Assembly: GCF_041321155.1 (NCBI RefSeq)
Contig: NZ_JBGGWB010000003.1
Span: 1-64,000 of the forward strand
DNA: 64,000 nucleotides
Origin: Sphingomonas sp. IW22
Lineage (GTDB): Bacteria > Pseudomonadota > Alphaproteobacteria > Sphingomonadales > Sphingomonadaceae
Direction: 5' to 3'
A program made the translations under genes and the position numbers. Numbering within the stretch: position 1 is the first letter of the stretch; every line of letters begins with the position of its first letter. The notes under the pieces were generated by a model, which saw only the letters and a list, made by a program, of their open reading frames with translations, searched no databases and had not been told where the DNA came from. Below are positions 1 through 64,000 of this stretch, one piece after another.

Positions 1-118
1 CATCGAACATCGGCGCTTGCTTCACCGCAAGCTCGCCGCCTAACATCAACCCCCAGACGAGGCCGATCTCTCCGTTCGATCACGCCGCCAAAAGTGCCAA
101 ATCATCTGACGACGGACA
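1..118 (+). mobile_element. Right end of an IS3-family element (copy 1, partial)
   Basis: These bases are the reverse complement of the terminal part of the complete IS3-family element at 21,016-22,539, so the window opens inside a second copy of that element in inverted orientation. The copy ends at 118 with CTGACGACGGACA, the same terminal inverted repeat seen at 21,016. The IS end runs directly into a dehydrogenase gene lacking its 5' part, so an insertion or an adjacent deletion cut that gene. The transposase genes of this copy lie outside the window. Confidence 0.85.
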
Positions 119-119
119 C

Positions 120-2003
120 TCGCCACTCAGCCAGTTGACGCCGGTAAATGTCGGCATGCTCGAGAAAGCATGGACCTTTAGGACCGGCGACCTCACTCCG
201 CCGGGAAAGGTGAATGTTCGCGGGGCGGAGACGACACCGCTGAAAATCGGAGATGGAGTCTATTTATGCTCCGCGCTCAACGACATCATCCGGCTCGATG
301 CACGGACCGGCGCTCAGATATGGCGCCACGAATCCGGTGTCTCCTGGGATAATGTCCGCTTTGCGGCCGTTTGCCGCGGCTTAAGCCATCATGTCTCGAA
401 GAAAATCCCGCAAGGCCAGCCTTGCCATGAGACGATCATCGGCGCGACATCCCGGGACGCCGTCAAGGGCTGGCGCCTGCTGGCCGTTGACATCAACAGC
501 GGCAAATCCTGCGAGAGTTTCGGCACGAATGGCGAAGTCGATCTGTTGCAGGGCATGGGGCGTGCTGTGCCGGGGATGGTTTCGGAGGGCTCGCCACCTG
601 CCGTCGTGGATGGCGTGATCGTCACGAACCAGGAAGTGCTCGACGGGCAGCGGCGCGATGCGCCCTCGGGGGTCGTACGCGGATACGACGCCGATAACGG
701 TGCGTTGTTGTGGGCGTGGGATATCAGGCGGCCCGAGGGCACAGCGCTTCCCCCCAAAGGACCGGATTACAGTCGTGGCACGCCCAATTCATGGGCCGTG
801 CTGACGGGCGATGAGAAGCTTGGGCTGGTCTATGTTCCGACCGGCAATGCGGCGGTCGATTATTATAGTGCGCTGCGTACTCCGCAAGAGAATGCCGTCG
901 CCTCCGCGGTTGTCGCGCTCGATGTGCATACCGGCAAGCAGCGTTGGGTCTTCCAGACCGTCCACAAGGATGTTTGGGACTATGATATGGGGTCGCAGGC
1001 CACACTGTTCGATTTCCCCGGGGGCGACGGACGTGCTGTTCCAGCCCTCATGATCCCGACCAAGCGCGGTCAGACCTTCGTTCTGGACCGGCGTTCGGGC
1101 AAGCCATTGACGAGTGTGAAGGAACTACCGGCCCCGGCCTACAACGAGGTCAAGGATGACCCGCGCGCCGCGACACAGCCCTGGTCTGTTGGAATGCCGC
1201 GGCTGGGTGCAGGCAAGCTCACGGAGGCCGTCATGTGGGGCATGACCCCGCTTGATCAGCTCTATTGTCGCATCAAGTTTCGCAGGGCTCGCTATGATGG
1301 CGAGTTCACCAATCCGACGATCAGCCGGCCCTGGATCGAGTTCCCCGGCAACAACGGCGGAACCGACTGGGGAAGCCTGGCCTACGATCCCCAGTCCGGA
1401 ATCATGGTTGCGAACTGGAACATCGTCGCGATGTACAACCAGTTGGTTCCGCGCAAAAAGGCGGACGCCAACGGCGTGAAGGCCTTCGACGATCCGAACT
1501 GGACCACCGGTCCGTCCGCGGAAGGGCCCGGCGCCCAGGTCGGCGCCCCATATGCGATTTCGGTGGAGACCTTCCAAAACCCGCTGACAGGCGTCCTATG
1601 CAACGAGCCACCCTATGGCATGATCTCCGCCATCAACATGCATACTCGCAAGCTTCTCTGGCAGCGCCCGCTCGGAACAGCACGAGCGAACGGACCCTTC
1701 GGCCTGCATACCGGCCTTCCAATCTCGTTCGGCGTGCCGAGCAACGGTGGGCCGATTATTACCGCGGGTGGACTGGTGTTCATCGCAGCTGCAACGGACA
1801 ATCTGATCCGGGCGATCGACATCAGGACCGGCAAGGTTGTCTGGAGTGATGTCCTGCCGGCGGGCGGCCAGGCAACACCGATGACCTATTCTGTAGACGG
1901 TCGCCAGTATCTGGTGATCATGGCTGGTGGCCATCACTATATGCAGACGCCGGAGGGGGACTATGTCATCGCCTATGCTCTCCCGCAGGAACGGAGGCGC
2001 TGA
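120..2003 (+). pseudogene. gcd: 5'-truncated membrane PQQ glucose-dehydrogenase-like gene
   Basis: The product matches the periplasmic eight-bladed PQQ propeller of membrane-bound glucose/quinate dehydrogenases, which oxidise sugars or polyols and pass electrons to ubiquinone. It opens with AWTFRTGDL and ETTPLKIGD, segments that normally lie about 190 residues into the protein, and closes with the family C-terminus (VIMAGGHHYM, then DYVIAYALP). The N-terminal five-helix membrane domain and the start of the propeller are missing, and the break coincides with the IS3 end at 118. The frame is open from the IS end into the gene, and the first possible start is a TTG at 135, so this is probably a non-functional remnant. 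The match is clear at family level; the substrate cannot be read from the sequence. Confidence 0.8.
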
Positions 2004-2271
2004 CGAATATAGTGGCGCAACCTTGCTCCAGGCCGATCCGACGACGGATCGGCCTGATGACATTTTCATGATATCCGTGAGGAAGGCCTATCGACATTCC
2101 CTGCAAATATGGCGACGTTCTATAGAAAAGTAACTGACCCACTGAGGAACCTGTAAACTCGGGGCCTGCCTGACTACCTGGCCGTCCTCGTTAAGCGGCA
2201 ACAGGCGTCATGATGACGTGCATATTGGCCGGGCTGCCCCTTGTTTCGAACAATGCGTGAAGGAACTGCCC

Positions 2272-3588
2272 ATGACAGCGGAGAAGACGCAAATCGTTAT
2301 CGTGGGCGGGGGCGCGGCAGGATTGGAACTCGCAACCAAACTGGGCGCTCGCTATGGTCGAAAGAAGCACGACATCATCCTCGTTGAACGAAGCCGCACG
2401 CATATCTGGAAACCTCTGCTCCACGAAGTGGCCACCGGTTCGCTGGACGCCAATATGGATGAAGTCGGCTACCGCAGCCACTGCCATAGATGGGGATATC
2501 GCTACTTTCACGGGACGCTGGCATCGATCGATCGCACAGCCCGGCAGGTTCACCTGGCCCCAATTCATGACGACACCGGCAAGGAAATCATAGCGGCTCA
2601 TTCCATCCGCTACGACTATCTCGTGCTCGCCTATGGTTCGGTGACGAATGATTTCGGTACAGTTGGCGTGGCCGAGAACTGCACATTTCTCGACAGCCGC
2701 GTCGACGCGGACAGATTTCGTGACCGCCTGCTAGATCATTGTCTGCGGGTTTCGCGCACGATGATGGGTAACCCAAAAAGCGATGCGCGCGTTCGTATCG
2801 CTATCGTGGGCGCCGGCGCCACCGGAGTCGAACTGGCGGCCGAACTCTTCAATGCTGCCGAGGCGCTGGGCTATTATGGGCTGGAGGTGTTTGACGGCTC
2901 GCGCCTGGAGGTCACTCTCATCGAGGCAGGTCCGCGGATCCTCCCTGCCCTGCCCGAACGTATCGCGGCGGCGGCACATCGTGAGCTTGAAGTGCTTGGT
3001 GTCCGGGTTTTGACCGGAACCAAGGTTACTGCGTCCACGCTTGACGGCATTGCGACACTTGGCGGCGAAGTCATCCCGGCGGATCTGCAAGTCTGGGCTG
3101 CAGGCGTCAAGGCTGCCCCGATCTCAGGTGGACTGGATGGGCTCGAACTTGCCCCGTCCGGGCAGATTTGCGTCAAACCCTCCTTGCAAACCCAAACCGA
3201 CGAGCGGATCTTCGCCATGGGTGATTGCGCATTCTGCCTGCTCCCGGGCGAAACCCGGCCCGTGCCGCCGCGTGCCCAGGCTGCCCATCAGATGGCGTCG
3301 ATGGTCTTCCGCAATCTTGTGCGGCTGATGGACGGAAAGCCATTGATGCCATTCGTCTACAGGGACCATGGCTCTCTGGTGTCTTTAAGCCGGTTTTCGA
3401 CCGTGGGTTCGTTGATGGGTAATCTGGTGGGCAGTAACCTTGCAGTCGAAGGCCGTATTGCACGCTTCATATATCTGTCTCTCTATCGCATGCATCTCAT
3501 CGCGGTCCATGGCTGGCTAAAGGGGATGGGTCTGATTGTGATCGGGCAGTTTAATCGCTTTGTGCGTCCAAGGCTGAAGCTTCATTGA
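2272..3588 (+). CDS. ndh: Type II NADH dehydrogenase (NDH-2)
   Basis: This 438-residue flavoprotein should oxidise NADH and reduce quinone at the inner face of the membrane without pumping protons. Two dinucleotide-binding folds are visible: VIVGGGAAGLELA near residues 9-21 for FAD and IVGAGATGVELA near residue 180 for NADH. The AMGDCA motif that closes the FAD site follows, and the C-terminal region has the amphipathic character of the family's membrane anchor. I chose ATG at 2272 because GAAGGA lies seven bases upstream; the open frame extends to 2218 without a better site. It follows the truncated PQQ dehydrogenase, another quinone-reducing enzyme, but 268 bases separate them and co-transcription is not evident. 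Confidence 0.85.
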   Translation: MTAEKTQIVIVGGGAAGLELATKLGARYGRKKHDIILVERSRTHIWKPLLHEVATGSLDANMDEVGYRSHCHRWGYRYFHGTLASIDRTARQVHLAPIHDDTGKEIIAAHSIRYDYLVLAYGSVTNDFGTVGVAENCTFLDSRVDADRFRDRLLDHCLRVSRTMMGNPKSDARVRIAIVGAGATGVELAAELFNAAEALGYYGLEVFDGSRLEVTLIEAGPRILPALPERIAAAAHRELEVLGVRVLTGTKVTASTLDGIATLGGEVIPADLQVWAAGVKAAPISGGLDGLELAPSGQICVKPSLQTQTDERIFAMGDCAFCLLPGETRPVPPRAQAAHQMASMVFRNLVRLMDGKPLMPFVYRDHGSLVSLSRFSTVGSLMGNLVGSNLAVEGRIARFIYLSLYRMHLIAVHGWLKGMGLIVIGQFNRFVRPRLKLH

Positions 3589-3766
3589 GGGCCCGGCGGT
3601 ATCTCGCTCAGATCTTAGTGTTATAGCGCTAAAGGACGAATTCCGTCGGGACTGACAGTTCGAGAGGATCGGACTTGTCGGCGGGGATTTCGGGCAACGG
3701 CCGTGCGGGCTTGGTGATATCGAGCGCAGCGCGGTCGAACAGTAGGCATTCGGTGAAGACCGCGGG

Positions 3767-3988
3767 CTACTGGTGATCGTGTTTATGCTCGCCGAGTAGG
3801 TCGCGAAGGCACTCGATGCCGTCTTCGGACAGGGCCAGCACCGCATGCTCTTCGACGCTGTAAACCCAGATAACGCCGTCTTCGGTGTCCATTTGCTCGG
3901 TGAGCTCGTGGAGCAGGTCCTCGCTTTCCTCCCATTCTTGGGCGACTTTCGCGAGGGTTGTCACTGCGTAGACCTTGTTCCGCTGCAT
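3767..3988 (-). CDS. Small acidic protein attached to IS66 (unknown function)
   Basis: This 73-residue acidic protein starts inside the stop of the upstream transposase gene: the bases TGATG hold both the tnpC stop and this ATG, which suggests coupled translation. It has many Glu and Asp residues (for example EESEDLLHE and DTEDGVIWVYSVEE) and no membrane segment or known motif. Its position suggests an IS66 passenger or fourth gene of the element. I do not recognise a function; a short acidic regulator or DNA-mimic role would be speculation. Confidence 0.6.
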   Translation of the reverse strand: MQRNKVYAVTTLAKVAQEWEESEDLLHELTEQMDTEDGVIWVYSVEEHAVLALSEDGIECLRDLLGEHKHDHQ

Positions 3989-5625
3989 CAGGCTGCCAGC
4001 TCCTCTACCGGAGCCCTCTGATGATCGGCTTTCCAGTTCCAGGGAAGCAGTTCATGGAGACGGTTCTGGGGGATGTCGGCGATGCGGCTGAGCACGTCGG
4101 CAAGCCAAGCCTGCGGATCGATGTCGTTGAGCTTCGCCGTGCCAATGAGGCTCAGCATGAAGGCGGTGCGCTGGCCGCCGCGGTCTGAACCGGCGAATAG
4201 CCATGATTTTCTGCCCAGGGCTATACATCTGAGCGCGCGTTCCGCCGCGTTGTTCGAGAGGCAGATCCGGCCATCTTCGAGGAAGGCGGCGAAGGCCGGC
4301 CATGCCTTGAGCATATAATCCACGGCCTCGGCCACATCGCTGTTCTTCGATAGCTTTGACCGGTTCTCCCGCATCCATTCTTCCAGATTGGCAACCAGCG
4401 GTGCGCTGAGCTCCTGCCGAAGGGCGAGACGCTCCTGTGCCGTTTTGCCGTTGATGGCGCGCTCAATGTCGAAGATCGCGTCGATACGGCGGACCGCTTC
4501 CACCGCCAGCGGCGAGATGACGGCCTTTTTGCGGCGCTTCTTGAGCTGCGCGGCGACATCGGCCAGCTCGAAGAAATAACGGCGCGCATGGCTCCAGCAC
4601 AGGGCGCGGGTCAGCGGCGCCGGCAGGCGGTCGGCATGGAACAACGCATTGTAGCCGGCATAGGCATCGGCCTGGAGAATGCCTCTCCAGCTGCGTAGAT
4701 GACTCACAGGATGTTCGCCCCGCCGGTCGCGGGAATAATGGAAGATCGCCGCGGGCGGCGCTGGTCCGCCAAAAGGTCGGTCGTCCCGAACATAGGTCCA
4801 GATCCGGCCCGTATCGGTCTTGGTCTTGGCCAGCACCGGCACCGTCGTATCGTCGCCATGCAGCCGCTCAGCGGCAAGGACATGGGCTTCGATCAACAGA
4901 TAGAGCGGCATCAACGCGGCGGTGCAGGCACCAACCTGATCGGCCAGGGTGGAAAGGCTCAGCTCTACGCCCTCGCGGGCATAGCGATCGCGCTGGCGGT
5001 TGAGCGGTTGATGCGCGCCGAACTTCTCGAACAGCAGCATCGCCAGGAAGCTGGGGCCAAAGAGCCCGCGGGGGGTGACGTGGAACGGCGCCGGCGGTTG
5101 GGTGATCTTCTCGCAATCCCTGCAGGAGAACTTCTCCCGCACGGTCTGGACCACCTTCCACTGGCGCGGCACGACCTCGAGCGTCTCGGTGATATCCTCA
5201 CCCAGCTTGCACAGCCGTTCCGAGCCACAGCAGGGGCAGGCATCGGGCGCGGCGATGACAACGCGCTCGCGCGGCAGATGCTCAGGCAAGGGCTTGCGCG
5301 CGGGACGCTTGCGCTCGAACGGCGCGACGTTGGTCTTCGCCGCTGCCAGGGCAGCCAGAAGCTCATCTTCGCTGGCAGCGGTCTCGCACTCCTCGAAGGT
5401 CAGTTCCATCTGGTCGAGCAGATGGCGCGTGCGTTCGGATCGCTGGCCAAAAAGGGTACGACGCATCTTCTCATTCTGCAGTTCGAGAAGGGCGTTACGG
5501 GCTTCCAGGTCGGCGTTGATGGCCTTGATGCGGGCGACTTCAGCGGCGACAGCCTCGGCAGCGGCAAGCCGCTCGCGAAGGCTGTCGATCTCTGCTTGCG
5601 CCTCGGTCCCCATGGCCGAAGGCAT
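3988..5625 (-). CDS. tnpC: IS66-family transposase TnpC
   Basis: This 545-residue protein has the full IS66 TnpC layout. A coiled-coil leader (about residues 1-60) is followed by a zinc-binding region with CPCC and CRDC, then the DDE core: Asp in HGDDTTVPV, Asp in QADAYAGY, and Glu in NNAAERALR. The C-terminal IS66 tail ends with LHELLPWNW. It looks intact. It is the last of the tnpA-tnpB-tnpC series, all on the minus strand, and overlaps a small downstream ORF. An in-frame ATG 12 bases further in is an alternative start. Confidence 0.92.
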   Translation of the reverse strand: MPSAMGTEAQAEIDSLRERLAAAEAVAAEVARIKAINADLEARNALLELQNEKMRRTLFGQRSERTRHLLDQMELTFEECETAASEDELLAALAAAKTNVAPFERKRPARKPLPEHLPRERVVIAAPDACPCCGSERLCKLGEDITETLEVVPRQWKVVQTVREKFSCRDCEKITQPPAPFHVTPRGLFGPSFLAMLLFEKFGAHQPLNRQRDRYAREGVELSLSTLADQVGACTAALMPLYLLIEAHVLAAERLHGDDTTVPVLAKTKTDTGRIWTYVRDDRPFGGPAPPAAIFHYSRDRRGEHPVSHLRSWRGILQADAYAGYNALFHADRLPAPLTRALCWSHARRYFFELADVAAQLKKRRKKAVISPLAVEAVRRIDAIFDIERAINGKTAQERLALRQELSAPLVANLEEWMRENRSKLSKNSDVAEAVDYMLKAWPAFAAFLEDGRICLSNNAAERALRCIALGRKSWLFAGSDRGGQRTAFMLSLIGTAKLNDIDPQAWLADVLSRIADIPQNRLHELLPWNWKADHQRAPVEELAA

Positions 5626-5673
5626 AGCCGAAAAGCACCGGAATCCCTAGCTTCTTAGGTCATGCCGGGGCTT

Positions 5674-6021
5674 TTATCCGGCCAATGTCGGGCGCCATGT
5701 GGCCTGCGGATTACGCCAGTCGATCGCCTCCAGCATACAGGCCATCTGCGAGGGGGAAATGGCAATCACTCCGTCCACGGCCGAGGGCCAGATGTACTTC
5801 CCGCGCTCGAGACGCTTGGCATAAAGCGACATGCCAACGCCGTCATGCCAGATAATCTTGCAGAGGTCGCCGCGACGTCCCCTGAAAATGTAGAGATCGC
5901 CGGCGAAGGGATCACGTCCGAAACTCTGCTGCACCTGCAGGGCAAGGCTGCGCATGCCGCGCCGCATGTCTGTGTGCCCCGTCGCGATCCATATCCGAAC
6001 GCCGGAGGGGACTGGGATCAC
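5674..6021 (-). CDS. tnpB: IS66 accessory protein TnpB (Orf2)
   Basis: The product is the 115-residue IS66 Orf2 protein needed for transposition together with TnpA and TnpC. The family signature is clear: TDMRRGMRSLA near the N-terminus, YIFRGRRGDLCKIIWHDG in the middle, and a C-terminal IDWRNPQ segment. I place the start at a GTG at 6021 because GTGA overlaps the tnpA stop and the length then fits the family. A longer frame reaches 6195, but its extra N-terminus is only an antisense-like shadow of tnpA. Confidence 0.9.
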   Translation of the reverse strand: MIPVPSGVRIWIATGHTDMRRGMRSLALQVQQSFGRDPFAGDLYIFRGRRGDLCKIIWHDGVGMSLYAKRLERGKYIWPSAVDGVIAISPSQMACMLEAIDWRNPQATWRPTLAG

Positions 6022-6359
6022 GGCTTGACCGACCGCAGCACTGTCGACACCAGCCCGGGCGATGCGCCAGCGGGAATACGCACGATCGCCCGTTCGAACT
6101 CCACGATGATCGCCGATCCGCTCACTGGCATCGGATCGGACTGCACCTGCACTTCTGCAAAGCCTGGGGCTGCCTGCCCCATCTGCCGCCGCCATCTGTA
6201 GATCTGGTTCGGCCGCAGATCAGCACGGCGGGCAATCTCCGCCACGTTCGCACCGGGCGCCGAAACCGCAGCGACCAGCTCACGCTTCTGCTGATCGGTC
6301 CATACGCGCCGCCGCTCCGGCCCCGAAATTACTGTGATCTGGCTCATCGCACCGTCCAT
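6018..6359 (-). CDS. tnpA: IS66 accessory protein TnpA (helix-turn-helix)
   Basis: This 113-residue protein carries the IS66 Orf1 / Tnp_8-type helix-turn-helix (RRRVWTDQQKRELV, then GANVAEIARRADLRPNQIYRW). It should bind DNA and act in the IS66 transposition complex. It is the first gene of the element, and its stop overlaps the tnpB start. ATG at 6347 is an alternative start 12 bases inside. I could not define convincing IS66 terminal inverted repeats or an 8 bp target duplication around 3590-6450, so the outer limits of this IS are uncertain. Confidence 0.88.
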   Translation of the reverse strand: MDGAMSQITVISGPERRRVWTDQQKRELVAAVSAPGANVAEIARRADLRPNQIYRWRRQMGQAAPGFAEVQVQSDPMPVSGSAIIVEFERAIVRIPAGASPGLVSTVLRSVKP

Positions 6360-6439
6360 AGTATCGGTGCAAACACCGGCGCTTGCACCGGTGCCATCTC
6401 GAAATATCAGCCCATCACCGCAAGGCGGCCCTCACCGGA

Positions 6440-6586
6440 GCGATACGTCGAACATGACTGACTACACGAACGTATGGCCCGCCCCGTCTGCAAGAGAATT
6501 TTACGGTGTTCTGATCAGTCTGCGTCAACGTATACGGTCTCATGGGCTAACCCATGGCCAAGATGGACATCCGCACATTCGGAGCC
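6440..6586 (-). other. Non-coding 3' flank of IS1111-like element (candidate guide-RNA region)
   Basis: No gene fits here. The stretch lies directly downstream of an IS1111-type transposase and contains a perfect inverted repeat, CATGGG-CTAA-CCCATG, at 6541-6556. In the IS1111 branch of the IS110 family the structured non-coding RNA that selects target and donor DNA is usually encoded in this 3' flank. The assignment is positional; I have not folded the sequence or matched guide loops. Confidence 0.3.
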
Positions 6587-7753
6587 TCATAAAGTGCGCG
6601 GCATTAAGATGCCATTTCGTGTGCCGGGCTTTCCGAATGCCGATTGACTGTCAGGCCATCTTTGCGATCCTTCCTGCAAACCTCGTTGGGCTACCCGCGT
6701 GGTGCGCGTAGCCGATTTCGTCAGCCTGCGGCGCAGTAGTTGCGGTCGAAGGGTTTTTTCCTTGCGCAAGGCCACCCAAGCAATCCGCGCCAGCTTGTTG
6801 GCCAGCGCAACCACCACGGTATTACGATGCGCGCCCCTGTCAATCATCCCTTTCAGCCAGCGGCCAAGCGCAGTGTCGCTTGAAGATAGTGACGGGAGTG
6901 CCGCGCGGGCGCCGTGAATCAGCAGGGTGCGCAAATAGGTGTTGCCGCGCTTGGAGATGCCAAACAGTCGCGGCTTGCCTCCAGTAGTGTGCTGGCGCGG
7001 GACGAGACCAAGCCAAGCACCAAGATCCCGAGGCCTTGCGAAACTGCTACCATCACCTACGGCCGCGACCAGTGCTGTCGCGTTCAGAACCCCCACGCCC
7101 GGGATCGTCGTTAGCCGGCGCATCGTTGCGTCGCTACGTGCCAACTCGACGAACTCGCTGTTGAACGCGGCGATCCTCGCATTAAGCTCTCTCCATTCGG
7201 CGCGCAAATCTTGTACCAACTGGCGAATGCGGCAAGACAGTTCGGTCTTCTCATCGGAGAGCAAAGCGTCGATCCCTAGCTCGAGCTTGCGCCGGCCGGT
7301 CGGGAAGATCACCGCCCGTTCCAACAGGATCGCCCGGAGCTGGTTAATGAGGTTGGTCCGCTCTGCGACTAATCGCGAACGAACCCGGTGCGGTGTCTGA
7401 ATGTCCAATTGCTCCTGGCTCTTGAGACTCACGAAGCGCATCGTTGGTCGAGAAGCAGCTTCCGCGATTCCTTCGGCGTCCCGGTCGTCGTTCTTCTGCG
7501 CTTTAACATAAGGGCGAACATACTCTGGCGACATCAACCGAACCTCGTGTCCCTGCGCGGCAAACATCCGACCCAGATGGTGCGCGCCGCAGCAAGCTTC
7601 CATCGCCACCACGCAGGTTGGAAGCTTCGCCATATAGTCGATCATGGTCTGGCGACGCATCGACCGGCGGATCACCACCGAGCCGTGCGCGTCAACGCCG
7701 ACGACACTGCACGCGTTTTTGCCAAGATCAATCCCGAGGATCGTAGTAGCCAT
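6587..7753 (-). CDS. IS110-family (IS1111-like) DEDD transposase
   Basis: The protein has an N-terminal DEDD catalytic domain (ILGIDLGKN, then AMEACCGAHHLGR, then KNDDRDAEGIAEAA) and a C-terminal IS116/IS110/IS902 domain (TTIPGVGVLNATALVAAVGD and GNTYLRTLLIHGARA). The AMEACCGAHHLGR form points to the IS1111 branch. I chose ATG at 7753, preceded by GGAAGGGAG, over the ORF start at 7819. A 10-base direct repeat, CATAAAGTGC, sits at 6588-6597 and 7822-7831, bracketing 1,234 bp, and may mark the element ends. The C-terminal 40 residues run beyond the conserved domain. Confidence 0.88.
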   Translation of the reverse strand: MATTILGIDLGKNACSVVGVDAHGSVVIRRSMRRQTMIDYMAKLPTCVVAMEACCGAHHLGRMFAAQGHEVRLMSPEYVRPYVKAQKNDDRDAEGIAEAASRPTMRFVSLKSQEQLDIQTPHRVRSRLVAERTNLINQLRAILLERAVIFPTGRRKLELGIDALLSDEKTELSCRIRQLVQDLRAEWRELNARIAAFNSEFVELARSDATMRRLTTIPGVGVLNATALVAAVGDGSSFARPRDLGAWLGLVPRQHTTGGKPRLFGISKRGNTYLRTLLIHGARAALPSLSSSDTALGRWLKGMIDRGAHRNTVVVALANKLARIAWVALRKEKTLRPQLLRRRLTKSATRTTRVAQRGLQEGSQRWPDSQSAFGKPGTRNGILMPRTL

Positions 7754-7862
7754 TTTGTTACTCCCTTCCTTTTCTGAAACCGAAATCTTACCCGAGGTCG
7801 AGGAAAAGGGGCGGGCCATTCCATAAAGTGCATTTTACGTGCGCTAGCTGAGCTGCCCCCTT

Positions 7863-8168
7863 TCAAGTGGACCATCGAGTATGATGGAAATCACCACGCT
7901 CCTCCATCACGGCGAGGCAATGACGGGCGGTCATCTCCGACGCCGGTGTCGCACGCCACAAGCTCGTGAGGGAGGTCTTGAGCCCCTGGTTTTCGCGCCG
8001 ATAGAGGTCGAGCAGCATATCGCTCGCCGGATCGGAGCAGAGCGAGCCGAACTCCCTCGTCAGCGTTTTCCTCGCAGTGATGATCGACTTGCAGAGGGAA
8101 ACGTTAACGGATGACCGGCCGATCTCTTTCACCATGGCCTTGATCTGAGCGTCGTGTCGCATGGGCAA
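7863..8168 (-). pseudogene. Truncated winged-helix (MarR-like) regulator
   Basis: The 101-residue frame resembles a small winged-helix family common in sphingomonads: a basic stretch ending in EFGSLCSDPASDMLLDLY is followed by a helix-turn-helix-like ATPASEMTARHCLAVMEERG. It stops a few residues after the recognition helix, and the end falls about 30 bases from the IS1111-like element. The wing and C-terminus therefore appear lost. No partner gene identifies a target. The family call is from memory of similar proteins and is moderate at best. Confidence 0.45.
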
Positions 8169-8739
8169 TCACTCCACGTCCCACATTTGGGGCTTCATCG
8201 TACCACTCGATGCCGATGCTCCCGGATTCGCTCCCCCTCGCGATTGAAACGGAATGTTCCAACCGCATCATGACGCAATCCGTCTGTCTCAGACATGTAA
8301 CTTTTGGACGGGGACCAAGCGGTCAATAGCCTCGTCGTCCATGTAGGTTGTCCTCCGATGCGCGGCTGCAAGGGATCGCCAGCGGAATTGGGGGATGATG
8401 GGACGGCGCGGCAGGTACGGAGGCGCGCGCTGCTCTTCTCGACGCACAGGGGATGTAACCGCCAATGGCGGCGCGTAAGGGCGCGTCCGGCTTTCCCGAT
8501 TGGATGCGGCTTTCCCCCCGGCGAGATGCTCCTATGTCACCGGGAGATCAGTTCATGCCATGATCGTCGCGCGGCACGCGACCGGCCCGTCGCTCATCGC
8601 TAGCAAAGTGACAGTCCAAAGCGGCGGACTTAAGCAACGCTGGGTGCCTTCCTCCGGCGCTGAAAGAAAGAATATCATGTCCGACACGTTGGAGCTGACC
8701 TTCGCCGACGTCTGTCGCATCATCGGCGCCATCCTCCCG
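8169..8739. other. Gap without a convincing gene
   Basis: About 570 bases lie between the truncated winged-helix gene and the luxR remnant. Several short frames exist on both strands, but none shows domain-like sequence. A 31-codon frame starting with ATG at 8677 (MSDTLELTFADVCRIIGAIL) could be the 5' end of a lost gene. Confidence 0.4.
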
Positions 8740-9166
8740 CGCGGTGCGACGTCTCAAGAATGCAGCAGGTGACGAACGCGGGCTTGCTCGGTGCTGGGTT
8801 CGAGGCCATCCGGTCGATGGCGCTGAAGGAGTGACGTTCCTTCGAACCGATGTGCGAACGGCTGCATCGCCGCCGGTTGACAGCTTTGATCTCGGCTTCG
8901 CCTTGCACCGCTCGGTGATTGATGGCGAGCAGTGCCGGATCGTTGCGATAATAGTGCCGATTGATGAACAGATCGGCGAAGTCGCCGAAATTGTCGATGC
9001 GGATCAGCCGACGGTTCGAGCGCCGGAACCACACCCCATGGACCATGGCCAGCCGGTCGAACCCCAGCTCCCGCACCGCAGTCTTGGTGTTGGAGAACAG
9101 GTCTCACACGTCCGTGCATCGCGCCGATACGATCGAGAACTGCTCCACGATGCGGTGAATGGGCAT
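8740..9166 (-). pseudogene. LuxR-family autoinducer-binding domain remnant
   Basis: The minus strand encodes the start of a LuxR-type regulator: MPIHRIVEQFSIVSARCTDV, an in-frame TGA at 9104-9106, then DLFSNTKTAVRELGFDRLAM, LIRIDNFGDFADLFINRHYY and RNDPALLAIN. The last segments match the autoinducer-binding domain in order. Similarity fades after about residue 95 and no C-terminal GerE-type helix-turn-helix follows. No luxI synthase is visible in the window. The internal stop and missing DNA-binding domain make this a dead solo-LuxR relic. Confidence 0.6.
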
Positions 9167-9540
9167 CGCTAGCCACCCATCCGCCGGCGCAAGAAGAACG
9201 CACCACTGCCTTCTCGCGCAATGCAGGTCGGCACGGAATATATTCAACAGAAGTAATGATGATGGTATGGCGCAGGAGTCGGCAATATGTGGTGCGGCTA
9301 TGCCGCGCATCTCACAGGATGCGGGAGGCTCAAGGCCAACCCCTCCGGCGCGCTTGTGCGGCGCCCCTTTTGTAATTCGTTATCATCCAGACGATCGGTG
9401 GGAGTGTTTCCGATACTGAGGTCACAAATGTGCAATGCGCGGATGCATCGAGAAAGTTTTCGGGAGCAGGCATCGGAAATGCAACCCCCGGTCGTCTTGG
9501 AGTATGATGGCAGACGGGATTAGCGAATGGATCCACTGAT

Positions 9541-10128
9541 GTGACGCGAAACCGGCGCGAGATTGTCGCCTGGGTGGGGAGCCATGTGGTTCCCCACGAG
9601 GCAGATCTGCGCGCCAGGCTCAGGCGAATGGCCGTGCCGGAAGACGAGATCGGGGATATCCTCCAGGACGCCTATGTGAAGATCGCCCGGCTCGACGATG
9701 TCTCGCACATCCGCAGTGGCCGCGCCTATTTCTTCTCGACCGCCAGATCCGTGCTGCTCGATCGCATCCGGCATAACCGCATCGTGCGGATCGACAGCCT
9801 GACCGAAGCGGACACGCTAGCGCTGGCCGACGACGATCCCGGCCCGGAACGCCGGGCCGGTGCACGCCAGGAACTGGAGCGGGTCCGGCGGCTGATCGCG
9901 GAATTGCCCGAGCGGTGCCGGGTGATTTTCGAGATGCGCCGGATCGAAGGTGTGCCGCAGCGTGAGATCGCCGAACGGCTCGGCGTTCCGGAACATACGG
10001 TGGAGGCACAGGCGATACGCGGCCTCAAGCTGATACTGAAAGCAATCGCGGGAGAGAGCGTCGAAGCGATGCCGTCACCGCGAGGGAACAGGAAAGAGAG
10101 TGAACGTGACGAGCAGCGCAATGAATGA
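9541..10128 (+). CDS. ECF sigma factor, FecI type
   Basis: The 195-residue protein has sigma-70 region 2 (DEIGDILQDAYVKIARL, then AYFFSTARSVLLDRIRHNR) and region 4 (ELPERCRVIFEMRRIEGV, then REIAERLGVPEHTVEAQAI). It should direct RNA polymerase to the TonB receptor operon when released by the FecR-like partner encoded next. The start is a GTG at 9541; no strong ribosome site precedes it. Its 3' end overlaps the fecR-like gene. The order sigma, anti-sigma, TonB receptor, isopeptidase matches lasso peptide uptake loci of sphingomonads. Confidence 0.88.
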   Translation: MTRNRREIVAWVGSHVVPHEADLRARLRRMAVPEDEIGDILQDAYVKIARLDDVSHIRSGRAYFFSTARSVLLDRIRHNRIVRIDSLTEADTLALADDDPGPERRAGARQELERVRRLIAELPERCRVIFEMRRIEGVPQREIAERLGVPEHTVEAQAIRGLKLILKAIAGESVEAMPSPRGNRKESERDEQRNE

Positions 10129-11062
10129 TGACGACGCCGCGCGCTGGGCGATCCGGCTCGGCGAAGGAGCGCTGACCTCTGCGGAGGAGCAGGCGCTTGA
10201 CGACTGGCTGCGTGCCGACGAGCGGCGGCAAGGCGCATTGCTGCGCGCCGAGGCAGCGCTTGCCTATCTGGATCGCGGTCGCGCGCTGGCGGAAACGCTT
10301 GTCGAAACATCGAATGACGATGAAGCGCCTAGCTGGGCGCGCCGTCGTTTCCTGATCGGTGGAAGCTCGCTTGCGGGACTGACGGCAGCCGGTGTCGCCG
10401 GATTGGTCCTGACACGGCCCGCGCAGATCGAGATCAGGACGGCATTGGGCGAGATCCGGCGTGTGCCGCTACCGGACGGCTCGGTGGCTTCGGTCAACAC
10501 CGCCAGCGACGTGGCGGTGGTCATGGCGGACAAGCGCCGCGGTGTGCGGTTGAACGACGGCGAAGCCTGGTTTCAGGTCGCGCATGACAAGAGCCGCCCC
10601 TTCGTCGTCGAAGCGGGCAAGGTCCGGGTGCAGGCGGTTGGCACGGCCTTTTCCGTTCGCCGACGTGATGATGGTGCCGACGTGCTTGTCACCGAAGGCG
10701 TGGTTGAAGCCTGGGTGGACGGCCATGAAGACCAACGCACCCGGATCGCCGCCGGGTCGAAAAGCTTCGTGGCCGACGATGCCAAGCCAATCAAGGTCAC
10801 ATCGGCCGGCAATATGATCGACCGGGCCTTATCCTGGCGCACCGGGGAACTGGCGCTCAATGGTGAGAGCCTCGATTATGCCGTTGCCGAACTGAACCGC
10901 TATAACGCACACAAGATCGTGATCGATACGCCGGCCTTGGGCCGAGAGTCGCTGGTCGGCTATTTCCGCGTCGATCAACCGGAGGGGTTCGGTCAAGCCA
11001 TCGAAGCGACGATGGCGGCGAAAATGACGATCGAGGGCGACAGCATTCACCTGTCTCGGTGA
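10100..11062 (+). CDS. FecR-like anti-sigma / signal transducer
   Basis: This 320-residue protein has a cytoplasmic N-terminus (DUF4880-like: DDAARWAIRLGEGALTSAEE, then LDDWL), one membrane helix after a twin-arginine-like RRRFLIGG near residues 85-105, and the periplasmic FecR domain (LPDGSVASVNTAS and VQAVGTAFSVRR). It should sense the substrate-loaded TonB receptor through the receptor's N-terminal domain and control the upstream sigma factor. A GTG at 10,100 and an ATG at 10,121 are both possible starts; both overlap the sigma gene, which suggests coupling. Confidence 0.88.
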   Translation: MNVTSSAMNDDDAARWAIRLGEGALTSAEEQALDDWLRADERRQGALLRAEAALAYLDRGRALAETLVETSNDDEAPSWARRRFLIGGSSLAGLTAAGVAGLVLTRPAQIEIRTALGEIRRVPLPDGSVASVNTASDVAVVMADKRRGVRLNDGEAWFQVAHDKSRPFVVEAGKVRVQAVGTAFSVRRRDDGADVLVTEGVVEAWVDGHEDQRTRIAAGSKSFVADDAKPIKVTSAGNMIDRALSWRTGELALNGESLDYAVAELNRYNAHKIVIDTPALGRESLVGYFRVDQPEGFGQAIEATMAAKMTIEGDSIHLSR

Positions 11063-11157
11063 TTGATGAACTTTTTTTGACTGCCACCATCGGAAAGAAA
11101 TCGCCCGACCGTCTTGTTTTCATCGGCCGCACTCAATGCGGGCGGGGGAGATAACAA

Positions 11158-13761
11158 ATGCGGGGACAATTCGGACTTTCAGTGCAGCAACAGTTGATGG
11201 CGAGCGGCGCAGCGCTCGTGATCATGGTGAGCGCCAGCCCGGCGATGGCGCAAACGCGGACGTTCGATGTACCCGCCCAGCCGGCATTGCGCGGCATTCC
11301 AACATTCGCAAAACAGGCCGGCATTCAGATTGTCGCCAGTGGGAGCGCCGTTCGCGGAAAGCGCACCAATGCGGTTCGTGGTAGCTATTCGGTCGAGGAG
11401 GCACTGCGCCGTCTGCTCGAAGGGACGGGCCTGAAGGCGTCCCCGCTGGGAACGAACGGCATCATCACCATTCAGGGCACTGGCCCGGGGGAAGCGGAGG
11501 ACGGCAGCGCCCCGGCGGGCAACGAGAGCGCTGACATCCTGGTGACCGGAACACGCATTCGCGGTGTCCAATCACCATCTCCGATGGTGGTGACGACGCG
11601 CGAACGCATTCAGGACCAGGGTATCGATGATCTGGGTAGCTTCGCGCGCAACCTAACGCAGAATTATAATGGCGGGCAGAACCCGACAGTCGCCGGTGGC
11701 GGCAACCAGGGGCGCCAGAACAATTTGACCTCATCATCCTCGCTGAATCTGCGTGGCCTCGGAGCGGATGCCACGCTGACCCTCATCAACGGCCATCGCA
11801 CCTCTTATGACGGGATCGGACAGGGCGTAGACATCTCGGCTATTCCCGTCGTGGCCATCGAACGGGTCGAGATCGTCACCGACGGCGCGTCCGCCCTCTA
11901 CGGTTCAGACGCGGTAGCCGGCGTCGCCAACGTCATCCTGCGGCGCGACTTTACTGGCCTTTATACCTCGGCCCGCATCGCCGGCTCGACCGACGGCGGC
12001 AACTTTCAGCAGCAATATGATCTTGTCGGCGGTACGCACTGGGGTTCGGGCGGCTTCATGGGCGTGCTGGATTATTCGGACATCACCGCCATCAACGCGC
12101 GCGACCGCGACTACACGCGCAATCTCGACGACAGCCAAACACTGGTTCCGGCGCGCGAGCAGGTGAGCGTAATCTTGGCGGGCCACCAGCAGTTGAGCAA
12201 TGGTGCTACTCTCGAACTGGATGGCCAATTCGCTGATCGCAGCGCGGAGACGCGCTTCCCGTACACGACGACCAGCAGCGCCTTCACGTTGGGCAACGTG
12301 CCGCACGTCGACACGACGAGCTATACCATCACGCCGACCCTGCGCTTTGCGCTTCCCGGCCGTTGGCAGGCATCGCTGAGCGGCACGCACGGCCGTAGCA
12401 ATGTCGACATCGACACGCGGGCATTCAGTGCCGGCGTGCTGACGACGAGAACCGGTCTCGCCTACGACAACAGCATCGATGCATTGGAAGCGACTGGCGA
12501 AGGTCCGCTGTTTAATCTTCCGGCAAGTGACGTCCGGCTTGCTGTCGGCGGCGGCTACCGTCGCGTTGGTTTGGACGTTTTGATCCAGCAGACCAGCGGC
12601 GGAACAACCACAACAACATCCGACACATCGAATAGCCGGCAAATCTATTTTGGCTATGGGGAGTTGTCGGTCCCGCTCGTCGGACAGGCGAACCGCCTCC
12701 CTCTGGTCGAGAGCCTCGATCTAAGCGGTGCGCTTCGCTACGAAAATTACCGGGGCGTCGGTGACGTTCTGGTTCCGAAGCTGGGCATCGTCTATCGACC
12801 AGTTCGCGATATTACGCTTCGCGGTACGTGGGGTCGGTCGTTCAAGGCGCAGACCCTTTTCCAGGAATTTCAGGCAACCGAGGCGATCTTCGCACCCGGG
12901 TACTATTTTCCGAACTTTCCGGCCGACCAATATGTCCTGCTTCTGTCGGGCGGCAACGCCGGGCTAAGGCCGGAACGCGCAACAAACTGGACCGCATCGA
13001 TCGAAGTGCGACCGGTGAACGGCCTTACCCTGCAGGCGAGCTATTTCAACATCCAGTTCAAGGACCGGGTCGTCACGCCGGCAACCAGTTCGACGAGCGC
13101 TTTTTCAAACCCGGCCAACGCCGACCTGCTGACCTACAATCCCACTCTCGCCCAGATCGCAGCCGCCGTGGCGGCTGCAACCAACGGCGTCACCAACCTG
13201 TCGTCCGTCGCCTATTCACCATCGCTCGTGGCCGCCATCGTAGACAATCGTCTGCGCAACGCGGCGCGGCAGGCCATTCAGGGTGTCGATCTTTCCGCCG
13301 ACTACAGGATGGACATCGGTCCGAGCGAAACACTGCAGCTTATCGCATCGGCAAGCTATCTCGAAAGCGATCAGCAACTGACGCCGCTCAATCCAGTGGT
13401 AGATCTGGCCGGCACGATTTTTAACTCGCCACATTGGCGCGCCCGCGGCGGAGGGATCTACAGGCGCGATAACGTTACCGTCTCAGCGTTTGTGAACCAT
13501 GTCGGTGGTACAAGCGACACGCGCTACACACCCGCCGAGCCGGTGCGCTCATTTACGACGGTCGATCTTGTCGCGCGGCTGCGGTCGACGGAAAGCGCCG
13601 GCCTTGCGCAAGGCATCGAGGCGACAGTGGCTGTCTCGAATCTGTTCAACCAGGCGCCAAGCCCGATCAGGAATAGCAGCCTCATCGATCCGCCCTACGA
13701 TTCGACCAATCAGTCGGCTGCCGGGCGCGTGATCAGCCTCACGATCGCCAAAAAATGGTAA
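11158..13761 (+). CDS. TonB-dependent receptor with N-terminal signalling domain
   Basis: The 867-residue protein has a signal peptide (cleavage likely after SPAMAQ), an STN signalling domain at about residues 35-110, a plug domain (LNLRGLGADATLTLINGHR, then ALYGSDAVAGVANVIL), and a long beta-barrel ending in the aromatic residue of TIAKKW. The STN domain is the part that talks to FecR-type regulators, so this is a transducing outer-membrane importer. Its stop overlaps the start of the next gene by seven bases. By synteny the cargo is probably a lasso peptide or another bulky compact molecule; iron chelates are the alternative. Confidence 0.88.
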   Translation: MRGQFGLSVQQQLMASGAALVIMVSASPAMAQTRTFDVPAQPALRGIPTFAKQAGIQIVASGSAVRGKRTNAVRGSYSVEEALRRLLEGTGLKASPLGTNGIITIQGTGPGEAEDGSAPAGNESADILVTGTRIRGVQSPSPMVVTTRERIQDQGIDDLGSFARNLTQNYNGGQNPTVAGGGNQGRQNNLTSSSSLNLRGLGADATLTLINGHRTSYDGIGQGVDISAIPVVAIERVEIVTDGASALYGSDAVAGVANVILRRDFTGLYTSARIAGSTDGGNFQQQYDLVGGTHWGSGGFMGVLDYSDITAINARDRDYTRNLDDSQTLVPAREQVSVILAGHQQLSNGATLELDGQFADRSAETRFPYTTTSSAFTLGNVPHVDTTSYTITPTLRFALPGRWQASLSGTHGRSNVDIDTRAFSAGVLTTRTGLAYDNSIDALEATGEGPLFNLPASDVRLAVGGGYRRVGLDVLIQQTSGGTTTTTSDTSNSRQIYFGYGELSVPLVGQANRLPLVESLDLSGALRYENYRGVGDVLVPKLGIVYRPVRDITLRGTWGRSFKAQTLFQEFQATEAIFAPGYYFPNFPADQYVLLLSGGNAGLRPERATNWTASIEVRPVNGLTLQASYFNIQFKDRVVTPATSSTSAFSNPANADLLTYNPTLAQIAAAVAAATNGVTNLSSVAYSPSLVAAIVDNRLRNAARQAIQGVDLSADYRMDIGPSETLQLIASASYLESDQQLTPLNPVVDLAGTIFNSPHWRARGGGIYRRDNVTVSAFVNHVGGTSDTRYTPAEPVRSFTTVDLVARLRSTESAGLAQGIEATVAVSNLFNQAPSPIRNSSLIDPPYDSTNQSAAGRVISLTIAKKW

Positions 13762-15899
13762 GGCTCTTGCTGGCGACACTGTGCGTCACGGCGTTTGTGT
13801 ATCCTGCACCAGAAGCGCATGCTCAAACCCAGCCCTTGCCATGCCAGGATATTCTGCCGCGCGCGACGCTCGCTCATCCTTCGGTTCGGCCCGTCGCTCC
13901 TGAGGATCTCGTGCGCCTCCGGGATATCGGCGTGCCGGATATTTACTTTCCCGGATCTGGCGTTGTCGCGCTTTCTCCAGATCGGTCCAAGGCGGCATTC
14001 CAGTTGCGTCAGGCGATTGCGGAAACCAACAATTACTGTCTGGCGATGGTCGTTCTCGATCTTTCCCGTCCGGGTCCACCACGGATCATCGATTCGGGCG
14101 GGGAACTGATCCGCTACAGCTTCGACTTTCGCGGCAAGGCTGCGTTTCCGACGGGCGTGGCCTTGCCGATTGCTCCGCGTTGGTCGCCCGATGGTCGATG
14201 GGTCGCATTCCTGAAGCGCGTCGGCGGACGGACGCAGGTCTGGCGCGCGGATACGTCGGGAGGCGGCAGTGCACCGCTTTCTAGGATCGATACCGATGTG
14301 GAAGATTTCCGGATCACGCCGGGCGGCCATTCGCTGTTGCTCGTGACGCGGCCGGGCCTGCAGGAAGCGCGCGCACGGATCGAGCGGGAAGCACTGTCAG
14401 GTTTCCACTATGATGATCGATATTCACCAATTGCGGGCAACCGGCCTTTCCCGCCGACGCCCGTCAGCCAAGAGTATTTTGTCCAGGATTTGGCAACCGG
14501 CGATCTACGCGAAGCGGGGCCGGCAGAGATCGCGCTCATCAATCCCACACCTTCCGGTGCCCCTTCGGCAACCGCGATGGACCGGTCACCGTCTGGACGA
14601 GCGACCTGGATCGAGCCCGACAAGACGTCGGCATGGACGCTTGGACTAAAGGCCGAGATTGCATCCGGGCAGGTCATTGCGTGTGCTGCGCCGGCGTGTC
14701 GAGGCGAACTCAGCAATCCCTCCTGGTCGCCCAACAGCACCGTCGTTCGCTATTTCCGACGCGAAGGCTGGGGCCGTGGCGGAACGGGTATCTACGAATG
14801 GTCGCCACAAAGTGGTCACGTGCGCCGTCTCTACGAGACCGAAGAGGTTTTGGCCGAGTGCCAGCCGCGCGGCGCAACCTTCCTGTGCCTGCACGAGGCC
14901 GCGGCGCAGCCTCGAAGACTGGTGGACTTCGATCCGAAGGCGCGGACGATACGCGGTGTCTTTGATCCCAATCCGGAATTTAGGATCCTGCAGACGGGCC
15001 GTGTCGAGCGGCTGCGCGTGCGCAACAGCTTCGGCATCGAATCCTATTCCGACCTTGTCCTTCCCATCGGCTATAGGCCGGGTCGGCACTATCCACTTAT
15101 CGTCGTCCAGTATGAAAGCCGTGGCTTCCTGCGTGGAGGAACCGGAGACGAATATCCCGTTCACGCATTTGCAAGCCGCGGTTTTGCCGTCCTGAGCGTG
15201 AATCGGCCGCGATCAGTGGGCAGGCAGAGCGGTGCCACGGATCCGATCGAGCTCGACCGTCTAAACCTAGCGAACGACTTCGCCGATCGACGCAGTGTCC
15301 ACGAGGGCACCATGCTGGCTTTGCAGCAGGTCATCGCTCGCGGCATAGCCGATCCTGCACGCTTGGGGATCACGGGGCTCAGCGATGGCGCATCCAGCCT
15401 CCAATACGCGCTGCTCAACAGCAATGTCTTTGCCGCGGCTGCCAGCGGCAGCGGCAGCTTTGAACCGAACTATAATGGCTTTGTCGGGCCAGCCGCAACT
15501 CGCGAGTTTCGGGCCATGGGTTATCCCGCGATCCTTGACCCGGCACCGGAATTCTGGAGCCGTATCTCCCTGACGCGCGGCGCGCAACGCATGCGAACAC
15601 CCCTGCTATGGCAAGTCGATGACGAATATGTCACGGCAGTGACGCCCTTCACCGCGCTGCGCGAAGCAGGGACGCCGGTCGACCTCTATATTTTTCCGGG
15701 CGAGCACCATATCAAGTGGCAACCGGCACATCGGTTGGCCATTTATCGGCGCAGCATCCAATGGTTCGACTATTGGCTGAACGGGATCGAGCAAAGCGAT
15801 CCCGTCGATCCGGGCCAATATGGAAGATGGCGGGAGATGCACGCTGCCATTGGCTCAAGGCGAGTTGCCGATCCTCATGTAGTGCCAGCAGGGAGATAA
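13755..15899 (+). CDS. Atxe2-type lasso peptide isopeptidase (S9 family)
   Basis: The 714-residue protein has a signal peptide (MVRLLLATLCVTAFVYPAP...), an N-terminal propeller-like half, and a C-terminal alpha/beta-hydrolase half of the prolyl oligopeptidase clan. The nucleophile Ser543 sits in GLSDGA, the acid is Asp622 or Asp623 in WQVDDEYV, and the His is His651 or His652 in GEHHIKW. DLVRLRDIGVPD and NNYCLAMVVLDL near the N-terminus fit the Atxe2 group, which opens the isopeptide ring of lasso peptides in the periplasm. Coupling to a FecIR-controlled TonB receptor supports that role. A generic S9 dipeptidase is the alternative. No lasso precursor or synthetase gene is visible. Confidence 0.78.
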   Translation: MVRLLLATLCVTAFVYPAPEAHAQTQPLPCQDILPRATLAHPSVRPVAPEDLVRLRDIGVPDIYFPGSGVVALSPDRSKAAFQLRQAIAETNNYCLAMVVLDLSRPGPPRIIDSGGELIRYSFDFRGKAAFPTGVALPIAPRWSPDGRWVAFLKRVGGRTQVWRADTSGGGSAPLSRIDTDVEDFRITPGGHSLLLVTRPGLQEARARIEREALSGFHYDDRYSPIAGNRPFPPTPVSQEYFVQDLATGDLREAGPAEIALINPTPSGAPSATAMDRSPSGRATWIEPDKTSAWTLGLKAEIASGQVIACAAPACRGELSNPSWSPNSTVVRYFRREGWGRGGTGIYEWSPQSGHVRRLYETEEVLAECQPRGATFLCLHEAAAQPRRLVDFDPKARTIRGVFDPNPEFRILQTGRVERLRVRNSFGIESYSDLVLPIGYRPGRHYPLIVVQYESRGFLRGGTGDEYPVHAFASRGFAVLSVNRPRSVGRQSGATDPIELDRLNLANDFADRRSVHEGTMLALQQVIARGIADPARLGITGLSDGASSLQYALLNSNVFAAAASGSGSFEPNYNGFVGPAATREFRAMGYPAILDPAPEFWSRISLTRGAQRMRTPLLWQVDDEYVTAVTPFTALREAGTPVDLYIFPGEHHIKWQPAHRLAIYRRSIQWFDYWLNGIEQSDPVDPGQYGRWREMHAAIGSRRVADPHVVPAGR

Positions 15900-16482
15900 A
15901 CATCGCAAAATACTTGCCCAGTTTTTCCGGTCGACAGATCGTGGCAGAATCTCTGCTGAAAGCTCTGATTATCCGGCGAAGGGATGGCAACGACCACCGC
16001 ACCATCGACCCAACGGACCGCGGAAACCGGATCGGCATGAATCGGCTCTGACGTTTCCAACGCGGCCATCGCGTTCGATGACGTACAGTATAGCGATGTG
16101 GTTGCCGGAATAGAAATCCCGTCAGGTCGTAGCGAACACGAACGCCGCAATGCTCTGCTGAGGCCGCACCGTTTCCAAAATTGCCCGCCCTTTTCCAAGT
16201 GATGTGTTGGTGCTATTATTGGTTTTGGTAAATTTCCACTCCTGATTTACGGGGGGGAGGGATGAGCCGCTTGGCTGTCCGATGAGAGTGTTCTTCTGGC
16301 ACCAATACTGGCTCTGGATACGTCCAGCAGCGTCCAGTGAGCGGCTGGTTTCACAGCATTTTTCGACCGAAAATCGCCAGACACCGTCCGGCGACATCCG
16401 GCTAAGAGCACCAGCAGCAGCCACAAAATGCGGCTCTTTTTTGGGGCTCTCGGATCGACCCGGCTTTGCTGGGAAAACGACC
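15900..16482. other. Gap without a convincing gene
   Basis: About 580 bases separate the isopeptidase from the integrase fragment. A 107-codon minus-strand frame (15,875-16,198) overlaps the isopeptidase end and has no recognisable domain. The last 280 bases probably hold the upstream or attachment-side region of the integrase gene. I found no tRNA remnant and no lasso-precursor-like small ORF. Confidence 0.4.
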
Positions 16483-16716
16483 ATGCTGACCTACATCCAG
16501 ATCAATGCCGCCAAGCCGAGAGAGAAGGCCTGGAGCCTTTCCGATTCTCAAGGCCTCTATCTCATCATCCAACCGAGCGGATCGAAGCTCTGGCGCTTCC
16601 GATACCGTTTTCTCGACAGGCAGAAGTCGCTCCACCTCGGCGGCTGGCCGCAGATCAGCCTCGCCGATGCCCGTCTGCGGCGCGACGACGCGAAAAGGCT
16701 AGTTGCCAATGGGATT
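16483..16716 (+). pseudogene. P4-type integrase, N-terminal fragment
   Basis: The reading frame from ATG 16,483 encodes the arm-type DNA-binding domain (DUF4102) of tyrosine integrases: INAAKPREKAWSLSDSQGLY, then LWRFRYRFLDRQKSLHLGG and ISLADARLRRDDAKRLVANG. It then breaks and trbE sequence begins in another frame. The catalytic domain is absent, so it is inactive. It probably marks the end of a former genomic island that recombined with a conjugation locus. Confidence 0.75.
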
Positions 16717-17307
16717 GCGAGAAGAGCGGACCCTGACCGGCCTCGCGCTCTTGCTCCAGTCCAATCCCCTGCGCACCGCGCTCGGTGCCTACACGCTGGA
16801 CGGTCCCTACGGCCGGTTGCTGGACGCCGCCGAACAGCATCTCGCGTTCGCCGACGTGCAATGCTTCGAGACCGAGGCTTTGATGGGCCAGGTCGGGGTG
16901 GTCGCGCCCGTGCTGACCTATCTGTTCCACCGATTGGAGGAGCGGTTCGACGGGCGACCGACCTTGCTGGTGCTCGACGAAGCCTGGATCTTCCTCGATC
17001 ACCCGCTCTTCGCCGCGCGCATCCGCGAATGGCTGAAGGTGCTGCGCAAGAAGAATGTTGCGGTCCTGTTCGCGACGCAAAGCCTTGCCGACATCGCATC
17101 GAGCAGCATCGCTCCAGCTATCATCGAAAGCTGCCCACAGCGCATCTTGCTGCCGAACGACCGTGCGATCGAGCCGCAAAGCCGCGAAGCCTATGTGCGG
17201 TTCGGTCTCAATGATCGCCAGATCGAGCTGGTCAGTCGCGCGACGCCCAAGCGGCAATATTACCTGCAATCCGCGCGCGGCAACCGGCTGTTCGAACTCG
17301 GGCTAGC
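16717..17307 (+). pseudogene. trbE: trbE C-terminal part, first fragment
   Basis: This piece encodes the C-terminal half of the VirB4-type ATPase TrbE of conjugation systems: ERTLTGLALLLQS, the Walker B-like TLLVLDEAWIFLDHP, NVAVLFATQSLADI and RQYYLQSARGNRLFELGL. Its 5' part, including Walker A, is missing at the junction with the integrase fragment. At about 17,307 it is cut by an IS110 element and resumes near 18,485. The frame stays open without frameshifts, so the breaks look recent. Confidence 0.85.
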
Positions 17308-17315
17308 AACTGTGT

Positions 17316-18278
17316 TTAAGTGGCGTGACCTGGCCGCCACGGCGAAGCCGTTTTGAGGACGGCATTGGCGATTGTGACGAGCCTTCGTGCGATTGCGATG
17401 ATGATGAGTTTGTGGGGTTTCCCACGCTCTTTGAGGGGTTTGGCTACCGGTTTCAGCATCTGATTGTGACATGCAGCGGCGAGCGCGGCCTGGAACAGCA
17501 CATGACGCAGCGCTCGCCGTCCTCCAACGATTGTTCTCCTGCCGCGCATTGCCCCACTGTCATGCGGCACCGGAGCAAGGCCGGTCATGGACGCGGCTTC
17601 GCCTGCTGTCATCCTCCCGAGTTCAGGCATTTCAGCGATCAGCATCGCGGCCGAGACGGGCCCGATTCCCGGAATGGAGCGCAGAAGTTGCGCCTTCGTC
17701 GCGAGGCTCTCATCTTGCGCGATAGCGCTTTCGATCCGACGTTCGATCTCGTCGATCTGTTCGTCAAGCATGGCCTTGAGGGCGACGTCCATATCTTCGA
17801 CATCACCCGCCACACCCTGCTTGTTGCGCGCCGAGATATGTGCGGAGAGCCGCTTGCGTATGTCAACGATCTGGGCGCGTCTTGTCGTCAAAGTTCTGAG
17901 AGTGCGAAGATTTTCATTTGGTAATGTTCGTCCCGCGTCTGGCCGGAACAGCATGAACCCGGCGATGAGTTCCGCGTCGATCCGATCTGTCTTCGCACGG
18001 GTACCCCGGGAAAGGGCGAAGGCCTTAATCTGCGCCGGGGGCAGTTGCACAGCTTCGACCCCTGCTGCTGCAAGGGTGATCCAGAGCGCCCATTCCTGAC
18101 CGCCCGTCGCCTCGAACCCAACCTTGACCAGGCCCGGCATCGGCTCGATCAGCTCGCACAGCTGTTTGTGGCCATGTGAGGTGTTCGGCAGGCGGAAACG
18201 CCGTGCCGAAGGATGGCAAAATCCGTCGAGCCAGTCGCGGGATACATCTATACCCACGGCGGTTGTCGCTGCTATCAT
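17316..18278 (-). CDS. IS110-family DEDD transposase
   Basis: This 320-residue protein has the DEDD domain (VGIDVSRDWLDGF, then GFEATGGQEW, then TRAKTDRIDAELIAGFM) and the C-terminal IS110 domain (LRSIPGIGPVSAAMLIAEM and GGRRALRHVLFQAALAA). It looks full length. The element interrupts trbE: gene sequence ends near 17,307 and resumes near 18,485, giving an element of about 1.18 kb. GTGTTT occurs at 17,312 and 18,475, near both edges, and might be the recombined core. Confidence 0.9.
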   Translation of the reverse strand: MIAATTAVGIDVSRDWLDGFCHPSARRFRLPNTSHGHKQLCELIEPMPGLVKVGFEATGGQEWALWITLAAAGVEAVQLPPAQIKAFALSRGTRAKTDRIDAELIAGFMLFRPDAGRTLPNENLRTLRTLTTRRAQIVDIRKRLSAHISARNKQGVAGDVEDMDVALKAMLDEQIDEIERRIESAIAQDESLATKAQLLRSIPGIGPVSAAMLIAEMPELGRMTAGEAASMTGLAPVPHDSGAMRGRRTIVGGRRALRHVLFQAALAAACHNQMLKPVAKPLKERGKPHKLIIIAIARRLVTIANAVLKTASPWRPGHAT

Positions 18279-18484
18279 ATCACACTCTCTTCCTTATGCT
18301 TCGCGGTCCCGCAAACGGGCCGCCGTCAACTGTTCGAGACGGTGAAGAGAGGCGGGATCAGCCTGCTAGCGAACGTGGTCAGGCCACAAGGTGTTTAGCG
18401 CTGTATCCCACCCCGTCACCGATCCCGGCCAGGGTCGGTGACGGGGCATCTATAGCAAAGGCGAGACACATAAGGTGTTTGGTC
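18279..18484 (-). ncRNA. IS110 left-end region with strong hairpin (bridge-RNA candidate)
   Basis: About 200 bases upstream of the IS110 transposase hold no gene but contain a long hairpin at 18,411-18,446. The arm CCCCGTCACCGATC pairs with GGTCGGTGACGGGG around an 8-base loop, with 13 of 14 positions Watson-Crick and one G-T. IS110-group elements encode their guide (bridge) RNA in the left end upstream of the transposase, which is this position. GTGTTT occurs at 18,391 and 18,475. Known: placement of bridge RNAs in the group. Inferred: that this hairpin belongs to one. Confidence 0.45.
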
Positions 18485-18659
18485 CCAGCGTGTGATGGGT
18501 GGTGCCTCCGACCCTGCGACCCAATCCCGCATCGATGCGCTCGTCGCCGAGCACGGCGAGGCCGATTTCGCCGATCGCTTCCTCCGCGATGCCGATCTAG
18601 GCTGGGCCGCAGATATCCTTCCCGATTTTCCCTCCCCCCCAAAGCACAGGAGTAAGTTT
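18485..18659 (+). pseudogene. trbE: trbE C-terminal part, last fragment
   Basis: After the IS110 element the TrbE C-terminus continues with GASDPATQSRIDALVAEHG and ADFADRFLRDADLGWAADIL. The frame then passes through a run of eight C and reads straight into trbJ without a stop. Shifting one base in the C run would give a TAA just before trbJ, so a one-base change may have fused the frames. The ribosome site AGGAG of trbJ is still present. Confidence 0.75.
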
Positions 18660-18887
18660 ATGCGTTCCCACATCCGCAAATATCTGACCGCGAGCGCGCT
18701 CGGCCTTGGTGCCGCCGCCTCGCTCGTCATGGGTGTCGTCACGACGACCACGCCGGCCCACACGCAGCTCCTCGTGTTCGATCCGAGCAATTACAGCCAG
18801 AACCTGCTCACCGCCGCTCGGACGCTGACCCAGATCAACAACCAGATCCAGTCGCTCCAGAATCAGGCGAAGACCCATAGGTCGTGA
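18660..18887 (+). pseudogene. trbJ: trbJ N-terminal fragment
   Basis: ATG at 18,660, preceded by AGGAG, opens a frame with a signal peptide (about residues 1-38) and then LLVFDPSNYSQNLLTAARTL and TQINNQIQSLQNQAK, typical of the periplasmic conjugation protein TrbJ (VirB5-like). Only about 70 residues remain. At about 18,875 the sequence switches to the reverse strand of a traG fragment, so the two genes are joined tail to tail by a rearrangement. Confidence 0.75.
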
Positions 18888-19197
18888 GATTGTTCGATTG
18901 CCGAGCGCGCCACAACGAACCTGCGATCGCAGCACCGCAGCCGATGAACCCGCCCGCAGCGGCGATCGCGCCGGCTTCGTCGAAGATGATCGGCGCATAT
19001 GCGTCGAACGAGAACCACCATGGGAAGATCGACCACGGATGGTATATCGGGTGGCCGAACGCGAAGAACCAAGGTGCGCCTAGTTCGGCCTGGTAGGCGA
19101 GTTCCGCTGCCACCCACTGCGTCGCCGTCCAGATGCTCGCGACGATGATCGCGAGCACCACTATAATTTTTCCGATGAGCAGCTTTGTCGGGGTCAT
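18880..19197 (-). pseudogene. traG: traG (VirD4-type coupling protein) N-terminal fragment
   Basis: The minus strand encodes the membrane N-terminus of a Ti-plasmid-like TraG: TKLLIGKIIVVLAIIVASIW (helix 1), ELGAPWFFAFGHPIYHPW, FSFDAYAPIIFDEAGA and a second helix, then RARQSNNLTTYGS. The cytoplasmic ATPase domain is missing because the sequence breaks into inverted trbJ. ATG at 19,197 (MTPTKLL) is the likely native start. Confidence 0.75.
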
Positions 19198-19400
19198 GCG
19201 GGCCTCCGCCCGCATCGACGAGGGTTCGTCGTCCGGGCTGACCCTAAAGTCTCAAAATGCTATTGTTTGCGTCAGCGCCCCGCTGGTGCCGTCACAGGCA
19301 TTAGAAGGGACATTGAAACTGATTTGTCCCGCAATCCGGTTCAGTTCAAAAATAACGCGTACCCAAGCGTTACGATTAATTACCGGCGGCATCGTAGAGT

Positions 19401-21015
19401 TCAATCTGGTCGTAATCTGCTCGCGCCAACTTGCCCTCCTGGCGCCGCGAGTTTCGCCCATTGCCGGGCTTCGATTTCTCCAGCCGCACCTTGAGGGCGT
19501 TCATCTTTCAACCAAAATGCGAACCAATCCAGATTTCGTCTGTATATTGCTAGCCGATGTGTTGGCTGCCACTTTATGTGCGTCTCGTCAGGATAGATGC
19601 GTAGTTCGATTGGAGCATCAACCTCTCGCAGAGCGGTAAAGGCGGCGAGGGCGGAGCGGTATTCGCTGTCGGCCATTTGAAGCAGGACCGGGAAGCGGAT
19701 CTTGCTGGCATTTTTCACCCAGGAGATGCTCGACCAGAAGCTGTCTGAAGCGCTCGTCAACGCCGGCCAGCCGACATATTCGTATTGTCGTGCGGCAGCC
19801 GGCCCCAGCAAGGCTAGTTGCGTCGGTTCGGCGCAGCAATTGCTCATGGATGCAGCTGCAAACATGGTGCTGTTCACGCCGGCAAACTGAACCGTCGTAG
19901 CGCCATCGCTCAGGCCGGTGATGCCAATTCTTCGGCCGTCGGCCACTCCGCTGTCGATGACCTTCCTCACGCCGACCTCGATTCCGGAAAGAACATTCCG
20001 CTTGTCGATGAAGTCAGTAAGGTCCGCCTTGTCCAGGTCCGCATAGCTCTTCGCACCCGGCGCGACCGCTGGCGATCTGGGGCGCTCGATGCTCAAAACG
20101 GCAAAGCCATCGTTCGCGAAAGCCTGTATCGGATATTCGTCCCCTGTCCCCCCGCGCAGGAACCCGCGGGAGCCATATTGCACGACGATCATCGGATAGC
20201 GTGTCCCGGAACGAAACCCAACCGGAAGGACGAGATCACCGAACATCTCAACGCCGAAGGACGTCGTCCATTGAAGACGTTTGACCTCGCCCTTGGCGAG
20301 GCCGGCGAATTCTGGGTTAGGTTCGAAAACGGCCTGCTGCCTGCCTTTGCTCAAATCGACACGGACAATTCGTCGCGGAACAACGCTTCCCTCGGCCAAG
20401 CATAGCAAATCGTCGCCGATGGGCTTGCAATCGAAGAGGACGTCGGTCGTCTCGTAAAGTTTGCGCGGCTTATCCTTGCCCGGAACCCACTCATAGATGG
20501 CCGTCGTGCCTCGAGCCCAACCTTCTCGCCGGAGGAAACGAACGCGCTGCCCATCCTTCGACCACCATGCGCCCACGGCGATGTCGCTACATGTTTCAGC
20601 CGCGCACGTCAGCTTCCGCTGGTCTAGGCCCTCTACCGCCAGGTGGACGGCATAAGGGATAGGCCCATCGGGATCGATGTAGGTCCACGCACGCCTCCCC
20701 AGTGGGTTGCTGGTTACGGACTGCGTTCCGGCGGGCTCGGCCTCTCCAGAACCTCGGAATGATTGCTCCTCCCCCGGCGTCGCCGGCCGCGACGCCCCTG
20801 TCTGCAAGTCGATGGTTGTGAACGACTTCGGCGCCGGAGCGGGAACGAACGGCGCATTGCTCGCGATCGGAAAATAACGATCGTCGAACAAATATCCCGT
20901 TCGCCCCTCGGTCGCGATCGCCAGATAGGCCTGGTTGAGCGACTGGCGAGAGGAGAGAATAAGCGATTGCCCATCGGCCGAAATGCGAAAGTCGGCAATG
21001 TCGGAAGCGTTATAG
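19401..21015 (-). pseudogene. Second lasso peptide isopeptidase, 5'-truncated by IS3
   Basis: The frame is a paralogue of the isopeptidase at 13,755-15,899. It aligns in order with that protein from its residue 175 or so (DIADFRISADGQSLIL) to the C-terminus, keeping the Ser in GLSDGATT, the Asp in MADSEYRSA and the His in YPDETHIKW. The signal peptide and first propeller blades are gone; the break is exactly at the IS3 end (21,016). The open frame continues into the IS for another 46 codons and has an ATG at 21,155, but a protein starting there would lack an export signal. Confidence 0.75.
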
Positions 21016-21090
21016 TGTCCGTCGTCAGATGATTTGGCACTTTTGGCGGCGTGATCGAACGGAGAGATCGGCCTCGTCTGGGGGTTGATG

Positions 21091-22071
21091 TTAGGCGGCG
21101 AGCTTGCGGTGAAGCAAGCGCCGATGTTCGATGGTCTGCCGTTTGATCCTTTCACGTTGTTTGATGATGGCGCTGGCCCTGCCGAAGTAGGCGTCGGCGG
21201 GGGTCACGTTGTTCAGGCTCTCGTGGTAACGCTGGTGGTTGTAGTGCTCGACAAAGGCCTCGATCTGGGCCTCGAGGTCACCGGGCAGGAAGTAGTTCTC
21301 CAGCAGGATGCGGTTCTTCAGGGTCTGATGCCAGCGCTCGATTTTGCCTTGGGTCTGGGGGTGCATCGGAGCGCCGCGGACATGGCTCATCTTCCGAGCC
21401 TCGATGTATTCCGCCAGTTCGCCAGCGATGTAGCTGGGGCCATTGTCGCTGAGCAGCCGGGGCTTGTGCAGCACCGTCGCGCTGTCGCAGCCTGACGCCT
21501 GCAGGGCCAGGTCCAGCGTATCGGTTACATCCTCGGCCCGCATGTTGGTGCACAGCTTCCAGGCGATGATGTAGCGCGAGAAGTCGTCGAGCACGGTCGA
21601 GAGATACATCCAGCCCCACCCGATGATCTTGAAGTAGGTGAAGTCGGTCTGCCACATCTCGTTCGGACGCGTGGTCTTGGTGTGGAACGCATCGGCGGCC
21701 TTGATGACGACGTAGGCCGGGCTGGTAATCAGGTCGTGGGCCTTGAGCAGGCGGTAAACCGTGGCTTCGGATACAAAGTATTGACGTTCATCGGTAAATC
21801 GTACCGCCAACTCGCGAGGCGATAGCTCGGACTGCTCCAGGGCCAGTTCCACGATTTGGTCCTGCACATCCGGTGCGATGCGATTCCACACCCGGCTCGG
21901 TGCCGATGGCCGATCTTCCAGCGCCTCCGGGCCGCCCTCGAGGAAGCGATCATACCAGCGGTAGAACGTCCGCCGGGCAATGCCGAGCTGGTCCAGCGTC
22001 CGCTTGGCAGGCAAGTGCGACTGCTCGACGATCCTGATGATCTCGAGCTTTTCGGATGCCGGATACCTCAT
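21091..22071 (-). CDS. IS3-family transposase OrfB
   Basis: This 326-residue protein has an N-terminal helix-turn-helix (KRTLDQLGIARRTFYRWYDR) and an rve integrase core with the DDE residues in MWQTDFTYF, LLSDNGPSYI and QGKIERWHQTLK. ATG at 22,071 overlaps the orfA stop (ATGA), so OrfB may be made by coupled initiation. The long frame starting at 22,296 is antisense-like extension and not needed. Confidence 0.9.
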   Translation of the reverse strand: MRYPASEKLEIIRIVEQSHLPAKRTLDQLGIARRTFYRWYDRFLEGGPEALEDRPSAPSRVWNRIAPDVQDQIVELALEQSELSPRELAVRFTDERQYFVSEATVYRLLKAHDLITSPAYVVIKAADAFHTKTTRPNEMWQTDFTYFKIIGWGWMYLSTVLDDFSRYIIAWKLCTNMRAEDVTDTLDLALQASGCDSATVLHKPRLLSDNGPSYIAGELAEYIEARKMSHVRGAPMHPQTQGKIERWHQTLKNRILLENYFLPGDLEAQIEAFVEHYNHQRYHESLNNVTPADAYFGRASAIIKQRERIKRQTIEHRRLLHRKLAA

Positions 22072-22454
22072 TCGTCGTCGCCCCCATCCGCGATCATGCT
22101 TTTTTTCAGCAGACGGTTTTCGAGCGTCAGGTCGGCAACGCATTCCTTCAGGGCGCGGGCTTCGCGCCGCAAGTCCTGCACTTCGCCCGTGGTCGCGGCA
22201 CGGGCAGTGTCGCCGGCCAGGCGGCGCTTGCCCGCCTCCATAAACTCCTTGGACCAAGTGTAATACAGACTCTGGGCAATGCCTTCCTTGCGGCACAGCT
22301 CGGCAATGCTGTCCTCGCCGCGCAGACCGTCGAGCACGATGCGGATCTTGTCCTCGGCCGAGAAATGCCGACGGGTCTGCCGCCGGATGTCCTTCACCAC
22401 CCGCTCAGCGGGGGCCTTGACCGGCGATTTTTTCAAGGAGGGTTGGGTCTTCAT
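22068..22454 (-). CDS. IS3-family OrfA
   Basis: The 128-residue product has a Tnp_8-type helix-turn-helix (RRHFSAEDKIRIVLDGLRG, then SIAELCRKEGIAQSLYYTW) and a C-terminal leucine-zipper-like helix (LRREARALKECVADLTLENR). It should bind the IS ends and pair with OrfB. ATG at 22,454 follows GGAACGAAG; the frame is open up to 22,487. Confidence 0.88.
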   Translation of the reverse strand: MKTQPSLKKSPVKAPAERVVKDIRRQTRRHFSAEDKIRIVLDGLRGEDSIAELCRKEGIAQSLYYTWSKEFMEAGKRRLAGDTARAATTGEVQDLRREARALKECVADLTLENRLLKKSMIADGGDDE

Positions 22455-22616
22455 CTTCGTTCCTTCGTCACTACGACGAAGCCCCAACCCTCCTTAAATC
22501 ACAACCTCAAATCTGTGCCATGGGCGCTGACGGCGGACAGACTTCACCGTCAGCCAAACCCGCTAACAATATATCGCCTTGGGATGGCCTGGGAGCGAGT
22601 CATAGGAGGATTGTCC

Positions 22617-23966
22617 ATGAGCGAATACGTTGTAATTGATCCGGCAACAGATAGCAGGATTGCGGTGTATCCCGAAGCGTCGGGAGCAGATATTGAGCAT
22701 ATGCTGGCAACTGCGCAGAAGACATATGATGAGTGGTCTTCCTCGACGTCAGTCTCTGACCGTGCGGCAAAGCTCAATCTGCTAGCGGAAATTTTTGTTG
22801 AACGTGAAAATCAACTTGCAGCAATAATCCACCAGGAGGTGGGGAAACCCGTCGCCGACTCAGTCGACGAAGTTCGATTTTCGGCAGAAATACTTCGTGC
22901 ATTCGCTAATAACTCAGAAAAGTGGTTAGCTGACGAAGAATTGCATGTAAAGGATGGCATGCGTACTGTCATTAAGCGTCAGGGGATCGGTATTATCCTT
23001 GGAATTATGCCATGGAACTATCCTTATTATCAGGTTGTGCGCTTCGCCGCTCCAAACCTGCTGCTCGGAAATACAGTTATAATAAAACATGCAAACCAAT
23101 GTCCTGCTTCCGCCAAGATACTCGAAGAGATGTTTCTGGACGCCGGTTTTCCTGCCGGCGCATATACAAATGTGTATGCGACTCATGATCAAATATCGAC
23201 CTTGATTGCGGATGATCGCTTGCAAGGTGTGTCATTAACTGGTTCAGAGCGCGCTGGCGCAATTGTTGCAGAACAAGCTGGCCGCAATCTCAAGAAGTGT
23301 GTGCTCGAGCTTGGCGGATCGGACCCCTTCATCGTACTCGACACTGCTGACGTCGAAAATGCTGTAAAACATGCAGTATGGGGCCGTATGAAGAATATGG
23401 GGCAATCCTGTACCGGCTCCAAGCGCTTCATCGTTATTGAATCGGTGTTCGATGAGTTCAAGGAAAAATTCATCGAGGCGCTTAAGAGTGAAGCTGGCGT
23501 TGCTGAGTTTCCACCTTTGTCTTCACGTGCTGCGACCACAACGCTTGTAAAACAGGTGGAAACGGCTCTTAAGGAGGGAGCACAGCTTGAGATCGGTGAT
23601 AATTTACCGAATGGTAATTTCTACAAGCCGGCTGTGTTGACAAACATTACGCCCGATATGTCCGTCTATTCGGAAGAGTTGTTTGGTCCCGTTGCTCAAC
23701 TTTACTGTGTCTCAAGCGACGACGAGGCTGTAAGGCTTGCGAATGACAATCCATACGGCTTGGGTTCGGTGGTTATATGTGATGATATCGAACGTGCTGA
23801 ACGCGTCGGTGATCGTCTTGAGGTTGGCATGGTGTATCTTAATGCAGCGGGCCTGGATGGGGCGGATGTGCCCTTCGGAGGCATTAAGAAGTCCGGTTTC
23901 GGGCGTGAGTTGGGCAGACTGAGCATTGATGAATTTGCCAACAAAAAGATTTATCGTTACGGGTGA
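22617..23966 (+). CDS. NAD(P)-dependent aldehyde dehydrogenase, short SSADH type
   Basis: The 449-residue enzyme belongs to the compact succinate-semialdehyde dehydrogenase group, oxidising an aldehyde to the acid in the cytoplasm. Catalytic Cys is in MGQSCTGSKR, the general-base Glu in LELGGSDPF, and the cofactor loop in GIMPWNYPYY. ATG at 22,617 has AGGAGG upstream; the open frame extends back into the IS but that part is spurious. Codons are clearly more AT-rich than in neighbouring genes, as in the ALDH at 34,768, hinting at a different donor. The native substrate cannot be read. Confidence 0.85.
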   Translation: MSEYVVIDPATDSRIAVYPEASGADIEHMLATAQKTYDEWSSSTSVSDRAAKLNLLAEIFVERENQLAAIIHQEVGKPVADSVDEVRFSAEILRAFANNSEKWLADEELHVKDGMRTVIKRQGIGIILGIMPWNYPYYQVVRFAAPNLLLGNTVIIKHANQCPASAKILEEMFLDAGFPAGAYTNVYATHDQISTLIADDRLQGVSLTGSERAGAIVAEQAGRNLKKCVLELGGSDPFIVLDTADVENAVKHAVWGRMKNMGQSCTGSKRFIVIESVFDEFKEKFIEALKSEAGVAEFPPLSSRAATTTLVKQVETALKEGAQLEIGDNLPNGNFYKPAVLTNITPDMSVYSEELFGPVAQLYCVSSDDEAVRLANDNPYGLGSVVICDDIERAERVGDRLEVGMVYLNAAGLDGADVPFGGIKKSGFGRELGRLSIDEFANKKIYRYG

Positions 23967-24114
23967 GGTCTGATTTTGGGGTGGGCACGACGGCGGATGC
24001 ACGTGTTTCGTTTGAAAGCGCGCTTGCTAGCAGGCCGTCGTGCCAATTTGAATCGCTGAGTCCGTGAACTGATCCGTGGACGCCTTCCTGCATCGGGCAT
24101 TGTATGATACTGCT

Positions 24115-24275
24115 GGTGTTTCAGGAAATCCAGGCGTTCATGTTGAGCGCGAGATTGGCAACCCATAGTATTCCCTCGGTGCAGACGGATCGATTGTACA
24201 TACGTCAGAACAGGCCCATTTCCGCCTTCTGATAGGCAAAGACCTGCTCGACGCTGGCGCATTGGCCTGGATTGG
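24115..24275 (-). pseudogene. IS5-like transposase C-terminal remnant
   Basis: The minus strand reads CASVEQVFAYQKAEMGLF, stop, then RSVCTEGILWVANLALNMN, stop. This is the usual C-terminal pattern of IS5-family transposases (VEhVFA.QK..MGLFIRT then ..a...laNLaYN..R). Two in-frame stops and loss of the rest make it a relic. The surrounding bases, 23,967-24,379, hold no other gene. Confidence 0.55.
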
Positions 24276-24379
24276 GTGGCGTTACCGCTCCGGATGTCGT
24301 CCGACACCGGTCACCCCGATCAAGGAGCGGCAATAATCCCCGCGAATGGGCACCGTGTAAGGCGGCCTTCAGACCTCAC

Positions 24380-24706
24380 TTACTTTTTTATTGCTCCATG
24401 ATCGATCGATAAGCGGTATCGGCCCAGACAGACGTCCCGTTTGCAGCCAAGGATTGACCCTGACCGGGCCTTGATCTGCACTTTCGCCGAATTCTGCAAG
24501 ACCGCAGAGGATGTTCCGTTGATCAGTTCGTCGTTCAGGCAAGCGATTGGATCCCTCATCCCTCGGGTGAGCCCGATTTGACGTAGGGCGACTTCAAATA
24601 GAGTTTCAAAATCTCGAGATGCTACTTGCATCAGCGCACAACTGCGTGGGGCAGGCTCCCAAGCCACGGCGGTGTACCTCGCCAAAAACTCGGCATAGTT
24701 CATCAA
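24380..24706 (-). CDS. Hypothetical protein
   Basis: A 108-codon frame on the minus strand begins MMNYAEFLARYTAVAWEPAP. It has no recognised domain, signal peptide or membrane segment. It lies between a transposase relic and a divergent IclR gene, so it may be a shortened remnant of a larger protein. I cannot assign a function, and it may not be expressed. Confidence 0.25.
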   Translation of the reverse strand: MMNYAEFLARYTAVAWEPAPRSCALMQVASRDFETLFEVALRQIGLTRGMRDPIACLNDELINGTSSAVLQNSAKVQIKARSGSILGCKRDVCLGRYRLSIDHGAIKK

Positions 24707-24785
24707 TGTTGAACTTACTTCATTCCTGAACCACTTCTATCCCATCCAGTTCATGTGGTAAGGCTATGCCGCTGCACCTTTTGGG

Positions 24786-25538
24786 ATGACACATGACGCA
24801 AACGGGCGCTTTGAAAGACGGGCAGGGGAACAGGACGTGATCCAATCCATCGAGCGCGCGGTCGCGATTCTTGAGATCATCGCGCAAGAGGGCGGTGCCG
24901 CCCATCTGCGTCATATTGCCGAGAAGACGGGGCTCGGTAAGACTACCGTCCACAACATCCTGAAGACGCTCGACGAACTGGGCTATGTCAGCCGGCGTAT
25001 CGGCGACATGCGTTATCATCTGGGCAACCGGATACTCAACCTGGCGCGGATTGCCGGCGATGATTCCGCGTTACGTACGCGGCTTCGGCCCGTTTTAGAA
25101 AGGATCGCTGAGAAGACCGGTGAAACGGTCTATCTTGGCGTTCCGAGCGGGGACGAAATCTACTATCTCGCCGGCATCGAGTCAGGGCAGATGCTCAAGA
25201 CCTCTCGGCCGCCGGCCGAGCGGGAGCGGCTCGAGGGCTCGGCGGTAGGGCTCGTCTTTCTCGCCTTCATGCCTGGGCTGCGAAAGCGCGTCCTGGCGAC
25301 GCGCGCCGATGCGTTCCCACCCGATATCGTCGCAGAGTTCGAAAAGGTGGCTACAGTGGGCTACGCGCTCGATCTTGAGGCATCCTCGCCCGGACTGCAT
25401 TGCGTCGCCGTTCCATGGCGCGAAAATGGCGAGGTGAGGGCGGGCATAGCCTTGAGCGGGCCATCCATTCGTATGCCGCGAAAAACGCTGCCTGACCTGG
25501 CCTGGCTGATGATGAATGAACTCGATAAGATGAAATAG
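24786..25538 (+). CDS. IclR-family transcriptional regulator
   Basis: The 250-residue protein has the IclR winged helix (SIERAVAILEIIAQEGG, then LRHIAEKTGLGKTTVHNIL and GYVSRRIGDMRYHLG) and the C-terminal effector domain (ETVYLGVPSGDEIYYL, GSAVGLVFLAFM). It should bind a small carbon-source-related ligand. It precedes lrgBA on the opposite strand, convergent, so its target is not obvious; the ALDH at 22,617 is one candidate. Confidence 0.85.
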   Translation: MTHDANGRFERRAGEQDVIQSIERAVAILEIIAQEGGAAHLRHIAEKTGLGKTTVHNILKTLDELGYVSRRIGDMRYHLGNRILNLARIAGDDSALRTRLRPVLERIAEKTGETVYLGVPSGDEIYYLAGIESGQMLKTSRPPAERERLEGSAVGLVFLAFMPGLRKRVLATRADAFPPDIVAEFEKVATVGYALDLEASSPGLHCVAVPWRENGEVRAGIALSGPSIRMPRKTLPDLAWLMMNELDKMK

Positions 25539-25577
25539 TTGCTCATTTCCCGTGCGTTGCATGGCCGTCGTTGATCG

Positions 25578-26288
25578 TCATAGATGAACAAAGAGCGTCA
25601 CGACGAGGACGTTCATCAGCCCCACCAGCACCATGACGAGGCCGGCAATCGAGCCTTCTTCCCGGCCAATCTCATGTGCCTTGGCCGTACCTGCACCATG
25701 AGCGGCGGTCCCGAAAAGTGCGCCACGCGCCAAGGTCGAACGCACAGGCAGCCAGGCCAGCATCGCTTCACCCAGCACGGCTCCAAGTACACCCGTGAGC
25801 ACGGTAAAGACCGCTGTCAGATCGGGTATACCGCCAATATCGCCGGATACCGCCATTGCGAAAGGCGTGCTGATGGAACGGGGCAGCAGACTCTGGCGAA
25901 GAGGGCCGTCGAGACCGAGAAGTGTGGCGAACAACCAGCTTGTTCCGACCGCCGTGGCGCTCCCGACAAGCATGCCTATTGTCAGCACCGGCCACTGCCG
26001 GCGGATCAGCTCCCGCTGTTCGTAAATTGGTACGGCGAAAGCAACGGTTGCCGGTCCAAGAAGGCTGACAAGCCAACCCGTGCCACGGATATAGTCCCGG
26101 TAATCCTCGTGCAGCATCTGGACAAGGATGATCAGGCAAGCTGGCGTAACGGCCAGCGGCATCAACCACCAACGCGGCCAATGTCGATACAGGCGCTTCG
26201 CTATCAAATAGAGCAGGACGGTGGCCACCGACCACAGCAGCGACTGGATCAGCGGGTCATGCAGGGAGAGGGTTGGCGCCGTCATCAC
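25578..26288 (-). CDS. lrgB: LrgB/CidB-family membrane protein
   Basis: This 236-residue integral membrane protein has six or more hydrophobic helices and the LrgB signature region (GPATVAFAVPIYEQRELIRR, LLPRSISTPFAMAVSGDIGG, GTAAHGAGTAKAHEIGREEG). Relatives act with LrgA in murein-hydrolase control or in transport of small acids such as pyruvate; the plant homologue PLGG1 carries glycolate and glycerate. Its start overlaps lrgA by 32 bases. Confidence 0.88.
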   Translation of the reverse strand: MMTAPTLSLHDPLIQSLLWSVATVLLYLIAKRLYRHWPRWWLMPLAVTPACLIILVQMLHEDYRDYIRGTGWLVSLLGPATVAFAVPIYEQRELIRRQWPVLTIGMLVGSATAVGTSWLFATLLGLDGPLRQSLLPRSISTPFAMAVSGDIGGIPDLTAVFTVLTGVLGAVLGEAMLAWLPVRSTLARGALFGTAAHGAGTAKAHEIGREEGSIAGLVMVLVGLMNVLVVTLFVHL

Positions 26289-26676
26289 CGGACCTCCAGC
26301 GATAGCAAAGATCGATCGTCACCGCCGTCACGCCCATCACCGCGATCGTGCTTGCAACAATCACGGCGAGAACCTTCAATCCGAGGAGCCCGAAAAACTC
26401 GTGATGGTCGGTTACGGCGAGAACGGCGGGGATGAAGAACAGCAGCATCTCGCCCAGGAACCATTCGGCACCTCGCTTCATGCTGAAGAGGCTCACCCTG
26501 TGGGTGGCGAGCAGACCGAGGGCAAGGAGCATCCCGACAACCCCGCCCGGTGCCGGGAAGCCTGTCCAGCGCACAATCCCCTCGCCGACGACCCAAAGGG
26601 CGACGATGAGCCCGATCTGGATCAGGCGGCTGGCATGGAAGCGGCGGCGAAAACGAACGACGAGCGCGTGGATCAT
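26257..26676 (-). CDS. lrgA: LrgA/CidA-family membrane protein
   Basis: The 139-residue product has four hydrophobic helices and the CidA/LrgA pattern (FPAPGGVVGMLLALGLLA, then FLGEMLLFFIPAVLAV and LLGLKVLAVIVASTIAV). It forms a holin-like or transporter pair with LrgB. ATG at 26,676 is preferred because GGAGG lies seven bases upstream; the frame is open to 26,751. It is transcribed divergently from a LysR regulator with a palindrome between them. Confidence 0.87.
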   Translation of the reverse strand: MIHALVVRFRRRFHASRLIQIGLIVALWVVGEGIVRWTGFPAPGGVVGMLLALGLLATHRVSLFSMKRGAEWFLGEMLLFFIPAVLAVTDHHEFFGLLGLKVLAVIVASTIAVMGVTAVTIDLCYRWRSGDDGANPLPA

Positions 26677-26698
26677 GGTGACCTCCGCCATCTCTATA

Positions 26699-26713
26699 TG
26701 CTGCGCCGCAGCA
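26699..26713. promoter_or_regulatory. Palindrome in lrgA-lysR intergenic region
   Basis: TGCTGCG-C-CGCAGCA is a perfect 15-base inverted repeat between divergent lrgA and the lysR gene. Divergent LysR pairs usually share an operator in this position. No experiment or second copy supports it here. Confidence 0.4.
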
Positions 26714-26762
26714 TGAGTAAAATGACTTGTTGGACTAGATAATATTCGCATAAGGAATTCTG

Positions 26763-27647
26763 ATGGAACTGCGATCCCTTCGGGCCTTTGTTGAGGTCGT
26801 GCGCCAGGGCGGTTTCTCGCAGGCCGCCAGGACGGTTTTCACCACACAGTCCGCGGTGAGCAAAGCCGTGCGCCAGCTTGAGGCAGAAATCGGCATGCCT
26901 GTACTCGATCGCGTCGGGCATCGCAGCACATTGACGGCGGCAGGCGAAATTGTCTTTCGCCGTGCTACCAGGATGCTTGCGCAGCGCGAGGACATGTTGG
27001 CCGAACTTGAGGACTTGCGCGGCCTGGGGCGCGGCCTGCTGCGCCTCGGCTTGCCGCCTGTTGGTTCGAGCACGTTGTTCGCCCCGCTATTCGCGGTTTA
27101 TCGCCATCGGTATCCTCAAATCGACATCCGCCTCCTCGAACATGGCAGCAATCGCCTGGAGGAAATCCTGCGCGCAGGAGAGATCGATCTTGGGGCCTCG
27201 CTTCTGCCGGTCTCGGACGAATTCGAGTGGCAGATTGTGAGGCGCGAACCACTCGTGGCCCTTCTTCCTGTCCAACATCCTCTCGCCCAGAAAGACACCA
27301 TCCAGACCGTCGAGCTGAAGGACATGCCGTTCGTCCTGTTCGAAAGCGGGTTCGCGCTGAACCGCATCATCCTCGACCTTTGCCGCAGACAGGGTTTCGA
27401 GCCCGAAGTTGTGGCGCGGAGCAGCCAGATCGATTTCATCATCGCACTGGCTGTGGCTGAACTTGGCGTGGCATTCATGCCGCGCCTGATCGCCGAGCAG
27501 CGCCCAAATGACCGGATCCGTTATGTTCCCCTCGCTGAACCGGATGCCTATTGGGACATCGCAATGATCTGGCGTAGGGGCGCCTATCTTTCGCATGCCG
27601 CGAAAGCCTGGCTTGATCTTGTAAAGGAAACCCATCCGAGCGATTGA
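26763..27647 (+). CDS. LysR-family transcriptional regulator
   Basis: The 294-residue protein has an N-terminal LysR helix-turn-helix (MELRSLRAFVEVVRQGGFSQ, then TQSAVSKAVRQLEAEIG) and a periplasmic-binding-like effector domain (RLGLPPVGSSTLFAPLF, LLEHGSNRLEEILRAGEIDL). It lies divergent to lrgAB, so it most likely controls that pair in response to a small organic acid; the effector is unknown. Confidence 0.87.
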   Translation: MELRSLRAFVEVVRQGGFSQAARTVFTTQSAVSKAVRQLEAEIGMPVLDRVGHRSTLTAAGEIVFRRATRMLAQREDMLAELEDLRGLGRGLLRLGLPPVGSSTLFAPLFAVYRHRYPQIDIRLLEHGSNRLEEILRAGEIDLGASLLPVSDEFEWQIVRREPLVALLPVQHPLAQKDTIQTVELKDMPFVLFESGFALNRIILDLCRRQGFEPEVVARSSQIDFIIALAVAELGVAFMPRLIAEQRPNDRIRYVPLAEPDAYWDIAMIWRRGAYLSHAAKAWLDLVKETHPSD

Positions 27648-27819
27648 TTGGCCGGTTCTCCTGACCGCCCATACGCCTAACACGTGACAGCGCAGACCGA
27701 TTTTCAAGATCGTTGAAACCTTGCTGAATTATTCCCATGTCCCTTTGCGATTTCTTCCCATCGCGCACTCCATGATTAATGTCTGAGGCTGCCTTTTCAT
27801 TCAAGGAAGGAAGCCATAA

Positions 27820-28218
27820 ATGGACTTCAGTACAGCGCAGTCCCTGGTCGCCGTCGCCAAGAGCGAGGCGGACAAGACGGGAGTCTCAGTTTCCATCGCG
27901 GTACTCGATGCAGCCGCCCATCTCCTCGCTTTCGCCCGCTCGGAAGCCGCCGCTCTCGGAACGATCGACGTCAGCCAGAGGAAGGCACGTACCGCCGCGC
28001 TCTTCCAGACTGACAGCAGCGAGCTCGGCGCCGGTGTCGGTCCCGGCGGACCCGCCTATACATTTGAGAACACCAATGGTGGTCTGATCGTCTTTGGCGG
28101 CGGTGTCGTACTTCGCAACAAGGATGGGGCCTTTATCGGTGCGATCGGCATCGCAGGAGCAACCATCGAGCAGGATGAGGCGATCGCCAAGGCGGCTGCC
28201 TCGTCCATCCTGGCCTGA
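27820..28218 (+). CDS. GlcG/HbpS-family protein (DUF336)
   Basis: This 132-residue protein fits the GlcG/HbpS fold: DFSTAQSLVAVAKSEADKTG, SIAVLDAAAHLLAFARSEAA, SQRKARTAALFQTDSSELG and a C-terminal GAIGIAGATIEQDEAIAKA. Members occur beside glycolate, diol and B12-dependent enzymes and in heme-sensing systems; their molecular role is unsettled. GAAGGAAG lies upstream of ATG 27,820. It is 10 bases from the next MFS gene, so they probably form one operon. Confidence 0.8.
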   Translation: MDFSTAQSLVAVAKSEADKTGVSVSIAVLDAAAHLLAFARSEAAALGTIDVSQRKARTAALFQTDSSELGAGVGPGGPAYTFENTNGGLIVFGGGVVLRNKDGAFIGAIGIAGATIEQDEAIAKAAASSILA

Positions 28219-28228
28219 CGGGGGCGAT

Positions 28229-29401
28229 ATGCCGTTTGGCCTTCTCGCATTGGCGGTGGCTGCTTTCGCAATCGGCACGACGGAATTCGTCATGGTCGGA
28301 TTGATCCCGGAGATGGCGCGGGATCTGTCCGTGTCGATTCCGGTCGCCGGTCTGCTCGTCAGTCTTTACGCGCTGGCGATTACTCTGGGGTCGCCGACGG
28401 TGACGGCGCTTACCGGAAAGCTGCCGCGCCGTGAACTCGCCATCGGCCTGATGGCAATCTTCACGCTGGGCAACCTGCTCTCCGCCCTTGCTCCCGACTA
28501 TGCCTTGCTCCTTACCGGGCGGATCATCGCCGCGGTCGCCCACGGCGCGTTTTTCGGAATCGGCGCAGCTGTCGCGACTTCGCTCGTGGACAAATCACGT
28601 TCGGGACAGGCGGTATCGATCATGATGGCCGGGCTGACTTTGGCCATGGTGATCGGAGTGCCCTTCGGCTCGTTCGTTGGGCAGCATCTTGGCTGGCGCG
28701 CGCCGTTCTTTGCGGTCGTGCTTCTCGGAGTCATAAGCGTAGCAGGCCTGATTGTCGCGCTGCCAAAGGCGATTGAGCACACGCCTCCGGCCGGCCTTCT
28801 CTCGCAGTTCGCCTTGCTGGGTAAGCCGCGCCTCCTGGCCATGTATCTCGTTACAGTCTTTGGTTATGGCGGCTCTTTCGTCGTCTTCACTTATCTCTCG
28901 CCGCTGCTGACCGGTGTGACGGGGGTAGGCGAAAACGCAGTCAATCTGGCCTTGATGCTCTTTGGCGTCGCCAGCCTGCTTGGAAGTCTCCTGGGCGGTC
29001 GGCTTTCCGATACATTCGGCCTGAGAACGACCTTGAGAGCGACTTTGATGGCTCTCTCTGTTGCGCTGGTCCTTCTTCCCTTGGCCGCCACGAACACCGT
29101 CAGCATGTTCATCCTCCTGTTCATCTGGGGGGTGTTGCTCTTCGTGATTTCACCGACGGTGCAGGCCGGTGTCGTCACTGTGGCGAAGCAGGAGGTGCCC
29201 GATGCCGTCGGAACCGCTTCCGGTTTCAATATCGCGGCCTTCAATCTGGGCGTCTCGGCCGCGTCCTTCGTTGGAAGTATCCTTGTCGCGGGACCGGGCA
29301 TTTTGACGACGCCCTGGGCGGCGCTGGCATCGACCCTGGTCGGTCTTGTGATTGTCCAATGGTGGTTGGGGCGGGTTCCGTCGTCGCAGGTTGCACTATG
29401 A
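28229..29401 (+). CDS. MFS transporter (AraJ/YdhP-like, DHA1)
   Basis: The 390-residue protein has 12 predicted membrane helices and the DHA1 pattern of sugar or drug efflux proteins: FAIGTTEFVMVGLIPEMARD in helix 1, RIIAAVAHGAFFGIGAAVA in helix 4 (motif C side) and GVPFGSFVGQHLGWRAPF. The ATG at 28,229 removes a 45-residue out-of-context extension overlapping the upstream gene. It probably exports a small solute; the substrate is unknown. Confidence 0.85.
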   Translation: MPFGLLALAVAAFAIGTTEFVMVGLIPEMARDLSVSIPVAGLLVSLYALAITLGSPTVTALTGKLPRRELAIGLMAIFTLGNLLSALAPDYALLLTGRIIAAVAHGAFFGIGAAVATSLVDKSRSGQAVSIMMAGLTLAMVIGVPFGSFVGQHLGWRAPFFAVVLLGVISVAGLIVALPKAIEHTPPAGLLSQFALLGKPRLLAMYLVTVFGYGGSFVVFTYLSPLLTGVTGVGENAVNLALMLFGVASLLGSLLGGRLSDTFGLRTTLRATLMALSVALVLLPLAATNTVSMFILLFIWGVLLFVISPTVQAGVVTVAKQEVPDAVGTASGFNIAAFNLGVSAASFVGSILVAGPGILTTPWAALASTLVGLVIVQWWLGRVPSSQVAL

Positions 29402-29557
29402 TCCGGGCGTACCGAACAGCACAGCCCCGATGCGGTCGCTCGAGATCCGGGATGCACTTGTACGGCGCCTTCGAATTCATCTGCGACCGGCGCGCGCAAA
29501 TGATGCTCGGCGAGCGCAAGCGCCGCTGGGCAACACGATAGTCGAAAGCCTGTTCCG

Positions 29558-30742
29558 ATGAAAATAAATCCACCTTTGCTCGCGCTCGCGACCGGCGCCT
29601 TCGGAATTGGCGTGACCGAGTTTGCGCCTATGGGGCTTTTGCCCGTGATAGCGACCGACCTGCATGTCTCCATCCCCACAGCAGGCCTGTTGATCAGCGC
29701 CTATGCGTTGGGCGTCATGATCGGCGCGCCGCTTATGACGCTTACAACCGGGCGCATCCCCCGCCGAATGTTGCTGATCGGTTTGGCCGGAATTTTCACC
29801 CTGGGAAACCTGCTCGCGGCGATTTCGGGCAGTTATGATATGCTCCTCGTGGCGCGGATCATTACGTCGCTCAACCATGGCGCTTTTTTCGGAGTCGGAT
29901 CGGTCGTGGCGGCAAGTCTCGTACCCGCCGATCGACGGGCGGCTGCCGTTGCCGCAATGTTCATGGGGTTGACGATCGCCAACGTGATCGGCGTGCCGCT
30001 GGCGACCTGGGCGGGTGAATGGCTCGGTTGGCGCGCGGCGTTCTGGGGAATCACCGGGCTTGGCGTTCTGACCATGGCGGCTCTGCGCCTGACTTTGCCT
30101 GATCAGCAGGCGCAAGCGGGCGGGGATCCCTTTGCCGAACTGCGGGTTCTCACGCGCGCACGCGTTTTGGCGGCATTGGGGCTCACCGTTCTGGGTTCGA
30201 GCGCCATGTTCACAGTTTTTACTTATATCGCGCCGATCCTGCGGGAAGAAACACATGCTTCGGTCGGTTTCGTTACTGCGATGCTTGTGACCTATGGTGT
30301 GGGACTGACGGCAGGAAACTGGCTTGGCGGAAAATATGCGGACCGTTCCGTCGACATAACGTTGATCGTGACCCTTGGCTCGCTGTCAGCGGTCCTTGTG
30401 GCCTTTGCCATGCTGATGCGCTTTCCGGCCCCGACAGCGATCCTGGTTTTCCTTTGGGGTATCGCGAGCTTTGCATTGATACCACCGCTGCAGGTGCGTG
30501 TAATGACAGCGGCAGCCGACGCTCCAAACCTCGCTTCCTCGGTCAATATCGGAGCGTTCAATCTTGGCAATGCACTCGGGGCAGCGCTGGGGGGAGCCGT
30601 GATCGCCACCGGCTTCGGCTACCCCGCAGTATCATTGGCGGGCGCGGCAACCTCGGCCCTCGGTCTCGCCGCCGTGATCGTGGCGCGGCGGTTGATGAAA
30701 GGAACGGACGAAAGCGGTACCGATCGCGATCTTGACTATTAG
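29558..30742 (+). CDS. MFS transporter (second DHA1 paralogue)
   Basis: This 394-residue membrane protein parallels the upstream MFS gene throughout (FGIGVTEFAPMGLLPVIATD, RIITSLNHGAFFGVGSVVAA, GVPLATWAGEWLGWRAAFWG), so the two look like an old tandem duplication. ATG at 29,558 lies 156 bases after the first gene; the spacer holds no clear gene. The same efflux-type function is expected, with unknown cargo. Confidence 0.85.
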   Translation: MKINPPLLALATGAFGIGVTEFAPMGLLPVIATDLHVSIPTAGLLISAYALGVMIGAPLMTLTTGRIPRRMLLIGLAGIFTLGNLLAAISGSYDMLLVARIITSLNHGAFFGVGSVVAASLVPADRRAAAVAAMFMGLTIANVIGVPLATWAGEWLGWRAAFWGITGLGVLTMAALRLTLPDQQAQAGGDPFAELRVLTRARVLAALGLTVLGSSAMFTVFTYIAPILREETHASVGFVTAMLVTYGVGLTAGNWLGGKYADRSVDITLIVTLGSLSAVLVAFAMLMRFPAPTAILVFLWGIASFALIPPLQVRVMTAAADAPNLASSVNIGAFNLGNALGAALGGAVIATGFGYPAVSLAGAATSALGLAAVIVARRLMKGTDESGTDRDLDY

Positions 30743-30841
30743 AGCAGCCGACCGGCAAACACACGCAGCACGGCGTTGAGGAAATGCCGGTTGTCATGAG
30801 CAGGCCGTGATTCACAGCCTCGCTTCGACAGCGACTGCCAA
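30743..30841 (-). pseudogene. Possible IS5-family transposase N-terminal remnant
   Basis: Right after the MFS stop the minus strand reads RGCESRPAHDNRHFLNAVLR, which resembles the start of IS5-type transposases (GRP..DNR.F..AVL). Only about 30 codons remain. The rest of the 30,742-31,127 spacer shows no gene. Confidence 0.35.
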
Positions 30842-31127
30842 TGATAGCCACCAAATTGAGCCAATAGCTATCAGGCGAGCGTCATTCATTTGGTGTTGCG
30901 TTTCACGACCATGTGACAGTGTGCACGTCTGCCCGTTCTCTGCGGTTATCAACAGCCAAGTATGGCACAGGCCTGAATGTCACGCGAAGCAGCTTTCCTG
31001 CTTGCAGGTCTTCGCGGCCCCTAGGAAGATTAACCTCGCCCAAATGCTGTAATAGGCTGGCGCACAACAGTTTTATTGCTGCGCGGGAATCAATAATGAG
31101 CAGCTTTAATGGGAACTCTGAAGATCA

Positions 31128-31958
31128 TTATCCGCTACCAAGGCGGCGGGATAAGCTAGCCGCCGAGTTCCGAATCGCCTCTCCATAGACCTTGAGTGAA
31201 CTATCATCCGCCTCCGCACGCATGAGAGTAATAGCCATTCCCGCTATTGCTTTCCCGGTATGGTCCCGGACGGCCGCCCCAAGACAGAGCATACCCTCTC
31301 GGGTCTCTCCATCGTCGATGGAATAACCGCGTCGTTGTGTTTCGATCAAATCGCCTTTCAGTTGCGCCAGGTCCGTGATGCTGCGCGAGGTCAGTGGTGC
31401 AGGAAAGCCCTGGTCGAATAGCGCGGCAAGGTCTTGCGGCGAAAGATCTGACAGAAGCATCTTGCCTGTAGCAGTGAACGGTGCAGGCAAGCGCATGCCG
31501 ATGCGAAACATCTGCCCGAGCGGCTGGTCTGAGTGACGGCAGCCGACATAGACAACCTCTGCCCCGTCGCGAACGGTCAGGGTGGCGGTAAAACGGTCAA
31601 ATGTCCGGTTCTCCTCCAAATGCGTTTGGAAAATTGCGACGATGTCCAAACGTGAAAGAAAGCTGCTTGTCCAGCGGAGGGCATGTGCCCCGATGCGCAG
31701 TGTTCCATCAGGGGAATGCGCAAGTAGGGTGAGTTCGACCAGAGCTTTAATCAGACCATGTGCCGTACTTTTGGGTAGATCGAGAGCACGAGTAATGTCT
31801 GCAGCGGTAAGTTGCCGCTCTGTGCTCGCGATAAGGTCAAGGATCTGAACAGCGCGCCTTAAGGCCGGCGCCGCGCCCGGCGCCCGTTCAATCTCATTCT
31901 TGTCGTGCAGCGTCATATCCATCGTTGATTCCTTGACAGGCTTCTGCGGGACGTCCAT
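31128..31958 (-). CDS. IclR-family regulator of the C4 dehydrogenase cluster
   Basis: The 276-residue protein has the IclR winged helix (ALRRAVQILDLIASTERQ, LTAADITRALDLPKSTAHGL) and effector domain (LPAPFTATGKMLLSDLSPQD, GMLCLGAAVRDHTGKAIAGM). It is divergent from gabD with a perfect palindrome in the 54-base gap, so it most likely controls gabD and its own gene. The effector could be succinic semialdehyde or 4-hydroxybutyrate, by context only. An internal ATG (residue 13) is an alternative start. Confidence 0.87.
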   Translation of the reverse strand: MDVPQKPVKESTMDMTLHDKNEIERAPGAAPALRRAVQILDLIASTERQLTAADITRALDLPKSTAHGLIKALVELTLLAHSPDGTLRIGAHALRWTSSFLSRLDIVAIFQTHLEENRTFDRFTATLTVRDGAEVVYVGCRHSDQPLGQMFRIGMRLPAPFTATGKMLLSDLSPQDLAALFDQGFPAPLTSRSITDLAQLKGDLIETQRRGYSIDDGETREGMLCLGAAVRDHTGKAIAGMAITLMRAEADDSSLKVYGEAIRNSAASLSRRLGSG

Positions 31959-31977
31959 GGTTCAAAATATGGAGATC

Positions 31978-31995
31978 GGTTCAATATACTGAACC
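31978..31995. promoter_or_regulatory. Palindromic operator, IclR-gabD intergenic region
   Basis: GGTTCA-ATATAC-TGAACC is a perfect inverted repeat 17 bases upstream of the gabD start. A further half site GGTTCA with an AT-rich tail begins near 31,959. The ten bases GTTCAATATA recur at 34,713-34,722 upstream of the next aldehyde dehydrogenase. This geometry suits an IclR dimer; binding is inferred. Confidence 0.6.
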
Positions 31996-32012
31996 TTGGT
32001 ACTGAGAAAAAA

Positions 32013-33470
32013 ATGATGCTCAATCTTACAAACCCAAAACTTTTGATGGATTCCTGTCTGGTCAATGGAAGTTGGGGTTCCGCGCAAAGCGGAGCAACCA
32101 TCTCCGTGTACGATCCAGGTACTGGAGATCTGGTGGGGGTGGTTCCTTCCCTGTCCAGGGGAGAGGTCGAGAGCGCTGTAGAAGCCGCTCATAAGGCGTT
32201 GCCATTGTGGAGTGCACGTCCGGCAAAGGAGCGCTCCTTTCTGCTCCGCCGCTGGTTTGAGTTGATCGTGGCATCCGCTGACGACCTCGCTACGCTTATG
32301 ACTACGGAACAGGGCAAGCCACTGGCCGAGGCAAAAGGAGAAGTCCTTTATGCTGCATCCTTTGTGGAATGGTTCGCCGAGGAAGCCAAGCGGGTATATG
32401 GTGAAACGATCCCTGCACCATCTGGGGATCAGCGGCTGATCGTGCTTAAGCAGCCTGTGGGCGTTTGCGCGGCAATCACCCCGTGGAACTTCCCGGCTGC
32501 GATGATCACGCGCAAGGCAGGGCCGGCGTTGGCGGCGGGATGCACGATGATTGTAAAACCGGCCGAGCAGACGCCCTTAACCGCGCTGGCTCTCGCCGTG
32601 CTTGCTGAGCAGGCGGGGATTCCTCCTGGCGTATTCCAGGTGGTGACCGGCGAGGCCCGCGAAGTCGGCAAGGCGCTGATCGACAGTGACGTTGTCCGCA
32701 AGCTTTCCTTTACGGGATCGACGGAAGTGGGCCGCATCCTGATGGCGCAATCGGCATCGACCATCAAGAAGCTCTCTCTGGAACTGGGCGGCAACGCTCC
32801 ATTCATCGTCTTTGACGACGCTGATCTGGATGCTGCTGTGGAAGGCGCGATCGCCTCAAAATACCGCAATGCCGGCCAGACCTGCGTATGCACCAACCGC
32901 CTTTATGTTCAGGATGCGATTTACGACGCTTTCGTCGAAAAATTGGTGGCGAAGGTCTCCGGACTGTCTGTGGGTGTCGGCACCCAGCCGAATGTGTCGA
33001 TCGGCCCCCTGATCGATGAAGACGCCATCAAGAAAGTGGAGGCTCATGTCGCAGACGCCGTATCAAAGGGGGCGATAGTTGCGGCTGGTGGGCAACGGCA
33101 TCAGCTTGGCGGCACATTCTTCCAGCCGACCGTGCTGACCGGCGTGACTCAGGCCATGCGCGTAGCGCGTGAGGAAACCTTTGGACCAGTTGCGCCGATT
33201 TTCCGCTTTGAAACAGAAGCAGAAGTGATTGCTGCCGCCAATGATACTGAGTTCGGCCTCGCTGCCTATTTCTATACCGAGACCGTTCGCCGTGCCTGGC
33301 GTGTCGCCGAAGCATTGGAGTACGGGATGGTCGGGCACAATACGGGTCTTATTTCGAATGAGGTCGCTCCATTCGGAGGTATCAAGCAGTCAGGACTTGG
33401 TCGGGAAGGATCGCACTACGGGATAGAGGAATATCTTGAGGTTAAATACTGGTGCTCGGCGATCGGGTAG
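32013..33470 (+). CDS. gabD: Succinate-semialdehyde dehydrogenase (GabD-like)
   Basis: The 485-residue enzyme has the usual GabD length and signature: cofactor-site ITPWNFPAAMITRKAGPALA, Glu in LELGGNAPF, catalytic Cys in GQTCVCTNR, and the C-terminal HNTGLISNEVAPFGG. It should oxidise succinic semialdehyde to succinate with NAD(P)+. The alcohol dehydrogenase gene follows after 11 bases, suggesting one transcript and a 4-hydroxybutyrate route. The ribosome site is weak, and ATG at 32,016 is equally possible. Confidence 0.87.
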   Translation: MMLNLTNPKLLMDSCLVNGSWGSAQSGATISVYDPGTGDLVGVVPSLSRGEVESAVEAAHKALPLWSARPAKERSFLLRRWFELIVASADDLATLMTTEQGKPLAEAKGEVLYAASFVEWFAEEAKRVYGETIPAPSGDQRLIVLKQPVGVCAAITPWNFPAAMITRKAGPALAAGCTMIVKPAEQTPLTALALAVLAEQAGIPPGVFQVVTGEAREVGKALIDSDVVRKLSFTGSTEVGRILMAQSASTIKKLSLELGGNAPFIVFDDADLDAAVEGAIASKYRNAGQTCVCTNRLYVQDAIYDAFVEKLVAKVSGLSVGVGTQPNVSIGPLIDEDAIKKVEAHVADAVSKGAIVAAGGQRHQLGGTFFQPTVLTGVTQAMRVAREETFGPVAPIFRFETEAEVIAAANDTEFGLAAYFYTETVRRAWRVAEALEYGMVGHNTGLISNEVAPFGGIKQSGLGREGSHYGIEEYLEVKYWCSAIG

Positions 33471-33481
33471 GAGAACATAAG

Positions 33482-34636
33482 ATGAAATCGTTCGAGTTCC
33501 ACACCGTCCCGTCAATCGAAGTCGCCTGGAGCGGAGCGAACCGGCTGGGAGACATCATCGCGCGTCGCTTCGAGGCTAGGCGGGTTTTTCTGATCACGGA
33601 TGCCGGCCTGGTAAAGGCAGGCCTGATCGGGCCCATAGTGGACAAGCTCAAGGCGGCAGGTTTTTTCGTTCATGTGTTTGATGGTGTGGTGGCCGACCCA
33701 CCGGAGCACATCATCGGTGAAAGCGTTCGCCTCGCCAAGGAGGCGGAATGCGACATTGTCATCGGCCTGGGCGGCGGATCCTCACTTGATATTGCAAAGC
33801 TGGTGGCTGTCCTGGTGGCATCCGAACAGCCCCTGTCTGAGATGTATGGGATTGGGAATGTCAAAGGCACCCGGTTGCCATTGATATTGATCCCGACCAC
33901 AGCAGGAACAGGTTCGGAAGTCACGAATATCTCCATTATCACTACAGGCGAAACAACCAAAATGGGGGTTGTCGCGTCCCAGCTCTATGCAGATTACGTG
34001 CTGCTTGATGCTGAACTGACGATCGGGCTGCCGAAAATACACACGGCAGCAACCTGCATTGATGCTATGGTGCATGCGATCGAAGCATATACCAGCCGCC
34101 ACAAGAAGAACCCGCTGTCCGACATGCTGGCGCGCGAAGCGCTGCGGTTGCTCAGCAAAAACCTGATTGCCGCGTGTACGGACGGCGCGAACCGGGATGC
34201 CCGTGAGGCCCTGCTTCTGGGTGCCATGCTCGCGGGACAGGCTTTCGCCAACGCGCCGGTCGCAGCGGTTCATGCGCTCGCCTACCCACTTGGTGGACAT
34301 TATCACATCCCTCATGGACTATCGAATGCCTTGATGCTGGGGCCGGTACTCCGTTTCAATAGCGGGGCAGCAGCGACGCATTACGCTGAACTCGCCGATG
34401 TTGTGGAAGCCGAAGGCGGTGACGACACGCGGACACGCGCGGAGGCGTTCGTCCGGCACATGGAATTCCTCATGGATCGCAGCGGTGCTCCACGTCGCCT
34501 GCGTGATGTGGGAGTCACGGATAATATGCTTGCTGTTATGGCTTCGGATGCAATGAAGCAGGAGCGCCTTTTAGGCAATAATCCGATAGATGTGAATGAA
34601 GAAGACGCGCTTACCCTCTATCGTGAGGCATTCTGA
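33482..34636 (+). CDS. Iron-containing alcohol dehydrogenase (4-hydroxybutyrate type candidate)
   Basis: This 384-residue group III alcohol dehydrogenase has the NAD site GLGGGSSLDIAK, the PTTAGTGSEVT loop, and metal ligands in TCIDAMVHAIEAY and HIPHGLSNALML. TAGGAG precedes ATG 33,482. Its place just after gabD suggests oxidation of 4-hydroxybutyrate to succinic semialdehyde, the GabD substrate; a 1,3- or 1,4-diol dehydrogenase role is the alternative. The family is certain, the substrate inferred. Confidence 0.85.
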   Translation: MKSFEFHTVPSIEVAWSGANRLGDIIARRFEARRVFLITDAGLVKAGLIGPIVDKLKAAGFFVHVFDGVVADPPEHIIGESVRLAKEAECDIVIGLGGGSSLDIAKLVAVLVASEQPLSEMYGIGNVKGTRLPLILIPTTAGTGSEVTNISIITTGETTKMGVVASQLYADYVLLDAELTIGLPKIHTAATCIDAMVHAIEAYTSRHKKNPLSDMLAREALRLLSKNLIAACTDGANRDAREALLLGAMLAGQAFANAPVAAVHALAYPLGGHYHIPHGLSNALMLGPVLRFNSGAAATHYAELADVVEAEGGDDTRTRAEAFVRHMEFLMDRSGAPRRLRDVGVTDNMLAVMASDAMKQERLLGNNPIDVNEEDALTLYREAF

Positions 34637-34699
34637 ATTCATATAACGGTACTTACAGAATATTTTCGCTATATCCATTGATACTATAAATCATCCAAT

Positions 34700-34740
34700 T
34701 CTATAATTTAAAGTTCAATATAGATCGCAATCTATAATTT
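34700..34740. promoter_or_regulatory. Repeats upstream of second short ALDH
   Basis: The AT-rich spacer holds a direct repeat TCTATAATTT at 34,700-34,709 and 34,731-34,740, 31 bases apart, about three helical turns. Between them lies GTTCAATATA, identical to part of the palindrome at 31,978. This may be a second site for the same IclR regulator, or a promoter region. Confidence 0.4.
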
Positions 34741-34767
34741 GTTAGAATCATCACCGGGAGAGATAAG

Positions 34768-36138
34768 ATGAGCGCATATCGATCAATAAATCCGTCAACC
34801 GGGAAGATAGAAAAAATCTTCGAGACGCATAGCGACGATGAGATGTTGTCGAAACTGGGAGTCGCCCATGCGCTGTGGCAGAGCGACTGGCGCCATCGTT
34901 CTTTCGAAGATCGCCGAACCATCGTAACTAAGGCGGCTGATCTTTTACGTCAAAATAAAGATAAGCACGCCAGGTTGATATCTATTGAGATGGGAAAGAT
35001 CTTACCCGAAGCGCTATGGGAAATCGAAATTTCAGCGGATATTCTGGAATATTATGCTGATAATGCAGAAAAATTCCTGGCGCCAAGGACTCTGAATGTC
35101 GCCGAGGGGCATGCTTCGATACTGAGCCAGCCGCTCGGGGTCATCTACTGCGTCGAGCCCTGGAATTTTCCTTATTATCAGCTTGCCCGCGTAGCCGGTC
35201 CCAATCTGATGGCCGGTAACGTGGTCATGATCAAGCATGCTCCGGGAGTGCCGCAATGCGCAGTCGCGTTCGAATCTCTCTTTCTGGAGGCGGGAGCCCC
35301 AGAGGGCGCCTATACCAATCTCTTCATCACGAATGATCAATCGGAGGCCCTTATCGGTCGTCCGGAGGTGAGGGGGGTCGCTCTCACCGGGAGTGAGCGA
35401 GCTGGAAGTGCTGTCGCTGGACAAGCTGGAAGGGCACTCAAGAAGAGCACTATGGAACTGGGCGGTTCTGACGCCTTCATTGTGCTTGATGACGCAAATC
35501 TTGACGATGTTATTCCTCGCGCGATCACCGGGCGCATGTTGAATAATGGTCAGGTCTGTACGGCCGCAAAGCGCATGATCGTTCACAGTTCGTTGGTGGA
35601 TGAATTTACTACTCGACTTCAAAAAGAAATATCGGATTTCCATTATGGAGATCCTCTCGAGCAGGGCGTCACTCATGGCCCGATGAGTAGCGAAACCGCA
35701 ATGCGAACGGCGCTTGCATTGGTCGATGAGGCGGTCTCTCACGGCGCCACTCTTGTAACCGGAGCGAAGCAGATCGCCAGGGACGGCTTTTTCATGGAAG
35801 CCGGCATCCTTACGGGCGTTACAAAAGAAAACCCCACTTATTACAAAGAGATATTCGGTCCCGTCGCGACTATTTTTTCAGTCGGATCTGATGAAGAAGC
35901 TATCGATCTTGCCAATGATTCGCATTTTGGCCTGGGTGGTTCGGTGCATACGAACAATATCCAGAGGGGCAAGGCTCTGGCCGAGCGCATCGATACAGGC
36001 ATGGTTTTCATAAATGACGTCACGGGGACTGCGCCTGACCTGCCTTTTGGGGGGATAGGCAATTCAGGATATGGCCGTGAACTTTCCGAATTCGGAATAG
36101 AAGAGTTTATCAATCGTAAGCTCATTCATTTGCCTTGA
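34768..36138 (+). CDS. NAD(P)-dependent aldehyde dehydrogenase, short SSADH type
   Basis: The 456-residue enzyme parallels the ALDH at 22,617 (cofactor site CVEPWNFPYYQLARVAGPNL, Glu in MELGGSDAF, Cys in NGQVCTAAKR, C-terminal LPFGGIGNSGYGRELSEFG). It should oxidise an aldehyde produced by the neighbouring alcohol dehydrogenases. The sequence is AT-richer than gabD. GGGAGAG precedes ATG 34,768. It probably belongs with the outer-membrane channel and quinohemoprotein dehydrogenase that follow. Confidence 0.85.
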   Translation: MSAYRSINPSTGKIEKIFETHSDDEMLSKLGVAHALWQSDWRHRSFEDRRTIVTKAADLLRQNKDKHARLISIEMGKILPEALWEIEISADILEYYADNAEKFLAPRTLNVAEGHASILSQPLGVIYCVEPWNFPYYQLARVAGPNLMAGNVVMIKHAPGVPQCAVAFESLFLEAGAPEGAYTNLFITNDQSEALIGRPEVRGVALTGSERAGSAVAGQAGRALKKSTMELGGSDAFIVLDDANLDDVIPRAITGRMLNNGQVCTAAKRMIVHSSLVDEFTTRLQKEISDFHYGDPLEQGVTHGPMSSETAMRTALALVDEAVSHGATLVTGAKQIARDGFFMEAGILTGVTKENPTYYKEIFGPVATIFSVGSDEEAIDLANDSHFGLGGSVHTNNIQRGKALAERIDTGMVFINDVTGTAPDLPFGGIGNSGYGRELSEFGIEEFINRKLIHLP

Positions 36139-36222
36139 GATCAAGGGCGAATTCTTGCGAGCGCCGAGAGGTAGGGCGGAGAAACGCAAGGCCTAACATG
36201 GCTGCATAGGGGAGAGAGAGGG

Positions 36223-37116
36223 ATGAAAGGCGGATATGGTTTCAGGGGCGGGGCCGCTCTGGCAGCCTCCCTGATGTTTGTGGGCGCCGGCATTGGCGGG
36301 CAGGCTGAGGCAACGGTCTTCGACCCGGGCGACTATGTCCCGGCACCTCCAGGCACAACGGTGTTCCTTGTCTATGGGCAGCATGCCGATGCCAAAGGGC
36401 TGTACAATAACGGTCAAGAGGTCGACCCGAATGCAGAGCTTTCCAGCGACGTACTACTCTTGCGTTACGTAAAATATGTCGAGATCGCCGGAATGACGGT
36501 GGATTTCCAGGTCGTACAGCCTTACGTCGCCCTGCAGGGGAAAGGGTCAAGCGCGCCTCTGGGCAAAACGAGCGGCCTGGGTGATACGTTCTTCGTAACG
36601 ACATGGTGGGTCCACAATAACCCCAGCAGGCGTTCATATCTTGGCGTGACGGGGTATCTCTGGATACCCGTAGGCGAATATGATCGGTCCAAAGCCTTAA
36701 ATCCCGGCGACAATCGCTTCAAGGGAACCATTCAGCTTGTCTATGTAAAGGGACTTTCGGAAAAATTCTATCTCGAAGGTTCGTTAGATGCGCAGTTCTT
36801 TGGTCGCAACAACCAGTATATCGGGTCGAACACGCTGACGCAGAAGCCGCTTTATCAGGCATTGGGCTTCGTCCGCTATATTCCCGATCCGAAGAACGAG
36901 ATCAATATTCGGCTGAGTTACGCGACTGGTGGACGGACGACCGTTGCCGGCTTGCAAAGTAATGATCGGCAGGAAAACTCCGCTTTCCTCGTGGGCTATC
37001 GCCACAATTTCACGCCGACTCTCCAACTGATCCTTCAGGCGGGACGGGATATCGACACTCATTCCGGATTTCGCGAGCGGGGGCGCTATCAATTCCGCAT
37101 CGCCAAGGCATTCTAA
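36223..37116 (+). CDS. Outer-membrane channel of phenol MetA-pathway type
   Basis: The 297-residue protein has a signal peptide (GGAALAASLMFVGAGIGGQA, cleaved near residue 30), then alternating amphipathic strands (VDFQVVQPYVAL, SYLGVTGYLWIPVG, INIRLSYATGGRT) and a C-terminal aromatic end (RFRIAKAF-like), as in PF13557 transporters found beside aromatic or solvent catabolic genes. It probably admits the substrate of the adjacent dehydrogenases through the outer membrane. GGGAGAGAGAGG is a strong ribosome site. Confidence 0.75.
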   Translation: MKGGYGFRGGAALAASLMFVGAGIGGQAEATVFDPGDYVPAPPGTTVFLVYGQHADAKGLYNNGQEVDPNAELSSDVLLLRYVKYVEIAGMTVDFQVVQPYVALQGKGSSAPLGKTSGLGDTFFVTTWWVHNNPSRRSYLGVTGYLWIPVGEYDRSKALNPGDNRFKGTIQLVYVKGLSEKFYLEGSLDAQFFGRNNQYIGSNTLTQKPLYQALGFVRYIPDPKNEINIRLSYATGGRTTVAGLQSNDRQENSAFLVGYRHNFTPTLQLILQAGRDIDTHSGFRERGRYQFRIAKAF

Positions 37117-37131
37117 GAAAGGAGATTGTCC

Positions 37132-37320
37132 ATGTTGTCGCAACACAAGCTCCTGATCGCCAGCGCTCCGCTGGATGGCGTCAGTTCTGTCAGCATAGTC
37201 GATCCCGCATCCAGCGCTGTCCTTGGTTTCGTGCCACGTGCTTCAGTCGCGCGGCCTGAACAGGCGATCCGGTCCATCGAGCGTTGCTTCCCGGTCCGGG
37301 CTAATTCACGCAACTGCGCA
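37132..37320 (+). pseudogene. Aldehyde dehydrogenase N-terminal remnant
   Basis: With AGGAG before ATG 37,132, the frame reads LLIASAPLDG, VSIVDPASSAVLGFVPRASV and EQAIRSIERCFPVRAN, the first 60 residues of a GabD-like ALDH (compare SVYDPGTGDLVGVVPSLS in gabD). It then breaks off, and the same frame runs on without a stop into the quinohemoprotein gene. A deletion probably fused the two; the true dehydrogenase starts later at 37,366. Confidence 0.6.
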
Positions 37321-37365
37321 TCATCGGCATCACCAGGTAACAGGACTCGAACGGAGAGGGATCAT

Positions 37366-39555
37366 ATGGCGATCGGGAGGAACAGTGGATCAATTCGTGC
37401 CGGAATGCTGCTAGCCGGTGCCAGCGCCGCGCTGGCGTTGGCGGGGTGTGGTCAAAAAGGCGATCAGAGCAGGACGGGGTCGTCTCCACAGACCGTCGTT
37501 GCGCAACCTGCTGAAGGCGTGGCCCTCACGGCGGCGGGGGCTGACCCGAAGGGCTGGAGCAAGATCGGTGGCGGCTATGCCGAGCAGCGATACAGCCCGC
37601 TTGAACAGATCAACGAGGACAATGTCGGTTCGCTCAAGCTTGCCTGGTCCTATGATCTTGATACCAATCGCGGACAGGAGGCGACGCCGGTCGTCATGGG
37701 CGGCATACTCTACACGTCGACCGCCTGGTCGAAAGTGTTGGCGCTGGACGCGCGCACTGGCAAGGAAAAATGGACGTTCGATCCGAAGGTGCCGGGGTTC
37801 AAAGGCGTCAATCCCTGTTGCGACGTCGTCAATCGCGGCGTTGCTGTGGAAGATGGCAAGGTGTTCGTCGGCACGATCGACGGCCGGCTCATCGCACTGG
37901 ATGCGGCAACGGGGAAACCGCTGTGGTCCGTTCAGACGACCGATCCGAACAAGCCCTATTCTATTACCGGTGCGCCGCGCGTAGTTCACGGCAAGGTCAT
38001 TATCGGCAACGGAGGCGCCGAACTGGGCGTGCGCGGTTTCGTAAGCGCCTACAACGCCAATACCGGCAAGATGGTCTGGCGCTTCTACACAACGCCGAAC
38101 CCGACCAATGCGGCCGACGGGCAGCCATCAGACAAGATCCTCCAGACCGTCGCCTTCAAGACCTGGGGCAATGGGGAGTGGAAGAAGACCGGCGGCGGCG
38201 GCACGGCGTGGGATTCCATCGTCTACGATCCGGATCTGAACCAGTTGCTGATCGGAACCGGTAACGGGTCGCCCTGGAACCGCACCGTGCGTTCGGGTGA
38301 CAAGGGGGATAATCTGTTCCTGTCGTCGATCGTCGCGGTCGATCCCGATACGGGCGCCTACAAATGGCATTATCAGGAAACGCCGGGCGAGGAATGGGAT
38401 TTCACCGCAACGCAGCCAATCATGCTGGCAAACGTCTCAATGGATGGCAAGGTTCGCAAGGTCGCGTTTCACGCGCCAAAGAATGGCGTCTTCTATGTAA
38501 TCGACCGCACTACGGGCAAGCCGATCTCGGCTGACAAGTTCGTCAACGCCACCTGGCTGGACCATGTGGATCTCAAGACGGGCCGTCCAGTAGAGGCCAA
38601 GGGCGCGCGTTATTCGGAGGACAAGGCTGACGTCGAACAGATGCCGAGCGCCTTTGGCGCTCATAACTGGTTCCCGATGTCGTACAGCCCCAAGACCGGG
38701 CTGGTCTATTTTCCGGTGCAGGAGATCCCCTTTGGCTATGGGCCAGCGCCAGAAGGTTATAAATACAATCCTAAGCAGGGTGTCTGGAATCTCGCGGTTG
38801 CATCCGCCCGCGATTTCGGTCCCCAAAGCCAGGCCGATTTCGAGCGGATGAAGAAGACAGCCAAGGGCTATTTGCTGGCCTGGGATCCTATCGGCAAGAA
38901 GCCCGCATGGCGTGTCGAATTTCCGACCCCAGGTAATGGGGGCACGTTGGCAACCGCCGGCAACCTTGTCTTTATCGGACAGCCGGACGGCATGTTCAAA
39001 GCCTTTCGGGCGACGGATGGCAAGGAACTCTGGAAGTTCGACGCCCAGACCGGTATCCTCGCTGGTGCTGCTTCTTTCGAATTGGGCGGCAAGCAATATA
39101 TCGCGCTGATGGTCGGAATGGGCGGCGCGTTCGGCCTGCATTCTCCCTTCGCACCGGATCCCCACCTCCGACCCAATGGGCGCGTACTGGTGTTTTCACT
39201 CGGCGGCACCGCGAAGTTGCCGCCCTATGAACGGATCGACCTGCCGGCCACGCCGTCAAACGAAACCTTCGCCGCGCAATCCGTCGCGCGCGGCAAACTG
39301 ACCTATGCGGGAGCTTGCGCGTTCTGTCACGGCTTCAGCGCCTGGTCGACACAGGTGCTGCCGGATTTGCGCCGCTCGGGCTATATCCAGAGCCAGGAAG
39401 CCTTCGACCAGGTCCTGTTGCACGGAGCCCTGCAAGATCAGGGGATGGTCAACTTCTCGAACCGCCTGTCGCCACAGGACACGAAAGATCTCAGGGCCTA
39501 CCTGAACGATCGCGCCCGACAGCTGCAGACGGACCAGAAGGCCGGGGCCAAGTGA
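37366..39555 (+). CDS. Quinohemoprotein (PQQ, heme c) alcohol dehydrogenase, lipoprotein
   Basis: This 729-residue periplasmic enzyme oxidises alcohols using PQQ and hands electrons to its own heme c. It has a lipobox LALAGC (Cys28), the vicinal disulfide pair in NPCCDVV near residue 150, the Ca/PQQ ligands in IGNGGAELG and PGEEWDFTATQP (catalytic Asp), and a C-terminal heme site CAFCH near residue 650. GGAGAGGG precedes ATG 37,366; earlier in-frame sequence is an ALDH remnant. No pqq synthesis genes are in the window. The substrate may be a diol by context. Confidence 0.87.
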   Translation: MAIGRNSGSIRAGMLLAGASAALALAGCGQKGDQSRTGSSPQTVVAQPAEGVALTAAGADPKGWSKIGGGYAEQRYSPLEQINEDNVGSLKLAWSYDLDTNRGQEATPVVMGGILYTSTAWSKVLALDARTGKEKWTFDPKVPGFKGVNPCCDVVNRGVAVEDGKVFVGTIDGRLIALDAATGKPLWSVQTTDPNKPYSITGAPRVVHGKVIIGNGGAELGVRGFVSAYNANTGKMVWRFYTTPNPTNAADGQPSDKILQTVAFKTWGNGEWKKTGGGGTAWDSIVYDPDLNQLLIGTGNGSPWNRTVRSGDKGDNLFLSSIVAVDPDTGAYKWHYQETPGEEWDFTATQPIMLANVSMDGKVRKVAFHAPKNGVFYVIDRTTGKPISADKFVNATWLDHVDLKTGRPVEAKGARYSEDKADVEQMPSAFGAHNWFPMSYSPKTGLVYFPVQEIPFGYGPAPEGYKYNPKQGVWNLAVASARDFGPQSQADFERMKKTAKGYLLAWDPIGKKPAWRVEFPTPGNGGTLATAGNLVFIGQPDGMFKAFRATDGKELWKFDAQTGILAGAASFELGGKQYIALMVGMGGAFGLHSPFAPDPHLRPNGRVLVFSLGGTAKLPPYERIDLPATPSNETFAAQSVARGKLTYAGACAFCHGFSAWSTQVLPDLRRSGYIQSQEAFDQVLLHGALQDQGMVNFSNRLSPQDTKDLRAYLNDRARQLQTDQKAGAK

Positions 39556-39595
39556 TGCGGACGGCATCATTGCCGAGCCGCTAGGGAGAACCCGC

Positions 39596-39629
39596 GAACC
39601 CACCAGCGTTGAATGGCAGCGGTGGGTTC
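39596..39629 (+). terminator. Hairpin after quinohemoprotein gene
   Basis: GAACCCACC pairs perfectly with GGTGGGTTC around a 16-base loop, 41 bases after the dehydrogenase stop. It has no T run, so it could be a terminator of weak type or a processing hairpin. Confidence 0.5.
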
Positions 39630-39909
39630 TAGCCCCGCTCACGGAAGCACGAGACGAATCCGGGATGACAAGGCCCCATGCCCGGAACTCCACTGACCCC
39701 CGCAAGCCCGACTATGTTTCCGTCAGGCTACTTGCCGATATCTGGCAATGGATACCAAAGGCACGCTCGACTGGAGCAATGTTGCCTTTGGGCCATCTCG
39801 GCCCGCCGAACCGACTAAAGCGAGAAGGACTTGCAAAAACCAAATGGTTGCACTAAAAAAAGCTGCTTCATGACAGCTGCGAAGGTATCCGAGAACGGAG
39901 TACCTCCGC
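39630..39909. other. Spacer before tra genes with hairpins (possible oriT)
   Basis: No gene is convincing here. Close inverted repeats occur at 39,861-39,878 (AGCTG...CAGCT) and 39,883-39,905 (AGGTA-TCCG...CGGAGTACCT), just before the small tra gene. Transfer origins of MOBF systems usually lie beside the relaxase-side genes and hold such repeats. I see no known nick sequence, so this is only a positional candidate. Confidence 0.3.
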
Positions 39910-40209
39910 TTGTCCAAGGTCAATTTCCGTCTTGAACGAGCGTTGCATGTCGCGTTAGTTCGACGTGCGCGTGGCGCCAATCTCTCGCTATCCGCCTTCA
40001 TCCGCCAGGTGCTCGAGCAGGCGGTGGATGAGCGCAAACGCTACGTCTTCTCCTCGCAAGACGAAATCCTCGCCACCACCATCCAGATCCTCTCGATCCT
40101 GGCGACTTCCGTGGGCCAGCAATCGCCAAAGACCCTTGAACAAGGCATGGCCCAGGCGCGGTCCATACTCCTGGAGCGCGGCCTCCTCGGGGAGGCGGAT
40201 CGCTCATGA
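39910..40209 (+). CDS. Small putative relaxosome DNA-binding protein
   Basis: The 99-residue protein starts at TTG 39,910 (LSKVNFRLERALHVALVRRA) and looks like a ribbon-helix-helix protein: a short strand, then RARGANLSLSAFIRQVLEQA, a typical second half of that fold. It overlaps traD by ATGA and therefore probably belongs to the relaxosome, binding oriT like TraY or TrwA. This is inferred from position and fold pattern, not a named family match. Confidence 0.55.
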   Translation: MSKVNFRLERALHVALVRRARGANLSLSAFIRQVLEQAVDERKRYVFSSQDEILATTIQILSILATSVGQQSPKTLEQGMAQARSILLERGLLGEADRS

Positions 40210-42299
40210 GCATTTTCCGGAACGATACGCTGGGATCGTGGACGCGGGGCGGGCAAGCGATCGTCCACAATGTCCGCATGACCACCCAGGTCTTCTACCA
40301 GACCATGCTGGCCGGGTTTATCATCTGGATCATCGGTACGCTCTGGTATGCCTTTGAAAAATCGACGGAATATGAGCGCTTCGTACTGGTCAAGCTCGCG
40401 GAGGCGGTGATCAAGGTCGACGCAGCGGGCGGCACCAATGATCCGGTCCAGTTTCGCACGCCAGCAGGCCAATCCTACTGGACCTCCGCGGACTGGTTGG
40501 TCGCTTCGACTCTGGCAAAGAAGACACTGCACCAGTTCGAGATATATCTTCTGCACGGCGCTCTTCTATCAGGTCTGTTCACCTTCGCTATGCTCGGATG
40601 GGCCTGGTTCTACTTCACGCGGACGGGCAGGGGCCTTGGCTCCAACGAATATCTGCGCGGCGCCCGCTTCGGTACCATCCGGCAAGTGAAGCGCGCACTC
40701 TGGCGGCAACGCAAGGGACCATTGATCGTCGGCAATGTCCCTGTCCCGGAAGCCTTCGAACCCGAACATATCCTTCTGTGCGGCGCGCCCGGTACAGGAA
40801 AGACCAACCTCATCAACGGCATGCTCGATGGCATTCGCAAGTCGGGAAGGCGTGCGATCGTCTATGACACAGCGGGTACTTTCGTCGAGAAATTCTATCT
40901 CCAGGGTACCGACATGCTGCTCAATCCGCTCGACCAGCGCACGGCGCGCTGGTCGCCCTGGGTCGATGTGCCGCGCGACTATCATTATGACCAGATCGCC
41001 GAGTCGACGATCCCCGACAAGCATGGCGATCCTTTCTGGGCCAAGGCCGCGCGGGGCACCCTTGTCGCGGTCATGCGCAAGCTCGCGCGGCAGAAGCACA
41101 CCTATGTCTCGGTGCTGCTCGACCGGCTGCTACGCTCCAAACTCAAGGATCTCGCCGCTTTCGTGTCCGGGACGGATGCTGCAGCCTTCATCAGCACGGA
41201 AGGCGAAAGGACATCCGCCGGCATTCAGGCGGAACTCGCTTCGGTCATGCGCAGCTTCGGGTATCTCGACGATACCGAGGATGGCTTCTCGATCCGCGAC
41301 TGGGTGGAGAAGGGGCAGGAAGGGAGCTGGCTTTTCATAACCGTCAAGGCAGATCAGTTGCCCTCGTTGCGGCCGCTGATCACCGTCTGGCTCGATATCG
41401 CGATCAGCGCGATCATGAGCCTGACGCCTGATCGCGATCGACGCCTCTATTGCGTGATCGACGAGTTGCCGACGCTCCAGAAGCTGCCGTCACTCTCCGA
41501 TTTCCTTGCTCGGGCCCGCAAATATGGCGGCTGCGGCATATTGGGTTTCCAGTCCTATCCCCAGCTTGAAGCCACTTACGGCATTCAGGATGCGGCCGCG
41601 ATCACCGGTTATTGTTCCACATGGATAGCGTTGCGGGCCAACGATACCGCGACGGCCAAACATGTGTCGGAAAATCTGGGTCAGGTCGAGCAGGTCGAGG
41701 CCAATGAGGGCATGTCCTATGGCGTCAACGACATGCGCGATGGCGTCAACCTCTCGCGGATGCAAGTGACGCGGCCGCTGGTCATGCCGACTGAGGTCAC
41801 CAACCTGCCCAACCTTGTCGGATTTCTGCGCTTCGGCCGCAATTTGCCGGTTGTCCGCTTCGACAGCCGTTTCAACGAAATCCCTTCACTCGGCCCGGCC
41901 TTTCTCGAGCGTACGGAACCCCCCATCCAGATCGACAATGCGAAGAAACTGGTCCGGATCGCTCACGCCGAAGCGCGCGTGCGGGAGGCGATCGAGCGGG
42001 AACCAGCGCAGACACCGCCGCCGCAGGCGAAACCGCCGGCAACTTCCCCGGACGAGTCGTCGAGCGGTGAACAACCGCCCCAATCACCGCCGCGCCAACC
42101 GGACCTGTTCCAGCCGCCTGAGCCGCACGTCGATGCGCAGCGGGTGGAAGATATTCTTTTGAACGAGGAGGACGCTGAACTCCCGGTTCCGCCTCGGCTC
42201 GCCTGGACAATCCTGGCCGGCAAGCAGGGCGAGATCCGCTCCGACCTGGTGCAACATGAGCGGGATGATGGTCCGCGCGAACTGTCGCGGCCGGCATGA
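40206..42299 (+). CDS. traD: TraD/TrwB-type conjugation coupling protein
   Basis: The 697-residue ATPase links the relaxosome to the secretion channel. Two N-terminal membrane helices (about residues 28-48 and 120-140) precede Walker A (LLCGAPGTGKTNLI) and Walker B (LYCVIDELPT), followed by GILGFQSYPQLEATYG. The C-terminus is a low-complexity Pro/Gln tail. Start and stop both overlap neighbours by ATGA, a tight operon with the putative RHH gene and traI. Confidence 0.92.
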   Translation: MSIFRNDTLGSWTRGGQAIVHNVRMTTQVFYQTMLAGFIIWIIGTLWYAFEKSTEYERFVLVKLAEAVIKVDAAGGTNDPVQFRTPAGQSYWTSADWLVASTLAKKTLHQFEIYLLHGALLSGLFTFAMLGWAWFYFTRTGRGLGSNEYLRGARFGTIRQVKRALWRQRKGPLIVGNVPVPEAFEPEHILLCGAPGTGKTNLINGMLDGIRKSGRRAIVYDTAGTFVEKFYLQGTDMLLNPLDQRTARWSPWVDVPRDYHYDQIAESTIPDKHGDPFWAKAARGTLVAVMRKLARQKHTYVSVLLDRLLRSKLKDLAAFVSGTDAAAFISTEGERTSAGIQAELASVMRSFGYLDDTEDGFSIRDWVEKGQEGSWLFITVKADQLPSLRPLITVWLDIAISAIMSLTPDRDRRLYCVIDELPTLQKLPSLSDFLARARKYGGCGILGFQSYPQLEATYGIQDAAAITGYCSTWIALRANDTATAKHVSENLGQVEQVEANEGMSYGVNDMRDGVNLSRMQVTRPLVMPTEVTNLPNLVGFLRFGRNLPVVRFDSRFNEIPSLGPAFLERTEPPIQIDNAKKLVRIAHAEARVREAIEREPAQTPPPQAKPPATSPDESSSGEQPPQSPPRQPDLFQPPEPHVDAQRVEDILLNEEDAELPVPPRLAWTILAGKQGEIRSDLVQHERDDGPRELSRPA

Positions 42300-45250
42300 T
42301 CCAGCCGCAACGCCTCCACGGCAAGCCCGCCAATATCGCCCGATATTATACGGTTGGCGACTATTACACCAAGGGCGGCAACGAACCGTCCGAATGGGGT
42401 GGCAAGCTTGCAGCCGACCTCGGCCTTTCCGGTCCCGTCGACGCCAGACAGTTTCGTGACCTGCTTGCCGGCAAAGTCGGCGATCAGCAACTGGGGCGAC
42501 ACCGCGCGGACGGGCAAATCCAGCATCATCCCGGCTGGGACTTTGCGGTCAATGCCCCGAAATCGGTGTCCATCATGGCGCTGGTGGCAGGGGATGAGCG
42601 AGTGCTCGCCGCGCATGAATATGCTGTCACAGCTGCCATCACCTATCTGGAGGAACAGGCACAACTTCGCCGCCGCGAGGAAGGTAAGGTCATTCATGAG
42701 ACCACGCGGCGCATTCTCGTCGCGCGCTTCACCGAGCATGGCAGCCGGGAACTCGACCCGCATCTCCATACCCATCTGGTCGTCCTCAACATGACCAATC
42801 GCCAGGATGGCGACCCGATGGCAAGCCTGGAAAGCCGCGTCATGTATGGTGAGCAGCGCGTGGCCGGGCAGATTTATCGCAATGCGCTCGCCTTCAGCCT
42901 TCGCGAGGCTGGTTATGAGGTCGAGTTTGATCCTCGCACCGGCTTGTTCGAGATACAGGGCGTGCCGAAGGAACTCATCGACCGCTTCTCGCAGCGCGCA
43001 GAAGCGATCGAGGAGCATGCCCGGGAACATGGCCTGGTCGGCCAAAAGGCCCAGCGCGCCTCCTTCTATGCCACCCGCAAGGCCAAGGTGAAGATCGGCG
43101 CGCAAGAACTTACTGTGCAATGGCATGAGCGGACTGGCGACCAACTCGAAAAGCTCGATAAAATCGCTGCCGTTGCACGCGAACGGGAGGGACAACATTC
43201 TCCCCCTACCGAACGCACGGCTTCACGCGCTGCCCTTTTCGGCCTGCGGCAGTTGGAAACCGCCGAAGCCGTCAACAATCTCGGCAATATCCTGCGCACG
43301 GGACTTGCAGCCCATGTCGGGGAAATGCGGCTGGAGGATCTGCGCCCCCGGATCGAGACGCATGAACTCATGCGAAAACTGCTGCCGACCCACGAGCAAA
43401 CGGGCGACAGGGTACTCACGCATGGACGCACCACCCGCAAGTCGTGGCGGCTGGAACTGGCACTTACCCAACATATTGCACTTGGCCTCGACGACGCCCG
43501 GCCGATCGCGTCGGGCGACCGGCTCCTGGCCGTACTGGAAAAGACGACGCTCAATGCGGAGCAGCAGCGGGCCCTGGTCGAGACCGCTATGTCGCGGGAT
43601 CGCGTCACCGGGATCCATGGCGTTGCCGGATCGGGCAAGTCGACACTGGTGCGGGTATTGGGCGAAGCGGCGGAACCAGGAACGACGCTGATAGCATTGG
43701 CGCCCACATCATCGGCGGCTGCGGAACTGGGGCAAAAGGCCAATATCGAGGCGCACACGGTCGCCAGCTTCGTAGCGCGTGGCGGCCATGGCATAACGGA
43801 CCGCTATGTGCTTGTGCTTGACGAAGCCGGTCAGCTTGGCAACCGCCAGGCCAGAAGGCTGCTCGAGATCAGCCGGATAACCGGAGCGAGGCTCCTGTTC
43901 CTTGGTGACGAGAAGCAGACCGGCGCCATCGAACAGGGCAAGCCCTTCTGGCTGATGCGCCGGCTGGGATTGCCGGTGGTGGAACTGACCGAGGCGGTTC
44001 GCCAGGAAACCCGTACGATCAAGGAAGCGGTTGCTCAGGCAAGGGCCGGCAATTTCGAGCAGTCGCTCAAGAATCTCGACAGCGTGACCACCGTCACCGA
44101 CAATGAGGCCATGGCCGCGATGGTGGTCAACGCCTGGGTGAGGCTCAAGCCCGACTCCCGTGCGGGCACCAACATCCTCGTGCTCGACAATGCCACGCGC
44201 CTCATCGTCAACAGCAAGATCCGCGAAGCGCTCAGGAACGAGAATGGGTTGGCAGCCGAAGACAGCAGGCTCTCGATCCTTGCCCCGGCAGGGTTCACCG
44301 ATATCGAAAAACATATGGGCCGCTTCTACGGAGCAGGGCAGGTGGTGCGCTTCGACCGCGACATCGCCGGTCTCGGCGTTGCCCGGCACACGGACTATCG
44401 CGTCGTAGGGCTCGGACGGGAGCCCAACGGCCGGCAGGTCGTGCGCCTTGTCGATGAACAGGGGCGCATCATCCGCTGGGATCCGCAGACCACACGAGCC
44501 CGGCACATCAATGTCTTCAACCCCGAAGAGCGTGATCTGGCCGAGGGGGATCGTATCCAGTGGCGACTGGTCAATCGCGATCTCGATCTGCGCAACGCCG
44601 AGCGCGGCACGGTCGAAAAGCTGGATGGCGACCTTGCTACGATCCGTTGGGATCGGGACGGCCGTGTACAGCAGGTCGACCTGTCAGAGCACAAGACCTG
44701 GGACCATGGCTATGCCGAGACGGTATATTCCTCACAGTCGAAGACCTATCCGCGGGTCTTCCTGCTGGCGCCCGTGGAATCGCCGCTGGTCAATGCCCAG
44801 AATTTCTACACTGCCATTACGCGCGCCATGTACGGCGTTAGGCTCTGGACCAACAACGTCAAGGAACTTGTCGACAAGCTGGAGCGCCAGTCAGGTGAGA
44901 AGACCTCCTCCACCGAGGGCCTTGGACGCATGGACCAGGACCGCGTCGGCCCGTTCACGAACCGGCAGGGCGCGCGCCTGGCGACGTTGAAGGCCGAACA
45001 GCAAAAGGACCGAACGTCGCGTCGAGACCGCACCCTTGAAAGGCAATTGTCTCGCCGGGATCGCGGGCCACGAGGGACAACAGAGCATATCGCGGAAGGC
45101 GCTCGAAGCGTCGCCCAGGTCCTCGACCGGTTTCTCGAGGGCATTCTCGATCGCGCTCGCACCCGGATCGAGCCCTCGACAACGCATCCTGAACGGCAGT
45201 CGCCAACCCCCGCACCTCAACCCGAACCCTTTCACGGTCCCGAACGATAG
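42296..45250 (+). CDS. traI: TraI/TrwC-type MOBF relaxase-helicase
   Basis: The 984-residue protein nicks oriT and unwinds the plasmid strand. The N-terminal TrwC relaxase domain has the tyrosine pair in NIARYYTVGDYY, WDFAVNAPKSVSIMALVAG and the metal-binding ELDPHLHTHLVVLN. The helicase domain follows with Walker A GVAGSGKSTLVRVLGEA, YVLVLDEAGQLGNRQAR and a C-terminal YTAITRAMYGVRLW. It appears complete. With traD it defines a mobilisation unit whose mating-pair genes are not here. Confidence 0.93.
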   Translation: MIQPQRLHGKPANIARYYTVGDYYTKGGNEPSEWGGKLAADLGLSGPVDARQFRDLLAGKVGDQQLGRHRADGQIQHHPGWDFAVNAPKSVSIMALVAGDERVLAAHEYAVTAAITYLEEQAQLRRREEGKVIHETTRRILVARFTEHGSRELDPHLHTHLVVLNMTNRQDGDPMASLESRVMYGEQRVAGQIYRNALAFSLREAGYEVEFDPRTGLFEIQGVPKELIDRFSQRAEAIEEHAREHGLVGQKAQRASFYATRKAKVKIGAQELTVQWHERTGDQLEKLDKIAAVAREREGQHSPPTERTASRAALFGLRQLETAEAVNNLGNILRTGLAAHVGEMRLEDLRPRIETHELMRKLLPTHEQTGDRVLTHGRTTRKSWRLELALTQHIALGLDDARPIASGDRLLAVLEKTTLNAEQQRALVETAMSRDRVTGIHGVAGSGKSTLVRVLGEAAEPGTTLIALAPTSSAAAELGQKANIEAHTVASFVARGGHGITDRYVLVLDEAGQLGNRQARRLLEISRITGARLLFLGDEKQTGAIEQGKPFWLMRRLGLPVVELTEAVRQETRTIKEAVAQARAGNFEQSLKNLDSVTTVTDNEAMAAMVVNAWVRLKPDSRAGTNILVLDNATRLIVNSKIREALRNENGLAAEDSRLSILAPAGFTDIEKHMGRFYGAGQVVRFDRDIAGLGVARHTDYRVVGLGREPNGRQVVRLVDEQGRIIRWDPQTTRARHINVFNPEERDLAEGDRIQWRLVNRDLDLRNAERGTVEKLDGDLATIRWDRDGRVQQVDLSEHKTWDHGYAETVYSSQSKTYPRVFLLAPVESPLVNAQNFYTAITRAMYGVRLWTNNVKELVDKLERQSGEKTSSTEGLGRMDQDRVGPFTNRQGARLATLKAEQQKDRTSRRDRTLERQLSRRDRGPRGTTEHIAEGARSVAQVLDRFLEGILDRARTRIEPSTTHPERQSPTPAPQPEPFHGPER

Positions 45251-45261
45251 AGGCTCGTCCC

Positions 45262-45849
45262 ATGCTCCTTATTCTGCTCGCTATCGCGTTGATGCTCCTG
45301 GCCCTTGTCCTGCGCCGCTTTCACGTGCCCTTGCGGCATCGATGGCGTCGCAGGCAGGCAAGGGTCATGGCGCAGCAGCTGCGCGGCCGTGATCGCCTGC
45401 AACCGCCCCAACTCCTCTATGCCAGGCTAAGAAGCTTGGATCCGCTCGCCTTTGAGGAATTGCTGCTCGAAAGTTTCGAGCGTCGTGGTTTCAGGGTCAT
45501 CAGAAACCATCGCTACACCGGTGATGGCGGGGTCGATGGAAAGGTTATGATCGACGGCGCTCTCTGGCTCCTCCAGGCCAAGCGCTATGCGACGGCCATT
45601 CGGCCCGAACATGTCAGCGCCTTCAATGCGCTGTGCCGGGCCAGAAACTGTCGCGGCCTTTTCATCCATACCGGCCGAACAGGGCCGCAGAGCCAGGAGT
45701 TCATCGGCAACAGCAGCCACGTCGAAATTATATCCGGGCGAAGGCTACTTGCCCTGGTGACAGGCGGCCCGATAGCAGTGCCTGAAACCCCAGGGCGAGC
45801 CATGCTTCCCGGGGGCGCTTATCGAGCAAAGCCGGGGCGGGCAGGGTGA
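45262..45849 (+). CDS. Membrane-anchored Mrr-like nuclease
   Basis: The 195-residue protein has an N-terminal membrane helix (LLILLAIALMLLALVL) and a PD-(D/E)XK-type domain: LDPLAFEELLLESFERRGFR, GDGGVDGKV with the catalytic Asp, then LLQAKRY with the Gln-Ala-Lys half, and FIHTGRTGPQSQEF. Such Mrr-cat proteins cut DNA. It lies between relaxase and transglycosylase genes, 11 bases after traI and overlapping the next gene by TGATG, so it may act at the transfer site. The role in transfer is inferred. Confidence 0.75.
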   Translation: MLLILLAIALMLLALVLRRFHVPLRHRWRRRQARVMAQQLRGRDRLQPPQLLYARLRSLDPLAFEELLLESFERRGFRVIRNHRYTGDGGVDGKVMIDGALWLLQAKRYATAIRPEHVSAFNALCRARNCRGLFIHTGRTGPQSQEFIGNSSHVEIISGRRLLALVTGGPIAVPETPGRAMLPGGAYRAKPGRAG

Positions 45850-46370
45850 TGTGGCGCCTTCTCTCGAGCACGACATGTGCAGTCACTGCCTTGCTGGCAG
45901 CATCGCCGGAATGGGCCATGGCGGCGCCCGAAGATGTTCAGGAGGAACAGCGCATAGCTTCCTGCATCCGTCAGGCGTCGATGGGTCATGCGTGGCTGGA
46001 GAAGACGCTTTGGGGCTTGCGAGATCAGGAAGCAGGCTGGATCGGTGCTGAAGTCCGTAACAGCAATGGCTCGCATGATCTTGGCCCCTTGCAGATCAAC
46101 AGTTGGTGGGTCCCGCGCATCGCAGCCAAAGTCGGGCACTCCGAACTCCAGGTGCGGCACTGGCTGCGCTTCGATCCCTGCTTCAATGCCGAAGCTGCAC
46201 GATGGATCTTTCTCTCCGGCCTGCGTGCTGCGAAAGACTACTGGGCGGCAATTGGCCTTTATCACAGTCCGATAATGTGGAGGCAGCGCAGATACTCAGG
46301 CTCGGTCGCACGTCTGATGAAAGTGCGCTTTGGCGAAAGCGTCTTTCATGAGCCGATGCGGTCACAATAA
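45846..46370 (+). CDS. VirB1-like lytic transglycosylase
   Basis: The 174-residue protein has a signal peptide (about residues 1-27), then RIASCIRQASMGHAWLEKTL, the catalytic Glu in LRDQEAGWIG, and NGSHDLGPLQINSWWVPRIA, the SLT lysozyme-like pattern. It should open peptidoglycan locally for the transfer channel. The start is GTG 45,846 or ATG 45,849; both overlap the nuclease gene stop. Confidence 0.85.
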   Translation: MMWRLLSSTTCAVTALLAASPEWAMAAPEDVQEEQRIASCIRQASMGHAWLEKTLWGLRDQEAGWIGAEVRNSNGSHDLGPLQINSWWVPRIAAKVGHSELQVRHWLRFDPCFNAEAARWIFLSGLRAAKDYWAAIGLYHSPIMWRQRRYSGSVARLMKVRFGESVFHEPMRSQ

Positions 46371-46444
46371 TAACGCTTTCCATCCAGGCGATGAAGAGGC
46401 GAATACCGGTCGTCTCAAAATCGGAGAGATTGCGCGTGATTAGC
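46371..46444 (-). pseudogene. VapC-type PIN toxin C-terminal remnant
   Basis: The minus strand reads LITRNLSDFETTGIRLF, the usual end of a PIN-domain toxin (TRN..DF...G..l.nPW). The 5' part is replaced by IS66 sequence from 46,445. The catalytic residues are absent, so it is a relic of a toxin-antitoxin gene hit by the IS. Confidence 0.5.
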
Positions 46445-46469
46445 GTAAGCGGGGCCTGGAGACCGCAGA

Positions 46470-46697
46470 TCAGGCGGCTGCGGCGATCGGTTGCTGATCG
46501 GTCCGCCAGTTCCACGGCATGAGCTCATCCCAGCGGGTAGCAGGCCAGTTGCCAGCGATCCTGGCGATGACGTCGGCGATATAGGCCTGTGGTTCGAGGC
46601 CATTGAGTTTGGCGCTCTCGATGACGGAATAGATGGCAGCGGCGCGATCGCCGCCTGCTTTTGAACCTGCGAACAACCAGTTTTTGCGACCCAGGGC
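46470..46697 (-). pseudogene. tnpC: IS66 tnpC, C-terminal piece
   Basis: This piece encodes the IS66 tail ALGRKNWLFAGSKAGGDRAA, YSVIESAKLNGLEPQAYIAD and WDELMPWNW. It continues, after removal of the 2.6 kb insertion, the tnpC frame ending at 49,285. The two halves meet at the shared triplet GGC (plus strand), in frame. Confidence 0.85.
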
Positions 46698-46725
46698 AAC
46701 GACCGGTTCATACTACACCTCCTCT

Positions 46726-48795
46726 TCAAATGTCCGGAAACAGGGACTTTTGGTTTTCCATTTTGATGCGACACGGGCCTCTGTGAAGCGGGAACTGAGT
46801 CACTTCGTCCTTTTCCAGGTCCGTGGCTCGGATTTGGTGCGGCGCATCGGGTACAACTTGCTCGGTAGGGAGCACGCCCTCCTTGATCAGTCGACGGACC
46901 CGATGGGCAGTAACCCCAAGCTTTTTGGCGGCTTCGGTCAGCGTGAGCCACTCTCCATTCTTTTCGGCGGATCGGTAGCCGTGGATTTTGTGGACAGTGC
47001 GCAGCGAGCCGACACGGCGCGCTGTCCAGGTCTTGCCTTGTCCGGTTTGCATTCCCATCCGGTTGAGAGTGGCGGCAATGTCTGCATCGGACCACCGGGT
47101 GGCCATGGAGCGGATGATGGCAAGGGCGGCTTCGGGCGTGCTCTGACCATGTTCGCCTGCTTTGGGTTTGCGAATGCGCAGCTGAGAATGTTGGCCACCT
47201 TTCCAGTGGATCGTCAAAATGACTTCACGTTGCTCTTCATCGACATCAGCGATGATATCGGTCACGAGCGTGCGGAGGAGCTGCTGACGACAACGCATGC
47301 CGACGTTAGGCGAGCGCCAAGCGGTCTCCAGGTCGGTGGCAATGCCAGCAAAATCGGGCGCCGGCGCGGCCAGATCGATTTGTCGGGCTTGGGCCAAACC
47401 CGCTTCACAGGCTTCCACACGCCTGAGCGCTGCTTCCCAGCTATTCTCCAGTTGGGCAGCGATCAGGCGGTTATCAGGGTCGCAGGCAGCATAGCGACGT
47501 TCAGCGAGAGATGCCTCGTATCGGGCTTGCTGCAAGTCCAGCTCCACCATGCGGTGCCGTTCTTCCAGATTATCCCGATGCGCCCGATCAGCTTCCATTG
47601 CGGCCTCGATCGCCATCGGCGTCACGGCTCTCAATATCTCTTTGCCTATGGCAGGGTCGATGCGAGATGCGCCAAAAGTCATGCATCGTGGCTTGGCCAG
47701 CATCTGGTTGATACGTTCGCAGCGGTAATAGGGATGACCCGGAGGCCGGCCCGAATAGACCACGCCCAACCGTCTTCCACATCGCCCGCAGGTGAGCAGG
47801 CCCGCGAGCAACGCGCGGCCACCACGACCCGACTTGATACCGCCCTTCTGTCCGAAGGCGTTGACGGCGATATGGCTCTGGTTCCTCTCAAACTCACTCC
47901 AATCGATATAGCCTTCGTGATGATCCTGGAGCAGCACTTCCCACGTTCCAAAGGGCTTGCTGTGGCCGTAACTTTTGCGTGCCCTGCCATCGACAATCTC
48001 GGTTCGCTTCTCGCTTTTACCATAGACATAGACCCCAGCGTAGAAGGGGTTCTTCAGGATCGAAATAACGCTTCGATAGCGAACCGGCACCCAGTCGAAG
48101 GACACCGTTTTGCGGCCGTCAGAAGGGCGGGGGAAATGGAAATTGTCAGCTGTCAGCGAAATCAGCACCTGGCGGGCGCTGCCAAGCTCGCGGAAACGCG
48201 AAAAGATGAGGCGGATCGCCTCCTGTACCCGGATATCGGGATCCAGCCCCAGGCCGTATTCGCGGTGCCAGATATAGCCGATCGGAACACTGAGGCGCAG
48301 TTCTCCCCGCCTTGCCTTGGCGCGCGCCGCGTCAAGCATGCGTGTTCGCAAAATGCCAAGCTCAAACTCGCTGATGCTGCCCTTCATGCCCAACAACAAT
48401 CGATCGTTTGGTCGACAGGGATCGTATACCCCCTCGAGATCGATCACGCGCGCTTCAACCAGGCCACACAGCTCCAAAAGGTGGTGCCAGTCCCGGCCAT
48501 TACGGGAAAGGCGCGATGCGTGTAAGCAAAGCACCGCGCCAACCTTGCCCGTGCACAGGCCGCTGACCAGTCGTTCGAAACCGGGGCGGTCGACAGTGCC
48601 GCTGGCGGTCCTACCAAGGTCATCGTCGATCACCTCGACATCGTGAAATCCCCAGCGTCGCGCAACATCGACAAGCTCATATTGTCGGCGCTGGCTCTCC
48701 AGGTTGTTCTGGACCTGACCCGGGGTCGACTGTCGGACATACACCACAGCTTTGCGCTTGAGCACCGTGACTGGAAGGAGATCATTGCCCGTCAT
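46726..48795 (-). CDS. Large serine recombinase
   Basis: The 689-residue protein has the resolvase catalytic domain (VVYVRQSTPGQV with Ser23, then LDRPGFERL-like and CLHASRLSRNGRDW), a recombinase domain, a zinc ribbon (LTCGRCGRRLGVVYSGR...YRC), a coiled coil, and an extra C-terminal MerR/excisionase-like helix-turn-helix (WLTLTEAAKKLGVTAHRVRR). It should integrate and excise the element that carries it. Its ATG lies within the stop region of the small upstream gene (14-base overlap). It looks intact. Confidence 0.88.
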   Translation of the reverse strand: MTGNDLLPVTVLKRKAVVYVRQSTPGQVQNNLESQRRQYELVDVARRWGFHDVEVIDDDLGRTASGTVDRPGFERLVSGLCTGKVGAVLCLHASRLSRNGRDWHHLLELCGLVEARVIDLEGVYDPCRPNDRLLLGMKGSISEFELGILRTRMLDAARAKARRGELRLSVPIGYIWHREYGLGLDPDIRVQEAIRLIFSRFRELGSARQVLISLTADNFHFPRPSDGRKTVSFDWVPVRYRSVISILKNPFYAGVYVYGKSEKRTEIVDGRARKSYGHSKPFGTWEVLLQDHHEGYIDWSEFERNQSHIAVNAFGQKGGIKSGRGGRALLAGLLTCGRCGRRLGVVYSGRPPGHPYYRCERINQMLAKPRCMTFGASRIDPAIGKEILRAVTPMAIEAAMEADRAHRDNLEERHRMVELDLQQARYEASLAERRYAACDPDNRLIAAQLENSWEAALRRVEACEAGLAQARQIDLAAPAPDFAGIATDLETAWRSPNVGMRCRQQLLRTLVTDIIADVDEEQREVILTIHWKGGQHSQLRIRKPKAGEHGQSTPEAALAIIRSMATRWSDADIAATLNRMGMQTGQGKTWTARRVGSLRTVHKIHGYRSAEKNGEWLTLTEAAKKLGVTAHRVRRLIKEGVLPTEQVVPDAPHQIRATDLEKDEVTQFPLHRGPCRIKMENQKSLFPDI

Positions 48796-48967
48796 CGCTG
48801 GCCTCCTTCGCCGCGACGCCGGCTGCGGCCATCAAGAGGGTCGCCAGCCTGGCAACAGCGGCGCTTCGCTGCGCCTCGCTCAGGCCTCGCATCTGCGGCG
48901 TATCGAGCGGCATGCTCAGCTGCTGGGTCAGCATCGGTAGCGACGAGGGTCGTGGTAGTGCCTTCAT
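48782..48967 (-). CDS. Small accessory ORF of the serine-recombinase element
   Basis: The 61-residue frame from ATG 48,967 reads MKALPRPSSLPMLTQQLSMP, then LSEAQRSAAVARLATLLMAA. Short proteins of this pattern travel with this recombinase type. It overlaps the recombinase start by 14 bases and the preceding ORF by most of its length. Function unknown; it may assist directionality or coupling. Confidence 0.55.
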   Translation of the reverse strand: MKALPRPSSLPMLTQQLSMPLDTPQMRGLSEAQRSAAVARLATLLMAAAGVAAKEASDDGQ

Positions 48968-49250
48968 GGCGCGCCTCCTGGATGGCCGTGAGTCCATCCG
49001 TCGAAGTCTGCCTGAAACCGCGATCGGTAAGCAGTCCATGAAGCTCTACAAGCCCAATCACCGCAACGCGCGGTTCGCCCATCTCCATGTCGGCGCACAA
49101 CGCCCTGTCCAGCATCCACTCTGCGACCTGGATGATCTCACCCGGCCTGATCTCTACCCGGATGATCGCGCCATTGGCCCGGTCCTCGCGGCCTTCATGC
49201 CGAAAACGACCGCCGTAATATGGATGCCAGCGATAATGAAACTCTACCAT
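48792..49250 (-). CDS. Accessory ORF with WHPYYG motif (serine-recombinase element)
   Basis: The frame begins MVEFHYRWHPYYGGRFRHEG and continues VEIRPGEIIQVAEWMLDRAL and MGEPRVAVIGLVELHGLL. I recall similar small proteins encoded just upstream of large serine recombinases in IS66-type contexts. The last 60 codons overlap the small ORF in another frame and look like shadow sequence, so the native protein may be about 95-100 residues with a frameshift near its end. No function is known to me. Confidence 0.55.
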   Translation of the reverse strand: MVEFHYRWHPYYGGRFRHEGREDRANGAIIRVEIRPGEIIQVAEWMLDRALCADMEMGEPRVAVIGLVELHGLLTDRGFRQTSTDGLTAIQEARHEGTTTTLVATDADPAAEHAARYAADARPERGAAKRRCCQAGDPLDGRSRRRGEGGQR

Positions 49251-49284
49251 CTGCCCGACATGGGCAGAATGACCCTGCGATGGC

Positions 49285-50655
49285 CACGCACCGCATGGCG
49301 CGCTTGGCTATGTTGTTATCGATTTCCAGACGTCCATCATCGAGAAAGCGCGTCAGAGCGACCCAGCGCTTGCGACCATAGGCAATCGCCTTGGCCATCT
49401 CGGATTTGGGCGAAAGGCGGCGCAGGGCATCGTCGAGCGCCTGGCGCAGTTCGTCGATCAGCGGCTTGGTGCGGTCCTGTCGGCTTCGTCGTCGGATATC
49501 GGGCTGGTGGCCGCGAACCTCCGCCTCGATCTCATAGAGTTGGCCGATGCGTTCAAGCAGATCAGTGGTGAGCGGTGTCGGCTTGGTCGCATGAATGTCG
49601 AATATCTTGCGCCGGAAATGCGCCCAGCAGGCGACCTCGGTGACGCGGTTGGTGTCGTAGAGCTTGTCGTATCCGGCATAGCCGTCCGCCTGAAGATAGC
49701 CGGTGAAACTGGCCAGCTGCCGTTGGGGATGTGCGCCTGTCCGGTCGGTGGTGAACTCATACCAGACCAGCGGCGGGGTCATGGCACCGCAGCCCCGATC
49801 GTCGACGGCATAGGCCCAGAGCCTGCCGGTTGCCGTCTTGCCACGTCCCGGATCGAGCATGGGGACCGGTGTATCGTCGGTGTGGATCTTTGAAGCGGTC
49901 AGTCCGACCTCGCGGATGCGGTTGATGATCGGATCGAGCAGGACAGATGCCTGGCCGACCCAGCCTGCCAGCGTCGAGCGGTCGATCTCGATGCCCTGCG
50001 CGGCCATGATCTCGGCCTGGCGGTATAACGGAAGGTGATGGTCGAACTTGGAGACGACGACATGGGCCAGGGTGCCGAAGGTCGCCTTGCCCCGCGCTAT
50101 CGCCTTCACCGGCGCGGGCGCCTGCACGATCTTCTCGCACGCCCGGCAGCTATATTTGGGGCGGATGGTCCGAACGACTCGCCACTGCACCGGCACGGCA
50201 TCGAGCATCTCGTCGCTATCCTGCCCCAGCGGCCGCAGCGCGCCGCCGCAGTCGGGACAGGTGCAGTTACCCTTCTCGGGCTCGATCCGCTGCTCCTCGC
50301 GCGGCAGATGAGCTGGCAGCGTCCGAACCGGTGATGGCCGATCGACGGCTACTGGATCACCTCGACGCGCGGCGGCGACGATGGCCTCGCCTTCGAGTTC
50401 TTCGAGCGCCAGCTCAAGCTGAGCGATCTGGGTATCGAGCTTCTCGGACGACTTGCCGAACTGCATCCGCTTGAGGCGCGCAATCTGCACGCGCAGCGTA
50501 TCGATCAGGATGTCGCGGGCGGAAATATCGGCGTGGGCAGCTGCCAATGCAGCTTCAAGCTCGGCGATCCGAGCGTCTTTATCAGGGGTGGAAAGGCCTG
50601 CGTCCGACACCACGATCATATAGCAGATCGATGGTCGAAACGCTAATAAAGGCAC
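49285..50655 (-). pseudogene. tnpC: IS66 tnpC, N-terminal piece
   Basis: This frame has the coiled-coil leader, zinc motifs (CTCPDCGGAL, YSCRACEKI) and two catalytic Asp residues (HTDDTPVPM, QADGYAGYD), then stops matching IS66 after AMRCVA where the serine element enters. The usual catalytic Glu of NN.AER is Lys here (NNIAKRAMR), so the transposase was probably already inactive before the insertion. Confidence 0.85.
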
Positions 50656-50670
50656 CAGAAAATGGGCGTT

Positions 50671-51009
50671 TTACCCCGCCAATGAAGGAGTGAAAGTGCG
50701 TTCAGGTCGCCGCCAGTCGATGCCTTCCAAGAGCATCGAAAGCTGCGCCGCCGTCATCACCACTGAGCCCGTCTTGGTCGACGGCCACACGAAGCGCCCC
50801 CGGTCCATCCGCTTGGAAAACAGGCACATGCCCTGGCCGTCGTACCAAAGCAGCTTCACCAGATCGCCGCGCTTGCCCCGGAAAGCGAACAGCGCACCGG
50901 AATGGGGGCTCTGCTCCAGAATCTGCTGCGTCATCACCGCCAGGCCGTCGAAACCCTTACGCATGTCGGTCGCACCGCAGGCCAGGAATATCCGCGTCGA
51001 TGGCGGCAT
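50671..51009 (-). CDS. tnpB: IS66 TnpB, possibly lacking the first residues
   Basis: The 112-residue frame has the TnpB signature (FLACGATDMRKGFDGLA, FAFRGKRGDLVKLLWYDGQ, LLEGIDWRRPERTF). Native proteins start a few residues earlier. The ATG at 51,009 sits right at the junction with the TonB receptor gene, so the IS lost its tnpA and the start of tnpB. Confidence 0.8.
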   Translation of the reverse strand: MPPSTRIFLACGATDMRKGFDGLAVMTQQILEQSPHSGALFAFRGKRGDLVKLLWYDGQGMCLFSKRMDRGRFVWPSTKTGSVVMTAAQLSMLLEGIDWRRPERTFTPSLAG

Positions 51010-51340
51010 TCACTTCATCGACGCGGCTGTCGATGCCGGAGGGTTGGGCCTGCACGCCGGCGACATAGGCGAGGGCATCGGATATGCTGTCCACGGCGCG
51101 CACGTCCATCTCCGTGCGGGTGATGACCGAAATGGTCTGCGGCGTTTCGATCAGCGGCGTATCGGTCTTGGTGCTCGACGTCGCGGTGTCGAGGCCGGTC
51201 GCGGTGACGACGATCTCGCAATCCTCCCCGGCTGCGCACCTGTTCACCTGGGCAAGGGCCGGCGCGGATGCCGCGGAAACGGCCAATGCGATCAGCGACG
51301 CCGAAAAATGTCTGTCGAACCTTCCCAATCTTGCCCCCAT
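51008..51340 (-). pseudogene. TonB-dependent siderophore receptor, N-terminal fragment
   Basis: From about 51,340 (MGARLGRFDRHFSAS) the frame encodes a signal peptide ending ASAPALAQ and the start of a plug domain: EIVVTATGLDTATSSTKTDT, LIETPQTISVITRTEMDVR, ALAYVAGVQAQPSGIDSRVD. This is the classic siderophore receptor opening. IS66 sequence follows, so the barrel is lost. An AraC regulator gene lies upstream on the same strand with a Fur-like site. Confidence 0.8.
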
Positions 51341-51396
51341 GCGCACCCGAGCACGATCGTCCGGAGCTTCAGCCCCGAAGCGATCGAGCATATTTA

Positions 51397-51413
51397 TGCG
51401 AGTGATTATCAGT
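51397..51413 (-). promoter_or_regulatory. Fur-box-like site before the siderophore receptor
   Basis: TGCGAGTGATTATCAGT partly matches the 7-1-7 Fur consensus (TGATAATNATTATCA) and lies about 60 bases upstream of the receptor start. The match is imperfect. Confidence 0.3.
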
Positions 51414-51601
51414 AACGATTGGGGACGGTTCGACGCAATGAGACCGGCTTTCGCCCGATGCACAAATGCTTTCGTCAGGAGCAGGCGAGGCGAGATGCTC
51501 GAGTTGATCCGCTCTGTGAAAGAGCGGACGAAGCGGAAGCAGCTGCAAGAGCAGTGAACGCCTTGCCCCTTGCGGCAAGCGGACCACGCCGCGCCGAAGG
51601 T

Positions 51602-52594
51602 TCAGTGCCTGGTGTCGGAAGCGTCCTGCGAAGGCGGATGGCCGAACGCGCGGCGGAAGGCGACCGAGAAGGCGGCCGCGCTTCTGAACCCGACACGATA
51701 GCCGGCTTCAGCTGCCCCCAGGCCATGGTCCCGGATCAGGATGCGCGCCATCCTCAATCGCTGCTCGCGCACATAGCCGAAGATGGTGGTGCCGAACACG
51801 GCCTTGAACCCGGCCTGCAGCGCGTTTCGGTTGAGGCCGACCTGACGGGCGAGCGCCATCGTCCCGGGCGGCGCGTTCAGCGCGGCATCGAGCAGGCTTT
51901 GGGCATGAAGGACGGCGTCATAGTGGCGCTTGCCCAATTGCCGATAGCAGCCTTCATCCGCCCGCAGGAGCCGCAAGGCCTGGAACAGCATCTGCGTGGT
52001 CGTGCTCTCCCGGAACAATGTGCCCAGCGAACCGGTGTAGGGCGTTTCGACCAGCGCTTTCGCCAGATGGATCATGATCTCACAACGACGGAGCGCCCGG
52101 CAATGAACACCGGGCGACATCAACCGGTCGACGAGATCGAGGTCGTTGCCGGCCACGGCGCCGCCATGATGTTCCAGAAAGCTTGGACGAACGATCAGTC
52201 CGGCGCGGACGTAACGGTCACCGGGGAACAATTTGCGCATGCCTTTGCGCGCTTCCCCAAGGCCGACGATCTGGGACTGCTCCAGCGAACTGCTGACAGC
52301 TTCGCCGCCTTCGACGGCCAGTTCACCATTTCTGCCGTGAAGATGCACGCCGATCATCACCGAGCGCTCGATCGGTTGCGCGATGACGGCATCCGAAAGT
52401 GTCACCAGATCGCAGGCCGATCCACTGAGGCCCGGATGGACTTCCTCCATCCACATCCAGCCGCGAAACTGGCCTGACAGGATCTGCTGCCTGTGTTCCG
52501 GCGCGGGCGAGCCGCAAAGGGCGAGCGCCGCGGCTTCCCTGAACAGGTCGTGCGGAGAAAACTCCCCTTCGATCAATCGCGACTGCGCCGGCAT
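51602..52594 (-). CDS. AraC-family regulator (PchR-like)
   Basis: The 330-residue protein has a C-terminal AraC double helix-turn-helix (MALARQVGLNRNALQAGFKA, FGYVREQRLRMARILIRDHG, AEAGYRVGFRSAAAFSVAFR). Its N-terminal domain resembles those of siderophore-responsive PchR-type regulators. It is on the strand of the TonB receptor fragment and upstream of it, so it probably activated that receptor in iron limitation. The target is now broken. Confidence 0.8.
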   Translation of the reverse strand: MPAQSRLIEGEFSPHDLFREAAALALCGSPAPEHRQQILSGQFRGWMWMEEVHPGLSGSACDLVTLSDAVIAQPIERSVMIGVHLHGRNGELAVEGGEAVSSSLEQSQIVGLGEARKGMRKLFPGDRYVRAGLIVRPSFLEHHGGAVAGNDLDLVDRLMSPGVHCRALRRCEIMIHLAKALVETPYTGSLGTLFRESTTTQMLFQALRLLRADEGCYRQLGKRHYDAVLHAQSLLDAALNAPPGTMALARQVGLNRNALQAGFKAVFGTTIFGYVREQRLRMARILIRDHGLGAAEAGYRVGFRSAAAFSVAFRRAFGHPPSQDASDTRH

Positions 52595-52685
52595 CGGTTT
52601 TTCCAGATCAGACGTCGTCCCGCGCGAAAGAATCTATGCCGCGCGCGACAGGATGAAGCATCGCCAAGTTAACGACTTGCATCTA

Positions 52686-52702
52686 TTGAGAGTCAATCTC
52701 AA
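52686..52702. promoter_or_regulatory. Fur-box-like palindrome upstream of araC
   Basis: TTGAGA-GTCAA-TCTCAA is a perfect inverted repeat and matches the TGAGAATNATTCTCA form of Fur boxes at most positions. It lies about 90 bases before the AraC start, where iron control would be expected. Confidence 0.55.
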
Positions 52703-53219
52703 AGATATCGGATGAGCGGACTGTAACAGTCACGCTTTCATTTTCCGAGAATCAGTGAACTGCCGTCCAACTTCTCCGAACCGCGGCCAAGACCACGGAC
52801 TCGGTTCGCTCATTGTTGGCCACGAACGGTAAAAATCGTGGGGCGTGGGCCTATTGCACCAATGCCGCCCATCGCCAACGCGGCACCAAGGCGCGCCAGG
52901 GCCAACATATCCTCGCCGAGCACTCCGGTCACGCTGTCATCCGTAAGGAGCCGCAGCTTGTGGCGGACGAGATCTGCCGGGTGCTGGACTACGCTACCCA
53001 CAAGGAGCCAGTTGCGCCATGATCGAGATGGAACCGGAAACTTACCACGGCGAGAAATCCGGCTTTCGTAGCAGATCAGGAATGTCTACTAGCAGGATGG
53101 CCTCTGACAGTCGTGCAGGACTTCGTTTCCTCGAGCATGGCGGCGAGGCGGAAGAGAGGGTGGCACTTGAGAGTCCAAAGCAGATGGATGGATCGCTAGT
53201 TCCGGAATCCCTCCCGCGA
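52703..53219 (+). pseudogene. Gap with alpha/beta-hydrolase C-terminal remnant
   Basis: The plus strand at about 52,880-53,022 reads HILAEHSGHAVIRKEPQLVA then DEICRVLDYA, the typical last helix and catalytic-His strand of an alpha/beta hydrolase. The upstream part is missing. Nothing else in this stretch looks coding. Confidence 0.4.
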
Positions 53220-53800
53220 TCAGATCATGATCATCAGCGGGGGGATTGCCTGTTTATGCCGGTCGCCATAACCCAGCGCCGCGATCACGCGATCGTGCTC
53301 TGTCGGCAGCCCGACAGTGATCCGGAACCGGTCTGACAGCGGCGGATAGGGCCTCGCAATTTCTATCCCGAAGGCATCGAGATGCCGACGCAGGTTTGCC
53401 GCCTGCGACACGCAGAAGAAAATGAAGCTGGCGCGACTTTCGCAACACTTGAACCCGATCGGAATAGACGAAGGCACCTCCGCCGGGACGCTGCCGGGCG
53501 AGATAGAGGCCGAGCGGTTCGAGTGTCACCTCGATGACGACCTGTTTGGGGTGGACCTGCTCGAGAGTGGCGATCTGTGTGGTCAGGCTCGCGACCTCGT
53601 CCGCGCCGACATGGCGCTCTAGGCCGAGCGCAGGCATCCTGACCGTGTCGATGACTCGCGGCGATCGCGCGAAGGGAATTTCGTTGAGGTTCAGCCGCAC
53701 ACGGTTCGCGGTGGACAGCACCGGTTGGGCAGAGGCCCGGTCGATGCCGTTCGCCCGGACAGCAGCTGCGCCCGTTGCGATCCAGTCGCGCCGCGTGAGA
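53220..53800 (-). pseudogene. HisC-like periplasmic aminotransferase, shortened and frameshifted
   Basis: The minus strand starts with a Tat-like leader (LTRRDWIATGAAAV), then RLNLNEIPFARSPRVIDTV, the opening of histidinol-phosphate-aminotransferase-like proteins. After about 110 residues the frame shifts and the family C-terminus follows: ESRASFIFFCVSQAANLRRH and FRITVGLPTEHDRVIAAL. The PLP-lysine core is missing, so this is an internally deleted pseudogene. Confidence 0.6.
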
Positions 53801-53869
53801 GTAATCCTAATGAAAAATTTGTATCATGCGGCGGTGTGTCTGGTAGGTTAAATTGCGATGCATGAGTCG

Positions 53870-54030
53870 CCTAGGTGCGATCCGAAGTGGCCGAAGAACC
53901 CAAGTCGCAGGCATTCGCGGTCGATGCCACGCATGCTGCGCAAGTCGCGGACCTGTTCACGGCGGTCGAGGCAGAGATCGGCGTGCCCGAAGTTGGTGAT
54001 CTACAATGCCAGCGGCTGGGTTCTCAACGT
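53870..54030 (+). pseudogene. Short-chain dehydrogenase fragment
   Basis: Two frames together read AFAVDATHAAQVADLFTAVE, AEIGVPE and LVIYNASG, the middle of an SDR Rossmann fold (D..D...V..L...V....G..d..vyNA). A frameshift separates them and both ends are absent. The remaining 54,031-54,275 bases show no gene. Confidence 0.45.
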
Positions 54031-54275
54031 CATTTACAGCGGCGAGGCCCGTCATGCTTCCCGGGAAGCGATCGCATCGGACACTTCAGCCTCGCCAAGC
54101 GCAAGCCCCTGAGCGAGCACCTGTACCGTGGCGCGACAATCTTGGTCTTCAAATCGCGACGAGGAGTGTTTGTCGGTTTCGGCCAGTGCCTGTCACCGCA
54201 ACCAACAAACCTTTCGTTTTGTAGGATGTATCTACCTGAAACAGGAGGAGGCAGCCAAAGATCTTTTAGGACCGT

Positions 54276-55517
54276 TCACGCAACAAGTTTTATGTGTTTG
54301 CGTGAAAGTAGCACTCTAACGAAGCTATCCCATTTCTTCATCGCAGCTCGCTTCTCAGGCATGTAGTTCCACCGATCATAACTTTTGGAACTGACATCCT
54401 GCAATGTGTGGTTCTGCAGGCGATCACGAATTTCCTTGGATATGCCAGCTTTGCCTGCAAGCGTCTTCCAGGTTCGGCGCAGGTCACGATTGGTCACGTA
54501 CGGAATAACGCCACGCTCCCGTTGACGCCACATGAAGGCATATAGCGTGCCATGTGCGACAGGCCTGCTCGAATCCATGGCGGACGGGAAAAACCAGCCA
54601 TATTCATTCGGCTTGATGCTTTCGAGTAGCTCGGCAGCCAGAGACGGAAGGGGTATTGCGTGCGGTTTGCTATTCTTGGTCTTCGACCAATCCAGTATGC
54701 GCTCCTTTCTGTCATACTGATCAACGTTCAGTCGAGCAATTTCCTCCACGCGCTGGCCAGTCAGCATAAGGAATTGAACGGCGCGAGTATATGGCGGATG
54801 AATGGGTGTGTCTGGACACTCCAGCCACCTGAATAACCGTACATATTCGTCCTCGCTGAGCCAGCGAGTGCCGGCAACTTTAGGTTCGGTCGGGATGTCG
54901 GCGGCCGGATTGTAGGCGAGGCGGAAACGGCGTGGAGATGTAAGCCGATAGTCATGTTCTGATTTCAGGCCCCAGGAAAAGGCTGAACGGATGTAACTAC
55001 GGACGTGATCAGCCATCGACTTCGCACCGCGATCATAGATCGGTCGAATGACCTCCAGGACGTCTTCAGGGAGGATATCACGCGCTAGCCGGTTGCGACC
55101 CAACGTGTCCGCGATCTTGTCGAGACCTTTCTTGGCTTCCTTCCACGAAGGCTTGTCGGCATCCTTAAGCGCATTAGTGTAAGCCTCGAAAAGATCGGCC
55201 ACCGTACCGGGCCGGGTATCGCCGGCGACCTTAATACTGCTACCCCTCTGGATCGGCCCGGCATAGTCGCGATCGAAGAGCTTACGCGCATTGGCCAACG
55301 ACAAGGAGGGATAGGCGCCGAGCTTAGACTTGATCCGCTTCTTGTCACGCCACTGGACAGCATACCATGTCGCTGTGACGCGTGAGGGCATGGGTTTCAG
55401 AATCAGCGTAAGTCGGCCGGTACCATGGCCCTCGCCATCGGGAAGGGTTCGCTCTTTCCGAGCTGCTTCGACAGCCCTGATCGCTTGTCGGATTTCGCCA
55501 TCTGTCAAAGCCGCCAT
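54276..55517 (-). CDS. P4-type tyrosine integrase
   Basis: The 413-residue protein has the DUF4102 arm-binding domain (YAVQWRDKKRIKSKLGAYPS), a core-binding domain and a catalytic domain with Arg in LTGQRVEEIARL, Arg in NRDLRRTWKTLAG, and nucleophile Tyr in SSKSYDRWNYM. The usual His of HDLRRT is Arg here. AGGA lies nine bases before ATG 55,517. The gene lies next to a chromosomal boundary at about 55,690, as expected for an integrase beside its attachment site. It may drive the island that fills the left of the window. Confidence 0.85.
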   Translation of the reverse strand: MAALTDGEIRQAIRAVEAARKERTLPDGEGHGTGRLTLILKPMPSRVTATWYAVQWRDKKRIKSKLGAYPSLSLANARKLFDRDYAGPIQRGSSIKVAGDTRPGTVADLFEAYTNALKDADKPSWKEAKKGLDKIADTLGRNRLARDILPEDVLEVIRPIYDRGAKSMADHVRSYIRSAFSWGLKSEHDYRLTSPRRFRLAYNPAADIPTEPKVAGTRWLSEDEYVRLFRWLECPDTPIHPPYTRAVQFLMLTGQRVEEIARLNVDQYDRKERILDWSKTKNSKPHAIPLPSLAAELLESIKPNEYGWFFPSAMDSSRPVAHGTLYAFMWRQRERGVIPYVTNRDLRRTWKTLAGKAGISKEIRDRLQNHTLQDVSSKSYDRWNYMPEKRAAMKKWDSFVRVLLSRKHIKLVA

Positions 55518-55690
55518 GCCACAGTTCCTGAACTGGGGACGGTCCACCAAACTGGGGCCGCCAAATGGGGACGGTTTCCCGTCCGATCCCGCTAAATTAG
55601 GTGTCAACCGCCCCTAGTCAAGAGTCTATAAATATTTTAGAAAGCTCGGTAATCTGCGGGAGTCTGAGGGTGTGTAAATCGTCAAGTAGG

Positions 55691-56395
55691 GTGGTTGTGC
55701 ATCTGGACCATGTCGGCACGGGCGGCCATGCCAAGGGCGATGACAAGGTCTTCAACGGCGCCATGGACAATGCCGCCGGCGTCGCCACCATGCTGGAGGC
55801 GGCACGCGCCTTTACCCAGGCTGGCGAGAAGCCAAAGCGCACCATCCTGTTCGCGGCGGTAACGTCGGAAGAGGACGGCCTGCTCGGTTCGCAATACCTG
55901 GCCAAGCACCCGCTGCCGGGCGTCAAGGTGACCAGCGTCGTCAATCTGGACATGCCCGTCCTGCTGTACGACTTCACCGACGTCGTGGCGTTTGGCGCCG
56001 AACATTCGACCATGGGGCCGATCGTTGCAAAGGCGACGAGCGACATGGGCATCAAGCTGTCGCCCGATCCCATGCCGGAAGAAAATCTGTTCACCCGGTC
56101 GGACCATTATCGCTTCGTCACCGAAGGGGTGCCGTCGGTCTTCCTCGTCACCGGCTTTGCCAATGGCGGGGAAAAGGCGTTCAAGGATTTCCTCGCCACC
56201 AATTATCACAAGCCCAGTGACGAGGTCAGCTTGCCCTTCAATTGGGGCGCGGGGGCCAAGTTCGCCAAGGTGAACTACAACATCGCCCGCGCGCTCGCCG
56301 ACGCGCCGACCGCGCCGGTCTGGTATGACGACAGCGAGTTCGGCAAACTCTATGCCGCCGACGCGGCAAAGGCGGAGCGGCCCGCAGGCGGATGA
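55691..56395 (+). pseudogene. M28-family aminopeptidase, 5'-truncated
   Basis: The frame begins in mid-protein with VVVHLDHVGTGGHAKGDD, a zinc-ligand region of M28 peptidases, and continues GAMDNAAGVATMLEAAR, AVTSEEDGLLGSQYLA, LFTRSDHYRFVTEGVPSVFL and HKPSDEV, so the metal site and C-terminus are present. Roughly half the protein is missing upstream. The break marks where accessory DNA meets chromosome. Confidence 0.8.
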
Positions 56396-56404
56396 AACAT
56401 CATG

Positions 56405-56433
56405 GGGCGTCCCGGTCGGGGCGCCCTTTTTTT
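56405..56433 (+). terminator. Rho-independent terminator
   Basis: A 9-bp stem, GGGCGTCCC with GGGGCGCCC (one T-G pair), encloses the loop GGTC and is followed by seven T. It ends the M28 peptidase transcript. Confidence 0.85.
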
Positions 56434-56447
56434 CAGGTGTGACATGG

Positions 56448-56475
56448 CTTGTGTGGCCAAAGGGCAACACTATCT
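56448..56475 (+). promoter_or_regulatory. RpoH-type heat-shock promoter of clpB
   Basis: CTTG at 56,448 is followed after 17 bases by ACTATCT at 56,469. This matches the alphaproteobacterial sigma-32 pattern CTTG-N17-CYTATNT closely and lies 43 bases before the clpB start. Confidence 0.6.
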
Positions 56476-56517
56476 CCGCAGCATCATCGAATTAAATCAA
56501 GGGTCGGCAGGGACGTC

Positions 56518-59097
<2,580 letters not shown>

Positions 59098-59102
59098 GCC
59101 GG

Positions 59103-59134
59103 GACAGGGCGGGCGCCACGGCGTTCGCCCTGTC
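59103..59134. terminator. Convergent terminator between clpB and nupC-like gene
   Basis: GACAGGGCG pairs perfectly with CGCCCTGTC around a loop that itself holds a short GGCGCC-like stem. It lies between two converging genes and probably ends both transcripts; no long T run is present. Confidence 0.55.
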
Positions 59135-59139
59135 GTCCA

Positions 59140-60402
59140 TTACGGCAGGATCAGACCTGCCAGCGCCGCCGACATCAGATTGGCCAGGCTGCCCGCAAGC
59201 AGCGCCCGCACGCCGAGCCGGGCGATGGTCGGACGCTGATTGGGTGCCAGACTGCCCGTCGCGGCCATCTGGATCGCGATCGAGCTGAAATTGGCAAAGC
59301 CGCACAGCGCAAAGGTGACGATGGCGATGGTGCGCTGGCTCAACTGGTCCCCGATCTGGCCCAGTTCGATAAAGGCGACGAATTCGTTCAGCACCACCTT
59401 GGTCCCGAACAGGCCGCCCGCCATGCCCGCTTCGTCCCAGGGGATGTTCAGCAGGAACATCACCGGTTGGAACACGGTGCCGATCAGCATCTGGAAGCTG
59501 AGCGCCGGATAGCCGAACCAGCCGCCGACCACGCCCAGCAGGCCGTTCGCCATCGCCACCAGCGCCACGAACGCCAGCACCATCGCACCGACCGCCACCG
59601 CGATCTTCACACCCGTCTGCGCGCCCATTGCGGCGGCCATGATCAGGTTGGCGGCGCGTTCATCCTCTGGATCGGGTTCGGCGACCGCCAGCACGGCGGC
59701 TTCCTCGAACGTGTCGTGCTGGACGTTGGGGGCCGATGCGACATCGGGCATGATGATCTTGGCCATCAGGATGCCGCCCGGCGCCGCCATGAAGCTGGCC
59801 GCCAGAAGATAGGGCAGCGATTCCGGACCAAGGAACGAGGCGTAGGCCGCCAGGATCGTGCCCGCCACGCCCGCCATGCCGACCGACATCACGGTGAACA
59901 ACTGGCTGGGCGTCAGGCTGGAAAGATAGGGGCGGATGACCAGCGGCGATTCGCTTTGTCCGACAAAGATATTGGCCGCAGCGCACAGCGATTCGACCTT
60001 GGACACGCCGATCACCCGCTCGATCGCGCCCCCGACCCAGCGGATGATGAACTGCATGACGCGCAGATGGTACAGCACCGACACCAGGCTGGCGAAGAAG
60101 ATGATCACCGGCAGTGCCGAGATGGCAAAGCTCTGCCCGCCCATTTCGGGCGTCGCCAGCGGGCCGAAGATGAAGTCGGTGCCCGCCTTGGCATAGCCCA
60201 GCAGCGCCGACACCCCCGCCGCCATGGCGCGGATCGCGGATTGCCCGGCGGGTACGTAGAGGACGAGGAACGCGATCCCCGCCTGCAATGCAAAAGCCGC
60301 GCCGACCACGCGCAGGCGAATGGCGCGGCGGTTGGCAGATAGAAGAACGGCGATCGCCAGAATGACGGCGATGCCGCAAAGGCCGATCAGGAAACGTGTC
60401 AC
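59140..60402 (-). CDS. CNT-family nucleoside transporter (NupC-like)
   Basis: This 420-residue membrane protein fits concentrative nucleoside transporters: a core GGQSFAISALPVIIFFASLV, SLCAAANIFVGQSESPLVIR and FSSIAIQMAATGSLAPNQR near the end. It takes up nucleosides with protons or sodium. The start is a GTG at 60,402 (VTRFLIGLCG); a much longer open frame upstream is low-complexity shadow of the neighbouring gene. Confidence 0.88.
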   Translation of the reverse strand: MTRFLIGLCGIAVILAIAVLLSANRRAIRLRVVGAAFALQAGIAFLVLYVPAGQSAIRAMAAGVSALLGYAKAGTDFIFGPLATPEMGGQSFAISALPVIIFFASLVSVLYHLRVMQFIIRWVGGAIERVIGVSKVESLCAAANIFVGQSESPLVIRPYLSSLTPSQLFTVMSVGMAGVAGTILAAYASFLGPESLPYLLAASFMAAPGGILMAKIIMPDVASAPNVQHDTFEEAAVLAVAEPDPEDERAANLIMAAAMGAQTGVKIAVAVGAMVLAFVALVAMANGLLGVVGGWFGYPALSFQMLIGTVFQPVMFLLNIPWDEAGMAGGLFGTKVVLNEFVAFIELGQIGDQLSQRTIAIVTFALCGFANFSSIAIQMAATGSLAPNQRPTIARLGVRALLAGSLANLMSAALAGLILP

Positions 60403-60573
60403 CAAAGCCCTGTCGCTTTCCCAAGCGGGCCGCGCAGAGGGCGGCCCAGGCGTTTTCGAAAGAAGTCGGGTGACACAGGATCGCCGGCGATGCCAGCGAC
60501 TTGTGCGCTTCGCTGTTCGGCTGTGACACGGCTGCCACTTTCGCGCGGGCGCGCCATCGGCTAACCGCCCGCG

Positions 60574-61221
60574 ATGGACTCGCCCGCGCCGATTTCCCGT
60601 TCGCTGTTTTCGCTCGCCATTTTTTATGGCGGCATGGTCTGTATTGCCGGGGTGCTTGGCAACAAGCAGGTGGCGTTGGGGCCATTGGCGGTGGAGGCGG
60701 GTATCTTTGCCTTTCTGCTGCTGGTGGTGGTGTCGTCGGCGGTGGCCGAGCTGCACGGTCGCGCGGTGGCCAATCGGCTGGTGCTGATCGGCTTCGTGCC
60801 GCTGCTGGTGTCGATGGCGCTGTCGTGGATCGTCGTGCAACTGCCGCCCGCGCCCAGCATGGAGACCGAGCGGGTGGCGGCATTCACGATGCTGATGAGC
60901 AGCACGTGGCGCATCTGGATGGGCGGCATCGTCGCCTATGGCCTGTCGCAGATCCTGAATGTGACGCTGTTCGACGCGCTGAAGCGCGGAAAGGGCCGCA
61001 TGTTGTGGCTGCGCGCGGGCGTGGCCAGCGTGTTGAGCCAGATTCTGGACACGCTGATCTTCGTCACCGTCGCCTTTTACGGCGTCTTCCCCGTCGGTCA
61101 GCTGATCGCCGGGCAGATGCTGGCCAAGGTCGCGCTGTCGCTGATCCTGGTGCCGCCGCTCATCTATCTGTTCGTCGGGCTGGGCCGCCGCCTGGACGCC
61201 CCCGCCGCTGCGAGGACTTGA
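60574..61221 (+). CDS. Queuosine precursor transporter (YhhQ/VUT family)
   Basis: The 215-residue protein has six hydrophobic helices with family features: [30 protein letters not shown], and [20 protein letters not shown]. YhhQ proteins import preQ0/preQ1 for tRNA modification. It lies five bases before argB; the two may share a transcript without a metabolic link. Confidence 0.8.
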
Positions 61222-61226
61222 ACCGA

Positions 61227-62126
61227 ATGACCAACCACGCCCCCGATCCCGCAATGCTCGTCAAAGCCGAAACCCTGACCGAGGCGCTGCCCTATATCCA
61301 GCGTTATGCCGGTGCGACGTTCGTCATCAAATATGGCGGCCACGCGATGGGCGACCCCGAACTGGCGCGCGATTTTGCCGAGGATGTGGTGCTGCTGAAG
61401 GCGGTCGGCATTAACCCGGTCGTCGTCCATGGCGGCGGGCCGCAGATCGGCGCGATGCTGAAGCGGCTGGGCGTCGAATCCCAGTTCGTCGGCGGGCTGC
61501 GCGTCACCGACGCCGCCACCGCCGAAGTCGCGGAAATGGTGCTGGCGGGCAAGATCAACAAGGAAATCGTCGGCTGGATCGATTCGGCGGGCGGTCGGGC
61601 CGTCGGCATTTCGGGCAAGGACGCGCGGCTTGTCACCGCGCAAAAGGTCACCCGGACCGAACCGGACCGCAATTCAGGGATCGAGCGGCACGTCGATCTG
61701 GGCTTTGTCGGCGAACCGGTCGCGGTCGATCCGATGATCCTGAACATGCTGGCCAGCCAGAATGTCATCCCCGTGGTGGCGCCGGTCGCGCTGGGTGTTG
61801 ACGGACACACCTATAACATCAACGCCGACACCATGGCAGGCGCGATTGCCGGGGCACTGGGCGCTTCGCGCTTCTTCCTTTTGACCGATGTGCCGGGCGT
61901 GCTGGACAAGTCGGGCGAGCTTCAGACCGACCTGAACCCCGCGCGCATTGGCGAGCTGAAGGCCGATGGCACGATTTCGGGCGGCATGATTCCCAAGGTC
62001 GAAACCTGCGTCGCGGCGGTTGAGGCGGGGGTGGACGCGGCCGTCATCCTCGACGGGCGTATTCCGCACGGCATGCTGCTGGAAATCTTTACCCGGCGCG
62101 GTGCCGGCACGCTGGTCCGGCGCTGA
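61227..62126 (+). CDS. argB: Acetylglutamate kinase
   Basis: The 299-residue enzyme phosphorylates N-acetylglutamate in arginine synthesis. Visible are [29 protein letters not shown], the [14 protein letters not shown] nucleotide and substrate region, and [19 protein letters not shown] at 61,227 gives normal length; the longer open frame upstream covers the neighbouring transporter gene out of frame. Confidence 0.93.
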
Positions 62127-62163
62127 GGAACGTCGCGCCCATCGCCAGTGCGGCGGGCGCGGA

Positions 62164-62958
62164 TTACAGGCGGAAGCGCCCCTCGATCACCGTGACGCAT
62201 TGCCCCCGCAGGATGACGCGCTCGCCCGCCGCCTCGCAATCGACATGGCCGCCGCGAGCGCTCGCCTGAAACGCGGTGAAGCGCGAACGGCCAAGGCGCG
62301 CGGCCCAATAGGGCGTCAGGACGCAGTGCGCCGATCCGGTCACCGGGTCTTCGTCGATGCCGACGGCGGGGGCGAAGACGCGGCTGACGACATCGGTGTC
62401 GGTGCCGGGCGCGGTCACGATGTTCAGCGTGTCACCAATCGCTGCCAACGCACGGAAGTCGGGACGCAGCGCGCGGACGGCATCCCCATCGTCCAGCACA
62501 ACCATGTCGTAACCCGCCGCGTGACGCAGAACCTCGCCCCGCTCGACACCCAGTGCCGCCAGCAATTCGGGCATCTCGACGGGCGAAGGCGGGTAGGCGG
62601 GCAGCGCCATGGCATAGCCCGCGCCATCGCGTGCGACCGTCAGCACGCCCGCTTCGCGGGTGGCAAAGGTCACGCGGTCCAGCGCGGCATCGTTCGACAA
62701 TAGCCAGTGGCCGCTGGCCAGCGTGGCGTGACCGCACAACTCCACCTCGACCGTGGGGGTGAACCAGCGCAGTTCGTAATCGGCACGACCACTTTGGTCG
62801 GGGATCAGGAAGGCGGTTTCGGCCAGATTATTCTCCGCCGCAATCGCCTGCAGCACCACGTCGTCGAGCCAGGCGTCCATCGGCATCACCGCCGCCGGAT
62901 TGCCCGCGAACGGGCGATCGGCAAAGGCGTCGATCTGAGCAAAGGTCAGCTCGGTCAT
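62164..62958 (-). CDS. PhzF-family isomerase/epimerase-like protein
   Basis: The 264-residue protein has the PhzF N-terminus QIDAFADRPFAGNPAAVMPM, the Glu of NLAETAFL, ELRWFTPTVEVELCGHATLA and GSAHCVLTPYW. Family members isomerise small acids; the physiological role of the single-gene forms is mostly unknown. Its ATG overlaps the stop of the upstream transporter gene (TGATG). Confidence 0.87.
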   Translation of the reverse strand: MTELTFAQIDAFADRPFAGNPAAVMPMDAWLDDVVLQAIAAENNLAETAFLIPDQSGRADYELRWFTPTVEVELCGHATLASGHWLLSNDAALDRVTFATREAGVLTVARDGAGYAMALPAYPPSPVEMPELLAALGVERGEVLRHAAGYDMVVLDDGDAVRALRPDFRALAAIGDTLNIVTAPGTDTDVVSRVFAPAVGIDEDPVTGSAHCVLTPYWAARLGRSRFTAFQASARGGHVDCEAAGERVILRGQCVTVIEGRFRL

Positions 62959-63911
62959 CAGGCGCGCTTTCGGAACCAGTGCGGGGTCACGTCTTCCTCG
63001 ACCAGGGGATCGTCGGTGTCGGTATGCCCTTCGGGGTCGAGGTGGATCAGCACCTCCACCTTGGGGAAGGCGCGGTGCAGCGCCATTTCCACCGCCTCGA
63101 CCACGTCATGCGCCTCGACGATGTTCAGCGTGCGGTCGACGTTCATGTGGAACTGCGCGAAATCGCGCGTGCCCGACCGGCGCGTGCGGAAATCATGTAT
63201 GCCGCGCACGTCGGGCACGGCAACGGCGACGGCGATATAACGCTGCCGCTCGTCCTCCGGCCATTCCTTGTCCATCAACTGATCGATGGCATGGGCCGAC
63301 GCCTTGAACGCGCCAAAGCCCAGCCACGCGGCAATGGCGATGCCGAACAGTGCGTCGGCGCCCGACAGGCCGAGATAACGATCAAGGACCAGTGCCGCGA
63401 TTACCGACAGGTTCAGCAGGATGTCGCCCTGATAATGAAGGCTGTCGGCCTGCACCGCGACCGATCCGGTCGCGGCGATGATCCGCTTTTGATAGGCGAC
63501 CAGCGCCAGCGTCGCGACGATCGCGACCACCGACACCGCAATGCCCAATCCCGGATCCGCAATCGGCGCATCGCTGCCAAGCGCGGTCACGCCGCGCCAG
63601 CCGATCGCCAGCGCAGATGCGGTAATCAATGCCACCTGGAACAGCGCGGCCAGCGCCTCTGCCTTGCCATGGCCGAAACGGTGGTCATGGTCGGCGGGCT
63701 GTGCCGCCAGCCGCACACCGTACAGCGTGACCAGCGACGCCAGCACGTCGAGCGCAGAGTCGGCAAGGCTGCCCAGCAGCGCGACCGAACTGGTCGTCCA
63801 GGCGGCATAGCCTTTCAGCGACAGCAGGAAGATCGCCGTCGCCACGCTCGCCATCGCGGCGCGCGCGGTGACGTTGTTCAGGATGGTGCGGCGGCGTTCG
63901 GTTTCGGTCAC
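62958..63911 (-). CDS. Cation diffusion facilitator (FieF-like)
   Basis: This 317-residue protein has six membrane helices and CDF metal motifs: SLADSALDVLASL, the HDHRFGHGKAEALAAL loop, QADSLHYQGDILLN and the C-terminal cytoplasmic domain (FAQFHMNVDRTLNIVEAHDV). It should export Zn, Fe or similar ions. The start is GTG 63,911, overlapping the pdxH stop by GTGA. Confidence 0.9.
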   Translation of the reverse strand: MTETERRRTILNNVTARAAMASVATAIFLLSLKGYAAWTTSSVALLGSLADSALDVLASLVTLYGVRLAAQPADHDHRFGHGKAEALAALFQVALITASALAIGWRGVTALGSDAPIADPGLGIAVSVVAIVATLALVAYQKRIIAATGSVAVQADSLHYQGDILLNLSVIAALVLDRYLGLSGADALFGIAIAAWLGFGAFKASAHAIDQLMDKEWPEDERQRYIAVAVAVPDVRGIHDFRTRRSGTRDFAQFHMNVDRTLNIVEAHDVVEAVEMALHRAFPKVEVLIHLDPEGHTDTDDPLVEEDVTPHWFRKRA

Positions 63912-64000
63912 GGGTACAGCATCCCCTCCCGCCAGCCGTCGTCCGTCGCCGTGAACAGGCGGCGTTCGTGCAGCCGGTGGGCGCGGTCCTGCCAGAATTC
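63908..64000 (-). CDS. pdxH: Pyridoxamine 5'-phosphate oxidase, C-terminus (partial)
   Basis: The last 30 codons read EFWQDRAHRLHERRLF, DGWREGMLYP, stop. This is the conserved PdxH end (W..R..RLH.R......W....L.P), which binds the PLP phosphate and FMN. The rest lies beyond the window edge. It heads an overlapping operon with the cation transporter and phzF-like genes. Confidence 0.8.
   Translation of the reverse strand, partial: EFWQDRAHRLHERRLFTATDDGWREGMLYP

Follow-up and report, generated by a model that had tools for sequence, protein, structure and literature searches.

We analyzed a 64,000-nucleotide stretch of contig C3 of Sphingomonas sp. IW22, referred to here as the window. It contains a four-gene operon encoding an ECF sigma factor, a FecR-type regulator, an STN-type TonB-dependent receptor, and an Atxe2-family lasso peptide isopeptidase (isopeptidase 1), all confirmed at the coordinates in Table 1 with every reading frame open. 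The sigma and FecR genes overlap by 29 bp, and the receptor and isopeptidase genes by 7 bp. The FecR and receptor genes are separated by a 95-bp gap that holds a promoter-like site, so the description of the locus as one overlapping operon is approximate: the overlaps are found within each pair of genes and not between the pairs. With the STN domain on the receptor, FecR, and the ECF sigma factor at one locus, the gene set for FecI-FecR-FecA-type signalling is present.

Table 1 Features of the four-gene module and of the region downstream of it (window coordinates).
Feature	Position	Strand	Evidence or remark
Promoter-like site CGGAAA-N13-CGTCTT, before sigma gene	9474..9498	+	also before the sigma gene in L112 and L193
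FecI-type ECF sigma factor	9541..10128	+	sigma70-ECF, 85 bits; general (non-lasso-cluster) lineage
FecR-type anti-sigma regulator	10100..11062	+	PF04773; GTG start called, ATG at 10121 is an alternative
Promoter-like site CGGAAA-N13-CGTCTT, FecR-receptor gap	11091..11115	+	same position in L112, L193, and L194
STN-type TonB-dependent receptor, chimeric judging by identity	11158..13761	+	STN 56-99, plug 138-256, barrel 358-829
Inferred crossover in receptor, codons about 125-140, ILVTGTRIRG stretch	11530..11577	+	sliding identity
Atxe2-family lasso peptide isopeptidase 1	13755..15899	+	full length, triad present
Tyrosine integrase, N-terminal fragment	16483..16712 (ends approximate)	+	Arm-DNA-bind_3
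Conjugal transfer ATPase TrbE, fragment	16790..17314	+	profile match
Transposase-like ORF amid trb remnants	17316..18278	-	open reading frame; presumably IS110 type
trbE end and trbJ start	18492..18887	+	profile match
IncP-type TraG, N-terminal fragment	18868..19221	-	about 180 bp downstream of isopeptidase 2
Isopeptidase 2	19401 to about 21014 (ORF to 21155)	-	618 bits, profile 129-638
IS that truncates isopeptidase 2; transposase IS481/IS3-like	21014..22500 (far end approximate)	-	profile match

Isopeptidase 1 matched the NCBIfam model for Atxe2 (NF033523) with 757.4 bits against a cut-off of 400, covering profile positions 1-638 of 638, and its top PDB match was AtxE2 (5txc, 1.1e-130). The strongest non-Atxe2 NCBIfam score was 53 bits against a 900-bit cut-off, and identity as a generic DPP4/acylpeptide hydrolase was rejected. 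The Atxe2-like assignment made in the preliminary description was thus borne out. The catalytic Ser-Asp-His triad is kept in both isopeptidases of the window (alignment rows S, D, and H); across the family alignment, Ser was conserved in 153 of 153 ungapped rows, Asp/Glu in 149 of 152, and His in 152 of 152. A signal sequence of the Sec type was recognized by eye on isopeptidase 1.

Genes for lasso peptide synthesis were not detected at the module. The lasso B and C proteins of the genome's own cluster gave no tblastn match in the window or in C3:64001-84000 (E 1e-4), the B and C profiles gave zero matches among the ORFs of the window, and with the cut-offs applied, neither B nor C was detected on contig C3. 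Four gaps were also scanned at full sensitivity for B/C relics, with nothing better than E 0.5. A pattern scan of the window for a precursor gene gave one loose "core" match at 24117 (-) that had neither a leader nor a tail motif, and the same scan of locus L011 gave one such match at 18088 (+), also without either motif. These scans agree with the earlier statement that no lasso A/B/C genes adjoin the module, and none turned up just outside the window, with B and C searched to C3:84000 on the right and the contig ending 9.5 kb to the left of the module. The assembly comprises 43 contigs and the window starts at an insertion sequence (IS) at the contig end, so sequence beside the module may be missing from the assembly. 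In the genome as a whole, the outcome was different. Contig C8 holds a complete lasso cluster, with a predicted lasso peptide, B, and C, which rules out a strain without lasso genes. Both the C8 cluster and isopeptidase 2 had been overlooked in the preliminary description.

We surveyed related loci for the same separation from synthesis genes. A lasso B gene lay within 6 kb of the isopeptidase in 57 of 65 same-genus places, and the synthetase C was present at 143 of 152 isopeptidase loci. The nine loci without C consisted of five intact modules from sphingomonads (the window, L022, L024, L112, and L134), three broken loci with a lasso-type sigma gene (L025, L108, and L140), and one distant locus. 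The C test took in all 73 new family places and is therefore independent of the B2 listing. Three genomes that appeared cluster-less by B distance (G002, G033, and G057) all proved to contain C. Single common descent of the isopeptidases of the five intact stand-alone modules was rejected (p-AU 3e-105).

The regulatory genes of the intact modules have a different ancestry. After deduplication, a window-like sigma was found in 5 of 9 loci without C and in 1 of 129 C-bearing loci with a sigma gene found (Fisher p 2.4e-5, window omitted). The five intact stand-alone modules carry a sigma/FecR lineage other than that of lasso clusters; in one tree, a branch separates their sigmas from the rest, though its support is only 59. 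A C8-like sigma was found in four C-less loci, namely the three broken ones and L041, the latter by one bit. L039 combines a window-like sigma with synthesis genes, and an earlier tree called for caution in that the long branches of the window and L039 meet. Grouping the window sigma with the clusters among which its isopeptidase is placed was rejected (p-AU 3.4e-6). The stand-alone sigma is not peculiar to lasso modules: the family search found sigmas 69-70% identical at other TonB systems, and we therefore assign the window sigma to a general lineage.

The receptor itself is evidently a chimera, with an STN half of the general FecIR type and a plug and barrel of the lasso-cluster type. Residues 1-138 (STN) showed 55-56% identity to non-lasso FecIR-TonB-peptidase receptors, a set picked by kinship to the window's sigma, and at most 43% to lasso receptors. 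By segment, the STN was 62% identical to general receptors versus 43% to the best lasso receptor, and the plug 67% to lasso versus 36% to general receptors; plug and barrel both match lasso-cluster receptors. The receptor of L112 shows the same mosaic (STN 49% general and 38% lasso, plug 76% lasso and 38% general). Among C-bearing receptors, general identity exceeded lasso identity in 1 of 134 for the STN and in 0 of 134 for the plug. The same STN comparison on L022, L024, and L134 placed lasso slightly above general, so the chimera is demonstrated in two modules only. The STN swap suggests a natural route for attaching a receptor to a new sigma pathway.

The putative promoter pair, before the sigma gene and before the receptor gene, is repeated at both positions in L112 and L193. 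The motif CGGAAA-N13-YGTCTW was not found at the genome's own C8 lasso cluster. Three further matches in the genome lie within long open frames and were treated as chance. L198 has one relaxed motif match, within its sigma gene.

Downstream of the module lie a second isopeptidase gene and remnants of conjugation genes. Isopeptidase 2 is without the first ~128 profile positions and stops at the boundary of an IS; an exact copy of the first 120 bp of this IS occupies window positions 1-120. An IS did, then, truncate isopeptidase 2, unlike the intact module. Near the surveyed loci, traG was found at 7 of 143 with C versus 3 of 9 without, and trbE at 11 of 143 versus 2 of 9. We discarded a mobile setting as a mark of stand-alone modules: C-bearing lasso loci also adjoin conjugation genes, so this setting is not special to them.

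We consider it probable that the operon is a stand-alone, self-inducing module, which arose by recombination and which senses, imports, and linearises lasso peptides of other strains. The earlier proposal that the strain imports and cuts its neighbours' lasso peptides thus remains the best-supported reading, given the Atxe2 match and the finding of no A/B/C genes beside the module. The sequence itself shows the gene content, the intact triad, the mosaic ancestry, and the paired sites, and searches beside the module detected no synthesis genes; from this we infer ligand, induction, import, cleavage, and benefit as follows. A benenodin-type lasso peptide (Gly1-Asp8 ring, C-terminal GL[S/T]DD tail) would bind the receptor plug and barrel, upon which the STN domain would signal via FecR to the sigma factor. 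The sigma factor would then transcribe from the CGGAAA-N13-YGTCTW sites that precede sigma-fecR and receptor-isopeptidase, but not at the C8 lasso cluster. The receptor would import the peptide and the periplasmic isopeptidase would open its ring, yielding a linear peptide; this could provide food, free bound cargo, or remove a signal or toxin. As to origin, the sigma factor, FecR, and STN probably derive from a sphingomonad FecIR-TonB-peptidase system, and the receptor plug/barrel and isopeptidase from the lasso-cluster lineage.

An unlikely alternative is that the module acts in trans as a second uptake or recycling unit for the C8 lasso peptide that the strain itself encodes, or for a broader family including it. 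The C8 precursor, the only one found in the genome by profile, is intact, and its core (GNSSVDIDQAGKRLQSGLSDD) ends in GLSDD, as in most clusters nearest the window's receptor and isopeptidase; predicted cores from the sister clade are GSTIGFADVETGLQPKVGLTDD (Sphingomonas sp. QA11) and GVTPGIADLEFGQQLPMGLSDD (S. glacialis). A lasso B gene also occurs elsewhere in the genome in this strain and in at least three of the four other genomes with intact stand-alone modules, and the L022 isopeptidase shares 66% identity with its counterpart in a lasso cluster of the same genome. However, the C8 cluster already has a sigma factor, FecR, receptor, and isopeptidase of its own, and isopeptidase 1 shares only 36-37% identity with the C8 enzyme and falls in a different clade. 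Isopeptidases are reported, in passages of PMC9266682, to cleave cognate lasso peptides only. G139, which carries an intact stand-alone module, had no PF13471 match among the matches listed, although this is not proof of absence, since PF13471 overlooks some B genes (L020 has C yet no B match).

It is quite unlikely that the module serves detoxification, protecting the cell from hostile lasso peptides as an immunity device instead of scavenging them. The anatomy of such a device would be identical, and lasso clusters were found on plasmids and next to conjugation genes, which makes exposure to lasso peptides plausible. Against this, isopeptidase-type lasso peptides are described as non-antimicrobial, astexin-1 excepted, in part of PMC9266682, and active uptake of a toxin by the TonB route would be a strange way to defend a cell. 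Similarly unlikely is a remnant of a lasso cluster that lost its A/B/C half, to IS activity as had been suggested, and is drifting to decay: the surroundings are rich in IS and broken conjugation genes and broken C-less loci with a lasso-type sigma do exist, but the four genes are open with triad and paired promoter-like sites intact, neither an IS between isopeptidase 1 and the usual position of C nor a B/C relic was seen, and simple loss does not explain a sigma factor, FecR, and STN from another lineage.

Returning to the scavenging module, we tentatively extend this reading to the group, at somewhat less than even chances. Sphingomonads may carry a class of dedicated modules for lasso-peptide piracy, which arose by more than one assembly or by a single one followed by reassortment; in them, a lasso receptor barrel and isopeptidase would have been joined to the sigma/FecR/STN of general peptide-scavenging systems, partly on conjugative elements. 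Isopeptidase-type lasso peptides would in that case resemble siderophores as shared goods open to other bacteria. PMC9266682 calls the function of these peptides enigmatic. If a strain keeps a sensor, importer, and ring-opener apart from any synthesis genes, and with a rewired regulator, there is probably something to gain from taking the peptides of others. This reading yields concrete ligand predictions and allows a direct test of the comparison with siderophores.

Isopeptidase-type lasso clusters (of the astexin, benenodin, sphingonodin, and sphingopyxin type) share with the module a sigma factor, FecR, an STN TonB receptor, and an Atxe2-family isopeptidase, and represent the lineage of its receptor plug/barrel and isopeptidase. 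Unlike these clusters, the module yielded no precursor, B, or C gene, and its sigma factor, FecR, and STN come from another lineage. AtxE2 (PDB 5txc/5txe) is matched over nearly its full length (query 40-698) with the Ser-Asp-His triad common to both, whereas isopeptidase 1 lies outside any biosynthetic cluster. FecI-FecR-FecA signalling and xenosiderophore receptors combine an STN receptor, an anti-sigma factor, and an ECF sigma factor and take up goods made by others; the module differs in that its ligand is probably a lasso peptide and its operon includes a dedicated ligand-opening enzyme. The sphingomonad FecIR-TonB-peptidase modules L217 (M16) and L218 (S9), whose peptidases fall outside the NF033523 places at E <= 1e-100, share with the window 71-72% identity in sigma, 59-61% in FecR, and 55-56% in the receptor N-terminus as well as the same promoter motif, but their receptor barrels are just 22-28% identical to that of the window.

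The four-gene module claimed at 9541..15899 in the preliminary description was borne out by gene coordinates, Pfam and NCBIfam, and the locus proved richer than claimed. The protein starting at 13,755 was assigned by its family model to the Atxe2 isopeptidases, as expected, and its top PDB match was AtxE2. A second, overlooked isopeptidase and a conjugation gene fragment lie farther along the window.

Features of the isopeptidase locus in the window.
Feature	Coordinates	Strand	Remarks
Sigma factor	9541-10128		
FecR	10100-11062		Pfam FecR match
TonB receptor	11158-13761		STN, plug and barrel by Pfam
Isopeptidase 1	13755-15899		NCBIfam NF033523 (Atxe2 lasso isopeptidase), 757 bits, cut-off 400, profile 1-638
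IncP-type traG, N-terminal fragment	18868-19221	-	about 180 bp past isopeptidase 2
Isopeptidase 2	19401-21155	-	NF033523, 618 bits, profile 129-638

We searched the 4.0-Mb, 43-contig IW22 genome for lasso genes. NF033523 had three matches above cut-off, two in the window and one on another contig, C8, where the only PF13471 (lasso B) match and a C-type synthetase were also found. The fetched C8 locus (C8:18000-37900) holds a complete cluster at its positions 9416-18509: precursor, B and C, with a convergent isopeptidase, receptor, FecR and sigma factor. The C8 precursor was the sole match of a precursor profile over the genome; its predicted lasso core is GNSSVDIDQAGKRLQSGLSDD, in which, as inferred from an alignment of 12 precursors, the ring would join Gly1 to Asp8. 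The noted lack of lasso synthesis genes holds for the module, beside which no synthetase C was found, but not for the genome.

Isopeptidases at E <= 1e-100 were found in 46 of 151 same-genus genomes, at 65 places. A PF13471 match lay within 6 kb in 57 of these, on the opposite strand every time. Two of the eight other places are the window's own; among the remaining six, C was found in the DNA of L020, L021 and L023 (about 10 kb off in L023) and not in that of L022, L024 and L025. At family level, 62 of 397 genomes carried the isopeptidase at 79 places, six of which repeat the genus sample; the remaining 73 were fetched. In the resulting set of 152 loci (16 named ones included; flanks of about 9 kb, shorter where a contig ends; window counted once), C was present in 143 and absent from nine. 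Five of the nine have open genes (the window, L022, L024, L112 and L134) and represent intact stand-alone modules. The isopeptidases of L025 and L140 cover only profile positions 1-545 and 3-412, L041 is a distant Marinicaulis contig, and L108, with a split receptor, is, judged from its sequence, the product of a recent rearrangement. At class level, two of 385 genomes had the isopeptidase, IW22 being one. Of 20 plasmid records with a relative, eight were inspected; B and C are annotated in six of them and were recognised by profile in the other two. The genus sampled is that of Sphingomonas: loci of two of its genomes, G138 and G125, encode isopeptidases that show no difference across the C-terminal 300 residues compared from those at the named loci of S. 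glacialis E6.1 and Sphingomonas sp. R-74633. The receptor plug and isopeptidase of L108 are nearly identical to those of L030/L149, a full cluster; L108 also has a PF13471 match about 24 kb off on the same contig, with no C nearby.

To class the regulators, the best sigma factor of each locus was scored against those of the window and C8. The C-bearing loci comprised 135 with a C8-like sigma, one with a window-like sigma (L039, Asticcacaulis) and seven in which none was found, while the C-less loci comprised five window-like (the five open sphingomonad ones) and four C8-like (L041 by one bit). Removing seven duplicates left 128, one and seven against five and four. Sigma type was associated with C (Fisher p 2.4e-5, window left out and duplicates removed, related loci not being independent). 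Trees were built from part of the loci. The groups {window, L112} and {L022, L024, L134} were recovered for sigma (support 99 and 99) and again for FecR (100 and 99). The receptor tree united the latter three (95) and placed the window and L112 in different lasso clades, and in the isopeptidase tree the five stand-alone proteins were spread over C-bearing lineages. Tree-topology tests rejected a single isopeptidase clade of all five, the same two groups as isopeptidase clades, and a grouping of the window sigma with the clusters among which its isopeptidase falls (p-AU 3.4e-6). Union of all five stand-alone sigmas had a support of just 59, and an earlier tree flagged long branches meeting.

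Relatives of the window sigma at E <= 1e-15 occur in 101 of 397 family genomes. The nearest lie in G139, which has a stand-alone module (69%, on a contig other than its isopeptidase), and in G399 (70%, 67 kb from one). All 24 best places besides the window's (L193-L216, of which L203 is the L112 locus) had matches to sigma, FecR and receptor, the receptor of L214 running opposite to the rest. In the two loci read further, the next gene encodes an M16 peptidase (L217) or an S9 peptidase (L218). By this kinship, the window's regulator is of the lineage of general FecIR-TonB-peptidase systems. Just upstream of the general sigma in L195, L196 and L197, a stretch of 298 residues matches the window isopeptidase at about 29%, perhaps another S9 peptidase.

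Promoter-like sites of the form CGGAAA-N13-YGTCTW, spotted by eye, precede the sigma and receptor genes (9474 and 11091); two sites were reached in 0 of 100 shuffles, the motif having been derived from these and L112's. Independent support came from L193 (both positions) and L194 (receptor position), with the motif's last two bases omitted. The genome contains five matches, three of them, beyond the window's two, within long open frames, and a genome scan found none on C8. Across 192 loci, the motif occurred only in the window copies, L112 (both positions) and these three open-frame matches. The other subgroup carries RTTAC-N17-TTGTCT (one in L022, two in L024, one in L134), as does one C-bearing locus, L162.

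The window receptor is, by segment-wise identity, a chimera. Over residues 1-138 it shares 55-56% identity with the L217/L218 receptors and no more than 42% with lasso receptors; the trimmed STN segment gave 62% general versus 43% lasso, the general set having been selected through kinship to the window's sigma. Over residues 141-330, the eight best lasso receptors reach 60-67% identity, against 36-39% for L218 and L217; the incomplete L220 gives 45% across 93 residues. For residues 331-867 the values were 42-46% lasso versus 22-28% general. A sliding comparison placed the changeover at residues ~121-140, in the ILVTGTRIRG stretch. The L112 receptor behaves likewise (STN 49 general versus 38 lasso; plug 76 lasso versus 38 general). 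Among 134 control C-bearing receptors, the STN was closer to the general set in one (L124, in two pieces) and the plug in none. The pattern is absent from L022, L024 and L134, where lasso identity slightly exceeds general for the STN.

Our leading reading, close to the import of neighbours' peptides proposed previously, is that the module would sense and linearise foreign lasso peptides. Likely ligands are suggested by the ten C-bearing loci closest to isopeptidase 1 (L026, L034, L046, L049, L050, L056, L060, L065, L144 and L145): each yielded a candidate precursor that contains a TKG junction, and the tail is GL[S/T]DD in nine and DLSDD in L056 (the candidates of L060 and L065 are identical). 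Since this tail is shared by the C8 peptide and, according to PMC11006600, by sphingocin, it cannot separate self from foreign ligands.

The other proposal, loss of the biosynthesis half through IS activity, is unlikely for the intact module. An IS does take the place of the isopeptidase 2 N-terminus; its end (21133-21014) has an exact second copy at window 1-120, the contig start, so the contig break falls at a repeated IS. Fragments of trbE and trbJ lie near isopeptidase 2 and the traG fragment. In L022 (genome G043), a full-length traG lies about 280 bp past the stand-alone module, with a full-length trbE farther on, the same gene order as from isopeptidase 2 to the traG fragment. These fragments and this layout suggest that a stand-alone module, carried by a conjugative element, probably once ended in isopeptidase 2. 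An Arm-DNA-bind_3 type integrase lies about 1.7 kb from the L024 isopeptidase; in the window, isopeptidase 1 and the N-terminal piece of an integrase are about 580 bp apart. Among the 143 C-bearing lasso loci, seven hold traG (L061, L066, L068, L069, L093, L107 and L118) and 11 trbE; lasso clusters look like frequent cargo of conjugative elements among sphingomonads. Elsewhere in the window, another conjugation gene set of this contig lies at 40206-45250, with genes for a coupling protein resembling F-type TraD and for a MobF/TraI-like relaxase, and 28094-30742 encodes two neighbouring MFS transporters (nearest model Cmx/CmrA efflux, score under cut-off).

In the portions of open-licence PubMed Central articles covered, no isopeptidase-receptor module without synthesis genes was found reported. 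According to PMC11006600, disruption of a lasso B gene by Tn5 abolished phenanthrene use in a Sphingomonas. In PMC9266682, the role of isopeptidase-type lasso peptides is described as enigmatic, with siderophore-like ideas raised; known isopeptidase clusters have a near-constant layout, and their isopeptidases are reported to cleave cognate peptides only.
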